A stretch of 64,000 bases of DNA from Pleionea litopenaei. Lineage in GTDB: Bacteria; Pseudomonadota; Gammaproteobacteria; Enterobacterales; Kangiellaceae. The stretch spans positions 930,001 through 994,000 of the forward strand of contig NZ_CP133548.1 of assembly GCF_031198435.1 (NCBI RefSeq), written 5' to 3'. Position 1 is the stretch's first letter; each line of letters begins with the position of its first letter. The notes under the pieces were generated by a model. It was not told where the DNA came from. It did no database searches and was given only the letters and a program-made list of their open reading frames with translations. Shown here piece by piece: positions 1 through 64,000 of this stretch. Made by a program: the position numbers and the translations under genes.

Positions 1-474
1 CGTGATTTTCGCTGATGCGGCGAAATCTAATCCACCACCCATTTCACCTAGCTCAATATGATCTTTAACTTCAAAGTCAAACTTGCGAGGCTCACCCCAC
101 CGACGAATTTCTTTGTTGTCATTCTCGTCATTACCATCTGGAACCGCATCGTCTAATAGATTTGGGGTGGTCAGATGAATATGATGCAGCTGCTCCTGAA
201 CGTCTCGTAATTCGTGTTCTGCTGCTTCACGAGCTTTTTTAATATCGGCCACTTGATCTAAAATTGGCTGAACATCTTCGCCTTTAGCCTTTAGTTGCCC
301 AATCTGTTTAGACACCGTTTTACTCTGATTTTGTAGCTCTTCCGTTTTTACTTGAATTGACTTACGTTGAGCCTCTAGCTTTTCAATCGCTTCTTTGTCG
401 AGGGCAAAACCCCGTCGAGCTAAATTCGCCGCAACTTCATCTAGATTATTACGCAATAATTTTGGATCAATCAT
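1..474 (-). CDS. serS: Seryl-tRNA synthetase, N-terminal part (cut by window edge)
   Basis: Charges tRNA-Ser with serine in the cytoplasm. The 158 visible residues begin MIDPKLLRNNLDEVAANLARRG, the typical SerRS start, and continue as the long helical tRNA-binding arm (roughly residues 30-100), then the linker with LTTPNLLDD and the start of the core. The catalytic domain lies outside the window. It is the last gene of the minus-strand run lolA-rarA-crcB-serS, 27 bases downstream of crcB, an order conserved in many gammaproteobacteria. Confidence 0.95.
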   Translation of the reverse strand, partial: MIDPKLLRNNLDEVAANLARRGFALDKEAIEKLEAQRKSIQVKTEELQNQSKTVSKQIGQLKAKGEDVQPILDQVADIKKAREAAEHELRDVQEQLHHIHLTTPNLLDDAVPDGNDENDNKEIRRWGEPRKFDFEVKDHIELGEMGGGLDFAASAKIT

Positions 475-501
475 TGATAACCTTCATATTCTACAAAAAT
501 G

Positions 502-894
502 TTAATTTGGCGCTAGTTTACCACCAATCCACGCCCCAAAAAAAACTGCAATTAAGCTAAATGTCATATTTACAAAGACATTGAACCCAGCTTTTGCATA
601 GTTTTGTTCTTGTACCAGAGCCAAAGTGTCTACCGAAAACGACGAAAACGTCGTAAGTGCTCCTAAAAACCCGACTAAGATTGCCGCCTTAAATACGGGT
701 GATACGATTACTGCTTGCCAATAACTCATCAATACGCCGGCTAATAAACAGCCAATGACGTTGACCGTTAATGTACCAATGGGAAAATCAACATTGAGCC
801 AAAGCGGTAAATATTCCCGAATGAGAAAGCGCGCCACACCTCCAATAGCACTGCCAAATGCGACAGCGATAAGCAAAGCCCAATGCATACTCAT
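502..894 (-). CDS. crcB: Fluoride exporter CrcB/Fluc
   Basis: Small inner-membrane channel that lets fluoride leave the cell; active as a dual-topology dimer. The 130-residue protein has four hydrophobic segments and the family signatures GGVARFLIRE near the N terminus, GTLTVNVIGC in helix 2 and GFLGALTTFSSFS in helix 3. Its start codon overlaps the rarA stop by one base (TAATG), which suggests translational coupling. No fluoride riboswitch is visible, as expected for a gene inside an operon. Confidence 0.93.
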   Translation of the reverse strand: MSMHWALLIAVAFGSAIGGVARFLIREYLPLWLNVDFPIGTLTVNVIGCLLAGVLMSYWQAVIVSPVFKAAILVGFLGALTTFSSFSVDTLALVQEQNYAKAGFNVFVNMTFSLIAVFFGAWIGGKLAPN

Positions 895-2216
895 TAACGT
901 TTGCTCACTTGTTGATTAAGCTGCTTTAACCGAGCCAGCTTTTCACTTATTTGAATCTCTAAGCCTCGCTTAACAGGTTGATAAAAATCCTGCGCTTGTG
1001 TCTCATCTGGCCAATAAGACTGTCCTGGAGAGAAAGCATCAGGCTCATCGTGAGAGTAACGATACTTTTCACCATACCCAAGCTCTTTCATTAACTGACT
1101 CGGTGCATTTCTAAGATGCACAGGAACGTCTGCATCATCGTTATTTGCGACAAAACTGCGAGCATCACCATAGGCTTTATATACGGCGTTACTTTTTGCA
1201 GCAGAAGCCACGTAAACAATGGCTTGAGCAATCGCAAGTTCGCCTTCTGGTGAGCCTAAGCGCTCTTGAACCTGCCAAGCATCAAGCGCTAGAGTCAAAC
1301 TACGAGGATCGGCATTTCCAACTTCTTCTGAAGCCATTCGAACAACACGTCGAGCAATATATAATGGGTCGCACCCGCCTTCAAGCATTCGACAAAACCA
1401 ATACAAGGCAGCATCTGGATCTGAGCCACGAACCGATTTATGCAGAGCCGATATTTGTTCATAAAAAATATCCCCAGTTTTATCGAAGTGCTTTATAGAC
1501 TCACCGACCACATCCGCTACGTGTTGCTCTTGAATACAAGACCCATCAGACTCACCGACAAAGTCGCTTGCCATTTCAAGCAAATTGAGTAGCTTTCGGG
1601 AATCACCTTGTGACGCTTTAATCAATAACTGAGATGCTTCAGTATCTATCGTTAGATTTAAATTTCCAAGACCGCTCTCTTTGTCTTGAAGCGCACGATG
1701 CAAAAGAGAGCCCAACTCGTCTTCAGATAACTTTTGTAATTTGTAAACTCGACTGCGCGACAGCAGTGCATTGTTCAATTCAAAAGAAGGGTTTTCGGTT
1801 GTCGCACCAATAAAAATCACTGTCCCGTCTTCGACAAAGGGTAAAAAAGCGTCTTGCTGCGATTTATTAAAACGATGTACTTCGTCAACAAACAATAACG
1901 TTTTGCCGCCCATGACTTGTTGTTGCTTAGCCCTTTCAATGGCCGCTCGAATATCTTTAACGCCACTCATAATGGCAGAGATTGCAATGAATGTGGCTTT
2001 TGTCTCATTGGCTAGTAATCGCGCCAATGAAGTTTTTCCGACACCGGGTGGCCCCCACAAAATCATTGAATGTATAGCGTCGCTTTGAATGGATTTCCGT
2101 AAAGGCTTACCCTCTGCGAGCAAATGCGATTGTCCCACGTAATCTGTTAGTTTACGTGGGCGCATTCGTGCCGCTAGAGGCTGATAAGGTATAGACTGCT
2201 CAAATAAATCCGCCAA
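894..2216 (-). CDS. rarA: Replication-associated recombination protein A (AAA+ ATPase)
   Basis: RarA/MgsA is a clamp-loader-like AAA+ ATPase acting at stalled replication forks. The 440-residue protein shows MRPRKLTDYVGQSHLL, Walker A GPPGVGKTSLAR (about residues 55-66), Walker B LLFVDEVHRFN, sensor GATTENPSF, and the C-terminal tetramerisation region with YKYSHDEP-like sequence. Length matches the family. The start is TTG, 8 bases after the lolA stop, with AGTAGG upstream; no better in-frame start exists. Sits between lolA and crcB as in related genomes. Confidence 0.95.
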   Translation of the reverse strand: MADLFEQSIPYQPLAARMRPRKLTDYVGQSHLLAEGKPLRKSIQSDAIHSMILWGPPGVGKTSLARLLANETKATFIAISAIMSGVKDIRAAIERAKQQQVMGGKTLLFVDEVHRFNKSQQDAFLPFVEDGTVIFIGATTENPSFELNNALLSRSRVYKLQKLSEDELGSLLHRALQDKESGLGNLNLTIDTEASQLLIKASQGDSRKLLNLLEMASDFVGESDGSCIQEQHVADVVGESIKHFDKTGDIFYEQISALHKSVRGSDPDAALYWFCRMLEGGCDPLYIARRVVRMASEEVGNADPRSLTLALDAWQVQERLGSPEGELAIAQAIVYVASAAKSNAVYKAYGDARSFVANNDDADVPVHLRNAPSQLMKELGYGEKYRYSHDEPDAFSPGQSYWPDETQAQDFYQPVKRGLEIQISEKLARLKQLNQQVSKR

Positions 2217-2224
2217 AATTAAGC

Positions 2225-2878
2225 CTACTGCTCTCGAGAATCCACGACATCGACATCATCAGGAATCACAAAGTTAAATTGCTGATCACTGAGTTCTTGA
2301 TTCACTAAAACTTCTGAGAAACTAACGATCGTTTTTTGCCCTAGTGTATCTTGCAGTAGCAACTCAACTAACTGTTGCTCTTTAAATTGCACAATCATTC
2401 GTTCAAATGAATAGCCTTGTTCTTTTGGAAGCAATTCAAATGCCGCAGCTTGCTCACTTCCTGAAACGAGCTGTTTCACAGAGAAGGTTTTAGCCAATGT
2501 ATCTGAATCAGCTTCTAGTAAGAACACAGGAGTATTGCCGACGGCTTTGTTTAGCGTTTGAATATTGACTTGATCCAAATCTCGATCAAATGTCCACAAC
2601 TCTTCACCGTTCGAAACGATCAGTTGTTGATAAGGCTCAAGAGTTTCCCATGTAAATTGATAAGGCTTTTTTATCAGAAACCGTCCTTTCGAAGAATCTT
2701 TAACCGTTCCAAATTGATCAGTGATTTTCTGTTCGAATGTTGCTTGATAGGTCTTAATACCATTGGTCAGTTCAACAAACGATTGCATATCGTCAGCTGC
2801 AACTACCGCTCCCCCCATTAGGGCCAAAATGGAAACGCTTAAGTATCGAACTTTTCGTTTAAAACCCGTTACACTCAT
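2225..2878 (-). CDS. lolA: Outer-membrane lipoprotein carrier protein LolA
   Basis: Periplasmic chaperone that carries lipoproteins from LolCDE to the outer membrane. The 217-residue precursor has a signal peptide (about residues 1-28, ending GGAVVAADD) and the LolA fold signatures YQATFEQKITD, GRFLIKKPYQFTWE and GEELWTFDRDLDQVNIQ. Lies between ftsK and rarA, the conserved location. Confidence 0.95.
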   Translation of the reverse strand: MSVTGFKRKVRYLSVSILALMGGAVVAADDMQSFVELTNGIKTYQATFEQKITDQFGTVKDSSKGRFLIKKPYQFTWETLEPYQQLIVSNGEELWTFDRDLDQVNIQTLNKAVGNTPVFLLEADSDTLAKTFSVKQLVSGSEQAAAFELLPKEQGYSFERMIVQFKEQQLVELLLQDTLGQKTIVSFSEVLVNQELSDQQFNFVIPDDVDVVDSREQ

Positions 2879-2928
2879 ATATGTTTACTCTTAACTTTGT
2901 TCGCTTCGATTTATTTTCTAACTGAGAA

Positions 2929-5244
2929 TTACTTTGGCGGCGGCGGTGCCAGTACTTCTCGCATGCCGTTCGATTGCATTTCGGATACAACACCCGCGGC
3001 TTCCATTTCTTCAATCATACGAGCGGCTCGATTGTAGCCAATTTTCAATCGCCGCTGAATTCCAGATATCGAAGCACGTCGCGACTCGGTTACGATGGCG
3101 ACGGCTTGATCATAAAGCTCATCTCGCTCGGCACTGGCTTCTTCGTCACTGCCTTTCGGAATTCCCATCATTTCCGTTTCAGATACACCGCTAGTGATCG
3201 CCTCTTCAAAATCAGGTTCACCGCGTTTTTGCCAATCAGCAACCACCCGATGAACTTCATCATCATCAACAAACGCACCGTGAACACGCTCCGGTATATT
3301 TTTACCGGCAGGTAAATACAACATATCTCCCTGCCCTAATAAATGCTCTGCTCCCATTTGATCTAAAATGGTGCGCGAGTCAATTCTTGACGATACTTGA
3401 AAGGCGATTCGCGAAGGCACGTTGGCTTTGATTAATCCAGTGATAACATCAACAGAGGGCCGCTGTGTCGCAAGTATCAAGTGAATGCCTGCTGCTCGAG
3501 CTTTTTGCGCGATACGAGCAATTAACTCTTCAACTTTTTTACCAACAATCATCATCATATCGGCGAGCTCATCAATGACGATGACAATTTGCGGTAACGT
3601 GGTGAGCTCAGGCGGATGATCACTCATATCGTCTGTGTTAGTCCACAAAGGATCAGTTAGTGGTTGTCCTGCCTTGATAGCATCTTTAATTTTTCGATTA
3701 AAGCCCGCTAAATTTCTTACGCCCATTGCGGCCATTAATCGGTAACGCCGTTCCATTTCGGCTACGCTCCAGCGCAACGCATTGGCAGACTCCTTAACAT
3801 CGGTAACAACCGGAGCAAGTAAGTGCGGAATACCATCATAAACGGACAGTTCAAGCATTTTAGGATCGATCATGATAAAACGTACATCTTCGGGAGTGGA
3901 CTTGTACAAAATACTGACCAACATTGCATTCAAGCCAACAGATTTTCCCGAGCCCGTTGTCCCAGCTACCAGTAAGTGAGGCATTTTGGCTAAATCAATT
4001 ACCACTGGGTTGCCAGAAATATCTTTACCTAGTGCCATACTCAGGTTTGATCGAGAGTTATCAAATTCTTTTGACCCCACTACTTCTTTCAGTCGCACCA
4101 TCTCTCGGTGTTCATTAGGAAGTTCAATTCCGATATAGGGTTTACCCGGGATCACTTCAACAACCCGAACGCTTACTGACGCTAACGCTCGCGCCAAATC
4201 TTTGGCCAGTGCAGTGATCTTGCTTACCTTAACTCCAGGCGCTAGGTCGAGTTCGTAGCGAGTAATGACCGGCCCTGGATTGACGGCGACTACCTGAGCT
4301 TGTACGCCAAAGTCGGCTAGTTTTAATTCGACTAGCCGTGACATGGCTTCGAGCGACTCTTCTGAAATTTGATGCTTGGCAGGTTGCGGCTCATCCAATA
4401 AATTCATGTTTGGAAGTTCGCCCTCGACAGGTTCATCGAAAAGCTTTTGCTGCTTTTCTTTCACTGCACGCGTACTCGGCTCTATTTTACTGACAACGGG
4501 CTCTATTCGGATCGGCTGGCGCGTTTCTCGCTTAACTTGCGCCTCAGCAATTGCTTTCTGACGCGTTTCTTTTTTGATTTTGACTTCTTTTTCTTCCGTC
4601 TTCTGTTCTCGCCGCTCGGCCAGCTTGAGTTGAACCCACTCAATTCCACCAATAACTTTAGCGCCAATAACATCCATTAACCGAAACCAAGATAAACCAG
4701 TGAACAAAGTAAAACCGGTTAAAAACAAAGCCAAAAGAACCAGTGTTGTACCTAGCGCATTAAAGGCTGCAAATAGAAAATCGCCAAACATTTGTCCAAA
4801 AACTCCACCGGAGGTATAGCTTGGCTGGATAATAGGATCTTCAAAGTTTAATGCGGCAATGGCCGTGCCTGCCAACAAGGTTAAAATGAAACCGGCACCG
4901 CGTAGGGCCCAATAGTGCCAATCGTGACGCTCAATAAGTTTACGTTCGCGAAAAACCAAATACGCTAAATAGCTCACCATAAAAGGAAAAACATAAGCAA
5001 GGTAACCAAATAATTGGAGAAATACATCGGCTAGCCACGCCCCTGCTCGCCCGGCCGAGTTATGAATGACATCGCCACTTCCGGTGTAGCTCCAGCCAGG
5101 ATCCTGCGGATGATAGGTTATTAGCGCAAGCAGTAAGAATACAGCTAGAGTGCCCATACAGATGACCGCACCTTCTCGTAGTCTCGCGGATAGAGGCGAA
5201 ACTAGCTGGGCATTGTTGTCTTTGTTCTTTTGCTCAGTCGTCAA
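2929..5244 (-). CDS. ftsK: DNA translocase FtsK
   Basis: Divisome-anchored DNA pump that clears the terminus region and activates XerCD at dif. Hydrophobic segments occupy about residues 30-190, followed by a short basic, charged linker (about 215-300), the alpha domain, the motor with Walker [15 protein letters not shown] and Walker [14 protein letters not shown], and a C-terminal winged-helix gamma domain ([24 protein letters not shown]) that reads KOPS. At 771 residues the linker is much shorter than in E. coli FtsK, as in many relatives. Start is TTG with GGAA upstream. Confidence 0.96.
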
Positions 5245-5448
5245 GTGATCGTTCCGTTGTTAATTTATTATTCATTCTTAATTGTTTTCAAACATTCAGC
5301 GTTGCATAAAATCACAGCAAAATACTGATAAACTAAGGTAATTCCGAAACCACTGGACGCCCGTCTTGGCGCTTTTCCATCTTATACCAGTTTACCAAGC
5401 AATATTTTGCTAGCCGCAATAATACCATGCAATCACGGCTATTTAACG

Positions 5449-5925
5449 TTAGGCAATATGAATTTCAGAAGATTCCTTAACTTCTTCCATTACCACATAG
5501 GTTCGCGACTCAGAAACGCCCGGTAAGGTCAACAAAGTCTCGCCAAGTAACGTTCGATAGGCAACCATATCAACAACTCTTGCCTTGACCAAATAGTCGA
5601 AATCACCGCTCACTAAATGGCACTCCAGCACTTCATGCAAGTCTTTAACCGCATTTTTGAACTCGACGAATACATCTGGAGACGTTTTCTCCAAAGTTAT
5701 TTCAACGAACACTAATAAGCCATAATTTAGCTTGTGCGGGTTAACTTGCGCTGAATAACCCGTTATAAATCCTTCGGCTTCAAGTCGCCGGACTCGCTCT
5801 AAGCAAGGCGTTGCACTGAGTCCGACACGTTTAGCGAGTTCGACATTCGCCATTCGTCCATCACGCTGCAGCTCGCGCATAATCGACTTATCTATTCTAT
5901 CGAGTATTCGTCCATCATTGGCCAT
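5449..5925 (-). CDS. lrp: Leucine-responsive regulatory protein (Lrp/AsnC family)
   Basis: Global feast/famine DNA-binding regulator responding to amino acids. 158 residues starting MANDGRILDRIDKSIM; helix-turn-helix NVELAKRVGLSATPCLERVRR, then the RAM/AsnC effector domain (GLLVFVEITLEK, ECHLVSGDFDYLVKARV). An in-frame extension upstream to 6036 exists but is unlike the family, and AGAAGATAAGAG lies before the chosen ATG. Placed next to ftsK as in E. coli, but divergent from ald rather than trxB, so it may directly control alanine catabolism. Confidence 0.93.
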   Translation of the reverse strand: MANDGRILDRIDKSIMRELQRDGRMANVELAKRVGLSATPCLERVRRLEAEGFITGYSAQVNPHKLNYGLLVFVEITLEKTSPDVFVEFKNAVKDLHEVLECHLVSGDFDYLVKARVVDMVAYRTLLGETLLTLPGVSESRTYVVMEEVKESSEIHIA

Positions 5926-6071
5926 AATACCAGTACTCTTATCTTCTTTTCTGCCTTTTTGCAGTATATCACATCGCTTTTCACGAAAATACAGTGAACT
6001 ATTTTGTTTAATTAATACTATACTTTGCGCCCTCAAAGCACATTACAAGACCGATCAATTGGAGAGTTGAT
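5926..6071. promoter_or_regulatory. Divergent lrp/ald regulatory region
   Basis: A 146-bp AT-rich gap separates the two divergent starts. A TATACT -10-like hexamer lies on the plus strand at about 6029-6034 with no good -35 at 17 bp, as expected for a promoter needing an activator. A GGAGAG ribosome-binding site precedes ald at 6061. Lrp binding here is inferred from the arrangement; Lrp-type activation of ald is known in other bacteria. Confidence 0.4.
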
Positions 6072-7190
6072 ATGTTAATTGGAGTACCAAAAGAAATAAA
6101 AAACCATGAGTACCGCGTTGGTATGGTTCCAGCCAGTGTTCGCGAGTTAATCGCTCATGGTCACCAAGTCATTGTTGAGCACAATGCTGGTATTGGCATT
6201 GGTTTTACGGATGATGATTACACCAGTGTGGGTGCTTCAATTCGCCAAACGCCAGAAGAAATTTTTGCTGAAGCAGAAATGATTGTAAAAGTAAAAGAGC
6301 CTTTGGCCGAAGAACGAAAGCACATTAGAGATGGTCAAATTTTATTCACTTATTTGCATTTAGCACCTGACGTTCCGCAAACCCAAGATTTACTGAACAG
6401 TGGTGCCGTGTGTATCGCTTACGAAACGGTTACTTCTGCTGCAGGAGGCCTTCCTCTTCTTGCACCTATGTCAGAAGTCGCTGGCCGCATGTCAATTCAA
6501 GCGGGAGCCCAATGCTTAGAAAAATCACGAGCGGGCCGTGGAATGCTGCTAGGCGGTGTACCCGGTGTTTCTCCTGCGAAAGTTGCCATCATTGGTGGCG
6601 GTGTCGTTGGTAGCAATGCCGCACAAATCGCTGTCGGCATGGGCGCACAAGTCGTATTGCTTGACCGCAACATTGATGTACTACGACGTATAAACGTTCA
6701 GTTCGGCGCGGCCGTTGAAACGGTTTTTTCTAGTAAAGATGCATTAGAGCGACACGTGCTCGAATCGGATTTAGTCATCGGTGGCGTACTCATTCCTGGT
6801 GCTGCAGCTCCTAAATTGGTTACTAAAGAAATGGTTCATCAAATGAAACCTGGTGCAGCGGTGGTGGATGTTGCGATTGATCAGGGTGGCTGTTTTGAGA
6901 CCTCGAAAGCGACGACCCACGCAGAACCGACCTATATTGTTGACGATGTCGTTCACTACTGTGTTGCTAACATGCCAGGTGCCGTTCCACACACGTCGAC
7001 TTTTGCGCTTAACAATGCAACGCTACCTTACATCATTGCATTAGCGAATAAGGGTTATAAGAAAGCGCTTGCCGATGACGTTCATTTACTTAACGGATTA
7101 AACGTCTATCGCGGACAAGTCACCCATAGAAGTGTGGCTGAGAGCCAAAACTTAACCTATGTTGATCCGAAAGTTGCATTAGGTCTTTAA
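6072..7190 (+). CDS. ald: Alanine dehydrogenase
   Basis: NAD-dependent reversible deamination of L-alanine to pyruvate and ammonia. The 372-residue protein shows the family N terminus MLIGVPKEIKNHEYRVGMVP, the substrate-binding Lys in MIVKVKEPL, the His of FTYLHLAPD, and the NAD-binding Rossmann motif VAIIGGGVVGSNAAQIA near residue 170. Full length. A hairpin terminator follows, so it is likely a single-gene transcript divergent from lrp. Confidence 0.95.
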   Translation: MLIGVPKEIKNHEYRVGMVPASVRELIAHGHQVIVEHNAGIGIGFTDDDYTSVGASIRQTPEEIFAEAEMIVKVKEPLAEERKHIRDGQILFTYLHLAPDVPQTQDLLNSGAVCIAYETVTSAAGGLPLLAPMSEVAGRMSIQAGAQCLEKSRAGRGMLLGGVPGVSPAKVAIIGGGVVGSNAAQIAVGMGAQVVLLDRNIDVLRRINVQFGAAVETVFSSKDALERHVLESDLVIGGVLIPGAAAPKLVTKEMVHQMKPGAAVVDVAIDQGGCFETSKATTHAEPTYIVDDVVHYCVANMPGAVPHTSTFALNNATLPYIIALANKGYKKALADDVHLLNGLNVYRGQVTHRSVAESQNLTYVDPKVALGL

Positions 7191-7238
7191 TCTTTCTAAT
7201 CGGACTCATCATTCGTCCTAACGAGTGACTAAGGTTTA

Positions 7239-7266
7239 AAAAGGCTGCCCATTGGCGGCCTTTTTC
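7239..7266 (+). terminator. Rho-independent terminator after ald
   Basis: AAGGCTGCC, loop CATT, GGCGGCCTT (one G-T pair), followed by TTTTTC, 50 bases after the ald stop. Confidence 0.85.
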
Positions 7267-7364
7267 ATGTCTTTTATTTTTGCTTCGTTGAAAACGAAGA
7301 CTAAAATCGATTTATTGCATTGTCCCAGAAGTCGAACTTCTTTAAACTTACTCTACTTTACTAA

Positions 7365-8342
<978 letters not shown>

Positions 8343-8371
8343 GTCGCGTATTTGTCATGTGCAACCTAAGT

Positions 8372-8399
8372 AAAGAAGGCGCCTTTAGGCGCTTTCTTT
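8372..8399. terminator. Bidirectional terminator between trxB and the PilZ gene
   Basis: AAAGAAGGCGCC, loop TTTA, GGCGCTTTCTTT with one G-T pair. A-rich on one side and T-rich on the other, it can serve both converging genes. It overlaps the stop codon of the minus-strand PilZ gene. Confidence 0.8.
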
Positions 8400-9069
8400 A
8401 CAATAAGTGAAGTGATCGTAAAATCTCTTGATAGACAAAAGCCTTCATCAACAACCGATCATCATCATCAGAAAAAGAAAAATAGAAGCCATACCAATTC
8501 CTGACCGCTTGCTCTCCTCCACTTTCGACTTCCGTTTTTCCTTTGTTGCGAATCCGGCAATCGAGGGTCACCAACTTTTCAACTTCATCCAGTAACAATG
8601 TCGTCGTTAAACTCAACTGATCACCAATAAGAGCAATGTTTCTGTCGCATTCTAAGCGACCTCCCAGAACACTTAAATTACTAATGGTTACACTGATAGG
8701 TTGACTCTGGTGCGTTTCATTTATAATGGTTGCCGAAAGCTCTGTATTGACTCGTACAGCATTGCGAACCTCAATCGCTTCGACTTGTTTTGGCATTTCC
8801 AAATGAATATAGGCATCTGGCTGAGTATGCATTTTAAGGACTTTTGCAGTAAAACCACTGGCAACATTATTGACGACGAAACGAAGCGTAACGAGCTGAT
8901 CTTGTTTTAGAAAAATCGCTCGACCTTGAGCATCTTTTGGTGCCGAAATAATAATGCTTGTCTCCGGCAGAAACCCGAGTAATTTAATTGGATGGCGAAC
9001 CTCTGAGTCTGCAGAAATCTGCAGTTGCATTACATCACCCATTTTTAACCCTAAATCAGAAAAACGCAT
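8398..9069 (-). CDS. PilZ-domain c-di-GMP receptor, YcgR-like
   Basis: Probable cytoplasmic c-di-GMP effector. 223 residues in two domains: an N-terminal beta-rich YcgR-N-like domain (about 10-95) and a C-terminal PilZ domain with the binding residues visible as R102-N-A-V-R106 and N131-LSVLGG. YcgR proteins slow the flagellar motor, but no flagellar gene is nearby, so the target is unknown. The ATG has GAAGAAGAG upstream. It interrupts the otherwise conserved trxB-aat order. Confidence 0.82.
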   Translation of the reverse strand: MRFSDLGLKMGDVMQLQISADSEVRHPIKLLGFLPETSIIISAPKDAQGRAIFLKQDQLVTLRFVVNNVASGFTAKVLKMHTQPDAYIHLEMPKQVEAIEVRNAVRVNTELSATIINETHQSQPISVTISNLSVLGGRLECDRNIALIGDQLSLTTTLLLDEVEKLVTLDCRIRNKGKTEVESGGEQAVRNWYGFYFSFSDDDDRLLMKAFVYQEILRSLHLL

Positions 9070-9129
9070 AATCTCTTCTTCGTTATACTGTTAAACTTAA
9101 TTGTAGTCGTATTTTACTCATCCAACACT

Positions 9130-9846
9130 ATGACCATTGAATTAGCATTGATTGAACAGCCAGATGACTTTCCTAATCCAAATGAGGCTCTTGATGACCC
9201 CAATGGATTGTTAGGATTTGGTGCCCTGCTGACCCAACCGTTGCTCAAGCGAGCCTATTATGAAGGCATATTTCCCTGGTATAACGCTGGCGAACCTGTC
9301 TTTTGGTGGAGCCCAGACCCTCGAGCCGCTTTTGATCCCTATAACACCCTCCCTAGTCGTAATTTGCGAAAACGTCTGCGTCGAAGAGACTTTAAAGTTT
9401 GCATAAATCGCTCATTTAGTCAGGTAATTTCCGCTTGCGCGTCACAACAACCCAACCGTCCTGACACTTGGATCACTGACGAAATGCAACACGCATATGT
9501 AAGACTGCACCAATCTGGTCTTGCGCACTCATTTGAAGTATACAATGAAGACCAGCTTGTTGGAGGCTTGTACGGAGTCTCAATTGGCCAAATGTTTTTC
9601 GGCGAATCTATGTTTCACCGAATGACCGATGCATCAAAAATAGCCTTGTTTTATTTGATTAAATTTGCAGCGTTTCACCAGTTTGCAATGATTGATTGTC
9701 AAATGCCGAATGCTCATCTTTTAAGCTTAGGGGCTAAAGAAGTTTCAAGAAACGAATTTCTGCGCTATCTTTATCAATATCGAGATTCAGAAATGCCTTC
9801 GCAACTTTGGAATATGCGAGACATTACTGAAGATTTTGAATTTTAA
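9130..9846 (+). CDS. aat: Leucyl/phenylalanyl-tRNA--protein transferase
   Basis: Adds Leu or Phe from aminoacyl-tRNA to proteins with N-terminal Arg or Lys, creating N-degrons read by ClpS. 238 residues with the family signatures GLLGFGALLTQPLLKRAYYEGIFPW, PVFWWSPDPRA and GGLYGVSIGQMFFGESMFH, followed by DCQMPNAHL. Pairs with bpt downstream and the clpA-clpS genes nearby. Confidence 0.95.
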   Translation: MTIELALIEQPDDFPNPNEALDDPNGLLGFGALLTQPLLKRAYYEGIFPWYNAGEPVFWWSPDPRAAFDPYNTLPSRNLRKRLRRRDFKVCINRSFSQVISACASQQPNRPDTWITDEMQHAYVRLHQSGLAHSFEVYNEDQLVGGLYGVSIGQMFFGESMFHRMTDASKIALFYLIKFAAFHQFAMIDCQMPNAHLLSLGAKEVSRNEFLRYLYQYRDSEMPSQLWNMRDITEDFEF

Positions 9847-9993
9847 GTCACCGACTTTATTCAACGGTGTACTGAGAGAGTAAAGCTTTCGGGTTAAAAA
9901 GTTTCGATTTTGAGATACAACAATCAAAGCTTTTAACGAATAAAAAGCTCGATAAAACAATCATAGTTTTTGCTTTAAATACTTGTTACTAAA

Positions 9994-10728
9994 GTGGGCA
10001 GCGACGTGCAACCAGATCCTAATGACGAGTTATTAAAACTAACTTTTTATGCGACTCCTTCACACAGTTGTTCCTACCTTTCAGAACAACAAGCGACGAC
10101 GGTTTTTCTTGATCCTGAAAAACACATCAGCAAAAAACTATACACCAGACTTAGCGAAACCGGATTTCGACGCAGTGGAAGCCATATTTATCGACCGCAT
10201 TGCGAAACGTGCCAAGCATGCGTTCCGGTTCGAATTCCGGTTAACCAATTTAAAGCCAACCGCAGTCAGCGCAGGTGCTTAAAAAAAGGCAGTATGTTCC
10301 GCTCAGAACTCTCTGAAGCTCGTTATCATGATGAGCATTATCATCTTTATGAGCGCTATCTTAGAGAACGCCATGCCGATGGAGATATGTACCCTCCTTC
10401 TCATCAACAATATCAAGACTTTCTATTCAGCGAGTGGTCAAATACCGAGTTCCTCAATATTTACGACCAAAATAAATTGATCGCTTGCTCAGTAATTGAC
10501 CGACTCGATAATGCATTTTCGGCGGTTTATACCTATTTTGACCCGAAATATGAACATTACAGCTTGGGTAAGCTCGCTATTTTAAGATTGGTTGAGGCTG
10601 CAAAAGACGCTCAATTAGACTTCTTATATCTGGGTTACTTAGTAAAAGATTGTCGTAAAATGAAATATAAATCTGAATACCGCCCTCTCGATTGTCTGGT
10701 GGGTAACCGCTGGGTACGACTAACTTAA
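9994..10728 (+). CDS. bpt: Aspartate/glutamate leucyltransferase
   Basis: Transfers Leu to proteins bearing N-terminal Asp or Glu, the second entry route to the ClpS/ClpAP N-degron pathway. Signatures: FYATPSHSCSYL, GFRRSGSHIYRPHCETCQACVPVRIP (conserved Cys cluster, about residues 58-80) and the acetyltransferase-like C-terminal half with YTYFDPKYEHYSLGKLAIL. The start is GTG at 9994; another GTG four codons later (10006) is possible and neither has a strong ribosome-binding site. Confidence 0.93.
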   Translation: MGSDVQPDPNDELLKLTFYATPSHSCSYLSEQQATTVFLDPEKHISKKLYTRLSETGFRRSGSHIYRPHCETCQACVPVRIPVNQFKANRSQRRCLKKGSMFRSELSEARYHDEHYHLYERYLRERHADGDMYPPSHQQYQDFLFSEWSNTEFLNIYDQNKLIACSVIDRLDNAFSAVYTYFDPKYEHYSLGKLAILRLVEAAKDAQLDFLYLGYLVKDCRKMKYKSEYRPLDCLVGNRWVRLT

Positions 10729-10803
10729 CAAAAATCACCTATGATTAAGGTGTTTCTGCCAACAATTTGCGATTATTTTAACCAATCGAGTAAATATTTT
10801 TGA

Positions 10804-11091
<288 letters not shown>

Positions 11092-11113
11092 ACTTATCAT
11101 TCCATCGAATACT

Positions 11114-11140
11114 AAAAAGCCCGGTTCAACCGGGCTTTTT
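11114..11140. terminator. Bidirectional terminator between infA and clpA
   Basis: Perfect 11-bp stem AAAAAGCCCGG / CCGGGCTTTTT with loop TTCAA, flanked by A and T runs, between convergent genes. Confidence 0.92.
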
Positions 11141-11195
11141 CTATTACTCCAAATTTACAAACCGTCGATGTCTGCTCTCGTTTCGTTAAAAACGC

Positions 11196-13475
11196 TTAAC
11201 TAGTGATCGCGGCCTCTTCTTTAGGGGTAACCTCAAAAGACAATACCTCAGCGCCATCAACATAAGACACTTTTACCTGTCCTCCGTTAACTAAACGACC
11301 AAACAACAATTCGTCTGCCAAAGGCTTCTTAACTTCTTCTCGAATCACTCGAGCCATCGGACGAGCACCCATATTCGGATCATAACCCTTTTCACACAGC
11401 CACTTGCGTGCCGATAAATCGACATCGAGACAAACATGTTTATCATCTAGTTGTGTTTGCAGTTCGACGACAAATTTGTCGACAACCGATAGTAAGACTT
11501 CTTCAGACAACCCTTTGAACCAAACGATGGCATCAAGGCGATTGCGAAACTCCGGAGAAAAGGTTTGGTTGATTGCATCAATGTTATTGTTGTCTTTCTC
11601 ATTCTGCTGAAAGCCAATCGACGGTTTCACTAACTCAGCGGCACCTGCATTGGTTGTCATGACCAAAATAGTGTTGCGAAAGTCGGCTTTGCGACCGTTG
11701 TTGTCAGTCAAGGTCCCATGATCCATCACTTGTAACAACAAGTTGTAAACATCGGGATGAGCCTTTTCAATTTCATCGAGCAGTACCACGGCATGAGGAT
11801 TTTTATTAACCGCTTCTGTCAACAATCCGCCTTGATCGTAGCCTACGTACCCTGGCGGCGCACCGATTAGCCGAGAAACGGTATGCCGCTCCATATACTC
11901 AGACATATCGAACCGAATCAGCTCTATGCCCATAATTTTCGCCAGTTGCTTGGTAACCTCTGTTTTACCAACCCCCGTTGGACCTGCAAACAAGAATGAC
12001 CCAACTGGCTTATCTTCAATTCCTAACCCAGACCGTGACAACTTAATCGCATCAGATAGGGTTTCAATCGCTGGATCTTGCCCAAAAACCACCATCTTGA
12101 GATTACGCTCTAGGTTCTGCAATGAGTCTTTATCTGACTGAGACACCGTTTTAGGAGGTACTTTCGCAATTTTGGCAATGATGCTTTCAATGTCATGCAC
12201 GCCAATAAGTTTCTTACGTTTTGACGTGGGCTGTAAACGTTGATTAGCGCCGGCCTCATCAATCACATCGATCGCCTTATCCGGCAAATGTCGATCATTG
12301 ATATAACGCGCAGACAACTCTGCAGCAGCCTTCAATGCGGGAGACGAATACTTAACATCATGGTGATCTTCATAACGAGTTTTAAGCCCTTGAAGGATCT
12401 TAATGGTCTCTTCAACGCTCGGCTCATTAATATCAATCTTTTGGAAACGTCTGGCCAAGGCGCGATCTTTCTCGAAAATACCGCGATATTCCTGGAAGGT
12501 CGTCGACCCCATGCATCGTAAATCACCGTTTGCTAGCATTGGCTTTATGAGATTAGATGCATCCATAACTCCTCCGGACGCAGCACCCGCTCCGATAATG
12601 GTATGAATTTCATCGATGAATAAAATGGCGTGTTCTTGCTTCTTTAAATCGGCAAGTAGTGCTTTTAAGCGCTTTTCAAAATCGCCACGATACTTAGTTC
12701 CTGCTAATAAAGCTCCTAGATCTAATGAGTACACCGTTGCATTGGCAATAACCTCAGGAACATCTTCATCGACAATTCGCTTCGCTAAACCTTCAGCGAT
12801 TGCCGTTTTACCAACCCCTGCTTCACCGACAAACAAAGGGTTATTTTTACGTCGTCGACACAAAACTTGTACCGCTCGCTCAATTTCATCGGCGCGCCCC
12901 ACCAAAGGATCGATTCGCCCTTCTTTGGCCAATTCATTTAGATTGGTGGAATATGACTCCAGAGGGGTCTTCGCAGGCGCTTCTTGACCTAATTCTTCAT
13001 CAACTTCTGCAGCACCTGGATTCTCAATTTCATCTTCGCCGACTTTAGAAATACCATGACTGATATAATTCACGATATCTAGACGAGAGATCTTTTGCTG
13101 TTGCAGAAAATACACGGCTTGGCTTTCTTGTTCACTAAAAATAGCCACCAAAACATTCGCGCCAGTGACTTCTTTTTTACCAGACGACTGAACATGGAAG
13201 ACTGCTCGCTGAAGCACGCGTTGGAACCCAAGCGTTGGTTGTGTCTCTCGCGCTTCGTCATGTTGTGGGATGAGAGGCGTTGTCTCATCGACAAAATCGG
13301 AAAGCTGCTTTTTCAGTTCAGGAATATCGGCGCCACAGGCTTGTAACACATTTGACGCAATAAGGTTGTCCAATAATGCGAGTAACAAGTGCTCGACGGT
13401 CATAAACTCATGCCGTTTTTCTCGCGCTTGTTTAAACGCCAAGTTTAGGGTTAACTCAAGATCTTTACTAAGCAT
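11196..13475 (-). CDS. clpA: ATP-dependent Clp protease ATP-binding subunit ClpA
   Basis: Hexameric unfoldase feeding ClpP. 759 residues: N domain (1-140) that docks ClpS, first AAA+ module with Walker A GEAGVGKTAIAEG, second with GPTGVGKTEVTKQ, and an IGFQ-type ClpP loop (KPSIGFQQ). Full family length. An acidic linker (about 145-165) precedes the first ATPase domain. AAGGTG lies upstream of the ATG. Downstream of clpS, 43 bases apart, in the same orientation. Confidence 0.97.
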   Translation of the reverse strand: MLSKDLELTLNLAFKQAREKRHEFMTVEHLLLALLDNLIASNVLQACGADIPELKKQLSDFVDETTPLIPQHDEARETQPTLGFQRVLQRAVFHVQSSGKKEVTGANVLVAIFSEQESQAVYFLQQQKISRLDIVNYISHGISKVGEDEIENPGAAEVDEELGQEAPAKTPLESYSTNLNELAKEGRIDPLVGRADEIERAVQVLCRRRKNNPLFVGEAGVGKTAIAEGLAKRIVDEDVPEVIANATVYSLDLGALLAGTKYRGDFEKRLKALLADLKKQEHAILFIDEIHTIIGAGAASGGVMDASNLIKPMLANGDLRCMGSTTFQEYRGIFEKDRALARRFQKIDINEPSVEETIKILQGLKTRYEDHHDVKYSSPALKAAAELSARYINDRHLPDKAIDVIDEAGANQRLQPTSKRKKLIGVHDIESIIAKIAKVPPKTVSQSDKDSLQNLERNLKMVVFGQDPAIETLSDAIKLSRSGLGIEDKPVGSFLFAGPTGVGKTEVTKQLAKIMGIELIRFDMSEYMERHTVSRLIGAPPGYVGYDQGGLLTEAVNKNPHAVVLLDEIEKAHPDVYNLLLQVMDHGTLTDNNGRKADFRNTILVMTTNAGAAELVKPSIGFQQNEKDNNNIDAINQTFSPEFRNRLDAIVWFKGLSEEVLLSVVDKFVVELQTQLDDKHVCLDVDLSARKWLCEKGYDPNMGARPMARVIREEVKKPLADELLFGRLVNGGQVKVSYVDGAEVLSFEVTPKEEAAITS

Positions 13476-13518
13476 AACAGCACCTTATACAGCAAACTTA
13501 ATCTCTTACACGAAGTTC

Positions 13519-13845
13519 TTATGCTTCTTCCATCATGCACATCAACGGATGTTGATTAGCCTTCGAGTACTCATTCACTTGGACAACTTTGGTTTCGGCA
13601 ATCTCGCTTCGGTAGATGCCACAAACCCCCTTTCCATCATAGTGCACTTGCAACATAATTTTGGCCGCTTCTTCTTGATGCTTTCCAAAATACTTCATGA
13701 TCACTTCCACGACAAAGTCCATTGGCGTGTAGTCATCATTGAGCAAGACCACCTTGTACATCGGCGGCGGTTTGAGCTCTGGCTTAGACTCCTCAACCGC
13801 GACCCCTTGATCGATTTCCCAATCGTTCTGATTATTTTGGCTCAT
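13519..13845 (-). CDS. clpS: ClpS adaptor protein
   Basis: Adaptor that recognises N-degrons (Leu, Phe, Tyr, Trp) and delivers them to ClpA. 108 residues with an unstructured N tail and the core [19 protein letters not shown], then [17 protein letters not shown]. The Asn-Asp pair and Met of the substrate pocket are visible. Directly upstream of clpA and divergent from cspD. Confidence 0.96.
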
Positions 13846-14097
13846 AACTTCAGTTTAGTTTAAGGCAAAAAAATTGCTAAATATTCAAAATTAGACCTTA
13901 AGAATAACACAACCCAACTTGATATGATGAGTGTTTAATGGGTGTTATCAGTCACAATTTCAAGGGCACAATTTGACCCCTGCTTGACAACGCTTATTTT
14001 TTGTGCAAAAAGTGTCCGTGGTGCTTCAAATCGGATTAGAATTCAAAAAGTTAGCGATTTGAGATGTAAACACTGTTCAGGATAGAGGAATGTAGTT

Positions 14098-14322
14098 ATG
14101 CCCACGGGAACCGTAAAATGGTTTAACAATGCCAAAGGCTACGGATTTATTAAATCCGAGCAAGGAGACGAAGATATCTTCGTTCATTACTCCACCATCA
14201 ACATGGAAGGCTACCGCAGCTTAAAAGCTGGACAGGAAGTTAAATTTGAAATCAGTGAGGGCCCAAAAGGCCTACATGCTTCGGACATAGTTCCAACCGA
14301 AGCGCCTGATTCAAGCGAATAA
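14098..14322 (+). CDS. cspD: Cold-shock-like protein CspD
   Basis: Single CSD domain of 74 residues with RNP1 KGYGFIKSE and RNP2 DIFVHYSTI. The sequence TINMEGYRSLKAGQEVKFE and its place divergent from clpS identify it as CspD, a single-stranded nucleic-acid binder that inhibits replication in stationary phase in E. coli, rather than CspA. AGAGGA lies upstream of the ATG. Confidence 0.92.
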   Translation: MPTGTVKWFNNAKGYGFIKSEQGDEDIFVHYSTINMEGYRSLKAGQEVKFEISEGPKGLHASDIVPTEAPDSSE

Positions 14323-14350
14323 AAAAGGCTCCGTGAGGAGCCTTTTTTTT
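14321..14350. terminator. Bidirectional terminator between cspD and icd
   Basis: AAAAAAGGCTCC, loop GTGA, GGAGCCTTTTTTT: perfect 12-bp stem starting at the cspD stop codon, between convergent genes. Confidence 0.92.
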
Positions 14351-14380
14351 AAACGCAGCTTTTGATGAGCAGCTACCCTC

Positions 14381-16621
<2,241 letters not shown>

Positions 16622-16805
16622 TTAATCGTTTTGGATGATAAAGCTTAAACAGCTCGGAAATCGCATTACTTAAGAATTCGGCGCGCATTATACGCGAATT
16701 TGCAACTCTCTGCACTGCACAAAAAGTCGTAAGACAGTACAATAAGGGTAGAACCAATCGATATGATAGACCTGTCGAGAGTATAGTAGAGATTTTGAGC
16801 AAAAT

Positions 16806-17355
16806 ATGAACAAACACCCCAAAACTCAAGTCGTGTTATTTAACAAGCCTTTTAACACGCTGTGTCAGTTCAGCGGCGAGCCAAGCGACGACCTCTTATC
16901 GAAGTATATTGATATTCCCGAGGTTTATGCCGCTGGTCGCCTCGATAAAGACTCTGAAGGTCTCTTGGTTCTTACCAACAACGGCAAATTACAGCACAAA
17001 ATTACAGATCCGAAACATAAACAGCCAAAAACGTATTGGGTTCAAGTGGAGGGTATTCCGACCGATCTTGAGTTAAGACAGCTTGCAGAAGGCGTTCAAC
17101 TAAAAGATGGGGTAACGCGTCCTGCTCAAGTTAAGGTCATCGAAGAACCTGATCTATGGGAAAGAAATCCCCCGATACGCACACGCAAAAATATTCCTAC
17201 CTCTTGGATCGAGTTAACAATTACTGAAGGTCGTAATCGGCAAGTTCGCAGAATGACCGCAGCCCGTCGGATTGCCGACACTGAGATTAGTTCGAATGAA
17301 GGTGGGTCAATGGGAACTCGGAGCCTTGCTGCCCGGACAATATCGATGCACCTAA
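16806..17355 (+). pseudogene. rluE: 23S rRNA pseudouridine synthase RluE, frameshifted
   Basis: RluE converts U2457 of 23S rRNA to pseudouridine. Residues 1-153 match the family well: [14 protein letters not shown], catalytic [31 protein letters not shown]. After the CCC at 17263-17265 the frame runs into unrelated sequence. Removing one C restores the expected end [29 protein letters not shown] with a stop at 17353-17355, giving 182 residues. This is either a real one-base insertion or a sequencing error. The active-site region lies before the shift. Neighbours icd and nudJ are as expected. Confidence 0.85.
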
Positions 17356-17437
17356 CCATCACGAGTCGCTGTTCAAATTGGGTGGCCCGTTTATATTTGC
17401 CCAAACCAAAATCAACCTCTAAGGAAACTTGCGAATC

Positions 17438-17932
17438 ATGCCAGATATACGACTGACCGTCGCAGCAATAATCGAACGTGACCAGCGTTTTTTGATCGTT
17501 GAGGAAATCGACAATGGCCTCACGGTTTACAATCAACCCGCAGGGCACGTCGAACTCAATGAATCCATATTAACGGCGGTGTCACGCGAAGTTCTGGAAG
17601 AAACAGGACTGAACTTTCAGCCAACCGCTTTGGTTGGAAACTATTTGCTAAGTCCAGCGACGAATGGCAAACACTACTTTCGTTTTTGTTTTTGTGGCGA
17701 TGTGCTCGGAGACGATGAGTTGAAACCTCAAGACCCCGATATTATTAAAGCACATTGGATGACCCTTGATGAAATCACTGGTCTCGGCAGGCAATTACGA
17801 AGCGGTTTAGTTCTGAGTTGTTTGCGCGACTATTTATCCGGTAAGCGGTACTCCATCGATCAGTTCAATTTCTCCAATGATGAAGTCGCTTTGGCGAATT
17901 CATGTTATACTGCCCTGCTCGATTTTAAGTGA
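17438..17932 (+). CDS. nudJ: NUDIX phosphohydrolase NudJ
   Basis: Hydrolyses nucleoside tri- and diphosphates (HMP-PP in E. coli). 164 residues; a complete Nudix box runs from GHVELNES to REVLEETGL (about residues 36-58). I chose ATG 17438 ([13 protein letters not shown]) because AAGGAA lies 11 bases before it; an in-frame TTG at 17429 is too close to that site. Between rluE and mnmA, as in E. coli. Confidence 0.93.
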
Positions 17933-17991
17933 CCGAATCACAATTAATGGGTCGACTTCAACTATCGATTCAATTAATAAACATAGACTAA

Positions 17992-19149
<1,158 letters not shown>

Positions 19150-19155
19150 CACCAC

Positions 19156-19776
19156 ATGGACGATATCGTACTTACACTCGCCGCCATCGCTCAATCAGTT
19201 CAACAAGTACAAAAAGTCGCTTGGAAGGGACAAATGGACGATGCTGATGCATTGCCCTTGATAAAAAGTATCTTCACCTTAGATACCGATTCAGTAGTGG
19301 ACTTGTACTCAGGCAGTGCGAGCTTAACCAATGGGTTGCGGGCACTGCGAGCTCAATTAAATGCAAGTAATGAAGAGAGAGATGCCGAGTTTGGTCGCTA
19401 CATGGCCAATATATTTACACTGCAGAAGCAATTTATGAAAAATGCTGAAGTTCAACAAATACTCTCATCGAGAATTGAACATTCCCGTCGACTTCTGGAT
19501 TATGACGACATCATGTCAGCTAATATGATGGCATCACTGGCCGATTGTTACTCACAAAGTATTTCTCAACTACCGCTGCGGGTCCAAGTGCAAGGAAATC
19601 CAGCGATTCTCGAAAATAAAATGAACCAAGATAAGATTCGAGCACTGCTACTTGCTGCGGTCAGAGCATCGGTACTTTGGCGCCAGGTTGGCGGTAAGAA
19701 AAGACAGTTTATTTTTAATCGCAAACAAATTTGCGATACGGCCAACAAACTTCTTACTCAACCTATTTTTGAATAG
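19156..19776 (+). CDS. hflD: High frequency lysogenization protein HflD
   Basis: Helical, peripheral inner-membrane protein of 206 residues; in E. coli it binds phage lambda CII. Recognised by LAAIAQSVQQVQKVAWKG, the region around LYSGSASLTNGLRAL, the conserved HSRRLLDYDDIMSANM-like segment and RALLLAAVRASVLWRQVGG near the C terminus. Follows mnmA as in Pseudomonas and E. coli. purB, normally next, is missing. Confidence 0.93.
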   Translation: MDDIVLTLAAIAQSVQQVQKVAWKGQMDDADALPLIKSIFTLDTDSVVDLYSGSASLTNGLRALRAQLNASNEERDAEFGRYMANIFTLQKQFMKNAEVQQILSSRIEHSRRLLDYDDIMSANMMASLADCYSQSISQLPLRVQVQGNPAILENKMNQDKIRALLLAAVRASVLWRQVGGKKRQFIFNRKQICDTANKLLTQPIFE

Positions 19777-19809
19777 TTTTTCTGTTCAATATAGTCAAAT
19801 AGCGTTTGG

Positions 19810-19910
19810 AAAAAAGGCAGCCCAAAGGGCTGCCAAAATGCAAAAGGGAGCAATTTGAACTTGAACCTATCAAATTCAAATACCCGAATATTTTTGCAGC
19901 TATTCAGGCA
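19810..19910 (-). ncRNA. Candidate small RNA, about 100 nt, three stem-loops
   Basis: On the minus strand a promoter-like pair (19917-19945) is followed by three stems: CCTGAATA/TATTCGGG (19883-19908), TTTGAATTTGA/TCAAGTTCAAA (19854-19880), and GGCAGCCC-TTT-GGGCTGCC (19816-19834) ending in six T. One pair in each of the first two stems is G-U in the minus RNA but C-A on the plus strand, and the T run follows the last stem only on the minus strand, so the minus strand is the better reading. The stretch between stems 2 and 3 (GCTCCCTTTTGC) is unpaired and could pair with Shine-Dalgarno regions. No family recognised. Confidence 0.5.
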
Positions 19911-19916
19911 GGCCTG

Positions 19917-19945
19917 AGTATCCTAGTTGTGAGATATCGCTTCAA
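19917..19945 (-). promoter_or_regulatory. Putative promoter of the minus-strand small RNA
   Basis: TTGAAG, 17-bp spacer, GATACT (4/6 matches in each box) reading leftward, with a predicted start near 19910, just before the first stem-loop. Confidence 0.4.
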
Positions 19946-19960
19946 GGGTAGTATTTACCA

Positions 19961-19992
19961 TTGACAAGCTAGTGAATGCCCTGTGGTATAAC
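19961..19992 (+). promoter_or_regulatory. Putative promoter of the yhhN-like gene
   Basis: Consensus TTGACA at 19961-19966 and TGGTATAAC, an extended -10, at 19984-19992. The spacer to TATAAC is 20 bp, longer than ideal. It supports a translation start at 20029 rather than the in-frame GTG at 19972, which lies inside the promoter. Confidence 0.45.
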
Positions 19993-20028
19993 AACAATCT
20001 TCAACTAAGTTATAAGACATTGCATTTT

Positions 20029-20697
20029 ATGATCAATTTAGTCCTTTTAGTTTCGGCAACCCTAAGCTTAACGACCCTCATCACTGGTCAATTTTTAAAC
20101 CACCGCTTACTGATTATCGTTAGTAAGACTTTAACGTCAGTGATCATGGTAATTTATGTTAGCTTGCTAAGCATCGAATCATCATTTGAAGCCGCTTACC
20201 TCATTGTTATAGCGATCACTTTAGGCGCCTTTGGCGACGTCTTTTTATTAGGAAAAAGTACACGCTTTTTCGCTGCTGGAATGGTTGCTTTTGCGCTTGG
20301 ACACTTAAGCTACATCCTCGCATTTGCTCATTATTCAATCAATTATATCGAGCTACTTGTCGGATTCGTTGTCTTACTGCTCCCTCTATATTTTGTTATC
20401 AAATGGCTTTGGAAAGACATTCCTCAAAAATTGCGCTGGCCAGTTGTTGGTTATGTATTAATCCTAACCGCCATGACCGCTACTGCCATGGCGGTTAGAA
20501 TTGATGGTCAATTAACATTGATGGCTCTCGGCGCGACTCTATTCTTAATCTCAGACTTTTTCGTCGCTACTCACCGCTTTAAAGGTAAAAAGTTTATTGA
20601 TAAAGCCATTGGGTTGCCCTTGTACTACTCAGGGCAATTTATCCTGGCAACGACCCTAGTAATCCAGACAACCACCAGCCCTTGGTTGCCAGTTTAA
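20029..20697 (+). CDS. YhhN family membrane protein (lysoplasmalogenase-like)
   Basis: 222 residues with seven to eight hydrophobic helices. The family signatures GAFGDVFLLG, FALGHLSYILAF and ISDFFVATHRF are visible. Characterised animal members (TMEM86) hydrolyse lysoplasmalogen; bacterial roles are mostly untested. The start at 20029 (MINLVLLVSATLS) is preferred because the upstream extension would overlap the promoter. Stands alone between hflD and the DUF3012 gene. Confidence 0.82.
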   Translation: MINLVLLVSATLSLTTLITGQFLNHRLLIIVSKTLTSVIMVIYVSLLSIESSFEAAYLIVIAITLGAFGDVFLLGKSTRFFAAGMVAFALGHLSYILAFAHYSINYIELLVGFVVLLLPLYFVIKWLWKDIPQKLRWPVVGYVLILTAMTATAMAVRIDGQLTLMALGATLFLISDFFVATHRFKGKKFIDKAIGLPLYYSGQFILATTLVIQTTTSPWLPV

Positions 20698-20782
20698 GAA
20701 ATGCGTATTAGTTAGCGACAACAACGATTAAGAATAGAGTATACTTAATGATTAACTTGTTCAGTCAATACTAAGGATAACT

Positions 20783-20959
20783 ATGAAAATTTTTACGTTT
20801 GCAGCGCTTTCTTTATTGATGCTTGCCGCTTGTAGCCCCAAAGTAGGTAGTGATGAATGGTGCAAACAGATGAAAGACAAGCCCAAAGGTGATTGGACGG
20901 CAAATGAAATTGGAGATTACACCAAATACTGCGTGCTAAATCAGAAACCCGAGAATTAG
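20783..20959 (+). CDS. Small DUF3012-type lipoprotein
   Basis: 58 residues, too short for many gene callers. Signal MKIFTFAALSLLMLAAC with lipobox LAAC (Cys17), then KVGSDEWCKQMKDKPKGDWTANEIGDYTKYC, which matches the short DUF3012 family of proteobacterial lipoproteins. AAGGA lies 6 bases before the ATG. Two Cys in the mature part could form a disulfide. Function unknown. Followed by a strong hairpin terminator. Confidence 0.85.
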   Translation: MKIFTFAALSLLMLAACSPKVGSDEWCKQMKDKPKGDWTANEIGDYTKYCVLNQKPEN

Positions 20960-20992
20960 ATTAAAGCTAATACTTGTCTTTCTCTAGATCAA

Positions 20993-21021
20993 AAAAAGGC
21001 CAGCTAGTTGCTGGCCTTTTT
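20993..21021. terminator. Terminator after the DUF3012 gene, entered by the IS
   Basis: AAAAAGGCCAGC, loop TAGTT, GCTGGCCTTTTT: perfect 12-bp stem. The last eight bases are the left copy of the IS target duplication, so the element landed in the descending stem and T run. Before insertion it could have served the convergent S9 peptidase gene as well. Confidence 0.9.
21014..21021 (+). repeat. Target-site duplication, left copy
   Basis: GCCTTTTT directly before the left inverted repeat; repeated exactly at 22327-22334 after the right one. Eight bases is the usual duplication size for IS256-family elements. Confidence 0.8.
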
Positions 21022-22326
21022 GAGACTGTAAATAACTCTGTGTAACTGTCTATTATTAACCTATTGAATAGGAGATGATAGACCTATGGACAAGAAAGAG
21101 GTTGAAGCCTGGGCTCGTAAAGCAGCCAAAGGCATAAAGACTGAAGAAGAGTTAAATGACTTTCGTCAGATGCTGACGAAGGTCACTGTCGAAACCGCTT
21201 TGAATGCAGAGCTTGATGAGCATCTGGGCTATGAAAGACACGCTCAGTCAGATTCTGATAATTATCGGAACGGCTATACACCGAAAACGCTTCTTACCGA
21301 AGATGGCCCACTCTCAATTGAAACGCCACGAGACCGGCAAGGCACATTCGAACCCCAGTTAGTCAAGAAGCAGCAAACTCGCTTCACTACGATGGACGAG
21401 AAAATCCTGAGCCTTTACGCCAAAGGGATGACGACTCGAGAAATCGTAGCCACGTTCAAAGACATGTATGATGCCGACGTCTCGCCCACATTGATTTCAA
21501 AAGTCACCAATGCAGTTATTGAGCAAGTCATTGAATGGCAGTCACGCCCACTAGATTCAATTTACCCCATCGTTTATCTGGACTGTATCGTGCTAAAAAT
21601 TCGGCAAGATAAACAAGTCATCAACAAGTGCGTTTACTTGGCGCTAGGCGTCACTATGGAAGGCCAAAAAGAGCTTTTAGGCTTGTGGTTATCAGAAAAC
21701 GAGGGGGCTAAATTCTGGCTCAACGTTTTAACTGAGCTTCAAAATCGAGGAGTTAAAGATATTCTCATTGCTTGTGTTGACGGTTTAAAAGGGTTTCCTG
21801 ACGCTATCAACTCGGCTTATCCCGAAACGCAAGTACAGCTTTGTATAGTGCACATGATTCGAAACTCCGTTCGCTATGTTCCCTGGAAAGACTACAAGGC
21901 CGTGACAGCGGATTTAAAGCGCATTTATCAGTCAGCCACTGAAGAAGATGCGCTGCTTGCGTTAGAGCAATTCTCTGAGCGTTGGGACGATAAGTATCCG
22001 CAAATCAGTCGCTCCTGGAAAACTCATTGGCACAATCTAAATACGTTATTTAATTATCCGCCTGAAATACGCAAAGCCATTTATACGACCAATGCCATTG
22101 AGTCGCTCAACAGTGTGATTCGAAAGTCGATTAAGAAGCGAAAGCTCTTTCCATCAGATGACTCCGCCAAAAAAGTGGTTTATCTAGCGATTATGGACGC
22201 TTCGAAAAAATGGACTATGCCTATTAGAAATTGGAAAGCGGCCTTAAATCATTTTATGATTGTATTTGATGGCCGCTTAGATGACTATGTTTGAACTGGC
22301 AGTTACACAGAATAATTTACAGGGTC
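21022..22326 (+). mobile_element. Complete IS256-family insertion sequence, 1305 bp
   Basis: Terminal inverted repeats at 21022-21050 and 22298-22326 match at 24 of 29 positions when aligned end to end, with outer ends GAGACTGTAAAT and (reverse complement) GACCCTGTAAAT. A single intact transposase fills the interior. An identical 8-bp flanking duplication (GCCTTTTT) shows that it arrived by transposition and has not been rearranged since, so the insertion is probably fairly recent. Confidence 0.93.
21086..22294 (+). CDS. IS256-family (Mutator-like) transposase
   Basis: 402 residues, the normal length. DDE catalytic residues are visible in YPIVYLDCIVLKIRQD (first Asp), ILIACVDGLKGFPDAI (second Asp) and IYTTNAIESLNSVIRKS (Glu), with the family signature around VQLCIVHMIRNSVRYV. 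N-terminal region AELDEHLGYERH with RNGYTPKT is also typical. TAGGAG precedes the ATG. No frameshift or stop, so likely active. Confidence 0.95.
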   Translation: MDKKEVEAWARKAAKGIKTEEELNDFRQMLTKVTVETALNAELDEHLGYERHAQSDSDNYRNGYTPKTLLTEDGPLSIETPRDRQGTFEPQLVKKQQTRFTTMDEKILSLYAKGMTTREIVATFKDMYDADVSPTLISKVTNAVIEQVIEWQSRPLDSIYPIVYLDCIVLKIRQDKQVINKCVYLALGVTMEGQKELLGLWLSENEGAKFWLNVLTELQNRGVKDILIACVDGLKGFPDAINSAYPETQVQLCIVHMIRNSVRYVPWKDYKAVTADLKRIYQSATEEDALLALEQFSERWDDKYPQISRSWKTHWHNLNTLFNYPPEIRKAIYTTNAIESLNSVIRKSIKKRKLFPSDDSAKKVVYLAIMDASKKWTMPIRNWKAALNHFMIVFDGRLDDYV

Positions 22327-22334
22327 GCCTTTTT
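22327..22334 (+). repeat. Target-site duplication, right copy
   Basis: GCCTTTTT directly after the right inverted repeat; identical to 21014-21021. Confidence 0.8.
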
Positions 22335-22345
22335 TAGTTTCAATA

Positions 22346-24295
22346 TTACTTTAAGTGTTTTGCTAAGAACTTTTCCATTTTAGTGTAAAGCTCTATACGA
22401 TTTTCTTCTTTTCTGAAACCGTGTCCTTCGTTTTCTTTCATAATCCACTCATCGTCACTTAACTTAATACCTCGATCTTCGAGCGCATCTCTAAGCTCCG
22501 TAGCATGCTCTTTAACAACACGAGGATCGTTCGCACCTTGAACAATCATTAACGGCGCTTTGATTTTGTCTACATGTGCTAATGGTGACATACGCTTCAT
22601 TAACTCATCGTCATCGGGATCTCCGATTCGAACTTTCATAACTTCTTTCATAGGTTCCCAATGTTTCGGCATAGACTCAAAAAGTAATGCAACATCGGTT
22701 ACACCCACATAATTGATTCCACAAGCGTACAAGTCAGGTGTAAATGTCAAGCCTGCCATCGTTGCGTAACCGCCGTAGCTGGCACCGTAAATGCACACTC
22801 GCTTCGGATCAACTATTTTTTCTTTGATCAAATATTTAACCGCATCGGTGAGATCGTTTTGCATTTCTGCACCCCACTTTCCACCATAACCGGCTTGCTC
22901 AAATTTACGACCGAATCCACCAGAACCTCGATAGTTTACCTGAATGGTTGCGTATCCGCGACTCGCAAAGAACTGATGCTCGGGATTAAAACCCCAGCTA
23001 TCTCTTACTCCGAACGGGCCACCGTGTGGGTTAACAATCAACGGCAGATTTTTACCATCAGACTCTTTTGGAATCGTAATATAACCATGAATTAATAGGC
23101 CATCACGGCTGGTAAATTTAAAGGGTTTCATTTCAGACAGTAATTCTGGTTTCAACCAAGGCATACGGGCTAAAAGAAATGAAACTTTATTAGTATCTCT
23201 TTCAAATAAATAGTACTTACCGGGATCATTGTCATCAGAAACAGAAATGATACTAACCGACTCATCTTGAGTAGAACTTGTTAAATTAACTCGCTTACCC
23301 GGAAATGCGGCTTGCAATGAAGCCATCATATTTTTAGTCGCTTCATCAAAATAAACGGTTTCTGGATACTCATAAATGTAACTAACACCTAAAACCTTTT
23401 GTTGATGTCGAGACATCATTAAATTGGAAACATCAACGACATCATGTTCAAAAACTAAGTCACCAAGTTTATTGGCTTTAGGATCAAACTTGTAAATTGC
23501 TCCTCGGTCACGACCAATATTTGATGAAACAAATAACGTTTTATTGTCCCAATCAAAAGCTAATGGCGTCATTCCTTCATCGTGAATGTTAAACTCTCTA
23601 AGGACTTTAAACTCCTCCTCTCCTTTTTCTTTATAATGGAATTTTCCACTTAGACCGTCTATCGACACCGCGCCACGAACATCACCATCATGATCGACTA
23701 ACCAGCTTTGAACATTGCCTGGGTTGCGAGCAATCATATCCATCTTACGATTTTTATTTCCTCTTTGATCCCAATGACTATCAAGTGCCAATTTATAAAG
23801 ATCAGGAGCAGCAATACGTCGACCATTAAATTGAACCAAAATATGGTCTGGGTCATCAGGCAATGTATGAACAACATTGGCCGATCGAATGCCTGCCGAA
23901 CCCGCGGTTGCAGCAACTAACTGTACAATTTTTGGTTTGCCCTTAGTATTCACTTTATACAAACTGAATGATTCTCTACCATCGCTATCCATGGTAAAGA
24001 CGATATCATCATTATTTGCCCAAAAATAACCAGCAACATCTTGATCAGCCAATCCTGTTATAGCCCTTGGCTTACCGATACTGCCATCTTTAGCGAACTC
24101 CATAATAATAATATTTCTACGTTCTCTGAGCGGTGAAAGGATGGCTAGATACTTTCCGTTCGGCGAAAGCTGCAATGAGGTGTAATCGGGGTTTTTAAAA
24201 AAGTCTTTGACAGGTATGTCTTTCGCACTAGACCATCCAGAGAGACTGGTAGCGAGTAAACATAACGCTATCACGTATTTATAAATGTGACGCAT
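22346..24295 (-). CDS. S9 family (prolyl oligopeptidase-type) serine peptidase
   Basis: Secreted or periplasmic peptidase of 649 residues: signal peptide MRHIYKYVIALCLLATSLSG, a beta-propeller (about 30-390) and an alpha/beta-hydrolase domain with nucleophile GASYGGY (about residue 505), Asp in VQGANDPRV and His in NEGHGF. Such enzymes cut dipeptides or acylated residues from small peptides. The start at 24295 is chosen for its signal peptide and AAGAAGGAAA upstream; a frame extends ten codons further. The IS separates it from its former terminator. Divergent from the M16C gene. Confidence 0.88.
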   Translation of the reverse strand: MRHIYKYVIALCLLATSLSGWSSAKDIPVKDFFKNPDYTSLQLSPNGKYLAILSPLRERRNIIIMEFAKDGSIGKPRAITGLADQDVAGYFWANNDDIVFTMDSDGRESFSLYKVNTKGKPKIVQLVAATAGSAGIRSANVVHTLPDDPDHILVQFNGRRIAAPDLYKLALDSHWDQRGNKNRKMDMIARNPGNVQSWLVDHDGDVRGAVSIDGLSGKFHYKEKGEEEFKVLREFNIHDEGMTPLAFDWDNKTLFVSSNIGRDRGAIYKFDPKANKLGDLVFEHDVVDVSNLMMSRHQQKVLGVSYIYEYPETVYFDEATKNMMASLQAAFPGKRVNLTSSTQDESVSIISVSDDNDPGKYYLFERDTNKVSFLLARMPWLKPELLSEMKPFKFTSRDGLLIHGYITIPKESDGKNLPLIVNPHGGPFGVRDSWGFNPEHQFFASRGYATIQVNYRGSGGFGRKFEQAGYGGKWGAEMQNDLTDAVKYLIKEKIVDPKRVCIYGASYGGYATMAGLTFTPDLYACGINYVGVTDVALLFESMPKHWEPMKEVMKVRIGDPDDDELMKRMSPLAHVDKIKAPLMIVQGANDPRVVKEHATELRDALEDRGIKLSDDEWIMKENEGHGFRKEENRIELYTKMEKFLAKHLK

Positions 24296-24561
24296 GGTGT
24301 TTTCCTTCTTTGGTTTGAAATCCAATTTTCAGTCACTTAGTATCCTTAGGACTTACTCACACATCGCCCGCTAAATGTTAAAGAGCATGTCAAAATGACC
24401 GATATTACACATTTAGCAATACAAATTGAGTTTCTCTTGGTTTCAGACAAATAATTTTCCTCCAAAAAATAATGTTCGTCCCAGTAGCTCAAGGGTAATT
24501 AATCATTGCAGTTGTTCTTTACCAGCCTTAGAATTTAAAAAAAAAGGAATATTTAAAGACA

Positions 24562-27500
24562 ATGTCATTTCAAGCCGAAGCCAAGAAAAGCAATAAGATC
24601 ACTTCATTTGACTTAATAGAAGCAACAAAAATCTCATTTTTAGATTTAGAGATCTGTCAGTATCGACACGAACCGACAGGTGCCGAACACTTTCACTTCA
24701 CTGCTGATACGTCCGAGAATATCTTTATGGCGAGCTTTCATACTCCGCCTTTCGATAACAGCGGTGTCTTCCACATTTTAGAACATGCGATCATGTGCGG
24801 TAGCAAAAACTTTCCCGTGTCTGACTTGCTTTTTCAGATGTCACGACGTTCGGTCAGTCAGTTCATGAACGCTCTAACGGGCAGTGATTGGACCGGTTTC
24901 GCATTTGCAACGCCACTACTCCAAGATTTTAATAATTTACTTTCTGTTTATCTAAATTCCATTTTTTTCCCTAGACTAGATCCATTAGACTTTGCTCAAG
25001 AAGGCCATCGGTTAGAATTGCAGCAAGTAGAAGACCTACATAGTGACATCCATTTTCAAGGCGTAGTGCTTAATGAAATGATAGGGGCAATGTCAACGCC
25101 ATCATCTCAGTTATGGGAGTTGTTTAAGCAACATTTTTTACCAAACACACCCTACCAATTTAATAGTGGCGGCGAACCTAACGATATTGTTAATCTTAGC
25201 TACGAAAAATTTGTCGCGACGCACCAACGCTTTTTTACGCCATCGAACGTAAAATTCATCACCTTCGGAAACATACCAGCAGCCCACCATCAAAATATTT
25301 TTGAAACTCAAGTTCTCCAACACTTTGACCTTTCGAAAAAGACTTGCCAACCTCAAAACATGCACTTTAGTAGCGCTAAACAGCAGTTAATTAAATGTAA
25401 GTTAGATGACAACTACTTTATGTTGGGTTGGCTATTGGGTGAAACATCTAATTTAAACGATCAGTTAGAAGCCGATCTATTGTTTAAGGCTCTTATTGAA
25501 AACCCATTCTCCCCGCTTAATCAATTAATTCAATCAAATGACCTTGATCCGGTTTATGAGTTATGCGGCATTGATCGAGATGGTCGCGAACTGATTTTAA
25601 GTTTAGCGTTTCGTATTAAAGATTCAAAAGCAGCGAATGAACTTTCAGATAAGTTTACAAAATGTATTACAGGTGTCGCTAGTCATGGTCTCCCAAAGTC
25701 GTTTATGGAGATGGCTATTAAAGAGATTGAACTAGAGCGAAGAAAATTTGACGAATACGGCGTTCCTTACGGTGTTCAACTATTTCTACGCTCAATGCCC
25801 GCGATGCTAAAAAATCAAAACCCTAGTGGGTTACTAGATATAGGTGGCGCCATAACAGAGCTCAATAAGAAGATTGGTAGTCCAGATTATTTTAAATCAT
25901 TAATTAATAGACGGTTAGTCAATAACAACCATCACTTATCACTAACCTTGGTTAATGACATCAACCAACCGTCACCATCAGAATTACTGAACGAAACACT
26001 AGACACGCTAAACAGAGTCTTAACGATCAAACAACGCCAAGAAATTGCGACTCAACAAAAGTCTTTAGAGTCACGCCAAACGTCAGCCGAAGATTTAACA
26101 AGGTTACCAATGCTTAGATTTGAGCAAATAAAGAGTGAAGCTAAGTCTAAAGATTTTCGAGAACGCGTTACTCAATGTTCAAACACCATGATTAATATCG
26201 TGGAAATGAGTAGCCAAGGCTTGGTACATCAATCTGCCATTATGGAATTGAGCTTTTTACCCCGCGAGCTTCAAAAACACTTAAAACTTTATTGCTTTTT
26301 GCTCACTGACATTGGCATGGAACAAGCCGTTGAGAACCATATCATCAATCAGCAGTCACTAGGTTCTATAGAGCTCAACGCAAAAGTAATCTGTCGCCAA
26401 GATTCTAGTAATCCCCAAAAGGGGCGTTTATTCTTATGCGTATCTGGAACATCGTTGCAGCAAGACTATCATTCGCTAACTCAATTATTACACTACGTTC
26501 TTAATTTATCGAAAATTGACTCGCGAGAAGATATTCAAAGTCGATTATCTGAATTTTTAGCGAGCATCGAAAGTAACTTAGCCTTTGGTGCTCATATGCT
26601 AGCGCTTTCTTCCGCTTGTGCTCCTTTTAGTTATCGAGAGCATCTCGCCGCTCAATGGCATGGTTTTGAAGCTATTAGTCGGTTAAAAGGGTTAACAAAA
26701 GACCTTGAAAACAATGCGGCTGAATTAAATCAACTATTCTGCGATTTAATGACCATTCAATCATTTATTGAAGAGCAGTCAGTTCAGTTGATCATGCAAA
26801 CGGGCTCTGAGTCGAAACTCGATGTCAGTGAGTTGATGGCAAAAGTCTGGAAGCATAGCAATCTAGATTCAACTATCTCTTCATATGGTGATGAGCATCT
26901 AAATAGAGTTGCGAATAACAATTCTGAAATTAACGGTGAAATTAACGGTGAAATTAACGGTGAAATTAACGGTGAAATTGACGGTCTAATTGTAAGACAT
27001 TCAGATGAATTCTATTCTAACGATGAAATTTCAACGCAACGATGTTGGGTCGCCAATAAACATCTCAATACCTGCGCGATGGCTATTCCAACGGTCAGTG
27101 AATTACACGCCGACGCTGCAGCTCTTACTTTAGCTGCCATTCTTATACATGGGGGCTACTTAAATCAAGCGATTCGAGAACGTGGTGGCGCCTATGGCGT
27201 TGGTGTAACACAAGAGTCTCAGTTCTCATGTTTCAGACTATTTTCACACGACGATCCTAATCTCGAAAGAACCTTGATGCACTTTAACCGCTCATTAAGT
27301 TGGTTATTAGTTCATGAAAATTTTACTGACCAAGATTTGGAGTTTGCAAAGCTCAAAGCCGTTAGTCAATTGACGGCTCAAACGTCGTCCTTCGCTTTTC
27401 ACATTGAGCGTCATCTTGATTTATTACTAAACCAAACGAAGAACATGACTCATGTTTTAATTGATAATATTGCAAGTGTCAGTCGCCAAGATGTTGTCAA

Positions 27501-27609
27501 TGCCGTGAAGCGCTACCTATTCAATTCTACCTCAAACACCGTTTTACTCGCTAATCAACAATCCATACATGAAGCTGAAACATTAGGTTTTAAAATAATA
27601 GAGCTTTAG
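24562..27609 (+). CDS. M16C family zinc metallopeptidase (PreP-like)
   Basis: 1015 residues, the length of presequence-protease/falcilysin-type M16C enzymes, which degrade peptides inside a closed clamshell. Inverted zinc motif HILEH at 71-75, with downstream Glu likely in HFQGVVLNEMIGAM. C-terminal half has the substrate-binding RERGGAYGVGV. No clear signal peptide, so probably cytoplasmic. A five-copy EING repeat (about residues 789-808) sits in the second half, probably in a surface loop. Converges with the MFS gene of the P450 cluster. Confidence 0.9.
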   Translation: MSFQAEAKKSNKITSFDLIEATKISFLDLEICQYRHEPTGAEHFHFTADTSENIFMASFHTPPFDNSGVFHILEHAIMCGSKNFPVSDLLFQMSRRSVSQFMNALTGSDWTGFAFATPLLQDFNNLLSVYLNSIFFPRLDPLDFAQEGHRLELQQVEDLHSDIHFQGVVLNEMIGAMSTPSSQLWELFKQHFLPNTPYQFNSGGEPNDIVNLSYEKFVATHQRFFTPSNVKFITFGNIPAAHHQNIFETQVLQHFDLSKKTCQPQNMHFSSAKQQLIKCKLDDNYFMLGWLLGETSNLNDQLEADLLFKALIENPFSPLNQLIQSNDLDPVYELCGIDRDGRELILSLAFRIKDSKAANELSDKFTKCITGVASHGLPKSFMEMAIKEIELERRKFDEYGVPYGVQLFLRSMPAMLKNQNPSGLLDIGGAITELNKKIGSPDYFKSLINRRLVNNNHHLSLTLVNDINQPSPSELLNETLDTLNRVLTIKQRQEIATQQKSLESRQTSAEDLTRLPMLRFEQIKSEAKSKDFRERVTQCSNTMINIVEMSSQGLVHQSAIMELSFLPRELQKHLKLYCFLLTDIGMEQAVENHIINQQSLGSIELNAKVICRQDSSNPQKGRLFLCVSGTSLQQDYHSLTQLLHYVLNLSKIDSREDIQSRLSEFLASIESNLAFGAHMLALSSACAPFSYREHLAAQWHGFEAISRLKGLTKDLENNAAELNQLFCDLMTIQSFIEEQSVQLIMQTGSESKLDVSELMAKVWKHSNLDSTISSYGDEHLNRVANNNSEINGEINGEINGEINGEIDGLIVRHSDEFYSNDEISTQRCWVANKHLNTCAMAIPTVSELHADAAALTLAAILIHGGYLNQAIRERGGAYGVGVTQESQFSCFRLFSHDDPNLERTLMHFNRSLSWLLVHENFTDQDLEFAKLKAVSQLTAQTSSFAFHIERHLDLLLNQTKNMTHVLIDNIASVSRQDVVNAVKRYLFNSTSNTVLLANQQSIHEAETLGFKIIEL
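26926..26985 (+). repeat. In-frame 12-bp minisatellite, five copies
   Basis: GAAATTAACGGT repeated exactly four times, then a fifth copy with one change (GAAATTGACGGT). The unit is a multiple of three, so copy-number change alters only the length of an EING loop in the M16C peptidase. Confidence 0.95.
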
Positions 27610-27669
27610 AGATTCGGTTATATTGAGAAAGTCGCCAAATCGAACTTAAAGTAGTTTCAATGATTGTCG

Positions 27670-29013
27670 TTAAGAGGTTAATTCACTGGCTACTGAAAGC
27701 TTATTGACGGATCCAATTTTAACGATTGAACTAAACAGGAGTGCGCTTAACGCAACAATCGAAAGTGCAGCTCCAGCAATTAGGAAAAATAGATCGATTG
27801 CTATCGACTGTAAGATAAATCCGCTTAACATTGCACTTAAGGGTAACAACCCAATTAATGCAAAGGTCACTATGCCCATTACTCGACCTAAAAGCTCTCG
27901 TTGAGTACTCATTTGAACCCAAGACATAAATATCACTTGAACATATCCAGCAAACACTCCCATTATAAAGAGTATACATTGTCCCTGCAGAACACTGGTC
28001 GATTGTGATAAACCAATTAATGCAATTCCGACGAACAGATCGGTCAATAGCACGCTTGCGCCAACGGACAGTTTTATTATTTGCCGCAGCTTACTGACTA
28101 ACATTGAACCGAGTACATTTCCAAATGCAAAAAATGCTAATAGATAACCATAACTCTGTGAGCCTTCTTGCCAATGCTGCTGAACCATTAAAGGCATACC
28201 GACCTGCATGAATCCACCAAGAAAGCTTGTAACCACTGCGAGGTAGAGCGTTATCTTAAGAAGTTCCTTATTTTGCTTAAAATAGCCAAAGCCCGCGATC
28301 ACATTACTCAATAGTTTATTCACTCGACTTGAGCTTCTTCTTGGCTCAACTTTTATTACCGCTAAAATAATCGCCGACACAACGAAGGTTAATCCATCGA
28401 TACTAAAGATCCAAATGAGTCCTTGATGACTCACCTCTCCTTCACTTGAATTAAGTTCTATACCCAACAAAACCGCCGCCAATAATGGTCCGATAATATT
28501 GGTTATCGAACGCAACATCATTCCAAAACCATTGGCGGCCGGCAATTGTGATGAGTTAACTAACTCAGGCAGTAAAGCCGAACCAGCTGGAATTGCAAAT
28601 GCGCTTGACGTCCCTAAGACTAATACAATCGAAATCAACGACCAAAAGTTCAATTGATCTACCATTAAAAGGCCTACTAGCAAAAACATCAAAGCTGCAT
28701 TAATGGCCTTGGAAATAAGTAACACGGATTTCGGAGAGAAACGATCGACCACAGCCCCGCTAACTAATAAAAAAACAGTCATTGGAACGGCTAATGCACC
28801 TAATACGGCACCAAGCACCCAAGGCTCGTTAAATAGAAACAAAGCTAGCCAAGGTAAAGTGACCAAAGTCAGCTGATCACCAAGCATAGAAATAAATGAG
28901 CCAACACAAAGTGATCGAAAACGCGAGTTATTGACCAAACGAACGTTTACTTGGTTTTCTTCAATGGCAACACGAGCGAACGAATCACTTGCTCCTTGGG
29001 ACTGCTTTTCCAT
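27670..29013 (-). CDS. MFS transporter, EntS-like exporter of the P450 cluster
   Basis: 447 residues with about twelve membrane helices. The loop 2-3 MFS motif is visible as GAVVDRFSPKSVLL; the N-terminal sequence FRSLCVGSFISMLGDQLTLVTLPWLAL is typical of the MFS_3/EntS-type efflux group. It begins 3 bases after the P450 stop, so the two are co-translated from one mRNA. The likely job is export of the product made by the peptide-P450 pair; that substrate is inferred from context only. Confidence 0.87.
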   Translation of the reverse strand: MEKQSQGASDSFARVAIEENQVNVRLVNNSRFRSLCVGSFISMLGDQLTLVTLPWLALFLFNEPWVLGAVLGALAVPMTVFLLVSGAVVDRFSPKSVLLISKAINAALMFLLVGLLMVDQLNFWSLISIVLVLGTSSAFAIPAGSALLPELVNSSQLPAANGFGMMLRSITNIIGPLLAAVLLGIELNSSEGEVSHQGLIWIFSIDGLTFVVSAIILAVIKVEPRRSSSRVNKLLSNVIAGFGYFKQNKELLKITLYLAVVTSFLGGFMQVGMPLMVQQHWQEGSQSYGYLLAFFAFGNVLGSMLVSKLRQIIKLSVGASVLLTDLFVGIALIGLSQSTSVLQGQCILFIMGVFAGYVQVIFMSWVQMSTQRELLGRVMGIVTFALIGLLPLSAMLSGFILQSIAIDLFFLIAGAALSIVALSALLFSSIVKIGSVNKLSVASELTS

Positions 29014-29016
29014 TCG

Positions 29017-30363
29017 TTACACCGCTTGCTTTTGCAAGTTCTCTCTAAGTACCCATCGACACTTCACATTATCGGGACGTAATAAAGTACTGTGCATAGG
29101 CAATGCTGTCTCTAAGGGAGGAAGAATGAGTTCGTATCTGCTTAGTAAGGCCCGCAAACCCAACATTAGTTGAATTGGCCCCAATAACGCACCGGGGCAT
29201 ATTCTAGGACCCGATCCAAACGGAATATAGGCATTTTCTTTGTGAGGGGCCTTACCCGTCAACCAACGTTCTGGGTCGAACTCTTCTGGGCGATCCCAGT
29301 AGCGTTCATCTCGGTGAAGTACAAAAGGACTGAATAAAATTCGACAGTCTTCTGGTATTAAATAACCACCCAACATAGTGTCTCTTTGAGCGGTTCTTCC
29401 CATTAACCAATTGGACGGATGCATGCGCATGGTTTCTTTTAAGAATGCGTGAGTATTTGGGAACTTACTTGGAATTAAAATATCCTTGGCATCGCGATCC
29501 ATTTCTTCGCGAATTTTTTCAATATACTCAGGATGCTCTGCAAGTCGTAACAAGCACCAACTAAAAATTGAACCCGAAGGTCCGTGGGCAGTAACCATCA
29601 TTAAGCGAACGGCCGCTACCAATTGTTCTTCAGGTGCGTCATGCATTCCTTCAATCAGTTGATCGAGTGCATCTCTTGGCGCTTCATTGCGAGGATATTC
29701 AGCCAACCTCCGCTTCACCACTTGATGCAGCAACTCGACCAATTCTTTATTTAAACGTTCAGCGCGTTTTGCTATGGGTCTCGGCATCCAAGGTAGTCGA
29801 GTTTCTTCGCTATCCGTAACATTAAGCGATGCCCAAAAGACTTCTTCAACGGCATCAAATATTCGCTTAAATTCAGGATCAGCACCCACGACAAAATCAG
29901 CTACCGCACATCCCAATAAGTTTTGGCTTGCATCAAACAAATCTTGTTCTTGATCAGAACGCTTATCGACTTCACGCTCTAAGCTTACTCCTGCTCTTCC
30001 AATATGCTGTGTTAATACATGACGATTTAATGCTTTACCCAGATATTTTCGAGACTGCATCCATTCGGCTATACCGTCAATCAGCTTTTTTCGACCGTGT
30101 TTACCTGCAGTCATCGCATTGTCTAGAATATAATCTTCATTCGTTTCACTGCAGACCTTTTCTATTAAACCAGCGTCATGAATCACCACTGTCTCACTAT
30201 CAAGGCGAACCATGTCACCAAACTCAGGCTTAGTCTCAAGCATCCAGCCAACGGGATCTTCATCGAAACGCATAGCGTCGCCAATCAGAAATTTTCCTTT
30301 AGGTCCTGGAATATCAAAAATACTTGGCAATTTATTTTTATCTTTTTTAAAAAATGAAAACAT
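29017..30363 (-). CDS. Cytochrome P450, candidate peptide cross-linking enzyme
   Basis: 448-residue soluble P450 without a membrane anchor. Heme motif FGSGPRICPG with ligand Cys389, K-helix E310-TMR313 and proline-rich start IPGPKG are clear. In the I helix the usual acid-Thr pair (AGxET) reads A259-HGPSGS, with Pro in place of the acid and Ser in place of Thr, so proton delivery may be unusual. No ferredoxin or reductase gene is adjacent. Upstream lies a 25-codon Trp/Tyr-rich peptide gene and downstream an exporter, the layout of P450-modified RiPPs such as cittilins, biarylitides and atropopeptides. A catabolic or fatty-acid P450 remains possible. Confidence 0.9.
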   Translation of the reverse strand: MFSFFKKDKNKLPSIFDIPGPKGKFLIGDAMRFDEDPVGWMLETKPEFGDMVRLDSETVVIHDAGLIEKVCSETNEDYILDNAMTAGKHGRKKLIDGIAEWMQSRKYLGKALNRHVLTQHIGRAGVSLEREVDKRSDQEQDLFDASQNLLGCAVADFVVGADPEFKRIFDAVEEVFWASLNVTDSEETRLPWMPRPIAKRAERLNKELVELLHQVVKRRLAEYPRNEAPRDALDQLIEGMHDAPEEQLVAAVRLMMVTAHGPSGSIFSWCLLRLAEHPEYIEKIREEMDRDAKDILIPSKFPNTHAFLKETMRMHPSNWLMGRTAQRDTMLGGYLIPEDCRILFSPFVLHRDERYWDRPEEFDPERWLTGKAPHKENAYIPFGSGPRICPGALLGPIQLMLGLRALLSRYELILPPLETALPMHSTLLRPDNVKCRWVLRENLQKQAV

Positions 30364-30493
30364 GACTTCTGCACTCTAGAAAAGCAGCTTACTGGAAGGA
30401 ATTTTATTAAGAGAAAGATGCCACAACTCCATAACAGAAAGAATCAAACGTTCAACTCTTCCGTGTAAATGCGACAACTTTCTCGTGACTACT

Positions 30494-30514
30494 CTACTAA
30501 ATAAAAATTAGTAG
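30494..30514 (-). other. Hairpin over the precursor stop codon
   Basis: CTACTAA, 7-base loop, TTAGTAG: perfect 7-bp stem that includes the stop codon of the small peptide gene, with a weaker outer stem ACTAC/GTAGT. No T run follows, so it may stabilise or attenuate the mRNA between peptide and P450 rather than end it. Confidence 0.45.
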
Positions 30515-30585
30515 ATTGGGTAGTAGTACCACCAACCGCGAGTAGTTTTTGACATTTTTTTCATAACAGCTTTTGTGTATTTCAT
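30508..30585 (-). CDS. Putative RiPP precursor peptide, 25 residues, C terminus GWWYYYPIY
   Basis: Starts MKYTK, has a basic, Lys-rich leader of about 16 residues with four Lys after the start region and an Arg, and ends in GWWYYYPIY, seven aromatic or bulky residues in the last eight. A very strong ribosome-binding site (AAAGGAG, 9 bases before ATG) and a promoter-like pair upstream argue that it is translated. The P450 starts 144 bases downstream on the same strand. Short precursors with a Tyr/Trp-rich tail beside a P450 are the hallmark of biaryl-forming RiPPs (cittilin core YIYY, tryptorubin core AWYIWY). I do not recognise this exact peptide. It could instead be a regulatory leader peptide. 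Confidence 0.65.
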   Translation of the reverse strand: MKYTKAVMKKMSKTTRGWWYYYPIY

Positions 30586-30622
30586 TTTATTTTCTCCTTT
30601 GTTTTACATAGGTCCGACAAAA

Positions 30623-30651
30623 AGAATACTCTCGCAAAAAATCGCTGTCTA
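30623..30651 (-). promoter_or_regulatory. Putative promoter of the peptide-P450-MFS unit
   Basis: TAGACA (5/6), 17-bp spacer, TATTCT (4/6) on the minus strand; the predicted start near 30615 leaves a leader of about 30 nt carrying AAAGGAG before the peptide ATG. Confidence 0.5.
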
Positions 30652-31041
30652 GAATAAAAAACAAGCATTTTAAAAAATATTTACATAAGAGATTTTCAAT
30701 GGACTTTAATGAAAAATGACTCAATACTAAATTTAAAATCTAAAAATAGCATTCTCTTTAAAAACCATCGCCATAAAACGTCGATACCAATTGACACCTA
30801 TTTGATATTAAAGTGGATTCAAAAAAAATTTAGGAAACAAAGCCGGAATGTATGTCGTATTGAAAAAATACAACTGAGAATCAAAAGTACATCGAACAGG
30901 TCAAACCTCTATAAATCATGAAAATACCCCTACAAATACACATGAAAAATATATGCCATTTCAACTTTACAAGGTTCAGTTTAAGTTCACATACATTTGA
31001 TTAAATACGACCTATCCACCATCAACGAACTACATGGAAAA
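30652..31041. other. AT-rich spacer, no gene recognised
   Basis: About 390 bases of very AT-rich DNA between the peptide cluster and the next lipoprotein gene. A 70-codon plus-strand frame at 30709-30921 is low-complexity, has no ribosome-binding site and resembles nothing known; I do not call it. The composition suits a junction of acquired DNA. Confidence 0.5.
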
Positions 31042-31350
31042 ATGCGATATATTAGTTTAATAGCTATCTTAATGATCAGTGCATGCGCAACGGTCAGCGA
31101 GCAGAGTTTAGCCGTAAAAATGATAGAATCTGAAATTGAGCTTCCGACCAATTGCAGGCAAAACATCAGTATTAAATCAGGTTCTGCATTTGAAGAGTAT
31201 GCACTCGCGAAAGAGCACGCCACTAATGATGCCCGAATTAAAGCGGCCAAAGCTGGTAGTACGCATATCCTCATTACCAGCATAAAAAGTCATGTTGCTC
31301 TCTTTCTAACTGTAGTGGAGGCCAAAGGCTATGTCTGCCGTGATGAATAG
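31042..31350 (+). CDS. Small putative lipoprotein (possibly DUF4156-like)
   Basis: 102 residues starting MRYISLIAILMISAC, a short signal with lipobox ISAC. The mature part ends with NDARIKAAKAGSTHILITS and a C-terminal Cys (YVCRDE), reminiscent of the DUF4156/RcsF-like small lipoproteins, in which internal Cys pairs stabilise the fold. The start at 31042 is set by the signal peptide; the frame is open for 15 codons upstream. Function unknown. Confidence 0.6.
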   Translation: MRYISLIAILMISACATVSEQSLAVKMIESEIELPTNCRQNISIKSGSAFEEYALAKEHATNDARIKAAKAGSTHILITSIKSHVALFLTVVEAKGYVCRDE

Positions 31351-31354
31351 CTTT

Positions 31355-31816
31355 TTACTGAGCTCTCTCGAACCCATTTTGAAACAGCTCAGCTTTTGAG
31401 GGACGGCGACCTGTGGTTTGTTCTGTACATAACTTCACAAAAGTATGTAAATAGTTTTTACACTTTGTGTTGTGCAAACCGATACCGCTGCAAGTGTCAT
31501 TAACCCAATCTAGAGAGGCTTTAACATCGTCTAGTTTTGGCAACCTGGTGCAAAAGTCATCTTTATTTGCGGCCAGCATACAGCCATTAATAAATCCCGT
31601 AGCGGATAATTCACACTCTAGATCATTACAACCCATGTATCGAAATCTTAGACCAGTAGTACACTGGCTTTGATTCAACGACTCCCCAAAAGCTTTTCCA
31701 AACACTAATCCTTGTGTCGTCGCGCTATGCAAGTCATCGTATTTAGTTTTTGCGAAATAACCAACAATAGCGACTAAACTAAAAATACTAAGAACAACTA
31801 TCCACTTTTTACTCAT
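31355..31816 (-). CDS. Cysteine-rich membrane-anchored hypothetical protein
   Basis: 153 residues: one N-terminal hydrophobic segment (about 5-22) as anchor or uncleaved signal, then a soluble domain with eight Cys spread over about 80 residues, which suggests a disulfide-bonded periplasmic domain. No family recognised. It converges with the lipoprotein gene, only 4 bases apart. Confidence 0.6.
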   Translation of the reverse strand: MSKKWIVVLSIFSLVAIVGYFAKTKYDDLHSATTQGLVFGKAFGESLNQSQCTTGLRFRYMGCNDLECELSATGFINGCMLAANKDDFCTRLPKLDDVKASLDWVNDTCSGIGLHNTKCKNYLHTFVKLCTEQTTGRRPSKAELFQNGFERAQ

Positions 31817-31936
31817 AAAAATCCCTAACTACAATAATGTCATGGCGGATCGATACTTAACGCAAATCGCCATTAAAAACAAAACATGAAGTGATATCAC
31901 AATCGAACTTCGATTCGTATCAGATCGAGAAAACCA

Positions 31937-32296
31937 TTAAAGCCCAAGTTCCTTTTGACGCTTCTGGCTAAGTCCTTTTGCCACCATTTGATAAGACTCA
32001 GATAGGTAATACTGTAATTGCTTATTCAGCTTTGAGTCCGTATCGAACTGCTGAATCCACTTAAATCCTCTTGAAGCAAGATAAGGCGCAGGACGAAAAC
32101 CTGGTTGATCTTTTAAAACGTCGAAGTTAAGCTCTGACACTTTGAATGTATAAGCCTCTGTCCCCGAGTCTTTATTCCATCCACCGATAGCAAATACTTT
32201 ACCGCCGATTTTCCAGACATGCGCCCCACCCCATTGTACGACATAGGTGGTAGACTTAAGTGACTTACAATACTCGTTAAACTCTAAATAGGTCAT
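31937..32296 (-). CDS. MmcQ/YjbR family protein
   Basis: 119 residues of the small YjbR/CyaY-like fold: MTYLEFNEYCKSL, then VQWGGAHVWKIGGKVFAIGGW and FRPAPYLASRGFKWIQQF, all typical. YjbR proteins are predicted DNA- or nucleotide-binding, but without firm function. Single gene. Confidence 0.85.
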   Translation of the reverse strand: MTYLEFNEYCKSLKSTTYVVQWGGAHVWKIGGKVFAIGGWNKDSGTEAYTFKVSELNFDVLKDQPGFRPAPYLASRGFKWIQQFDTDSKLNKQLQYYLSESYQMVAKGLSQKRQKELGL

Positions 32297-32391
32297 TCAT
32301 TAAGCTCGCTAATCCATAGAGCGTAAAATATTCTCCTTTAAAAATGACGATATCGTCTATCTCGTCAGCCTGACGACTCTGCACTTTGAGG

Positions 32392-32419
32392 CAGCGACAC
32401 TTTAATACAGCGACACTTT
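32392..32419 (+). repeat. Short direct repeat, two copies
   Basis: CAGCGACACTTT at 32392-32403 and 32408-32419, separated by AATA; a third partial version (GCACTTTGAGG) lies just before. Confidence 0.6.
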
Positions 32420-32554
32420 GCAACAGTGGCCTTTTGCAACAACAACTCCGTAATGCAATAAGACTTTTAATATTATTGGCGCTCGAATAGACGAACATCG
32501 AGTATAGATTATGCCTTGAATAGGAGGTCGAGTAAACTGCCAGTAACGCTAAGT

Positions 32555-32586
32555 AGAGAAAGGGCAGCTAATGCTGCCTTTTCTCT
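32555..32586 (-). terminator. Terminator after the desaturase
   Basis: 14-bp stem AGAGAAAAGGCAGC / GCTGCCCTTTCTCT with loop ATTA (one G-T pair) 20 bases beyond the desaturase stop. Confidence 0.75.
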
Positions 32587-32606
32587 TAATTAAGCAATTA
32601 GCTCTA

Positions 32607-33859
32607 TTATGCTGCGTGAGCTAACAATAATTGACGATTAAAACCGATCCAATGTTTACGATAAGCTTTCAACTGTTTGCGCCACTGTTGATATTTTTCA
32701 AATACTTCATGATTCTCATAGTTTTCAACCAGTTGCTTTTTCTGAAGTAAAACCCAATCTCGCTTTGCAGAATAGTACTCAGTTAGCTTTTGACAATAAA
32801 TCTCATATTCTGCCTTCAATTTATTGATCAACTCTTCACTTCGAGGATGACCGGCTAAGTGTAGCTTCTTAATATTTCTTTGCATTAACATCGTAGCTTT
32901 AGCACGCTCAATTTTAGACTCATCACTGCGCTTTAGATCCTTCGCTAACTTTAACCAACTTAAGGTTTTAATCCACCACTTTGTCGGATCAAAATGCCAC
33001 CAACGAATGCCGTTCCTATAATCGTTTTGAAATAAATGGTGAAAATTATGGTAGCCTTCACCAAAGGTAAACAAGGCAATAAACCCATTGTCTCTCGCTG
33101 TATTTTGATCGGTGTAGGTCTGCTTGCCCCAAATATGCGCCAATGAATTGATGAAAAAAGTCACATGATGACTAATCACCAAACGCAAAAAGCCTACCAC
33201 TAGTAGCATTCCGATGACGTCGCCGTAAATCCAACCAAGAAGTAAAGGTCCACCAAAATTGACCAACAAGGTTAGCCATAAATAATTTCGATGCTGCCAC
33301 ATTACAATTTTATCTTGTTGTAAATCTTTTACGTTTGAGTAGTCATTGTACCGATGGGATTGGTATTCTCGAAGCATCCAACCTATATGAGAATACCAAA
33401 AACCGCGTTTGGCAGAATAAGGGTCCTTATCATTGTCATCAACATGACCGTGGTGTAAACGGTGATCAGACGACCAATGCAGTGCGCTATTTTGTACTGC
33501 AAAAGCCCCCCTATTGCGTAGAAAAAGCGTATAACAGCATTCGCTTTATAAGCTTTATGGGACCAAAGTCGGTGATAACCTGCGGTAATAGACATTCCAC
33601 AATAACCAATACCTATAATCATGAATACCCAATGCCATAAGTCGAAACCAACCAAGTAGCCGTATAAGGGTACCCCTATTAGGGCAATGGTGGTGGTTAA
33701 AACAAATACAGAGACATTCAACCAAATAATTTTCGGCTTGCGTGTTGGCTCTGTCTGAGCCACTGAGCGCAACGGCTCTTTAGATTTATTCATTAACTTA
33801 TTTAAACTCTTTAAATTTTCAATTCTGTAAGGTTTCAGCGTATGAATACGTTCAACCAT
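32607..33859 (-). pseudogene. Acyl-CoA/fatty-acid delta-9-type desaturase, frameshifted
   Basis: Membrane di-iron desaturase. The first part carries GYHRLWSHKAYKA (first His box); the second carries DHRLHHGHVDDNDKDP (second box, only in the corrected frame) and GEGYHNFHH (third box) plus four membrane segments. The frames are joined by a G6 run at 33506-33511: seven Gs would read AIGGAFAVQNSALHWSSDHRLHH, exactly as in intact relatives. As sequenced, no functional enzyme is made, because box 2 is out of frame. Start uncertain: ATG 33859 or, with the operator then fully upstream, ATG 33793 (MNKSK). A long basic helical tail (about the last 110 residues) is unusual. Controlled by FabR. Confidence 0.85.
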
Positions 33860-33860
33860 T

Positions 33861-33882
33861 TCAGCGTACACATGTTCACTGA
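33861..33882. promoter_or_regulatory. FabR-type operator
   Basis: Inverted repeat TCAGCGTACA - CA - TGTTCACTGA (8 of 10 positions symmetric), with the AGCGTACA half-site known for FabR/DesT regulators. It abuts the -10 box of the desaturase promoter on the downstream side, so bound repressor would cover the transcription start. Confidence 0.75.
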
Positions 33883-33911
33883 ATTATATCGTCAGCCTTC
33901 ATGAAATACAA
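33883..33911 (-). promoter_or_regulatory. Desaturase promoter
   Basis: TTGTAT, 17-bp spacer, perfect TATAAT on the minus strand; predicted start near 33876 inside the FabR-type operator. Confidence 0.7.
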
Positions 33912-34019
33912 TACACAGTGCACTTTATTCGCTCAGTCGCCTGGTTTGGCGTCGCCACTGTTCAAGTGAGCGGATGTAGATTAATATGTCCCTAAGAATC
34001 AACAACCTATGGCCGACTC

Positions 34020-34640
34020 ATGACAGGGATCCGAGCTCAACAAAAAGAAAAGACGCGTCTCGCTATCATTGACGCGGCGCTCAATCAGCTCAGTGCCGAC
34101 CAAAACTTTTCTAGTTTGAGCCTGCGCGAGGTTGCTCGAGAAGCTGGAATCGCTCCAACATCCTTTTATAGGCACTTTAAAGATATGGAAGAGCTTGGAC
34201 TGACACTCGTTGATGAGTGTGGCATGACGCTACGTCAACTGATGCGGAGTGCGAGAAAGCGCTTTGACGATAAAACCAGCGTCATCGTAGTTTCTGTTGA
34301 GACATTCATGGAGTTTGTGGAGCAAAACCCGAATATATTTCGCTTATTACTTAGAGAGCGTAGCGGCACTTCTAAGGCTTTTAGAGACGCTGTAGCGCGT
34401 GAAGTAAAATACTTCACCGTCGAACTCTCAGATTATCTTCAGCAATCGACTCAGCTCACTCCAGAAGTGTGCCAAGTACAAGCAGAAGCGTTAGTGACCA
34501 TCACATTTAACAATGGTGCAGATTATCTCGATGCTGATGCAGAAAACCGTAAACGTCTTATTAAAACAACGATTGCCCAGTTACGTTTTATCGCGCATGG
34601 AGCTGCGTCACTCAATAGCTCAAATGATAGCCCTCTATGA
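34020..34640 (+). CDS. fabR: TetR-family repressor FabR
   Basis: Represses unsaturated fatty-acid genes according to the acyl-chain pool. 206 residues; the N terminus [23 protein letters not shown] and helix-turn-helix [27 protein letters not shown] are nearly those of E. coli FabR, as is [23 protein letters not shown]. Divergent from the desaturase with the operator between them, the expected DesT/FabR layout. Confidence 0.92.
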
Positions 34641-34699
34641 CGCACTTAACGGGGTTCCCTGCCGAAACGCACTCATTTCACGAACGCCACGATTGTTAA

Positions 34700-35029
34700 T
34701 TAAGAGTCTTTTGTCTTTTTAAATAGCCTAGGCAAAGCAAAGCCTAACAACGCCCCCAAGATAAACCCGAAGCCCACGGCAAGTTGATCACTATTAATCA
34801 AAAAGCCGATCAAGCCCCCAGCACCGGCGCCAAAACTGATCTCATATAAAAAAGGTTTTTCGAAAGCATCTCGATCAATCGAGGGCGCTGCGATGCCCCC
34901 AAAGCAAAGCCCGACTAAAGTGACGAGTGCAAATTCGTGCCAATCGCCAAAGAAAAATAGCAATGAAGCCATTGCAAATGTTGACGAGAAAAATAGCATC
35001 GACACAAGGGTAATCTTTAACGCTTTCAC
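34700..35029 (-). CDS. Small integral membrane protein, unknown function
   Basis: 109 residues with a signal-anchor-like start (MKALKITLVSMLFFSS) and about three more hydrophobic stretches, glycine-rich in the last (FGFILGALLGFALP), with a basic C-terminal tail KKTKDS. No family recognised. Converges with fabR. Confidence 0.55.
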   Translation of the reverse strand: MKALKITLVSMLFFSSTFAMASLLFFFGDWHEFALVTLVGLCFGGIAAPSIDRDAFEKPFLYEISFGAGAGGLIGFLINSDQLAVGFGFILGALLGFALPRLFKKTKDS

Positions 35030-35156
35030 GCTCTACAGTCCTTTTACTTAAAAATCTTTTATTAAGAATAATTCTAGTCCGCTCAACAAGCAATCACTAG
35101 ACTAACGGTTGATAGTGACAAAAGCCTTGTCCCGGGTCAATTGACACTTAGATAGA

Positions 35157-35816
35157 CTACAATTTAGCCGACTCTTGCGCTTTAAACACACCACTTTGCG
35201 TAATCAATCGGCCGAACCAAGGATGAACCACCGAAAGGTAAAACTGGAAGCGACTATTTTTAAGCGATTTTTGAAACACCAAAGTACGCCCAGGAGAAAG
35301 CCAACGAGGAAGTTTCCAGCAGCGTCCTAATCCAGTCCAATAATATTCGTCACTCTCAAAGTAAAGTGCACCGTTAATCACTCGGGTGCGCAACGACATT
35401 GAAAAGCCCCCACCTAAATATTCGCTCAGTTGATCGTTCAAAGAAATGCATTTAGTCGAGCAAACACACTCTTGATTAGTCCCACCAAAATCGTACCATC
35501 GCTCCCACGTCATCCCCTGTTTCGCTGCGTTATAAAATACCTCCACGCGAGTAGGAATATGTCTTCCGGTTGACTGTGCCAGTGGCCGACCGATGAGCCT
35601 TGTCAGCTTTGCCAAAACCCAACCGATCTTTGACAAGTGTACATAACGCATTTTGCCTACATATGTTTTTCGGCATAGCTGACTCGCAAAACGCTGCTGA
35701 ATATCACTAGCCAACTCCGCCCATTGGTCCCCTATCACTCTTTGATAAGCTTCATCGTCATAACAAGAGGTTTGCGCTAAGTTAGCTTTTTCTATTTGAC
35801 CGAGTTGTTGAGACAT
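35157..35816 (-). CDS. DUF4166 domain protein
   Basis: 219 residues matching the DUF4166 family, often found fused to or beside saccharopine-dehydrogenase-like proteins: region VGKMRYVHLSKIGWVLAKLTRLIGRPL and, near the C terminus, the FYLSVVHPWFGRLITQ-type strand. I chose ATG 35816 because GAAGGAG lies 9 bases upstream; the frame is open further. It begins one base after the stop of the upstream gene, so the two are translated together. Function unknown. Confidence 0.78.
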   Translation of the reverse strand: MSQQLGQIEKANLAQTSCYDDEAYQRVIGDQWAELASDIQQRFASQLCRKTYVGKMRYVHLSKIGWVLAKLTRLIGRPLAQSTGRHIPTRVEVFYNAAKQGMTWERWYDFGGTNQECVCSTKCISLNDQLSEYLGGGFSMSLRTRVINGALYFESDEYYWTGLGRCWKLPRWLSPGRTLVFQKSLKNSRFQFYLSVVHPWFGRLITQSGVFKAQESAKL

Positions 35817-35817
35817 A

Positions 35818-37008
35818 TCAAGCATCTCCTTCAATAGGCGAAAATCCATTTCGACTCGAGATATGCACGATGCCCAAAGCATCTAAAACCTTGCGAAAGT
35901 CATCAAGCTTGAGAAAGCCAGTACAAGGATAAGCTCCGCAAGGTAGACGGTCGCTTAATAACCGTTTGACCGTTAATTCTGCAGCAATGGTTGGTACGTG
36001 AGGCCCCCTTCCCTTTTTGGCAATGAGTTGCCAACGTAGAATCGCTTTTGAAGGTAGGGTCGCTTTTGAACAACGCTTTCTAGTGGCTCGCTTTTTACTC
36101 GGAAGGCCTTTAAGCTCAACAAACATAGCGCCATCATCGCTTCCCCAAGACTCCATCCATCGACTCACTCTCACTAGCGGCTTAGCGTATCGTCGCCAGT
36201 TGTTGACCCAATGCATTCGCGTTAACCAAGATAATGCCCAAAGCCCTATGTGCATTAATGAAACTTCGAGTCCTGCCTGAAAACTAACCGATTGCAATTG
36301 AGGGTATTGTTTAGGCAACAACTCAAGATCGGGAACATCGCAATTAGCCAGCCAGCGAGTGCCAATCGAATGTTCAAATTTATATTTTCGAAGATTCTGC
36401 CAACCATAAACTGGTTTAAAACGACCATCTATCCACTGGGTAAAAGGTTGCCCGACATAACTTAAAATAGATGAGACTGTCCCTAAACCACGCTCCGTTT
36501 GATTTCCAGGACAAATACCAATGGCTACGTCGGATAGCTCTGAAAATTCCTTTTGATAATGTTCAACAACCGCGTTGCTTAATGCAGGTACACTACTCGC
36601 CCCCGTCACTAAGACGACTTTAGAAGCTTTTGCTAAGTTATCTAAAGACTCATGGAAATGGCTAACAAACTCTCGGTTATCCGCCAAATCAATGTAATCA
36701 CACCCGATCTCACAACATACGCTGGCGATTTTGAAGCAGTCCAGCGAGTTAGAAAATTCATAAGGTCCGGCTCCATTAATTAAAATATCAGGTTTTAAAT
36801 AGGCTAAAACTTGAGCAAAACCTTCGGCGTCCTTATCTAAGGCTAACAAATCGACATTCGAATAAAGCGTTGAAGATTTTTTTAATCGTTCTAACTTACT
36901 TAAGTCACGAGCGATTAAAGTGATGGATAATTGTTTTATTTGGATTAAGCGAGGCAAAAGCCGACGCATAAAAACACCGGTCGCGCCGAGTAAAATTAAG
37001 TGCTTCAT
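35818..37008 (-). CDS. Saccharopine-dehydrogenase-like NAD(P)-binding protein
   Basis: 396 residues with Rossmann start MKHLILLGATGVFMRRLLPRLI and the family segments DILINGAGPYEFSNSLDCFKIA, GCDYIDLADNREFV and VVLVTGASSVPALSNAVV. Members of this trans-acting enoyl-reductase/saccharopine-dehydrogenase group are poorly characterised; true lysine metabolism is unlikely here. Forms a two-gene unit with the DUF4166 gene and may be controlled by the AraC-type gene just upstream. Confidence 0.82.
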   Translation of the reverse strand: MKHLILLGATGVFMRRLLPRLIQIKQLSITLIARDLSKLERLKKSSTLYSNVDLLALDKDAEGFAQVLAYLKPDILINGAGPYEFSNSLDCFKIASVCCEIGCDYIDLADNREFVSHFHESLDNLAKASKVVLVTGASSVPALSNAVVEHYQKEFSELSDVAIGICPGNQTERGLGTVSSILSYVGQPFTQWIDGRFKPVYGWQNLRKYKFEHSIGTRWLANCDVPDLELLPKQYPQLQSVSFQAGLEVSLMHIGLWALSWLTRMHWVNNWRRYAKPLVRVSRWMESWGSDDGAMFVELKGLPSKKRATRKRCSKATLPSKAILRWQLIAKKGRGPHVPTIAAELTVKRLLSDRLPCGAYPCTGFLKLDDFRKVLDALGIVHISSRNGFSPIEGDA

Positions 37009-37158
37009 TGCAGTTTCCTAGTTTCTTTTTTAAACACTAGGAACAGGATAGAGAGATCAATCGAAGATAAACTCCCAATTGATAATTCTGCAATAAAATA
37101 AATATAACTGTATAAATATCAATAAATTACAAAGCTACATTATTATAATTCTAGAACT

Positions 37159-38163
37159 TTAATGGGTGTTTTTTCGATACTGACCGGGCGACACTCCTTC
37201 ACACGTCTTAAATGCCGAATAAAAATTGGATTGCGACTTGAATCCTGACTCAAGGCCAATTGAGAGAACGGAAGCTTCTGGCTCTAATTTGAGAAGTTGC
37301 TTTGCATGTTCAACACGCACCTTCCTTAAATACTGAGAAAATCCAAATCCAAATTGGGTATTAATTAATTCCGAAAGTTGATGCGACGTTATATTCATTC
37401 TCTCGGCTAAATCGCTGAGCGTTAGTTGTTCGTCTTGAAAAGCTTTATCTTCGGTCATCAGTCGGTCAAGTGCTGACATAGTTTGTTCAATATTAATACG
37501 AGACAAGGTGGAGTTACGGTAGGTTGTTGCAACAATTTCCGTCAACTCATCAATTAAATTTGGATAAACCAGGAGGACAACAACCACAAGAGCATAGGCA
37601 AAACTCAACCCGTTAAGATAAAAATGGTAAAAATACTTAGGTTCGGTATAAAAACTTAAAGTCCCTAAAACCATAACAATGAAAGCAATTACGGCAAACG
37701 TCGTCGCAAAGAAGAACTCCAACTTAAACCGATTTCTCATATCTCTTAAACGATAAATCAACTGCACGAGCCAGATACAGTATGCACTTCCAACAATAAG
37801 AGCCAATGGCGCGATGGCGGTATCTGGTAGCACAAATAAAAATGAGATGGGTGCGAAATGCGCTATCGATCGCCAGGTAACTTGATAATCTTTAAACAAC
37901 AGAGAACGACTAAAAAAGTAGAACATCGATGGTGCAATGACTAATAGAGTTTGGTAGCTAAACTCTTGTAGTAGTTGACGTCCATCAAGCAGAAACTCTA
38001 AATGTTTTATCTGGAGTAACGAAATCAATAACAAGAAACCGCTGCAAAAGACTTTCGTCTGCATTCGTTTATGCTCGATAGGCATCAACCAAATAAAGCT
38101 GATCCATAACACTGGGGCAATAAATAGGGAGAACCCTAAACTTAATAAACTAACGGTTTGCAT
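37159..38163 (-). CDS. AraC-family regulator with N-terminal membrane domain
   Basis: 334 residues: about seven membrane helices (1-210), a linker, then a C-terminal AraC DNA-binding domain with LTLSDLAERMNITSHQLSELINTQFGFGFSQYLRKVRVEHAKQLL and SIGLESGFKSQSNFYSAFKTCEGVSPGQYRK. This membrane-bound AraC type is common in marine Gammaproteobacteria and Bacteroidetes. Signal unknown. 150 bases upstream of the saccharopine-dehydrogenase-like gene on the same strand. Confidence 0.87.
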   Translation of the reverse strand: MQTVSLLSLGFSLFIAPVLWISFIWLMPIEHKRMQTKVFCSGFLLLISLLQIKHLEFLLDGRQLLQEFSYQTLLVIAPSMFYFFSRSLLFKDYQVTWRSIAHFAPISFLFVLPDTAIAPLALIVGSAYCIWLVQLIYRLRDMRNRFKLEFFFATTFAVIAFIVMVLGTLSFYTEPKYFYHFYLNGLSFAYALVVVVLLVYPNLIDELTEIVATTYRNSTLSRINIEQTMSALDRLMTEDKAFQDEQLTLSDLAERMNITSHQLSELINTQFGFGFSQYLRKVRVEHAKQLLKLEPEASVLSIGLESGFKSQSNFYSAFKTCEGVSPGQYRKNTH

Positions 38164-38226
38164 TGGTTAGCGATTTCCGAATTATCATTACAATTTCGAC
38201 TCCATTTTAGCCCTTTTGCAGAACAC

Positions 38227-38254
38227 AAAAAAACCCGCCGTAGCGGGTTTTTTT
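38227..38254 (-). terminator. Terminator after acnB
   Basis: AAAAAAACCCGC, loop, GCGGGTTTTTTT: perfect 12-bp stem with A and T runs, 35 bases beyond the acnB stop and upstream of the AraC-type gene. Confidence 0.92.
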
Positions 38255-38288
38255 GTCTCAATCGTTAATCAAACTTGATTATTGAGGG

Positions 38289-40883
38289 TTAAGCATCAAC
38301 CGTTACTTGGTTTGCAACCGGAATGGTTACGGTGTTTGCTTTTGACTTGTACTCTTCCATCTGGTGGAAATTCATGTATTTGTAAATGTCACCAGACATG
38401 CTATCGAGTTCTTTTGCATACTCTAAATACTCAGCAACGGTAGGTAACTTACCCAATACCGACGCGACCGACGCTAATTCAGCCGATGCCAAATACACAT
38501 TCGCCCCTTGACCTAATCGATTCGGGAAGTTTCGAGTTGACGTTGAAACTACGGTTGATTTAGGCGCGACACGCGCTTGATTTCCCATACACAATGAACA
38601 ACCTGGCATTTCTAAGCGAGCTCCAGAACGTCCAAAGATATTGTAGTAGCCCTCTTCCATTAATTGGTGCTCATCCATTTTTGTCGGAGGCGCAATCCAC
38701 AAGCGTGTTGCAAGGGTACCCGGCTCGACTTTATCAAGCAATTTACCAGCGGCGCGGAAATGACCAATATTTGTCATGCACGAACCAATGAACACTTCGT
38801 CAATTTTATCTCCAGCAACGTCACTTAATAACCGCGCATCATCAGGATCGTTAGGAGCACATAAAACAGGCTCTTTAAGTTCGTTTAAGTCGATTTCGAT
38901 CACCGCTGTGTAGTCTGCATCGGCATCGGCTTGCATTAACTCAGGGTTCGCAATCCACTCTTCCATTTTTTCGATGCGGCGACCGATGGTACGAGGATCA
39001 CCATAGCCATTGGCAATCATCCATTTTAGCAAGACTACATTCGACTGAAGGTACTCTGAAACAGACTCTTCTGATAACTTGATGGTACAGCCCGCAGCAG
39101 AACGCTCTGCTGAAGCATCTGACAGTTCAAACGCTTGCTCTGCCGTTAAATGCTCAAGACCTTCAATTTCTAAAATTCGACCAGAGAAAATGTTCTTCTT
39201 GCCAGACTTCTCTACGGTCAAATGACCTTCTTGAATCGCATAGTAAGGAATAGCATGCACTAAATCACGCAACGTGATACCCGGTTGCATTTCGCCTTTA
39301 AAACGCACTAAAACAGACTCAGGCATATCTAACGGCATAACACCTGTTGCTGCCGCAAAAGCCACAAGACCAGAACCTGCTGGGAACGAAATACCAATAG
39401 GGAATCGAGTATGTGAATCACCACCTGTACCCACGGTATCGGGCAATAACATGCGGTTCAACCAGCTGTGAATGATCCCATCGCCAGGACGCAGTGAAAC
39501 ACCACCTCGGTTTTGAATGAAGTCTGGTAAGGTGTGCTGGGTGTCAATATCAACGGGCTTCGGATAAGCCGCAGTATGGCAGAATGACTGCATAACTAGG
39601 TCAGCGGTAAAGCCAAGACAAGCTAAATCTTTCAACTCGTCACGAGTCATAGGGCCAGTCGTATCTTGTGAGCCCACAGTCGTCATTTTAGGTTCGCAGT
39701 ATTGTCCGGGTCGAACTCCTTCAAGACCGCATGCTTTACCCACCATTTTTTGCGCGAGCGTAAACCCTTTACCTGTGTCTTTAACTTCAGCAGGCTTACG
39801 GAAAAAGTCAGCTTCCGGTAAACCTAAATATTCGCGAGCATTAGCTGTCAACCCACGTCCAATAATCATTGGAATACGTCCGCCAGCTTGCACTTCATCA
39901 ATCATGACTGAAGTTTTCATCTCAAAGTTGGCAATAACTTCACCATTCTTTTCAACTTTTCCTTCATAAGGATAGATATCAATCACATCGCCCATTTCCA
40001 TTTTGGTAACGTCAACCTCGATAGGAAGCGCACCAGCATCTTCCATCGTGTTAAAGAAAATAGGAGCGATTTTGCCGCCTAAACAGTAACCACCGGCTCG
40101 CTTGTTTGGTACATAAGGAATATCGTCACCTGTGCACCACAAGACCGAGTTTGTTGCTGATTTACGCGAAGAGCCAGTTCCAACAACATCACCTACATAG
40201 GCGACTGGGTGACCCTTTTTCTTTAAATCTTCAATGATTTCAAGTGGATCGCCGTCAATACCTTCACGAGGATTTTTCAACATTGCTAATGAGTGCAACG
40301 GAATATCTGGGCGAGACCATGCGTCTTGAGCAGGTGAAAGATCATCAGTATTGGTTTCTCCCGGTACTTTAAAGACCGTCACTGTGATTTTTTCTTCTAA
40401 CGCGGGTTTTTCTTTGAACCACTCGGCTTCAGCCCACGACTCAATAACATTTTGTGCAATTGCATTGCCTGCTTTCGCTTTGTCAGCGACATCATGGAAG
40501 GCATCAAACATCAGTAAGGTGTGTTTCAACTGCTGCGCGGCTAGTTCAGCTAAATCGGCATCGTCTAGCAACTCAACTAGCGTGGCGATGTTGTAACCGC
40601 CTAACATAGTGCCCAACAATTTTACGGCATGAGCTTTGTCAACCAAAGGTGATTGAGCTTCGCCTTTCGCAATGGCTGAAAGAAAGCCAGCTTTAACATA
40701 GGCTGCCTCGTCAACACCCGGTGGTACACGATGTGTCAGCAACTCAACTAAGAACTCTTCTTCGCCCGCAGGAGGATTTTTCAACAACTCCACTAGAGCA
40801 TTGGTTTGCTCAGCATCCAAAGGTTTAGGTGGTATACCTTGTTGCGCGCGTTCTTCAACATGCTTACGATAGGCTTCTAACAC
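38289..40883 (-). CDS. acnB: Aconitate hydratase B
   Basis: TCA-cycle citrate/isocitrate isomerase; also hydrates 2-methyl-cis-aconitate in the methylcitrate cycle. 864 residues with the AcnB HEAT-like start [16 protein letters not shown], swivel domain ([12 protein letters not shown]), and the 4Fe-4S Cys ligands in [12 protein letters not shown] and [14 protein letters not shown]. Full length, single gene, with a terminator after it and a TATAAT-type promoter upstream. Confidence 0.97.
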
Positions 40884-40992
40884 GTGTTTAATCCTCGTAT
40901 GTCGACTAGTTTGTAATCAAAATATGGTCACTTCGACACCAAATTCGGCGTAAATGCGTAAAAAACACTCGAAACAACGATATCTTGCAGAA

Positions 40993-41013
40993 AATTTAGG
41001 GTGCTAAATTATA
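40993..41013 (-). promoter_or_regulatory. acnB promoter -10 with adjoining inverted repeat
   Basis: TATAAT on the minus strand at 41008-41013 with a poor -35. A perfect inverted repeat AATTTAG-GGTG-CTAAATT (40993-41010) overlaps the -10 and predicted start. It looks like an operator for an unidentified regulator; the leader would be about 115 nt. Confidence 0.45.
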
Positions 41014-41089
41014 CAGCAAACCCTCGGCAGAATAAATTAATACCTTTGGCTAAGCTGCTGATATTACTAAATCTTCATAAATCGCAGGA

Positions 41090-41665
41090 CTAAGACTCTC
41101 GTAGCCGACGCATATCATCTGGCTCATCGACGCTAAACGCCGCTTGTGGACAAGGTATTGAAGTGACTTCGGTTAAGTGAGACTCCACCAATTGAATAGC
41201 GGTTTCATCATCTTTTAAGGTGGTTAGCTCATAGAAGAACCGATGTGGGAAAATAGCGGGTAAGCAGTAATTATTCCCTGACTCTGTCACGACAATTTTG
41301 TCTGGATTTTGATTGGACTGCTCTACCAGAGCCTGATAGTGAAAAATGGGAATTAAAGGTTGGTCGCAATACATTAACAACACACGATTACTATTAAACT
41401 CGTGTTTCACGGCTAAACCAATGGAATTAGCGATGCCCACTTCCCAGTTCGGATTATGCAGTACATCAACTTTAAACTTATGAGCCTCAGCCTCAACACT
41501 GTGTCGATTAGCACCGCTGAGCAAAGTGACCGTACTTGATAGCTGCAGAGCTCGCCGGCACGACTGGGCAATCAAGGTCTCATCGCGATAGCGTATCATC
41601 TGCTTGGATACTCCGAGACGCTTAGAGGCTCCACCAGCTAGAATCACTACGGACAGCTCGATCAT
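41090..41665 (-). CDS. MobA-like nucleotidyltransferase
   Basis: 191 residues of the molybdenum-cofactor nucleotidyltransferase (MobA/MocA) fold: VILAGGASKRLGVSKQMI at the start (nucleotide and Mg loop) and LLMYCDQPLIP (metal-binding Asp). Closer to MocA/YgfJ-type CTP transferases than to MobA by eye, but that is uncertain. No molybdoenzyme or cofactor gene lies nearby. Confidence 0.78.
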   Translation of the reverse strand: MIELSVVILAGGASKRLGVSKQMIRYRDETLIAQSCRRALQLSSTVTLLSGANRHSVEAEAHKFKVDVLHNPNWEVGIANSIGLAVKHEFNSNRVLLMYCDQPLIPIFHYQALVEQSNQNPDKIVVTESGNNYCLPAIFPHRFFYELTTLKDDETAIQLVESHLTEVTSIPCPQAAFSVDEPDDMRRLRES

Positions 41666-41754
41666 AAAGCTCCATCTTATAAACAGACGTTGTTACTAAA
41701 CTATAGCACAATCCTTTTGCTTATATTAAAGCACTATAGCGCGATATTTTAACG

Positions 41755-41778
41755 GTCGCCGAGCCTTGGCTCGGCGAC
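41755..41778 (-). terminator. Hairpin after gcdH
   Basis: Perfect inverted repeat GTCGCCGAGCC / GGCTCGGCGAC with a tiny loop, 10 bases after the gcdH stop; the following T run is weak (CGTTAAAATA). Confidence 0.6.
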
Positions 41779-41788
41779 GCAGTTTGAC

Positions 41789-42967
41789 TTATTTAAAGGC
41801 TTGAAGTCCCGTTTGAGCACGACCAAGAATTAGTGCATGTACATCATGGGTTCCTTCGTAGGTATTGACCGCTTCTAAGTTCATCATATGACGCACCACA
41901 TGGTATTCGTCATTAATACCATTACCGCCGTGCATATCACGCGCCATCCGCGCGATATCAAGCGCTTTGCCACAGGCATTGCGCTTAACCAAAGAAATCA
42001 TTTCAGGCACAAAGCGCTTTTCATCGATTAATCGCCCTACTCGCAACGACGCCTGTAAACCAAGGCTAATTTCTGTTTGCATGTCTGCCAGTTTCTTTTG
42101 AATCAGCTGATTGGCAGCAAGGGGTTTGTCGAACTGCTTGCGATCGAGCGTGTATTGACGTGCCGCGTGCCAGCATGCTTCGGCCGCGCCCATTGCTCCC
42201 CAAGAGATTCCATAACGCGCCATGTTTAAGCAGCTAAATGGTCCTTTTAAACCAGTTACTTCAGGAAACATGTTTTCCTCAGGAACAAAAACATTGTCCA
42301 TGACGATTTCACCGGTGATCGACGCACGAAGAGAAAACTTACCTTCGATTTTCGGTGCAGTTAAGCCCTCCATGCCTTTCTCGAGAACAAATCCACGAAT
42401 CTTACCGTCATCCGTTTTCGCCCAAACAACAAACACATCAGCTACCGGAGAATTAGTTATCCACATTTTACTGCCAGTTAACTGGTAGCCACCATCAACA
42501 CTTCGCGCGCGCGTTTTCATGCTCGCTGGATCTGAGCCTGCGTCAGGTTCTGTTAACCCAAAGCAACCGATATACTCGCCCGTCGCTAACTTAGGCAGGT
42601 ATTTTTCGCGTTGCGCTTCGGTGCCAAATTTATGAATTGGGTACATCACTAGTGACGACTGTACACTACAAGCTGACCGATAACCCGAATCAACCCGCTC
42701 TACCTCACGAGCAATAAGTCCGTAGGCGACATAGCTGGTGCCAGCACAGCCATATCCATCGATAGTCGAGCCGAGCAGTCCCAGCTCACCTAGTTCTCGC
42801 ATAATCTCGACGTCAAAATGCTCATGACGATTTGCTTCTAAAACTCGTGGCAACAATTTCTCTTGTGCATATTGATGAGCCGAGTCTCGAATCATCCGTT
42901 CTTCTTCAGTTAATTGATCATCGAGTAACAACAGATCATCCCAATTCGATAACACTCCAGCTGACAT
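41789..42967 (-). CDS. gcdH: Glutaryl-CoA dehydrogenase
   Basis: FAD acyl-CoA dehydrogenase that oxidises and decarboxylates glutaryl-CoA to crotonyl-CoA in lysine/tryptophan breakdown. 392 residues: [56 protein letters not shown] and the catalytic Glu in [20 protein letters not shown]. These, and [12 protein letters not shown], are those of GcdH. No CoA-transferase or LysR gene is adjacent. Confidence 0.93.
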
Positions 42968-43045
42968 AGCTAACTTCCCAATGGTTAAAAATTGTGTTCA
43001 ATTATATGTCTTAAGCCGCGATACGCACACTCAGACCAGTTCTCT

Positions 43046-43092
43046 TGCCTTGTACTAGGCAGGCATTATAAATAATCCCTCTTTAATGTCGA
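43046..43092 (-). promoter_or_regulatory. gcdH promoter with inverted repeat at the start site
   Basis: TCGACA (43087-43092), 16-bp spacer, TATAAT (43065-43070) on the minus strand. An inverted repeat TGCCT-N6-AGGCA (43046-43061) covers the predicted start, a possible repressor site. A second TATAAT closer to the gene (43001-43006) lacks a good -35. Confidence 0.5.
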
Positions 43093-43337
43093 TGCTCGGC
43101 TAATTATCCTTGACCGGATATTCGGCTTTAGCATTTTTTAGGCTTGCATTACCTAAACAATTTAACGAACAATAACTCTGTAATTTATTTTATACAACTC
43201 TCTATACAAGGATCTAACAAAGCCCTTGAATACACGGATAAAAGCCACAACCTCAAGCATACATTGAATGGGGAAGCAGCAACATTAACCAACCTTTTTG
43301 CCATTAAAACGCCCCGTTTAATTGAGCGCAGAGCCCC
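43093..43337. other. Intergenic, nothing recognised
   Basis: About 245 AT-rich bases between the gcdH promoter and the 3' end of the SGNH hydrolase gene. A 79-codon plus-strand frame here runs into the antisense of that gene and has no ribosome-binding site. Confidence 0.5.
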
Positions 43338-43997
43338 TCAATTTATTCGGCGAATCGAACGTAATATTTGCAGTGCAATATAAGCATGTCCCTGAGCGCT
43401 TGGGTGAACACCATCAGCGTCGAGCCAAGAGCCTGGATCTCGGTGAAACGTGGGCGGACAGGTGTTTACCCAATAACCTCGATTTTGCTCAACTAGGGTC
43501 TTGAGGGCGTCATTATAGCGCTCTAGATCAGCTCGATGTCGGACCATACCATAAATATCTGGCTCGCCATCTAAAGCCGATGCTGTCGGCCATATAGATA
43601 ATCCCAAGACTTCAGCGCCTTGCGCTTGAAAAAAAGTAAGCACTTGTTGATATTTGCGAATAAAAATCGGAAGCGGTACTCGATTTTTCTGCTTATGCCA
43701 CTCAACGTCATTGCTTCCATACTGGAGACATACAAGGCGCCTCGAATTAGACACTGCTCGACTCTTAAACTCACTTTCAAATCGTCGCAATAAACCGTCA
43801 ACCGTTTCTCCCCCTATACCTAATGGATAAGCTCGCCAATGATTTTTCATAGCAACATCTTGTCTTTGCAGATGATTCCGTTTCATCAGCGCAGCAGATA
43901 CCCGAGCAGTCCAACCTCCGCGACGATAATCATTCTCTCCCGCAGTAAAGCTGTCGCCCCAAAAGAACACTTGGGTTAATTGTCGGTGCAAATTCAA
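43338..43997 (-). CDS. SGNH/GDSL hydrolase family protein
   Basis: 219 residues with the four SGNH blocks: FFWGDSFTAGEND (nucleophile Ser), GIGGETVDGLL (Gly), QYGSNDVEW (Asn) and DADGVHPSAQGH (Asp and His). Probable esterase or lipase; no signal peptide is evident, so probably cytoplasmic. Substrate unknown. Confidence 0.87.
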   Translation of the reverse strand: MNLHRQLTQVFFWGDSFTAGENDYRRGGWTARVSAALMKRNHLQRQDVAMKNHWRAYPLGIGGETVDGLLRRFESEFKSRAVSNSRRLVCLQYGSNDVEWHKQKNRVPLPIFIRKYQQVLTFFQAQGAEVLGLSIWPTASALDGEPDIYGMVRHRADLERYNDALKTLVEQNRGYWVNTCPPTFHRDPGSWLDADGVHPSAQGHAYIALQILRSIRRIN

Positions 43998-44181
43998 TTT
44001 ACCTCTTGATTAAGAAGTGTTAACGTTTCTCATTATCAGCATTACTTTAATGAAGTAACTTAAGTGGTACCAATTACAATCGTTCAAAAGGCTCGGATTT
44101 ATCACCAATCGCCTTTAACTGCAGACGCTACTTTAGCGCCTGATATCCATTATAAAAGCATTTACACACTCGAGGACAATC

Positions 44182-44814
44182 ATGCATAAATCGACTCTGC
44201 TCTCAAAAAAACTTAATCCAACGATTAGAAGCCTACTAAGCTCAGTAACCTTAGCCGTGACCTTTTTGGCTTCTGGCGCAGTTGCGGCTGCTGACTGGAC
44301 CCTTGACTCTAGCAGCTCTGCCATTAACTTTATTTCAATAAAAAATGCAAACATCGCAGAAAACCATCAGTTCAAAGAAATTTCAGGCAAAGTTGCTGGC
44401 AGTAAGTCCGTCTTCATCAACATTAACTTAAACTCAGTCGATACAGCGATCGAAATTCGAAATCAACGCATGAAAGAACACCTTTTTGAAACAGATCACT
44501 TCCCAAGTGCAACCATCAGCGCTGAACTGGATCCTTCGTTACTAACCAATCTCAAGGCCGGCTCATCGACCATCACCAGTGCGCCATTTAAATTAACGTT
44601 ACATGGTCAAAGCCAAGAGCTTACTGCACCGATAAAAATCATCAAAACCAGTGACTCAGAAATTCATGTTACTTCGATGAAACCTATTTTTGTTCAAGCC
44701 AATGACTTCAATTTAATTGCAGGTATTTTAAAGTTACAACAGTTGGCAAAATTACAGTCCATCGATGCGGTTGTACCGGTTACATTTAACCTAGTATTCA
44801 ACCAAACATCATAG
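44182..44814 (+). CDS. YceI family periplasmic protein
   Basis: 210 residues: signal peptide about 1-36 (LLSSVTLAVTFLASGAVAAAD), then a YceI lipocalin-like barrel with WTLDSSSSAINFISIKN, NSVDTAIEIRNQRMKEHLFETDHFPSATI and a C-terminal NDFNLIAGI. YceI proteins bind isoprenoid-type lipids. The characteristic FETDxFPxA segment is complete. Single gene with a terminator. Confidence 0.9.
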   Translation: MHKSTLLSKKLNPTIRSLLSSVTLAVTFLASGAVAAADWTLDSSSSAINFISIKNANIAENHQFKEISGKVAGSKSVFININLNSVDTAIEIRNQRMKEHLFETDHFPSATISAELDPSLLTNLKAGSSTITSAPFKLTLHGQSQELTAPIKIIKTSDSEIHVTSMKPIFVQANDFNLIAGILKLQQLAKLQSIDAVVPVTFNLVFNQTS

Positions 44815-44831
44815 ATTGGACATGACCTAGT

Positions 44832-44866
44832 GGGCTGATCGAAGGTATTTTGATCAGTCCTTTTTA
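44832..44866 (+). terminator. Terminator after the yceI-like gene
   Basis: GGGCTGATC, 11-base loop, GATCAGTCC (one G-T pair) then TTTTTA, 17 bases after the stop. Confidence 0.75.
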
Positions 44867-44944
44867 GTTAGCCTGTATAAATATCAATTAGCCTGCTGAA
44901 ATTGCCTCTAACATGTCCATCATTAAACAAGAATATATTTGAAC

Positions 44945-45646
44945 ATGAACGTCAAACCCATTGCTTACATTCATTCGCCCTACGGTGAAAAGTTTGCGGT
45001 ACCAAGGCAACCAAACCTAGTACAACAACTGACTTCAACCGTACGTTTAATTGGTGAGGCTAATTGTTCAGACGCGGTTCGAGGTTTAACCGATTTTTCA
45101 CACCTTTGGCTTATATTCCAATTTCACCTAATTCCTCTTGGCAAATGGCATCCTCTCGTTCGCCCTCCTCGAATGGGCGGCAATCAAAAAGTTGGCGTAT
45201 TTGCCAGCCGCAGTAGTTTTAGACCTAACAATATAGGCTTGAGTGTAGTCGAGCTTCTAGACATAACGTTTGAACAGAACCAAGTGACTTTAGTCATTCA
45301 GGGAGGTGATTTTGTCGATGGTACGCCAGTCATCGATATCAAGCCTTATATTCCCTATTCGGACTGTATCCCCCATGCGACAGAAGCCTATGCCTCTCGA
45401 CCCATAGTTGCAGCAAAACCAATAACGTTTGATCCTGCGTGCGACTCTCAACTGAACAAGATTACAACACTGATTCCTGAATTTAAGAGCGTAGTCTCTC
45501 AGGTTCTACAACAAGATCCTCGACCAGGATATCGCAGAGGAAGTGTTGAAGAGAAAACCTACGGCGTCACTTTATACAACTATAATATTCGCTTCAGGTT
45601 TGAGCAGGAATGCATAAAAGTAACGGCCATCGCTCCGGCTGATTAG
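44945..45646 (+). CDS. trmO: tRNA (t6A37) N6-methyltransferase TrmO
   Basis: Methylates t6A37 of tRNA-Thr using S-adenosylmethionine. 233 residues of the TsaA/VirR beta-barrel family: PIAYIHSPYGEKFAVPRQP, LTDFSHLWLIFQFH, FASRSSFRPNNIGLSVVEL and DIKPYIPYSD, with the C-terminal subdomain ending DPRPGYRR. The ATG at 44945 is preferred; a TTG two codons earlier is in frame and no strong ribosome-binding site distinguishes them. Confidence 0.92.
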   Translation: MNVKPIAYIHSPYGEKFAVPRQPNLVQQLTSTVRLIGEANCSDAVRGLTDFSHLWLIFQFHLIPLGKWHPLVRPPRMGGNQKVGVFASRSSFRPNNIGLSVVELLDITFEQNQVTLVIQGGDFVDGTPVIDIKPYIPYSDCIPHATEAYASRPIVAAKPITFDPACDSQLNKITTLIPEFKSVVSQVLQQDPRPGYRRGSVEEKTYGVTLYNYNIRFRFEQECIKVTAIAPAD

Positions 45647-45672
45647 CCTTGCGTATGGCCGTCATTGATTAA

Positions 45673-46320
45673 CTAAAACTGAGTACTAACGCCTAGCATT
45701 ACAACGAAAGGATCAATTTCAACATCTACTGAAGTAGCGTAAGCGCCATCCAAGTAGACGTCTGCCGTGGTGTCGATATCCATGTAATAAAGATTGCCGT
45801 TAAACGACCAGCTTTCATTCATGGGAATATCAAAACCGACTTTAAGAGAATAACCAAAAGAATCATCAAGCTCTAAGTCTGCAGAGTTAACATTCAGCGC
45901 TTGAACCAATGCGTCATCCGCATCATCTTCTAAAAATGTGGTGTAATTAATTCCGAAGCCTAAATGCCATGTTTTCTCAGCATTTAAATAATAAAGAGCG
46001 CTAAAAGTTGGTGGTAAATGCTTAACTTTACCAACTGCAAGGCCATTAATAGCGCCCGTGCCGGTGATATCATGACTGAAAGGTGAGGCAGCTAGAACTT
46101 CAAAACTCCAGCGATCGTTCATTGGTATATCTAAACTGATACCAAGGCCCCATGCATCATCAACAGCCACACCATCGTTTCCTAGTACAGCACCGCTGGA
46201 GTCATTGGGAGATACGTTTGCCGCACCGACTCTAAGTGTCCAATTTGAAGCATTTGAATCAGCCCATGTTGGGGCAGCAAGTAACGCACCGATAACTAAG
46301 GAAACCAAAGAAAGTTTCAT
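45673..46320 (-). CDS. ompW: OmpW family outer-membrane protein
   Basis: 215 residues: signal peptide MKLSLVSLVIGALLAAPTWA, then an eight-stranded barrel typical of OmpW (WTLRVGAANVSPND, AWGLGISLDIPMNDRWSFEV, KHLPPTFSALYYL, ending in aromatic STQF). The start at 46320 has TGGAGAA 7 bases upstream; an in-frame ATG five codons earlier overlaps that site. An FNR-type box lies about 65 bp upstream. Confidence 0.9.
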   Translation of the reverse strand: MKLSLVSLVIGALLAAPTWADSNASNWTLRVGAANVSPNDSSGAVLGNDGVAVDDAWGLGISLDIPMNDRWSFEVLAASPFSHDITGTGAINGLAVGKVKHLPPTFSALYYLNAEKTWHLGFGINYTTFLEDDADDALVQALNVNSADLELDDSFGYSLKVGFDIPMNESWSFNGNLYYMDIDTTADVYLDGAYATSVDVEIDPFVVMLGVSTQF

Positions 46321-46379
46321 GATTTTATTCTCCATTTGTTTTGTTCGCCGATACTTTACGACTTAAGAGAAATCAAACC

Positions 46380-46393
46380 ATGATCTGGATCAT
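46380..46393. promoter_or_regulatory. FNR/Anr-type box upstream of ompW
   Basis: ATGATCTGGATCAT: the TGAT-N4-ATCA core of an FNR/Anr site. A TAAAGT hexamer at 46353-46358 places the box near -41, the class II activation position. FNR control of ompW is established in E. coli; here it is inferred. Confidence 0.55.
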
Positions 46394-46496
46394 TATTTTT
46401 AGGTCACAATTTTTTTATCCGCAATAAAACCTGACCGAGATCATTTTTTTTATTACTTTATTGCAAATATGCAATGAGCATTCATGAAGGAAAATA

Positions 46497-46522
46497 AAAA
46501 AAAGCGGCCAAGGCCGCTTTTT
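46497..46522 (-). terminator. Terminator after prpC
   Basis: AAAAAGCGGCC, loop TT, GGCCGCTTTTTTT on the minus strand, 11 bases beyond the prpC stop. Confidence 0.88.
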
Positions 46523-46532
46523 ATTTGCGCTG

Positions 46533-47678
46533 TTAACGCTTATCGATATCGACCCACTCAAGGTCTTCTGGGCCGGTATAGTTGGCACTCGGTCGAATGA
46601 TTTTGCCATCAACCCGTTGCTCCATAATATGCGCTGCCCAACCAGTAATTCGTGACATCACGAAAATCGGTGTAAACATTGCTGTTGGTATGCCCATTTG
46701 GTGATAAGAAACAGCAGAGAACCAATCTAAATTCGGGAACATTTTCTTCTCGTCCCACATAACTTTTTCTAGTCGCTCAGCAATATTGTATAAGTTCATA
46801 TCGCCCTGTTCTTTTGACAAAGACTCAGCCACGCGTTTGATGACTTCGTTTCTTGGATCTGAGACTGTATACACCGGATGACCAAAACCGATAACAATTT
46901 CTTTTCGTCCGATTCTTTCTTTAATGTCTGCTTCAGCTTCGTCAGGAGAGGTATAACGCTTTTGAATTTCTAGCGCGACTTCATTCGCCCCACCATGTTT
47001 TGGCCCACGTAGAGCCCCGATAGCTCCACAAACGGCCGAGTACATATCGGAGTTGGTACCGGCAATGACACGGCTAGTAAAAGTAGATGCATTGAACTCA
47101 TGTTCTGCGTATAGAATTAACGAGATATGCATCGCCTTTTCCCATGACTCACTTGGCTCTTCACCATGAAGAAGATGTAAAAAGTGAGCGCCAATTGAGT
47201 CGTCATCTGTCTCGACATCAATTCGTTTGCCATTGTGACTAAAGTGATACCAGTAAAGTAACATCGATCCGAATGAGGCCATTAACCGGTCTGCGATATC
47301 ACGGGCATCCGATGGATTGTGATCATCTTTTTCTGGCAATACGGTTCCAAGAACAGAGCAACCCGTACGCAAAACATCCATTGGATGAGCCGCTGCCGGA
47401 ATGCACTCTAAAGCCTCTTGAACTGCGAGCGGTAAACCACGCAATGCTTTTAACTTACGTTTGTAATTTTTTAGTTCAGCAGTTGTTGGCAATTTGCCAT
47501 GAATGAGCAAATAGGCAATTTCTTCAAACTCTGCTTTTTCTGCAAAATCAAGTATGTCATAGCCACGATAGGCTAAGTCATTGCCGGTTCTACCCACGGT
47601 ACATAATTCGGTATTGCCAGCGGCAATACCTGATAACGCCACTGATTTTTTTGCTTTCGGTAATACCTGTTCCGCCAT
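46533..47678 (-). CDS. prpC: 2-Methylcitrate synthase
   Basis: Condenses propionyl-CoA with oxaloacetate in the methylcitrate cycle. 381 residues; [36 protein letters not shown] is the PrpC N terminus rather than GltA, with catalytic His/Asp in [30 protein letters not shown] and [26 protein letters not shown] sits inside the end of prpB, 2 bases away, so the pair is co-translated. Confidence 0.95.
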
Positions 47679-47680
47679 TA

Positions 47681-48571
47681 TTATTTCTCCTTATTTTCTG
47701 CGAACAGCGAGTCTAATTTCTGCTCGTAACTGTGATAATTTAAATAATCATAGAGTTCTTCTCGAGTCTGCATAATATCGACGACATTGCGCTGGTGGCC
47801 TTCATTTTTCAAAGCCTCATAAACCGTCAATGCCCCTTTATTCATTGCGCGATAAGCACCACAACAATAGAGCACGATATCCACACCCACTTCGCCTAAT
47901 TCAGGCGTCGAAAACAAGGGTGTTTTACCAAACTCAGTAATGTTTGCAAGAATCGGAACTTTAACCGCTTCTTTAAATGTCTTGTACTGTTCAAGCGAAT
48001 TTATTGCTTCTGGAAAAATCATATCCGCGCCCGCTTCTACACAAGCCAACGCTCGCTCAATAGCACTGTCGATTCCTTCAACTGCCAGCGCATCGGTACG
48101 AGCCATTACCACAAACTCGTCATCCGTTTTCGCATCAACGGCTGCTTTTACACGATCGATCATTTCTTGTTTCGATACGATTTCTTTTCCTGGACGATGA
48201 CCACAGCGCTTCGCCGCGACTTGGTCTTCAATGTGGCAGCCTGCGGCTCCGGCTTTAATCAGTGATTTAACCGTGCGAGCAATATTGAAGGCGCCGCCCC
48301 AACCTGTATCTGCATCAACAAGCAAAGGTAAGTCACAAACATCCGTGATTCGACGAACATCAATTAACACATCTTCGAGTGAGCTGATACCTAGGTCAGG
48401 CATACCTAACGAATTAGCAGCTACCCCACCGCCCGATAAATAGATTGCTTGATGCCCAACTCGCTTCGCCATATGGGCAGTGTACGCATTAATGGTTCCG
48501 ACGACTTGCAAAGGCTTATTGTTTGCTACGGCAGCGCGAAATTTAGCTCCTGGACTTTGTGTATTACTCAT
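47681..48571 (-). CDS. prpB: 2-Methylisocitrate lyase
   Basis: Splits 2-methylisocitrate into pyruvate and succinate. 296 residues of the isocitrate-lyase/PEP-mutase barrel: [61 protein letters not shown] (catalytic KRCGHR), RTDALAVEG. The first gene of the prpBC pair. prpD, acnD/prpF and prpR are not in the window. Confidence 0.95.
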
Positions 48572-48667
48572 ACGTCTCTCTTTCTCGTATTAGGTGGTTT
48601 TTGAATAGCACCAGTTGATACCAATGCTCGCTCAATTTTTATTATTAGTTTTAAAAAGAAATGGCAA

Positions 48668-50185
48668 CTAACTCGTTGCCATTTCTTCTAATTTAACCTT
48701 CCAAATTGCTGGACCGGTTTTGTGCACAGATTCACCTGTTGAGTCAACCGCCACAGTAACGGGCATATCTTCGACTTCAAACTCATAGATGGCTTCCATA
48801 CCTAACTCTTCGAACGCAACGACTTTTGCTTTCTTGATGGCTTTCGATACAAGGTATGCCGCTCCGCCCACGGCCATTAAATACGTGGCTTGATGCTTTT
48901 TAATCGCTTCGATTGCCACATCACCGCGTTCAGCTTTTCCGATCATGCCAATCAGGCCTGTTTTATCGAGCATCATCTCAACGTACTTATCCATGCGAGT
49001 TGACGTTGTCGGACCCGCAGGACCAACGACCTCGTCGCGAACAGCATCAACAGGCCCCACGTAATATATAAACTTGCCATTGAAGTCGACGCCTTCAGGC
49101 AAACCTTCTCCACTTGCAAATAGATCTTGAATTTTCTTGTGTGCGGCATCACGACCAGTAAGAATTTTCCCGCTCAACAAAAGTGTTTCGCCAGGTTGCC
49201 AAGTCGCCATTTCTTCGCGTGTGACTTGATCAAGTTGAACACGTTTGACCTTATCACCCACTTCCCAAGTGACCTCTGGCCAATCACTCAGTTTAGGAGC
49301 ATCCAAAAACGCTGGACCACTACCATCTAGTGTAAAGTGAGCGTGACGAGTAGCCGCACAATTAGGGATCAAAGCGACAGGCAACGACGCCGCGTGCGTT
49401 GGGCAGTCTTTGATCTTGATATCAAGAACGGTCGTCAATCCGCCGAGTCCTTGCGCTCCAATTCCCAACTTATTCACTTCCTCGAAAAGTTTTAACCGAA
49501 GTTCTTCCACCGAGTTTTGCGGACCGCGCTGTTGTAACTCATGAATGTCTATCGCATCCATCAAAGATTCTTTCGCCATCACCATGGCTTTTTCGGCAGT
49601 GCCGCCGATTCCAAGCCCCAACATTCCTGGTGGGCACCAACCAGCCCCCATCTTAGGAACCGTTTCTAGCACCCAATCGACGATTGAATCGTTAGGGTTG
49701 AGCATAACAAACTTCGACTTGTTTTCTGAGCCACCACCCTTTGCGGCGACATCAACATGAACCTTGTCTCCAGCTACCGTATCTATATGCACAACCGCTG
49801 GCGTATTGTCTTTGGTGTTTTTGCGTGGACCCACTGGATTTTCAACAACGGAAGCTCTAAGCGGATTATCTGGATTGGCGTAAGCGCGGCGAACGCCCTC
49901 GTCGACCATTTCTTGAACAGTCATATCCGTTTCCCATTGAACGTTCATCCCTATTTTTACAAAAACCGTTACAATGCCGGTATCTTGACATACTGGTCGA
50001 TGGCCTTCTGCCGACATTCTTGAGTTGATTAGAATTTGTGCAATTGCATCTTTCGCACCCGGACTTTGCTCTTTTAAATAAGCCTCGTGCATAGCGTCAA
50101 CGAAGTCTTTTGGATGGTAATAAGAAATAAACTGCAAAGCACTTTCGACGCTGTCGATAAAGTCGGCTTTTTTGATAACCGCCAT
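48668..50185 (-). CDS. fumA: Class I (4Fe-4S) fumarate hydratase
   Basis: Hydrates fumarate to malate. 505 residues with both class I domains: CQDTGIVTVFVKIG and AAKGGGSENKSKF (about 90-190, alpha part), CAATRHAHFTLDGSG, and the C-terminal beta part YVGPVDAVRDEVVGPAGPTTSTRMDKY. Cluster Cys lie in RPVCQDTG, PNCAATRH and likely GAGWCPPG. The start MAVIKKADF is set by CCGGAGGAA just upstream; the frame is open 16 codons further. Followed after 96 bases by prpBC, which yields its TCA neighbour succinate. Confidence 0.95.
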   Translation of the reverse strand: MAVIKKADFIDSVESALQFISYYHPKDFVDAMHEAYLKEQSPGAKDAIAQILINSRMSAEGHRPVCQDTGIVTVFVKIGMNVQWETDMTVQEMVDEGVRRAYANPDNPLRASVVENPVGPRKNTKDNTPAVVHIDTVAGDKVHVDVAAKGGGSENKSKFVMLNPNDSIVDWVLETVPKMGAGWCPPGMLGLGIGGTAEKAMVMAKESLMDAIDIHELQQRGPQNSVEELRLKLFEEVNKLGIGAQGLGGLTTVLDIKIKDCPTHAASLPVALIPNCAATRHAHFTLDGSGPAFLDAPKLSDWPEVTWEVGDKVKRVQLDQVTREEMATWQPGETLLLSGKILTGRDAAHKKIQDLFASGEGLPEGVDFNGKFIYYVGPVDAVRDEVVGPAGPTTSTRMDKYVEMMLDKTGLIGMIGKAERGDVAIEAIKKHQATYLMAVGGAAYLVSKAIKKAKVVAFEELGMEAIYEFEVEDMPVTVAVDSTGESVHKTGPAIWKVKLEEMATS

Positions 50186-50428
50186 GTATTCCTCCGGAAG
50201 TTGGGAAATTGCGACTGATATTGCGCTGCACAACCATACAATAAATATATTGGCTGTTCAACGATCTAAAATTAAACTTTGGTATTATACCCTATACAAA
50301 AGATTTGGCGCAGTAGCTCGTTAAAACTGCACATTAATTCAACAGTTTGACGATAAATGACAAATCAGCTGGTCATAAGCAACAAAAAACTTAAGAAAAA
50401 GCACTGCCCGGTTTAACTGAGAGACTAA

Positions 50429-51931
50429 ATGAATTCAAAGAATGCAAATCAATCGAATGCTCACCAACCAACAAACTCGATCATTTCGTTTCCGTACTTA
50501 GGATTAAACAGTGCTGAGCATTATTTCGAAGCCGTGGCATCTTGGCCCTACTCTTTACTTCTGCACAGCGGCGGTAGCGACAAAGACCAATTCGATATTC
50601 TACTCGCTGCACCAGAGCGAGTGATTGTATCAAGTCAGTCAAATCACCAAACAACTCATCGTGTTTACGAGTTCGAAAGCGATCAAGTTTCGATTCCAAT
50701 GAATCGTGATGCCGAGTTTTCGAAAGTAAAAGAAGTTGGTGATTTGTTTTCAACACTTAACCGTTGGTTGAAAGAAAAAGGTTCAAAGCTTTCAGCCAAT
50801 GAAACTGAACACAAACACTTTTCATCACTTTCTAAGGATGTATTTACTGGCGGCTTAGCTGGCGCACTATCGTATGATTTCGGTAGGCAGCTAGAAAATA
50901 TCCCACAAAGTGCAAAAAATGATATTGGGCTGCCCGATTTGTGTCTCGGACTCTACTATTGTCCCGTGATCATTGACCATAAAAGCCAGACAGTCTCTTT
51001 ATATAATTTGTTCCAAAGGCCAAAAACCGCCGAGCGGCTAGCTCATTGGTTCATGCAAAATAACTCGACGGGTACGGCTGATAAATCCGTTTTCAAAATT
51101 ACCCGCCCTTGGTTTTCTAATATGGCAGAAAAAGATTATGCCGAGAAGTTTGCTAAGGTAAAACACTATATCAAGGCCGGAGATTGTTATCAGATTAATT
51201 TAGCTCAACGCTTCGAGTGTGAGTATCAAGGCGACCCATGGGTTGTCTACAAGTACTTGACTGAACTTAATCAAGCACCTTTTTCTGGTTACTTTAACTT
51301 GGGTACAAGCCAAATATTATCCCTTTCGCCCGAAAGATTTATTTCGGTTGCTGACGGTCACGCTATTACTCAGCCAATTAAAGGAACCCAACCAAGAGGC
51401 GTTAATGCTGAGCAAGATCAAGCGTATAAAGAAGCGCTTCAAAACAGTGAAAAAGATCAAGCGGAAAACTTAATGATTGTCGATCTTCTTCGTAATGATT
51501 TAAGCCGAACGGCCGTTCCTGGTAGCGTAAAAGTCAGTGAATTATTTGGCCTCTATTCGTTTCCTTCGGTTCATCACCTTATTTCAACGGTCGAATCAGA
51601 TGTCGACCCAAAATATTCTAACCTCGATGTTTTACGAGCGGCTTTCCCCGGAGGTTCCATTACTGGCGCACCCAAAGTTAGAGCCATGGAAATCATTGAG
51701 GAACTAGAGCCTCATCGGCGCTCCTTTTACTGTGGGTCTCTGGTCTACTTCGGGTTCAACGGTCGAATGGATAGCAATATTATGATCAGAACGTTAATTG
51801 CAAACCAAGAAAAACTGTATACATGGGCTGGTGGTGGCCTAGTCGATGACTCAACTTGTGAACTAGAATATCAAGAGACCTTTACTAAGTTGAGTAAAAT
51901 ACTCGACCCGCTAATTCAGATAAATGAATAA
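50429..51931 (+). CDS. pabB: Aminodeoxychorismate synthase component I
   Basis: Converts chorismate and ammonia to 4-amino-4-deoxychorismate for folate. 500 residues of the chorismate-binding family: KAGDCYQINLAQRFE, SPERFISVADGHAITQPIKGTQPRG, ENLMIVDLLRNDLSRTA, and GSITGAPKVRAMEIIEELEPHRRSFYCGSLVYF. The PIKGT segment carries the lysine diagnostic of PabB over TrpE. First gene of pabB-nudL-sdaA, an order also found in E. coli. Confidence 0.95.
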   Translation: MNSKNANQSNAHQPTNSIISFPYLGLNSAEHYFEAVASWPYSLLLHSGGSDKDQFDILLAAPERVIVSSQSNHQTTHRVYEFESDQVSIPMNRDAEFSKVKEVGDLFSTLNRWLKEKGSKLSANETEHKHFSSLSKDVFTGGLAGALSYDFGRQLENIPQSAKNDIGLPDLCLGLYYCPVIIDHKSQTVSLYNLFQRPKTAERLAHWFMQNNSTGTADKSVFKITRPWFSNMAEKDYAEKFAKVKHYIKAGDCYQINLAQRFECEYQGDPWVVYKYLTELNQAPFSGYFNLGTSQILSLSPERFISVADGHAITQPIKGTQPRGVNAEQDQAYKEALQNSEKDQAENLMIVDLLRNDLSRTAVPGSVKVSELFGLYSFPSVHHLISTVESDVDPKYSNLDVLRAAFPGGSITGAPKVRAMEIIEELEPHRRSFYCGSLVYFGFNGRMDSNIMIRTLIANQEKLYTWAGGGLVDDSTCELEYQETFTKLSKILDPLIQINE

Positions 51932-51946
51932 ATTTAGAGGTGGCGC

Positions 51947-52564
51947 ATGCGCTTAACACCGGGTGTTTTAGAACAAGCTATTAAACTCGATCAGGCTGGT
52001 ACAGCAGACGTATCCGCCGACCTCAATGAGGAATGGTTAACGCCTGCCGGAGTATTGGTTCCCTTAGTCGAGCGTCGCGTTGGTGACCACTTCGGCTATC
52101 ATGTTTTATTGACCCGAAGAGCAAGACATCTCAAAAACCATGCTGGTCAAATCAGCTTTCCAGGAGGCCGACAAGAAGATTACGATGACTCCTTAAAACA
52201 CACGGCTCTACGTGAAACTTATGAAGAGATAGGTATTAAGCCATCTCAGGTCAAAATTATTGGCGAACTTCCCCAGCACACAACCATTACTAAATATGTA
52301 ATGACACCCTTTGTTGGAATTTTACCGCCAACTTACTCATTAACCATCGACCCTTCAGAGGTTGATGAAGCATTCGAAGTTCCGTTGAGCTTTATTCTTG
52401 ATAAAAAAAACCAGCAATTACAGAGCGCTATGTTTCAAGGAGAAAAGCGATACTACTATTCAATACAGTATCACAGCTACAATATCTGGGGAGCGACAGC
52501 ACGGATTTTGGTCGAGTTTTCCAAACGGATCCACCACACATTCGACCACTGCCTAGAGGAATAA
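51947..52564 (+). CDS. nudL: CoA pyrophosphatase NudL (NUDIX)
   Basis: Predicted to hydrolyse coenzyme A to phosphopantetheine and ADP. 205 residues; the Nudix region GGRQEDYDDSLKHTALRETYEEIGI is preceded by the CoA-type signature LLTRRARHLKNHAGQISFPGG. AGAGGTGG precedes the ATG, 15 bases after the pabB stop. Confidence 0.93.
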   Translation: MRLTPGVLEQAIKLDQAGTADVSADLNEEWLTPAGVLVPLVERRVGDHFGYHVLLTRRARHLKNHAGQISFPGGRQEDYDDSLKHTALRETYEEIGIKPSQVKIIGELPQHTTITKYVMTPFVGILPPTYSLTIDPSEVDEAFEVPLSFILDKKNQQLQSAMFQGEKRYYYSIQYHSYNIWGATARILVEFSKRIHHTFDHCLEE

Positions 52565-52667
52565 GAGACAGTGGCTACTTAACGCGAGCAATATTACAAT
52601 GCAGCCGCAGATAACCATTCAATAGTTAATTACGTTTAAAAGACCACACAAAGTCAAGGTGAAATAA

Positions 52668-54047
52668 TTGTCCATAAGCACATTTGAAATATTCACGATC
52701 GGTATTGGCCCTTCTAGCTCGCATACGGTTGGACCAATGCGCGCTGCGCGGCGTTTTGTAGAAGAACTCAAGAAAAAAGGCTCTTTGACTCAAGTCACTC
52801 GAATTAAGTCCGAGCTATTCGGGTCACTCGGCCAAACCGGCAAAGGTCACGGCAGTGACGTCGCCGTGCTAATGGGCCTCGAGGGTAATCGCCCGTCAAA
52901 GCTCGACCCAGATATTGTCCCTGAGCGAATGGAGACCATTAGAGCTGAGAAACGAATGAATATTGCTGGTGAACACCTCATTCGCTATAACGAAAAAAAG
53001 GACTTAGTGTTTCATCGACGTGAAGTATTACCGAAACATGCAAATGGAATGAAGTTTCATGCTTATGATGCCGATGACAATCTGATTAAATCTGCCACCT
53101 ACTATTCCGTGGGTGGTGGCTTTGTTGTCAACGATGATGTATCTGCCGACGACCCCATTGTTGAAGACTCGACCCGCGTGACTTACCCTTTTAAAACAGC
53201 GGCAGAACTACTGGAGCTGACGCAAGAGCACGGAATGGATATTTCAAGTTTGATGCTCAGAAACGAGCTTTCTTGGCGTCCTGAAGCTGACGTTAGAGCA
53301 CAATTGATGCGTATTTGGGAAACCATGAAAGCCTGCGTACAACGAGGCTGTGAACGTGAAGGCATATTGCCAGGGGGACTAAAAGTTAAGCGACGAGCGC
53401 CCTCTTTATTTCGCAAATTGAAAGCGTCGCAAAACCAAACCGATGAACTGTCCGTCATGGACTGGGTCAACTTATACGCACTTGCGGTAAACGAAGAAAA
53501 TGCCGCGGGAGGTCGCGTTGTTACCGCTCCAACTAATGGTGCAGCCGGCATTATTCCAGCCGTCCTATACTATTTTGCGCAGCATTATTGCAAAGGAACT
53601 CCCGAAGATGACTCCATCATTCGATTTTTACTAACGGCTGCCGCCGTCGGTATTTTGTACAAAGAAAACGCTTCAATTTCTGGCGCTGAAGTTGGCTGCC
53701 AAGGGGAAGTGGGGGTTGCCTGTTCTATGGCGGCCGCTGCATTAACGGAGGTGATGGGAGGAACACCCGCGCAAGTCGAGAATGCGGCTGAAATTGGTAT
53801 GGAACATAACCTAGGCCTTACTTGTGACCCCGTGGGCGGACTCGTTCAAGTCCCTTGTATTGAGAGAAATGCGATGGGAGCCATCAAAGCCATTAATGCA
53901 GCTAGACTTGCTCTAAGAGGTGACGGTAGTCATAAAGTCTCTCTCGACAAGGTTATAAAAACGATGAGAGAAACCGGTGCCGATATGAAAACTAAGTACA
54001 AAGAAACCGCTCGAGGAGGCCTAGCTGTCAACATCATTGAGTGTTAA
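52668..54047 (+). CDS. sdaA: L-serine dehydratase (4Fe-4S)
   Basis: Deaminates L-serine to pyruvate. 459 residues: beta domain start [19 protein letters not shown], then the alpha domain with [22 protein letters not shown] and [20 protein letters not shown], which hold the cluster Cys. Starts at TTG (52668) with AAGGTG 8 bases upstream; the sequence fits the family N terminus, so a later ATG is unlikely. Confidence 0.95.
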
Positions 54048-54110
54048 CCACTCAGTGTGATTCGATGAGTTTTAGCCGCAGTTTTCCAATGTAAAAATGA
54101 TCCAATAATC

Positions 54111-54141
54111 GGCATCGTAGAATTTCTAATTTCACGATGCC
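54111..54141. terminator. Weak hairpin between sdaA and the lipase gene
   Basis: GGCATCGT / ACGATGCC with a 15-base loop between convergent genes; no clear T run on either side. Confidence 0.4.
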
Positions 54142-54194
54142 TTAAAGATTCGGAAAGGTTTAACAAACTTCCTACCTCTCGTTTATAGCGGATT

Positions 54195-55034
54195 CTACTC
54201 ACACCCTTCAACAAAATGATAAGAACGACCTGAAAACCTTTTTAACGTTAAAAAGTGCAATATTTCATCAGCCACTGAACGGTTTAGTAATAACGTTGTA
54301 TGGTTGTCAGCTATTAAGATACGGTCACTCATTTCTTTCAGACAGGTATCAGAAACCGCTACTTTTCCATCATCAAGTCCGGGTAACCAACTGGAAAAAA
54401 TTGGATTGAGACTCCGAGTACCCGCAATCACACCTACGGTCGCGTTAATCGGTTTTAATTGCTGAACCATCGCCGTCGGTTTTTTGGAAATTTGTGAGAG
54501 TCGTTTAGCGTAGCGAGATTCATTAGGTAAGATAGATAGTAAATTATCCGCAACTTTGCTGCCTCGGTTAGGCGGCCCAATCATGACAATGGCGTTCAAA
54601 TTTTCGATCTCTTGCTCTTGCAAATAACTACGCACTAAGATTCCACCCAACGAATGGGTCACAAAGTTGATAGAGACGCCAGACTTACATTGCTTGATTG
54701 CTAGAGGAAGTGAAACCAAAGCAAGCGTTTCAATCTCACGGTGTAAAGAAGGATAGTCAAGGTTAACAACCTGATAATTCGACGCTTCGAGTTTATTCTG
54801 CAGATACAGCATCGAACGATCACTACGGCCCATACCGTGAAGCAAAACGACACACCCATTGGATAATGAATTTTTCTGAAAGTTTTTTTCATTACTAGTA
54901 GAAATTGAAGCTGCAGACACTTTAAGCGACGTTAACGCAATCAACGCACTAAAAACGAACAATAACCAAAGATTAGAATAACCGCTAACATACCGTTGTA
55001 AGTAAGTAACATACCACTGTAAGAGAGTAGACAT
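54195..55034 (-). CDS. Lipase-like alpha/beta hydrolase
   Basis: 279 residues: a hydrophobic N-terminal segment (about 20-42) serves as signal or anchor, then CVVLLHGMGRSDRSM (oxyanion loop), nucleophile elbow THSLGGILVRSY, and IGPPNRGSKVAD, typical of the triacylglycerol lipase/EstA-like group. The late His is likely ADNHTTLL. Probably a periplasmic or secreted esterase; no foldase gene adjacent. Confidence 0.82.
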   Translation of the reverse strand: MSTLLQWYVTYLQRYVSGYSNLWLLFVFSALIALTSLKVSAASISTSNEKNFQKNSLSNGCVVLLHGMGRSDRSMLYLQNKLEASNYQVVNLDYPSLHREIETLALVSLPLAIKQCKSGVSINFVTHSLGGILVRSYLQEQEIENLNAIVMIGPPNRGSKVADNLLSILPNESRYAKRLSQISKKPTAMVQQLKPINATVGVIAGTRSLNPIFSSWLPGLDDGKVAVSDTCLKEMSDRILIADNHTTLLLNRSVADEILHFLTLKRFSGRSYHFVEGCE

Positions 55035-55146
55035 GAGCGCTCAGTTTCCGTTGATGATGCCTGACATTCAAGCATCACCAGTCACTGCACACTAGCCTTT
55101 TTCTAAAACGTATCAGTATACGTGCCTTAACGTATTAAACGACGCT

Positions 55147-56121
55147 CTAACGTTCAGGAAGGCTACTATCTGATACCAAGTTATTAAGTTCGTTGGAAGA
55201 ACGACAACGAGCAACTTTTTTCAGTAATTCCTCATTCATATGCGGTGCGAGCATACTAATAAAGTCAGTAACATAGCGCCTGAAAAAGAAATTTTTGTGA
55301 AACACGATCTTGGCTTTTGAAGGGGAGAATAAGTGATCGGCATTAATCAGTTTGAGGTCTTGATCTTTCTCCGGGTTATAAGCCATACGAGCAATCAGCC
55401 CAACCCCCATACCCATTCGAACATAGGACTTGAGAATCTCTGAGTCGGTCGCGGTAATCACAAAATCAGGCTCTAACCCTGCTTCTTTAAATACTTTTTC
55501 GACATCCCCCATTTTGCCGTCGGGGGTCAGCTTTGCTAACAATGGATAACTGGCTAACTTCTCTAAACTAATTGATGGGTCTTGAGCAAGCGGATGCTCT
55601 CTCGGAACAACAATACATTGATGCCATAAAAAGCAAGGCAACTGAATTTTATCGGCAAACCATTCATCACGCTCACCAAAAATAACCAAGTCAATATCAC
55701 CATGATCGAGCATGTGATCAACATGAGCATTTATCCCTTGATGCAAGTGCAGTCTTACTTCAGGGTATTTCTTGGTAAAACTTTCAATCAAACTAGGAAG
55801 CAGGTAACGCGAAAAAGTATGGGTTGTGGCTATTCTAAAAATCCCTTTATCTTCACACACAAAATCGGCAGCTATGTCTTGAATCTTCTTAGTTAATTGC
55901 AAGATCTCTGTTGTCACTTCAAGTATACGGACACCAGCTGGAGTAACATTGGTTAAGTGCTTGCCACTTCGCGTAAATACTTGAACCCCAAGCTCATCTT
56001 CAAGAAGACGTATTTGTTTACTGATGCCTGGTTGTGAGGTGTACAAACTCTCTGCTGTAGCTGAAACGTTCAAATCATGACGAGCGACTTCATAGATGTA
56101 CTTGAGCTGCTGTAGCTTCAT
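55147..56121 (-). CDS. cysB: LysR-type regulator CysB
   Basis: Activator of sulfate assimilation and cysteine synthesis that senses N-acetylserine. 324 residues: MKLQQLKYIYEVARHDLNVSATAESLYTSQPGISKQIRLLE is the CysB/Cbl helix-turn-helix, and TTHTFSRYLLP plus MGMGVGLIARMAYNPEKD are effector-domain signatures. Length equals E. coli CysB. Confidence 0.93.
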   Translation of the reverse strand: MKLQQLKYIYEVARHDLNVSATAESLYTSQPGISKQIRLLEDELGVQVFTRSGKHLTNVTPAGVRILEVTTEILQLTKKIQDIAADFVCEDKGIFRIATTHTFSRYLLPSLIESFTKKYPEVRLHLHQGINAHVDHMLDHGDIDLVIFGERDEWFADKIQLPCFLWHQCIVVPREHPLAQDPSISLEKLASYPLLAKLTPDGKMGDVEKVFKEAGLEPDFVITATDSEILKSYVRMGMGVGLIARMAYNPEKDQDLKLINADHLFSPSKAKIVFHKNFFFRRYVTDFISMLAPHMNEELLKKVARCRSSNELNNLVSDSSLPER

Positions 56122-56354
56122 GCTTTAACTCCTAATGAAGGTTTTATACCCATTCTTATTCCGGTATTTCATTAAGAATAGTCGCTATCACAAAATTCAC
56201 CAATGTGGATAAGGATGTGGAAATCTTGTGTTTAGTATGTGAATGAATTTCAAAGCACAAAATATAGCTTTTTGATTATATTTTAAACAAAGAAAAGTTT
56301 TTATATAGTCAAATAGAATAAGTTTCACGGGAAACAATCAAAAGGAGATTAAAA

Positions 56355-56369
56355 ATGTCCAATATTTGA
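56355..56369 (+). other. Strong ribosome-binding site before a four-codon frame
   Basis: AAGGAG, 7-base spacer, then ATGTCCAATATTTGA (MSNI stop). It lies in the 297-bp gap between cysB and the 5'-nucleotidase gene, which are both on the other strand, so it serves no visible gene. Possibly a decayed gene start or chance. Confidence 0.3.
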
Positions 56370-56418
56370 TCTTATGGTTTTTTTCAACTGAAAACCGTCT
56401 TGTGGATAACTAAGTGGA

Positions 56419-57336
56419 TTACTCGTTAGCAACCCCATGAGGGACATGACCAGTCGCTACTAATTCGCCCGCAGAATCGCAGTGAAACTGTTGATCATCG
56501 AAAAAGACATCGGCTTCGTAAGCTCTTAAAAACTCTGCTTTCGACAAACCGCCAAGAAATAATGCTTCGTCAATTCGAATATCCCAACTACGCAACGTTC
56601 TGACCACGCGTTCGTGCGCCGGTGCACTCCTCGCTGTCACCAATGCCGTTCGAATGGGGCAGTCTTGTTCACTAAAGTCACGCTGAATTTGATGCAACGC
56701 AGCAAGAAAGGACTTAAAGGGACCGCCTTTAAGGGGTGATTTTGCGGAGGCCCGCTCACTCTTTGCAAATGCATCAAGCCCTTGATTTTTATATATTTTT
56801 TCCGCCTCATCAGAGAAAATAACGGCATCTCCATCAAAGGCAAACTTGAGTTCATTTCGAAGGTTTCCAGTGCTCGACTTATCGGCTTTAACTTTAGAAA
56901 CAATGGTTGCGGCGGCAAAACCACTTTCTAATGCTTTTCGAACATCTTCTGGATTGGTTGATAAAAATAAGTGTGCGTTAAACGCAGAGACATATTGGTA
57001 AGGATTTCGGCCTCCCGTAAATGCCGCACGGGTAATGGTTAAGTTATGCGCTTCGATCGAGTTAAAGATTCTTAATCCTGTATCGGCACTGTTTCGAGAA
57101 ATTAAAACCACTTCGACCCTGGGTTTTGAATCACTGCCCTGCTCATTCAGCGCTAATAGTTTTTTTACCAATGAGAATGCTGCGCCTGGCTCTAAGGGCC
57201 GCTCTTCATTTTCAATTTGATAGGTCGAATACGCTTGTACGCCCTGCTCCATAAATATCCGATGACTTTCTTGCAGGTCAAACAACGCGGTTGATGAAAT
57301 TGCAACCACTAGCTTATCGCCAAAAGAGGTTGGCAT
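56419..57336 (-). CDS. 5'-Nucleotidase, cytosolic type I-like
   Basis: 305 residues of the cN-I/NT5C1-like bacterial family: KLVVAISSTALFDLQESHRIFMEQG, VEVVLISRNSADTGLRIFNSIE, FTGGRNPYQYVSAF, LFLSTNPEDV and FAFDGDAVIFSDE (haloacid-dehalogenase-type Asp motif). Likely dephosphorylates nucleoside monophosphates. Single gene. Confidence 0.85.
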   Translation of the reverse strand: MPTSFGDKLVVAISSTALFDLQESHRIFMEQGVQAYSTYQIENEERPLEPGAAFSLVKKLLALNEQGSDSKPRVEVVLISRNSADTGLRIFNSIEAHNLTITRAAFTGGRNPYQYVSAFNAHLFLSTNPEDVRKALESGFAAATIVSKVKADKSSTGNLRNELKFAFDGDAVIFSDEAEKIYKNQGLDAFAKSERASAKSPLKGGPFKSFLAALHQIQRDFSEQDCPIRTALVTARSAPAHERVVRTLRSWDIRIDEALFLGGLSKAEFLRAYEADVFFDDQQFHCDSAGELVATGHVPHGVANE

Positions 57337-57460
57337 AAATTATCCTTTAAGCGTTAATTTATTGAAATTTATTACAAATTTTGAATAAGCATCTATACTT
57401 TTGACATTGAAACTTAGAATCATAATTAAATCAACCTCTATTGGATTTCAGCTACTGCGA

Positions 57461-59092
57461 ATGATTAATTACGAAAATAAAACCGCCCTCATTATTGAAG
57501 ATTTTGCTGAGTTTGCACGCTCTCTTCGCGCGATGTTAAATGAAATAGGTATTGACGATGTCGACTTGGTTAACACTGGTGAGTCTGCGCTTAGAGCCTG
57601 TAGTGAAAAGTCATACGACATCATCTTATCTGACTACAACCTCGGTCATGGTAAAAATGGAATGCAAGTACTTGAAGAACTGCATTTTCATAATTATTTA
57701 AAACCAGAAGCGATTTTTATTATGACCACGGCGGAAAACACGACCGCGATGGTGATGGGCGCGTTAGAAAATCAGCCAGATTCCTATTTAACAAAGCCCT
57801 TCAATAATGCTCAACTGCGTTCTCGACTCAATAACTTAGCTGCAAAAAAAGAAGCGCTAAAACCTCTTTTAATCGCGATCAGCAAAGGAAAGCTGAACGA
57901 CGCGCTGCAACTCTGCGAAGAAATTGCCGACAGTTACCCCAAATACAAGAGTAACGTTGATAAGCTAAGAGCAGAAATTTTGATGAAAAAACGCCAGTAC
58001 GCTGAAGCGATGAGCGTCTACGAAACATTGCTTGAGAAGCGTCCAATTCCATGGGCGATGGTTGGTTTAGCCCAAGCGCAGATGGCAAAGCGGGAATATC
58101 AGAGTGCCATGACCGTATTAAAGGAAACCTTAGTAAAATTTCCAATGGTCCTCGAAGCTTACGATTTACTTGCAGAGTGTCAACTCAAAGAAAATGAACC
58201 AGAAGAAGCGCAGCAAACCTTAAAAGAAGCGATTAAACGTTCACCTAGAGTCATTAAGCGTCAGAATAAGCTGGGAGAAGTCGCTGAAAAAAATGGCGAC
58301 TTTGAATCGTCCATACACGCTTTTAAACAATCCATTCGTCTTGGTAATAATTCAATTTTCAAAACGGCAGATAGCTATATTAACTACACTAACAGTGTTA
58401 GCCACTTTATTGAAGCCGACCCGCAAGCCGTTCCAAGAAATCTTATCAATGAAACCGAGAGCTATCTAAAAGAATACTATAAAGAATACAAAGACGATAA
58501 AGTCAGTCGTATGCGTGGCAACATCGCCGAGGGCTTATTTTTAAATCATCAAGGCAAACAAAAAGAAGCGCAAAAATGTGTGGAGTCTGCAAAAAGCCTT
58601 TACGCTAATATTGAAACCATGTTGCCTGGCATGGCAGGCCTTGAATTGGCCAAAGGTTTAAGAGAGCTTGGTGAGGAGAACCTTGCCGAAGATATTATCA
58701 AAGATGCTGTTCAACATAATTTTGAAGACACTCGATTTCTTGAAGAAGCGCTGCCGCATTTAAATGACAAATCTATTTTAGAGAAAGGTAAACAAGCGCA
58801 TCGCCTAAACTCTCAAGGTATTAAGTTTTTCGAACAAGGTTCCTATGACCAAGCTATCGACTGCTTTATAAAAGCTATCGAAGCCTCACCCAAAAACGTA
58901 TCAATTATATTAAATACGGTGCAGGTCATGCTCAAAGTTCACCAATCCGGTAACGGTGATGCCTCGATAATCGAGCGTTGTGAAGGTTACTTAAACTCCA
59001 TTAATAACTTATCTCCTGATGATGATCGATTCTTGCGGTTCAGTGAACTACTGCGCCTCACGCGAGTCATAAAGCAGGAGTTAAACGGATGA
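57461..59092 (+). CDS. Response-regulator receiver with C-terminal TPR repeats
   Basis: 543 residues: receiver domain (about 5-130) with phospho-acceptor D58 in DIILSDYNLGHGKNG and Lys in PDSYLTKPFNN, then a long helical region of TPR-type repeats (about 150-480), for example YAEAMSVYETLLEKRP and YDQAIDCFIKAIEASPKN. No DNA-binding output, so it acts by protein contact. The ATG at 57461 is chosen for domain fit; the frame is open 20 codons upstream. Overlaps the following kinase gene by ATGA, so the two are probably partners, as in VieB-like systems where the receiver-TPR protein restrains a kinase. Confidence 0.85.
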   Translation: MINYENKTALIIEDFAEFARSLRAMLNEIGIDDVDLVNTGESALRACSEKSYDIILSDYNLGHGKNGMQVLEELHFHNYLKPEAIFIMTTAENTTAMVMGALENQPDSYLTKPFNNAQLRSRLNNLAAKKEALKPLLIAISKGKLNDALQLCEEIADSYPKYKSNVDKLRAEILMKKRQYAEAMSVYETLLEKRPIPWAMVGLAQAQMAKREYQSAMTVLKETLVKFPMVLEAYDLLAECQLKENEPEEAQQTLKEAIKRSPRVIKRQNKLGEVAEKNGDFESSIHAFKQSIRLGNNSIFKTADSYINYTNSVSHFIEADPQAVPRNLINETESYLKEYYKEYKDDKVSRMRGNIAEGLFLNHQGKQKEAQKCVESAKSLYANIETMLPGMAGLELAKGLRELGEENLAEDIIKDAVQHNFEDTRFLEEALPHLNDKSILEKGKQAHRLNSQGIKFFEQGSYDQAIDCFIKAIEASPKNVSIILNTVQVMLKVHQSGNGDASIIERCEGYLNSINNLSPDDDRFLRFSELLRLTRVIKQELNG

Positions 59093-59784
59093 GCGACAAC
59101 AAAAGTCAAAACCTCGATTTTGCCATGGTGCTTGCTTCAGCCGTTCATGATATGAAAAACTCTTTGGCCATTTTAATGAGCGCGATCACAGAACTTGAAC
59201 GCAAATACCCCGCCAAAGATGACGATGATCGCAAACAGCATGCGGTCCTGCAATACGAATCTAGCCGCCTAAATTCCGCTCTTGTTCAATTGCTTGGTTT
59301 ATATAAATTAAAGAGTCAGCAATTGCCGTTAAATATTAATTACAATAATTTAGAAGATTTTTTACACGACCAAGCCGCTCAATACGAGCCCTTGGCTCGA
59401 CCTAAATCGATTCTAATTGACATTGAAGTTGAAGATGAGCTTGAAGGATGTTTCGACGTTGATCTCGTTGCCAGCGTTATCAATAACGTTTTAGGCAATG
59501 CTATTCGGTATACCCAAAGTCGTATTATTCTCTCGGCTTACTATGAGGATGGCATCGTCATCGATATCGAAGACGATGGTCGAGGCTATCCGGCTAACAT
59601 GATTGAACAACAAGAAAACTTCATTAAATCTATCAACCACAGTACCGGGAGTACGGGTCTTGGTCTTTACTTCGCCGGACAAATTGCGCGACTGCATGAG
59701 TCAGGTGGTGTGCAGGGCTCTATTCAATTACTGAACAACCCAGAAACACAAGGCGGCATTTTTCGACTAAAACTCCCTGAATAG
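59089..59784 (+). CDS. Cytoplasmic histidine kinase without sensor domain
   Basis: 231 residues only: phospho-acceptor helix with His20 in SAVHDMKNSLAIL and an HATPase domain with N box NVLGNAIRYT, G1 EDDGRGYP and G2 GSTGLGLYFAGQIA. No membrane segment or input domain; input probably comes through a partner such as the upstream receiver-TPR protein, with which it overlaps by four bases. Confidence 0.88.
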   Translation: MSDNKSQNLDFAMVLASAVHDMKNSLAILMSAITELERKYPAKDDDDRKQHAVLQYESSRLNSALVQLLGLYKLKSQQLPLNINYNNLEDFLHDQAAQYEPLARPKSILIDIEVEDELEGCFDVDLVASVINNVLGNAIRYTQSRIILSAYYEDGIVIDIEDDGRGYPANMIEQQENFIKSINHSTGSTGLGLYFAGQIARLHESGGVQGSIQLLNNPETQGGIFRLKLPE

Positions 59785-59863
59785 TTGATTTTACAAAGGT
59801 TTTATGTGAATTTAGCAAAGCAAAACATCATTCAAACACTGAACAAAAGGCGATAAAGACACC

Positions 59864-60631
59864 ATGGATACAACGATATTAATTATTATCATTGTTGCAT
59901 TACTGATCGTCGCCGTTGGTACCAGTGGTTATTTTCAGTTTCGAGAGCAGCAAAAAGCTGAGCGTCGACAAAACTTTTCGAAATTTAATTACCGAGCAAG
60001 AGAAGGCCAAGAACTGTATGACCGCTTTCACGAATTACCCATTGGAGCCGACACTCGGAAAGTCATCCTTCAATACATTGCCGTCAACCTAACCAAAGCG
60101 CTACAGGTTGAGCCCGGTGCTAATGAGCTCAAAAATACTTTGAATGAAATTCAGCAACGCATTGAATCTCCTGCGTTACCGGCTGACAAGCAGCGACTGC
60201 GCCCTCCTAGTGACCCACAAGAGCTTGTCGTGTTAATGGGGCGAGTTAAAAGCTTGGTGCGATATATACATAAAATTGGTCGAATGCCAGGCATCGATAT
60301 CGGCGCTGCCAGCAACGGACTGAATAACTTAAAAAGGGTTTACCTAAACTTACAAACTCAAACTTATATTGCCATTGGTAAGAAAAAAGTCAGTGAAAAA
60401 GCCTTCCCTCAAGCATTTATAGCTTTCGATAATGCAAAAAAATTATTACTTCGTCAAAATATCGCCGATGATGAAACCCAAGCGACATTACAAGAATTAG
60501 AACGATTGATGCAAGAAACTAAACAACAACGACAACCAGTTGATCCAAGCGTTGATGCAGAACACAATGAAGAAGAGTCGCTCGACCTTGGCGATAGCGA
60601 TGACCTATTTCAGCCAAAGAAAAAGTGGTAA
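59864..60631 (+). CDS. Membrane-anchored hypothetical protein
   Basis: 255 residues: one N-terminal membrane helix (about 4-24), a basic stretch, then a soluble, mostly helical domain (about 40-230) with possible TPR-like helices (FPQAFIAFDNAKKLLL) and an acidic tail ending DDLFQPKKKW. No family recognised. 79 bases after the kinase, same strand, so it may belong to that signalling unit. Confidence 0.65.
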   Translation: MDTTILIIIIVALLIVAVGTSGYFQFREQQKAERRQNFSKFNYRAREGQELYDRFHELPIGADTRKVILQYIAVNLTKALQVEPGANELKNTLNEIQQRIESPALPADKQRLRPPSDPQELVVLMGRVKSLVRYIHKIGRMPGIDIGAASNGLNNLKRVYLNLQTQTYIAIGKKKVSEKAFPQAFIAFDNAKKLLLRQNIADDETQATLQELERLMQETKQQRQPVDPSVDAEHNEEESLDLGDSDDLFQPKKKW

Positions 60632-60705
60632 CCGCATTAATAAATAGTGAGCCGATTGGTAGACAATTGTTTTATTTACGGCTGTTTGAAATAAAAAATC
60701 GAACC

Positions 60706-61221
60706 CTACTCTTTCTTAGCCAATGCACTTAGCAATAAATTAACGTCTTTGAAGATTAATGTATTCTTTTCAGAAATATCAGCTAGTGATTGATGCGCGG
60801 TCGAGACAACGTTCTGTAGTGTTTCAAGAGAGTCTGGCTGAACCGTATTCAAAGGTTCAATCTCTGAGAAATCTGCACTTTCAATTCCTTGCTCCGTGAC
60901 GGATAAGCGGAATACCAGATCAAAGCAAACCCCGAGAAGCGTTTCAAGAAGAACGCCTTCGCGAACCAATACTTCTGGTTTGCTAACTCCTGTCTCCTTA
61001 CCTAACTTAGCGACTAAGGCTAAAGTACCGAGCGCAGTGCTATCTAGATGTGAACACCGGGTTAAATCAATACGAAAAGGCTTAACTGGACGACTAAGCT
61101 GGCTAATGAACTGCTGTAAAGCAATAACATCACCATAACGAACATCACCGTGCAGTCGCAGAATATGTGCTTGACTGCTCTCTGCATAATCCGCCTTAAC
61201 AGAATCCGGTTTACCGGTCAT
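60706..61221 (-). CDS. STAS-domain anti-sigma-factor antagonist-like protein
   Basis: 171 residues: STAS domain (about 15-105) with the phospho-serine region CSHLDSTALGTLALV (Ser61) and a helical C-terminal extension. In partner-switching systems such proteins are controlled by serine phosphorylation. The start overlaps the preceding SpoIIE phosphatase gene by 11 bases, so that enzyme is its likely phosphatase (HsbR-HsbA or CrsR-CrsA type). No matching serine kinase or anti-sigma factor is in the window. Confidence 0.82.
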   Translation of the reverse strand: MTGKPDSVKADYAESSQAHILRLHGDVRYGDVIALQQFISQLSRPVKPFRIDLTRCSHLDSTALGTLALVAKLGKETGVSKPEVLVREGVLLETLLGVCFDLVFRLSVTEQGIESADFSEIEPLNTVQPDSLETLQNVVSTAHQSLADISEKNTLIFKDVNLLLSALAKKE

Positions 61222-62428
61222 TACGTCTCACAATAAAAACCGTGACATCATCAGGAACGTTAGATTTTGACTTAATATTCAATTGTTGAGTGATATCTTG
61301 AACAGAAGAGTTCTTGAGGTAAATAATATCGAGCAAGCTATGCTCAGGCACTATTTCGTCTTGCTTCAGGCACTCTAAAACCCCATCAGAGAACATGATT
61401 AACGACATATCTTGAGTAAATTCTAAGTGATGATCGGTAAACGTAGCCCAGTCAAACATACCAATTGGAAAGCCTCGATCAGTCAGCAACTCTTTACTCT
61501 TGCCTTTCACCACAATTGGTCGAGGGTAGTGTCCTGCGATCGAGTAGGTTAACTGATGATTAGTTAAGTCGATGACGCCGTAAAACAAGGTGACATGCTT
61601 TCCTACGTTTGCAGCGATGACTTCTTGGTTTAAATACTCCAATACTTTTGCAGGAGACAAAATGGTTTGATCTTGACTCACTCGATACTGACGCAAAGGT
61701 TGGTTGAAAAGAGATTTAAGCATCATGGTGACAAATGCAGAAGCAGAACCATGGCCTGATACATCAGCGATATAGAAACCTAGATGCTCCTCATCAATCT
61801 CAAAGTAGTCAAGAAAATCACCACTAACATTTAAACTCGGGATCACTGTATGTAAAAACTCGTAATCTCCGACCTTTTGCTCAGGCGGTGGAAGTAATTG
61901 AAGCTGAGCTCTTCGCCCTGCTTCTTGATCTTCGCGCAAAACGTTTAAGTTATTTTGAAGCTCATGATTGGCTCGCTCCAACTCAGACTTAAATCGCTGA
62001 TTCTCCGATTCAAGTGCTTTTTTGCTCAAAGCTTGTTTGACGGCATGACCTAGAACATCGAGATCGGTCACGGGCTTAACCAGATAATCTTGAGCACCCA
62101 ATTTCAATGACTCAACGACATCGTTGATCATCCCTGCTCCAGAAATCATGATAACAGGCGTTTCAGGGCTCTCTTTGGTGATGACTTCTAAGACTTCCAT
62201 CCCATTCATTTCGGGCATCCGAATATCACATAAAACTAAATCCGGCTGTTGCTCTCGAAACACTCTCAGACCATAAACACCGTCATTAGCTTGTAATACA
62301 TGAAAACCATAGTCCTCAAGATACATCACAAAGCTCTGACGAACTAAAGGATCATCTTCGATTGTCAGTACAGTAAGATTTTCGGTATCTAACGCAGCAA
62401 AGGTCGAAAATAGAGGGTCTGTATCCAA
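61211..62428 (-). CDS. Response regulator with SpoIIE-type PP2C phosphatase output
   Basis: 405 residues: receiver (about 16-135) with D68 in LVLCDIRMPEMNG and Lys in GAQDYLVKPVTDLD, a coiled-coil linker (about 140-185), and a SpoIIE/PP2C domain (190-405) with metal Asp residues in NVSGDFLDYFEI, IADVSGHGSASAFVTMM and MFSDGVLECL. Lacks the C-terminal kinase domain of CrsR. Expected to dephosphorylate the STAS protein encoded next, under two-component control. Confidence 0.9.
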   Translation of the reverse strand: MDTDPLFSTFAALDTENLTVLTIEDDPLVRQSFVMYLEDYGFHVLQANDGVYGLRVFREQQPDLVLCDIRMPEMNGMEVLEVITKESPETPVIMISGAGMINDVVESLKLGAQDYLVKPVTDLDVLGHAVKQALSKKALESENQRFKSELERANHELQNNLNVLREDQEAGRRAQLQLLPPPEQKVGDYEFLHTVIPSLNVSGDFLDYFEIDEEHLGFYIADVSGHGSASAFVTMMLKSLFNQPLRQYRVSQDQTILSPAKVLEYLNQEVIAANVGKHVTLFYGVIDLTNHQLTYSIAGHYPRPIVVKGKSKELLTDRGFPIGMFDWATFTDHHLEFTQDMSLIMFSDGVLECLKQDEIVPEHSLLDIIYLKNSSVQDITQQLNIKSKSNVPDDVTVFIVRRNDR

Positions 62429-62596
62429 TTACCTTCTCACAGCGGACTTAACTTCATAGGTACTGTTTTATATAGCACATCAGACTTATACAGCAAGCTC
62501 GAAGGGAATATAAACAGAAGATTGACCAAAACGTAATTATTTCCTACTATGCGGTGACTAAGGCCAATAACTTTACCAAAAATAGGGGCTATCAAC

Positions 62597-62899
62597 ATGT
62601 CAATCGAAAGAGAATATGAAGAAAAACGAGACTTTATTCGCATGTTCGTGGACGCAAAAGTTGAAATAACAGACCCCAACACAGGCGACCATTTTATCGG
62701 TGACAGTAAAAACCTAAGTGCCGGCGGGGTTGCATTCCTCTGCGATCACTCATTTGAAGTCGGTCAAACCTTAGAGGTCAAAGTAAGCTCAGTTCAATCT
62801 CAACTGCCTCCGCTAACCGCCGAGCTCAAGGTGATTCGGTCAGATAAGCGAGATGATGGCCAATACGAGGTTGCTGGATCAATCGCCAACGTAAACTAG
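62597..62899 (+). CDS. Single PilZ-domain protein
   Basis: 100 residues, essentially one PilZ domain: EKRDFIRMFVDAKVEI supplies R..xR (RDFIR) and NLSAGGVAFLC the NxSxxG motif, so c-di-GMP binding is likely. Divergent from the receiver-SpoIIE gene with 168 bases between them, which suggests a link between this module and c-di-GMP. Confidence 0.88.
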   Translation: MSIEREYEEKRDFIRMFVDAKVEITDPNTGDHFIGDSKNLSAGGVAFLCDHSFEVGQTLEVKVSSVQSQLPPLTAELKVIRSDKRDDGQYEVAGSIANVN

Positions 62900-63047
62900 A
62901 TAACAAGTTTACGCATTTGCCTGCTCTTAGCCTTTAAAGTGGGCAAAACTCCAAGAGTTTGAAGGTTAAATTCGAATATTGAGACCTTAGTCTCAGACAT
63001 CGGCTGTACAAATACTATACTGAACCTTCCTTTGACGGAGTAGTAGT

Positions 63048-63149
63048 ATGTACAAATCTAACAACCTTTCTCACAAACGATTCAAATTAGACCCAATGAT
63101 GATGTTACCCTTGCTGGTCACTCTCGGAGTTATTGTAAGCAGCGTTTGA
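63048..63149 (+). CDS. Small putative membrane protein, 33 residues
   Basis: MYKSNNLSHKRF, then a hydrophobic segment MMMLPLLVTLGVIVSSV: a short basic N terminus and one membrane helix. GGAG lies 7 bases before the ATG and a TATACT hexamer about 25 bases above that. Reads like the small membrane proteins often missed by gene callers; function unknown and conservation untested. Confidence 0.45.
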   Translation: MYKSNNLSHKRFKLDPMMMLPLLVTLGVIVSSV

Positions 63150-63416
63150 ACCTTTGCTTCAAGGCAGTCTTTCCTTCAAGGTCTTTCCTTCAAAGCTAAA
63201 TACCTCGCCTCAGGTTAGCTCAGCTCAGCGGTACACAAACCCAATAACCAAGTTAATTCCAAATTTTCATTCTAGAAAAGGCAATTGAACTGTCTCAAAC
63301 GTTGTTCTTTCTTAAGCTTAGTTCCAGCTGACAGGCAGAGCCGCCGCTCGCACAAAACACGTCCCTACCCTTAATACTATGCTCAAGCTTGATTGCGTAA
63401 CCAACTTGCTCAAAAG

Positions 63417-64000
63417 TTAGCAATCTTCGTACTCAGGATCACACTCAAATGAGTCTTCAAGAGGCAAATCGCCATCGTAGACTTTGTATTTACGATTTTG
63501 TAAATAGGCGTCTCGAACAAATGAATATTCATCGAGAGCATTTTCAAGTTGCTCTTCAAGGTCTAATAACGACACTCTTTGTATCAGCAGTCGAAACCCT
63601 TTCGCAGTGTACCTCGCTCCCTCAGGATTTAACTCTTTCAAAGGGTCAAAATAATTATCAGCGGGTATACTGGCGGTGTCACGCATTGTCGATGGTCCTA
63701 AAAACGGTAACATCAAGTAAGCTCCTGAGTCGACGCCCCATACGGCCAACGTTTGGCCGAAATCTTCGTCATGCTTCTCAAGTCCCATTGCACTAGCAGG
63801 GTCAAAAAAGCCCGCTAGACCGAGGGTAGAGTTCACTAAAAGGCGTCCGACATCGCTACTGGCATCGGCCAATTTGAACTGCAGTACATTGTTAATAATA
63901 TTGCTAATATCGCCAATATTGGAGAAGAAATTATCAAACCCTTTTTCTAACGGATCTGGAGTCACCGCTTTATAACCTTTTGCAACCGGTTGCAAAACAG
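63417..64000 (-). CDS. mlaA: MlaA/VacJ family lipoprotein, C-terminal part (cut by window edge)
   Basis: Outer-membrane lipoprotein that, with MlaC and MlaFEDB, returns surface phospholipids to the inner membrane. Visible: QPVAKGYKAVTPDPLEKGFDNFFSNIGDISNIINNVLQFK, VNSTLGLAGFFDPASAMGL, EDFGQTLAVWGVDSGAYLMLPFLGPSTMRDT, all family signatures. The frame continues past 64000, so the signal peptide is outside. C-terminal tail is acidic with two Cys. Confidence 0.93.
   Translation of the reverse strand, partial: VLQPVAKGYKAVTPDPLEKGFDNFFSNIGDISNIINNVLQFKLADASSDVGRLLVNSTLGLAGFFDPASAMGLEKHDEDFGQTLAVWGVDSGAYLMLPFLGPSTMRDTASIPADNYFDPLKELNPEGARYTAKGFRLLIQRVSLLDLEEQLENALDEYSFVRDAYLQNRKYKVYDGDLPLEDSFECDPEYEDC

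Follow-up and report, generated by a model that had tools for sequence, protein, structure and literature searches.

The window, a 64,000-nt stretch of the Pleionea litopenaei genome, carries a 25-codon gene followed on the same strand by genes for a cytochrome P450 and an MFS exporter, and a convergent gene for a PreP-like M16C metallopeptidase (Table 1). We consider it likely, judging from the sequence and its relatives, that this cluster makes a RiPP that is new in its core and cross-linked by the P450; the M16C peptidase would trim this product and the MFS protein would export it. A sequence-only reading of this DNA had proposed a minimal cluster of three genes. Those genes are indeed there, with just 3 bases between the P450 and MFS genes as claimed, but the M16C peptidase had been missed and the cluster has to be widened to include it.

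Table 1. Features of the cluster, with positions in the window.
Feature	Position	Strand	Detail
PreP-like M16C metallopeptidase, 1015 aa, HILEH; proposed leader peptidase	24562..27609	+	Convergent with the adjoining MFS gene
MFS exporter, 447 aa; proposed exporter	27670..29013	-	MFS_1 4.5e-27; MFS_3 5.4e-27
Cytochrome P450, 448 aa; proposed cross-linking enzyme	29017..30363	-	Pfam p450 5.7e-58
Spacer between precursor and P450 genes, 144 bases; predicted RNA structure	30364..30507	-	Folding z-scores
Precursor peptide gene, 25 codons, MKYTKAVMKKMSKTTRGWWYYYPIY	30508..30585	-	24/25 identity in P. mediterranea
Putative leader (residues 1-16) and putative core (residues 17-25) of MKYTKAVMKKMSKTTRGWWYYYPIY			Predicted boundary
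Ribosome-binding site AAAGGAG and spacer of the precursor gene	30586..30603	-	AAAAGGAG, common to the P. mediterranea gene

The short ORF starts at an ATG at 30585, stops at 30508-30510 and ends in GWWYYYPIY, so that six aromatic residues are adjacent or near one another (W18, W19, Y20, Y21, Y22 and Y25). Among the 24 candidate ORFs in the window (ATG start, 15-60 codons, Shine-Dalgarno-like site), no other has five or more W/Y/F among its last nine residues. In thirty block-shuffled windows, 0.1 ORFs on average had such a tail, which places the 25-codon gene noticed in the sequence-only reading beyond chance. The strong ribosome-binding site described there also stands, with AAAGGAG ending 8 bases from the ATG and the whole of AAAAGGAG preceding the P. 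mediterranea gene as well. The promoter pair is not supported: TAGACA-17-TATTCT is present at 30651-30623, yet positions 27400-31100 contain 10 promoter-like sites against a shuffle mean of 9.3, which is no excess, and conservation with P. mediterranea is not visible in the region 5' of the ribosome-binding site.

Pleionea mediterranea encodes MKYTKAVMKKMSKTTRGWWYYYPMY, with the tail GWWYYYPMY, ahead of its own P450, and keeps all four genes in identical order and orientation within different surroundings. Start, stop and 25-codon length are common to the two peptide genes, and because P. mediterranea retains the peptide almost unchanged we regard this tiny gene as real. Identity between the species is 24/25 for the peptide, 64% for the P450, 45% for the MFS protein and 32-34% for the M16C peptidase. 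Five of the 25 peptide codons are changed, four silently and one by replacement. These comparisons mark the peptide ORF as a strongly constrained coding gene, better kept than any other part of the cluster. Silent sites are changed at 4/19 positions in the peptide gene versus 174/264 in the P450 gene (Fisher p 2.5e-4). Both expectations set out beforehand, that a homologous P450 should have a short upstream gene and that the aromatic tail should be conserved, hold in P. mediterranea; since this is the single close relative found, the conservation is that between two genomes.

The P450 has intact KETMR and FGSGPRICPG motifs, with the catalytic Cys and the ExxR in place. Its best NCBIfam match is the RiPP Tyr-Tyr cross-linker ApyO (NF050147, 2.1e-36), a remote match that at 125.5 bits lies far under the 525-bit cut-off and only ~8 bits above that to the terpene P450 albaflavenone monooxygenase (117.7 bits). 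The P. mediterranea enzyme scores 111.9 bits against the ApyO model (2.9e-32). At 1e-20 the P450 matched 32 PDB sequences, none of them named as a cross-linking P450 and the best being sugiol synthase. A search for the ApyO family in 249 genomes gave no match, but its controls were likewise unmatched, which makes this search uninformative. The I-helix, VTAHGPSG, is without the usual acid-alcohol pair, reading AHGPS where relatives mostly have AGHET. As a control, a canonical regular expression matched 49 of 61 distinct P450s, and four of the 12 that did not match are cluster P450s. Inspected by eye, five of the remaining eight still have the acid and the alcohol (L032, L065, L069, L070, L078), L075 has His-Thr, L009 has a Thr without the acid, and L008 is without both. 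Loss of the pair is not a rule among cross-linkers, because the I-helix residues named for the cross-linker P450Blt in the available text of PMC10929621 include Glu238 and Ser239.

A related arrangement is found in a genome of the same order, G053, where two tandem P450s lie downstream of two short tandem ORFs ending in SWRWVMYHHM and SWFWMLYHHM, tails that follow the pattern W-x-W-x-x-Y. Both P450s are also without the acid-alcohol pair. They group with the two Pleionea P450s (98/95) in a tree of 61 P450s that comes with long-branch warnings, and the same group of four recurs in three reduced trees with support of 93, 72 and 97. One of them, P450-B, matches pentalenene oxygenase best rather than ApyO, the export gene is an ABC exporter in place of an MFS protein, and G053 has no M16C match. 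The G053 P450 occurs in one of the five genomes of that organism's own family. Homology between the Pleionea and G053 leaders (KxxKAVMKKM / KMKNAVMRTL) is convincing by eye but fails shuffling, with 191/5000 and 977/5000 leader shuffles and 1409/5000 and 1374/5000 whole-peptide shuffles scoring as high; because it is not significant, we do not use this likeness as proof. An Acinetobacter plasmid match to a G053 peptide (E 7) was also rejected, there being no annotated P450 within 3 kb of it.

The peptidase carries M16C_assoc (PF08367, 1.7e-28) and PreP_C (PF22516, 4.5e-8) domains and, in both species, the HxxEH zinc motif in the form HILEH, which together place it in the PreP-like M16C group. 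Residues H71, E74, H75, E172, R872 and Y878, which we take to be the catalytic residues of PreP, are unchanged between the two Pleionea species. Because it lies on the opposite strand, the M16C gene is outside the P450/MFS operon. A Pfam scan of eight neighbour proteins returned MFS, P450, M16, S9 peptidase, YjbR and TetR, with two proteins unmatched.

Of 38 relatives, the 2 that have the close P450 are also the 2 that have the M16C peptidase, and neither gene occurs in the three other genomes of the genus. Two exact peptide patterns found 69 stretches in genome contigs, one of them a relative (P. mediterranea), and 56 stretches in viral contigs, none a relative; plasmids yielded 615 records with generic P450s, all below 60% identity, and left the peptide unmatched. 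With a two-row P450 alignment, matches were obtained in 2/394 order genomes and 3/369 class genomes at 1e-30, the latter count including the window's own, and in 36/398 phylum genomes at 1e-25, where the best other genome scored 119 bits versus 975.6 for the window's own. Given these strict limits, looser relatives of the G053 type may have been missed. A three-row alignment at 1e-12 matched 20/295 order genomes and 22/143 class genomes (the order, class and phylum sets overlap). Over loci L001-L061, a pattern of leader plus aromatic tail recovered Pleionea, G053 and one chance ORF (L032), and a looser version over loci L062-L080 recovered one chance ORF (L076).

From the observed genes, their conservation and their co-occurrence we infer the following pathway. 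The 25-residue precursor would be translated, with its basic N-terminal part, roughly residues 1-16, acting as the recognition leader. GWWYYYPIY would then enter the P450, which would abstract hydrogen from the indole of Trp and the phenol of Tyr, so that neighbouring aromatic rings could be joined by C-C, C-N or C-O bonds with a loss of 2.016 Da for each bond. Leader removal, perhaps by a cut near Arg16-Gly17, would fall to the PreP-like peptidase, and export of the finished product to the MFS protein.

An entirely different possibility is that the short ORF is a regulatory upstream ORF or encodes a small membrane-active peptide, the P450, MFS and M16 proteins serving another metabolite. The conserved silent sites of the peptide gene could reflect RNA constraint, and the spacer between the short ORF and the P450 gene is predicted to fold (z -2.38 over 30364-30510, with z +0.89 for the window 30440-30510), a weak hint that it might act as an attenuator. 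The amino-acid tail is kept, however, although the downstream RNA structures differ between the species: the P. mediterranea spacer has a different predicted hairpin (z -2.88, L002:1346-1425; z -1.27 over the full 125 nt). No Rfam family was matched in 24000-32000, and the G053 P450s are likewise preceded by short aromatic-tailed ORFs, two in tandem. We regard this explanation as very improbable. That the ORF is a genuine RiPP precursor whose P450 hydroxylates, nitrates or dehydrogenates Tyr or Trp rather than cross-linking them has a precedent in RufO, described as a P450 that nitrates the tyrosine of a RiPP-type pentapeptide, and would be compatible with the distant kinship of the Pleionea P450 to ApyO. 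The six adjacent or near aromatic residues and the missing acid-alcohol pair would be a better fit to radical coupling, and we think this outcome improbable.

The assignment of the accessory proteins is a separate matter, since the M16C and MFS genes may be chance neighbours and a housekeeping protease may remove the leader. The M16C gene is convergent with the operon, and G053 has an ABC exporter rather than an MFS protein. As described in the available text of PMC11450843, the characterised atropopeptide clusters are without a protease and a ubiquitous protease is believed to act; the apy cluster encodes none according to the corresponding text of PMC11117315. Against this, both genes hold matching positions in P. 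mediterranea despite the different surroundings, and the peptidase is in the same relatives as the P450. On balance, chance neighbourhood seems unlikely, and a dedicated M16C peptidase would give a P450-RiPP a leader peptidase that can be tested. The accessible portion of the one review searched makes no mention of a PreP-type M16C enzyme in this role.

If the cross-linking pathway is correct, the product would be a new cross-linked peptide scaffold, and the P450 substrate would be a 25-mer that is easily made and tested. Our literature searches found no report of such a scaffold from this genus. A precursor conserved far beyond its enzymes is also unusual in evolutionary terms. RiPP cores often diversify, the opposite of the Pleionea pattern, and the much better conservation of the precursor than of the enzymes suggests that the product may have a fixed target or a signal role.

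The P450-RiPPs are a superfamily that is already mined, and a published network may already contain the Pleionea cluster without its having been noticed. The assignment to this broad class made in the sequence-only reading is supported by the conserved pair in P. mediterranea, by ApyO as top match, far below its cut-off, and by the short aromatic-tailed ORFs of G053. The pair of a short aromatic-tailed precursor and a P450, conserved in P. mediterranea and with an analogous pair in G053, would place the cluster in the broad cyptide superfamily, whose P450s install aryl cross-links in the precursor. Membership in the atropopeptides or the biarylitides was not borne out. Atropopeptides of the tryptorubin family resemble the Pleionea system in having one short precursor, one P450 and an aromatic C-terminal core, and in the parts of PMC11450843 and PMC12352619 available, Xanthomonas loci of this type have WxxY cores and, as in Pleionea, proteases near their P450s. 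W18-Y21 and W19-Y22 fit the WxxY of the core pattern xWxxWx/xWxxYx, but a block of five aromatic residues suits many patterns. The six KSLK-type leader motifs in the available text of PMC11450843 occur in none of MKYTKAVMKKMSKTTRGWWYYYPIY, its homologue and the two G053 peptides. Biarylitides share a P450, a tiny precursor and an aromatic cross-link, putative in Pleionea, but their precursors, as the accessible text of PMC13417212 and PMC8708641 describes them, have five residues with a two-residue leader, versus 25 residues here.

ApyO is described in the available text of PMC13192836 as joining the Tyr residues of YLY, with Trp-Tyr bonds in a variant, and as acting on a 10-residue C-terminal peptide in which an Arg is required. 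The pocket residues Val260 and Pro265 given there are as far apart as V257 and P262 of the Pleionea P450. Arg16 lies 4 or 5 residues ahead of the candidate Tyr residues, so its spacing cannot be equated with the Arg requirement of ApyO. The aminopyruvatide precursor has 66 aa (available text of PMC13192836 and PMC11117315) versus 25 aa in Pleionea. Both Pleionea P450s stay below the 525-bit cut-off for the aminopyruvatide enzyme, the eight scanned neighbours include no MNIO, B12-rSAM or methyltransferase, and the peptide ends in PIY, not YxYD. The cittilin core is YIYY, which differs from the Pleionea core. Cittilin clusters also include a methyltransferase, as described in the available text of PMC8708641, with none among the scanned Pleionea neighbours.

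The likeness to hyalucidin A (NF053510) consists of a short precursor and its P450 modification, putative in Pleionea. Even with E values as high as 10 allowed, neither Pleionea peptide matched NF053510, the model for hyalucidin A family RiPP precursors, whereas G053 precursor b gave a weak match (E 0.00098, 19.2 bits, cut-off 35) and precursor a only E 0.64 and 10.2 bits. The title of Yin et al. (Angew. Chem. 2026), as quoted in PMC13417212, gives hyalucidin A two P450s in tandem, a feature shared with the related G053 cluster; Pleionea has one. We tentatively suggest that Pleionea may hold a distinct marine gammaproteobacterial subclass of P450-RiPPs, in which a near-frozen GWWYYYP(I/M)Y core would be converted by one Gly-Pro I-helix P450 into a Trp/Tyr scaffold of several rings. 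A dedicated PreP-type M16C peptidase would release this product and an MFS protein would export it, and the P450 would share an ancestor with those of the hyalucidin-leaning, twin-precursor, two-P450, ABC-exporter cluster of G053.

The precursor ORF lies behind an AAAGGAG site whose end is 8 bases before the ATG. It is the only one of the 24 short ORFs with SD-like sites in the window to have at least five W, Y or F among its last nine residues, and shuffled windows held a mean of 0.1 such ORFs. The sequence-only reading described the peptide ORF, the P450 and the MFS gene correctly, but the three-gene cluster that it drew overlooked an M16C metallopeptidase gene, and the promoter pair that it named is not above chance expectation.

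Features of the candidate P450-RiPP clusters in the window and in G053, a genome of the same order
Feature	Position	Strand	Remarks
Precursor ORF, 25 codons	30585-30508	minus	encodes MKYTKAVMKKMSKTTRGWWYYYPIY
P450, 448 aa	30363-29017	minus	144 bases after precursor ORF
MFS transporter, 447 aa	29013-27670	minus	3 bases after P450
M16C metallopeptidase, 1015 aa	24562-27609	plus	PreP-type domains; convergent with peptide/P450/MFS
G053 candidate P450-RiPP cluster	L037 (G053:C3:327000-344000) 5874-10606	minus	two precursors, two P450s, ABC exporter

In the P450 search, P. mediterranea DSM 25350 alone gave a close homologue; there, an ORF for MKYTKAVMKKMSKTTRGWWYYYPMY ends 122 bases upstream of the P450 start codon. 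The two precursor genes differ at five codons, four of them silently, and this comparison is strong evidence that the short gene is real. Identity between the species is 96% for the peptide, 64% for the P450, 45% for the MFS protein and 32% (BLASTP) or 34% (MAFFT) for M16C. Silent sites have changed at 4/19 positions in the precursor gene (window 30511-30585; P. mediterranea locus L011 5774-5848) versus 174/264 in the P450 gene (Fisher p 2.5e-4), a quietness that could reflect codon bias linked to high expression, RNA constraint or local recombination. Parts of the precursor–P450 spacer (window 30364-30507; P. mediterranea locus L002 1349-1470) fold somewhat better than shuffles, with hairpins that differ between the species; these are possible attenuators favoring expression of the precursor over the enzyme.

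The layout of peptide, P450, MFS and convergent M16C is identical in P. mediterranea, and no long matches to the window were found in its surroundings outside the cluster. PreP-like M16C (E <= 1e-20) occurs in 2 of 38 relatives, the same two that carry the close P450, and both genes are absent from the three other genomes of the genus; the peptidase is therefore counted in the module. In another genome of the genus (G004), collinearity with the window backbone extends as far as the S9 peptidase gene adjoining the cluster (∼24310), beyond which the sequences differ. In the P. mediterranea cluster (L011 5974-11580) the genes have a GC content of 0.34-0.38, lower than the 0.45 of a neighbor resembling tyrS; such AT-richness is expected of acquired DNA. 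The window M16C gene contains an in-frame 12-bp tandem repeat (26926-26985; five EINGEI-type units) that is missing in its P. mediterranea homologue. A 402-aa ORF resembling, by eye, an IS256-type transposase (21086-22294) is missing from the collinear G004 stretch, where about 50 bases correspond to 1.4 kb here. Two adjoining minus-strand ORFs (32607-33871) look like an interrupted desaturase gene: the downstream ORF corresponds to a C-terminal portion of a fatty-acid desaturase (PF00487, profile positions 127-239 of 253), and its upstream neighbor has no Pfam match.

The window P450 retains its Cys and ExxR motifs. Its best NCBIfam model is ApyO, the aminopyruvatide cross-linking P450, at 125.5 bits (cut-off 525); because this is far under the cut-off and albaflavenone monooxygenase follows closely at 117.7 bits, the ApyO name alone is thin evidence. 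Among PDB sequences there are 32 matches at 1e-20, headed by sugiol synthase. The I-helix reads MMVTAHGPSG rather than the AGHET type. Of 61 distinct P450s gathered by our searches, 49 have the canonical pattern; it is absent from the four Pleionea and G053 cluster enzymes and from eight others, among which one (locus L008) alone lacks, by eye, both acid and alcohol. Cross-linkers do not always lack this pair: in P450Blt, Glu238 and Ser239 are present (PMC10929621).

The G053 P450s form a tandem pair with odd I-helices (NGPPG and TTGSLG), preceded by a pair of short ORFs, also in tandem, that encode MKKMKNAVLRKLGLRSSALGCGGRGYPNSWRWVMYHHM and MKKMKNAVMRTLGLRNQAVCYSKNPSWFWMLYHHM, ending in WRWVMYHHM and WFWMLYHHM. 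GC is 0.49 in this cluster versus 0.61 in its flank. P450-A also has ApyO as its best NCBIfam model (65.5 bits), and P450-B has pentalenene oxygenase. The second peptide weakly matches the hyalucidin A precursor model (E 0.00098, below cut-off); hyalucidin A is, by the title of a paper referenced in PMC13417212, a product of tandem P450 catalysis. The four Pleionea and G053 enzymes group together in a tree of 61 P450 rows (98/95, with long-branch warnings), and reduced trees retain the group at 93, 72 and 97. The Pleionea and G053 leaders look alike by eye, a similarity that fails a shuffling test. The G053 cluster is a probable cousin of that in Pleionea.

The P450 most likely takes hydrogen from Trp/Tyr and couples adjacent rings of WWYYY, by analogy with ApyO, which couples aromatic rings in YLY and WLY and whose substrate pocket includes Val260 and Pro265 (PMC13192836). 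These two residues are spaced five apart, as are V257 and P262 of the window P450, a likeness in residue numbering. The M16C enzyme would probably remove the leader; cleavage of RiPP leaders by M16 enzymes is known from class III lanthipeptides, and the passages on this (PMC10885120) do not name M16C. Export of the product probably falls to the MFS protein.

The Pleionea gene cluster is real and conserved, and probably a functional P450-RiPP cluster. A literature search on Pleionea with P450 or RiPP, whose coverage leaves out important subscription papers, found nothing relevant. P450-modified RiPPs are an established, heavily mined superfamily (PMC12299652), and the Pleionea core is new within this known kind. 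The cluster fails the test for the KSLK-type motif of atropopeptides (PMC11450843) and that for the pentapeptide precursor of biarylitides; its P450 is under the cut-off for the ApyO of aminopyruvatides (NF050147), and the Pleionea precursors fail that for hyalucidin A (NF053510). Nearest in layout is cittilin, with a 27-aa precursor and one P450 (PMC8708641).
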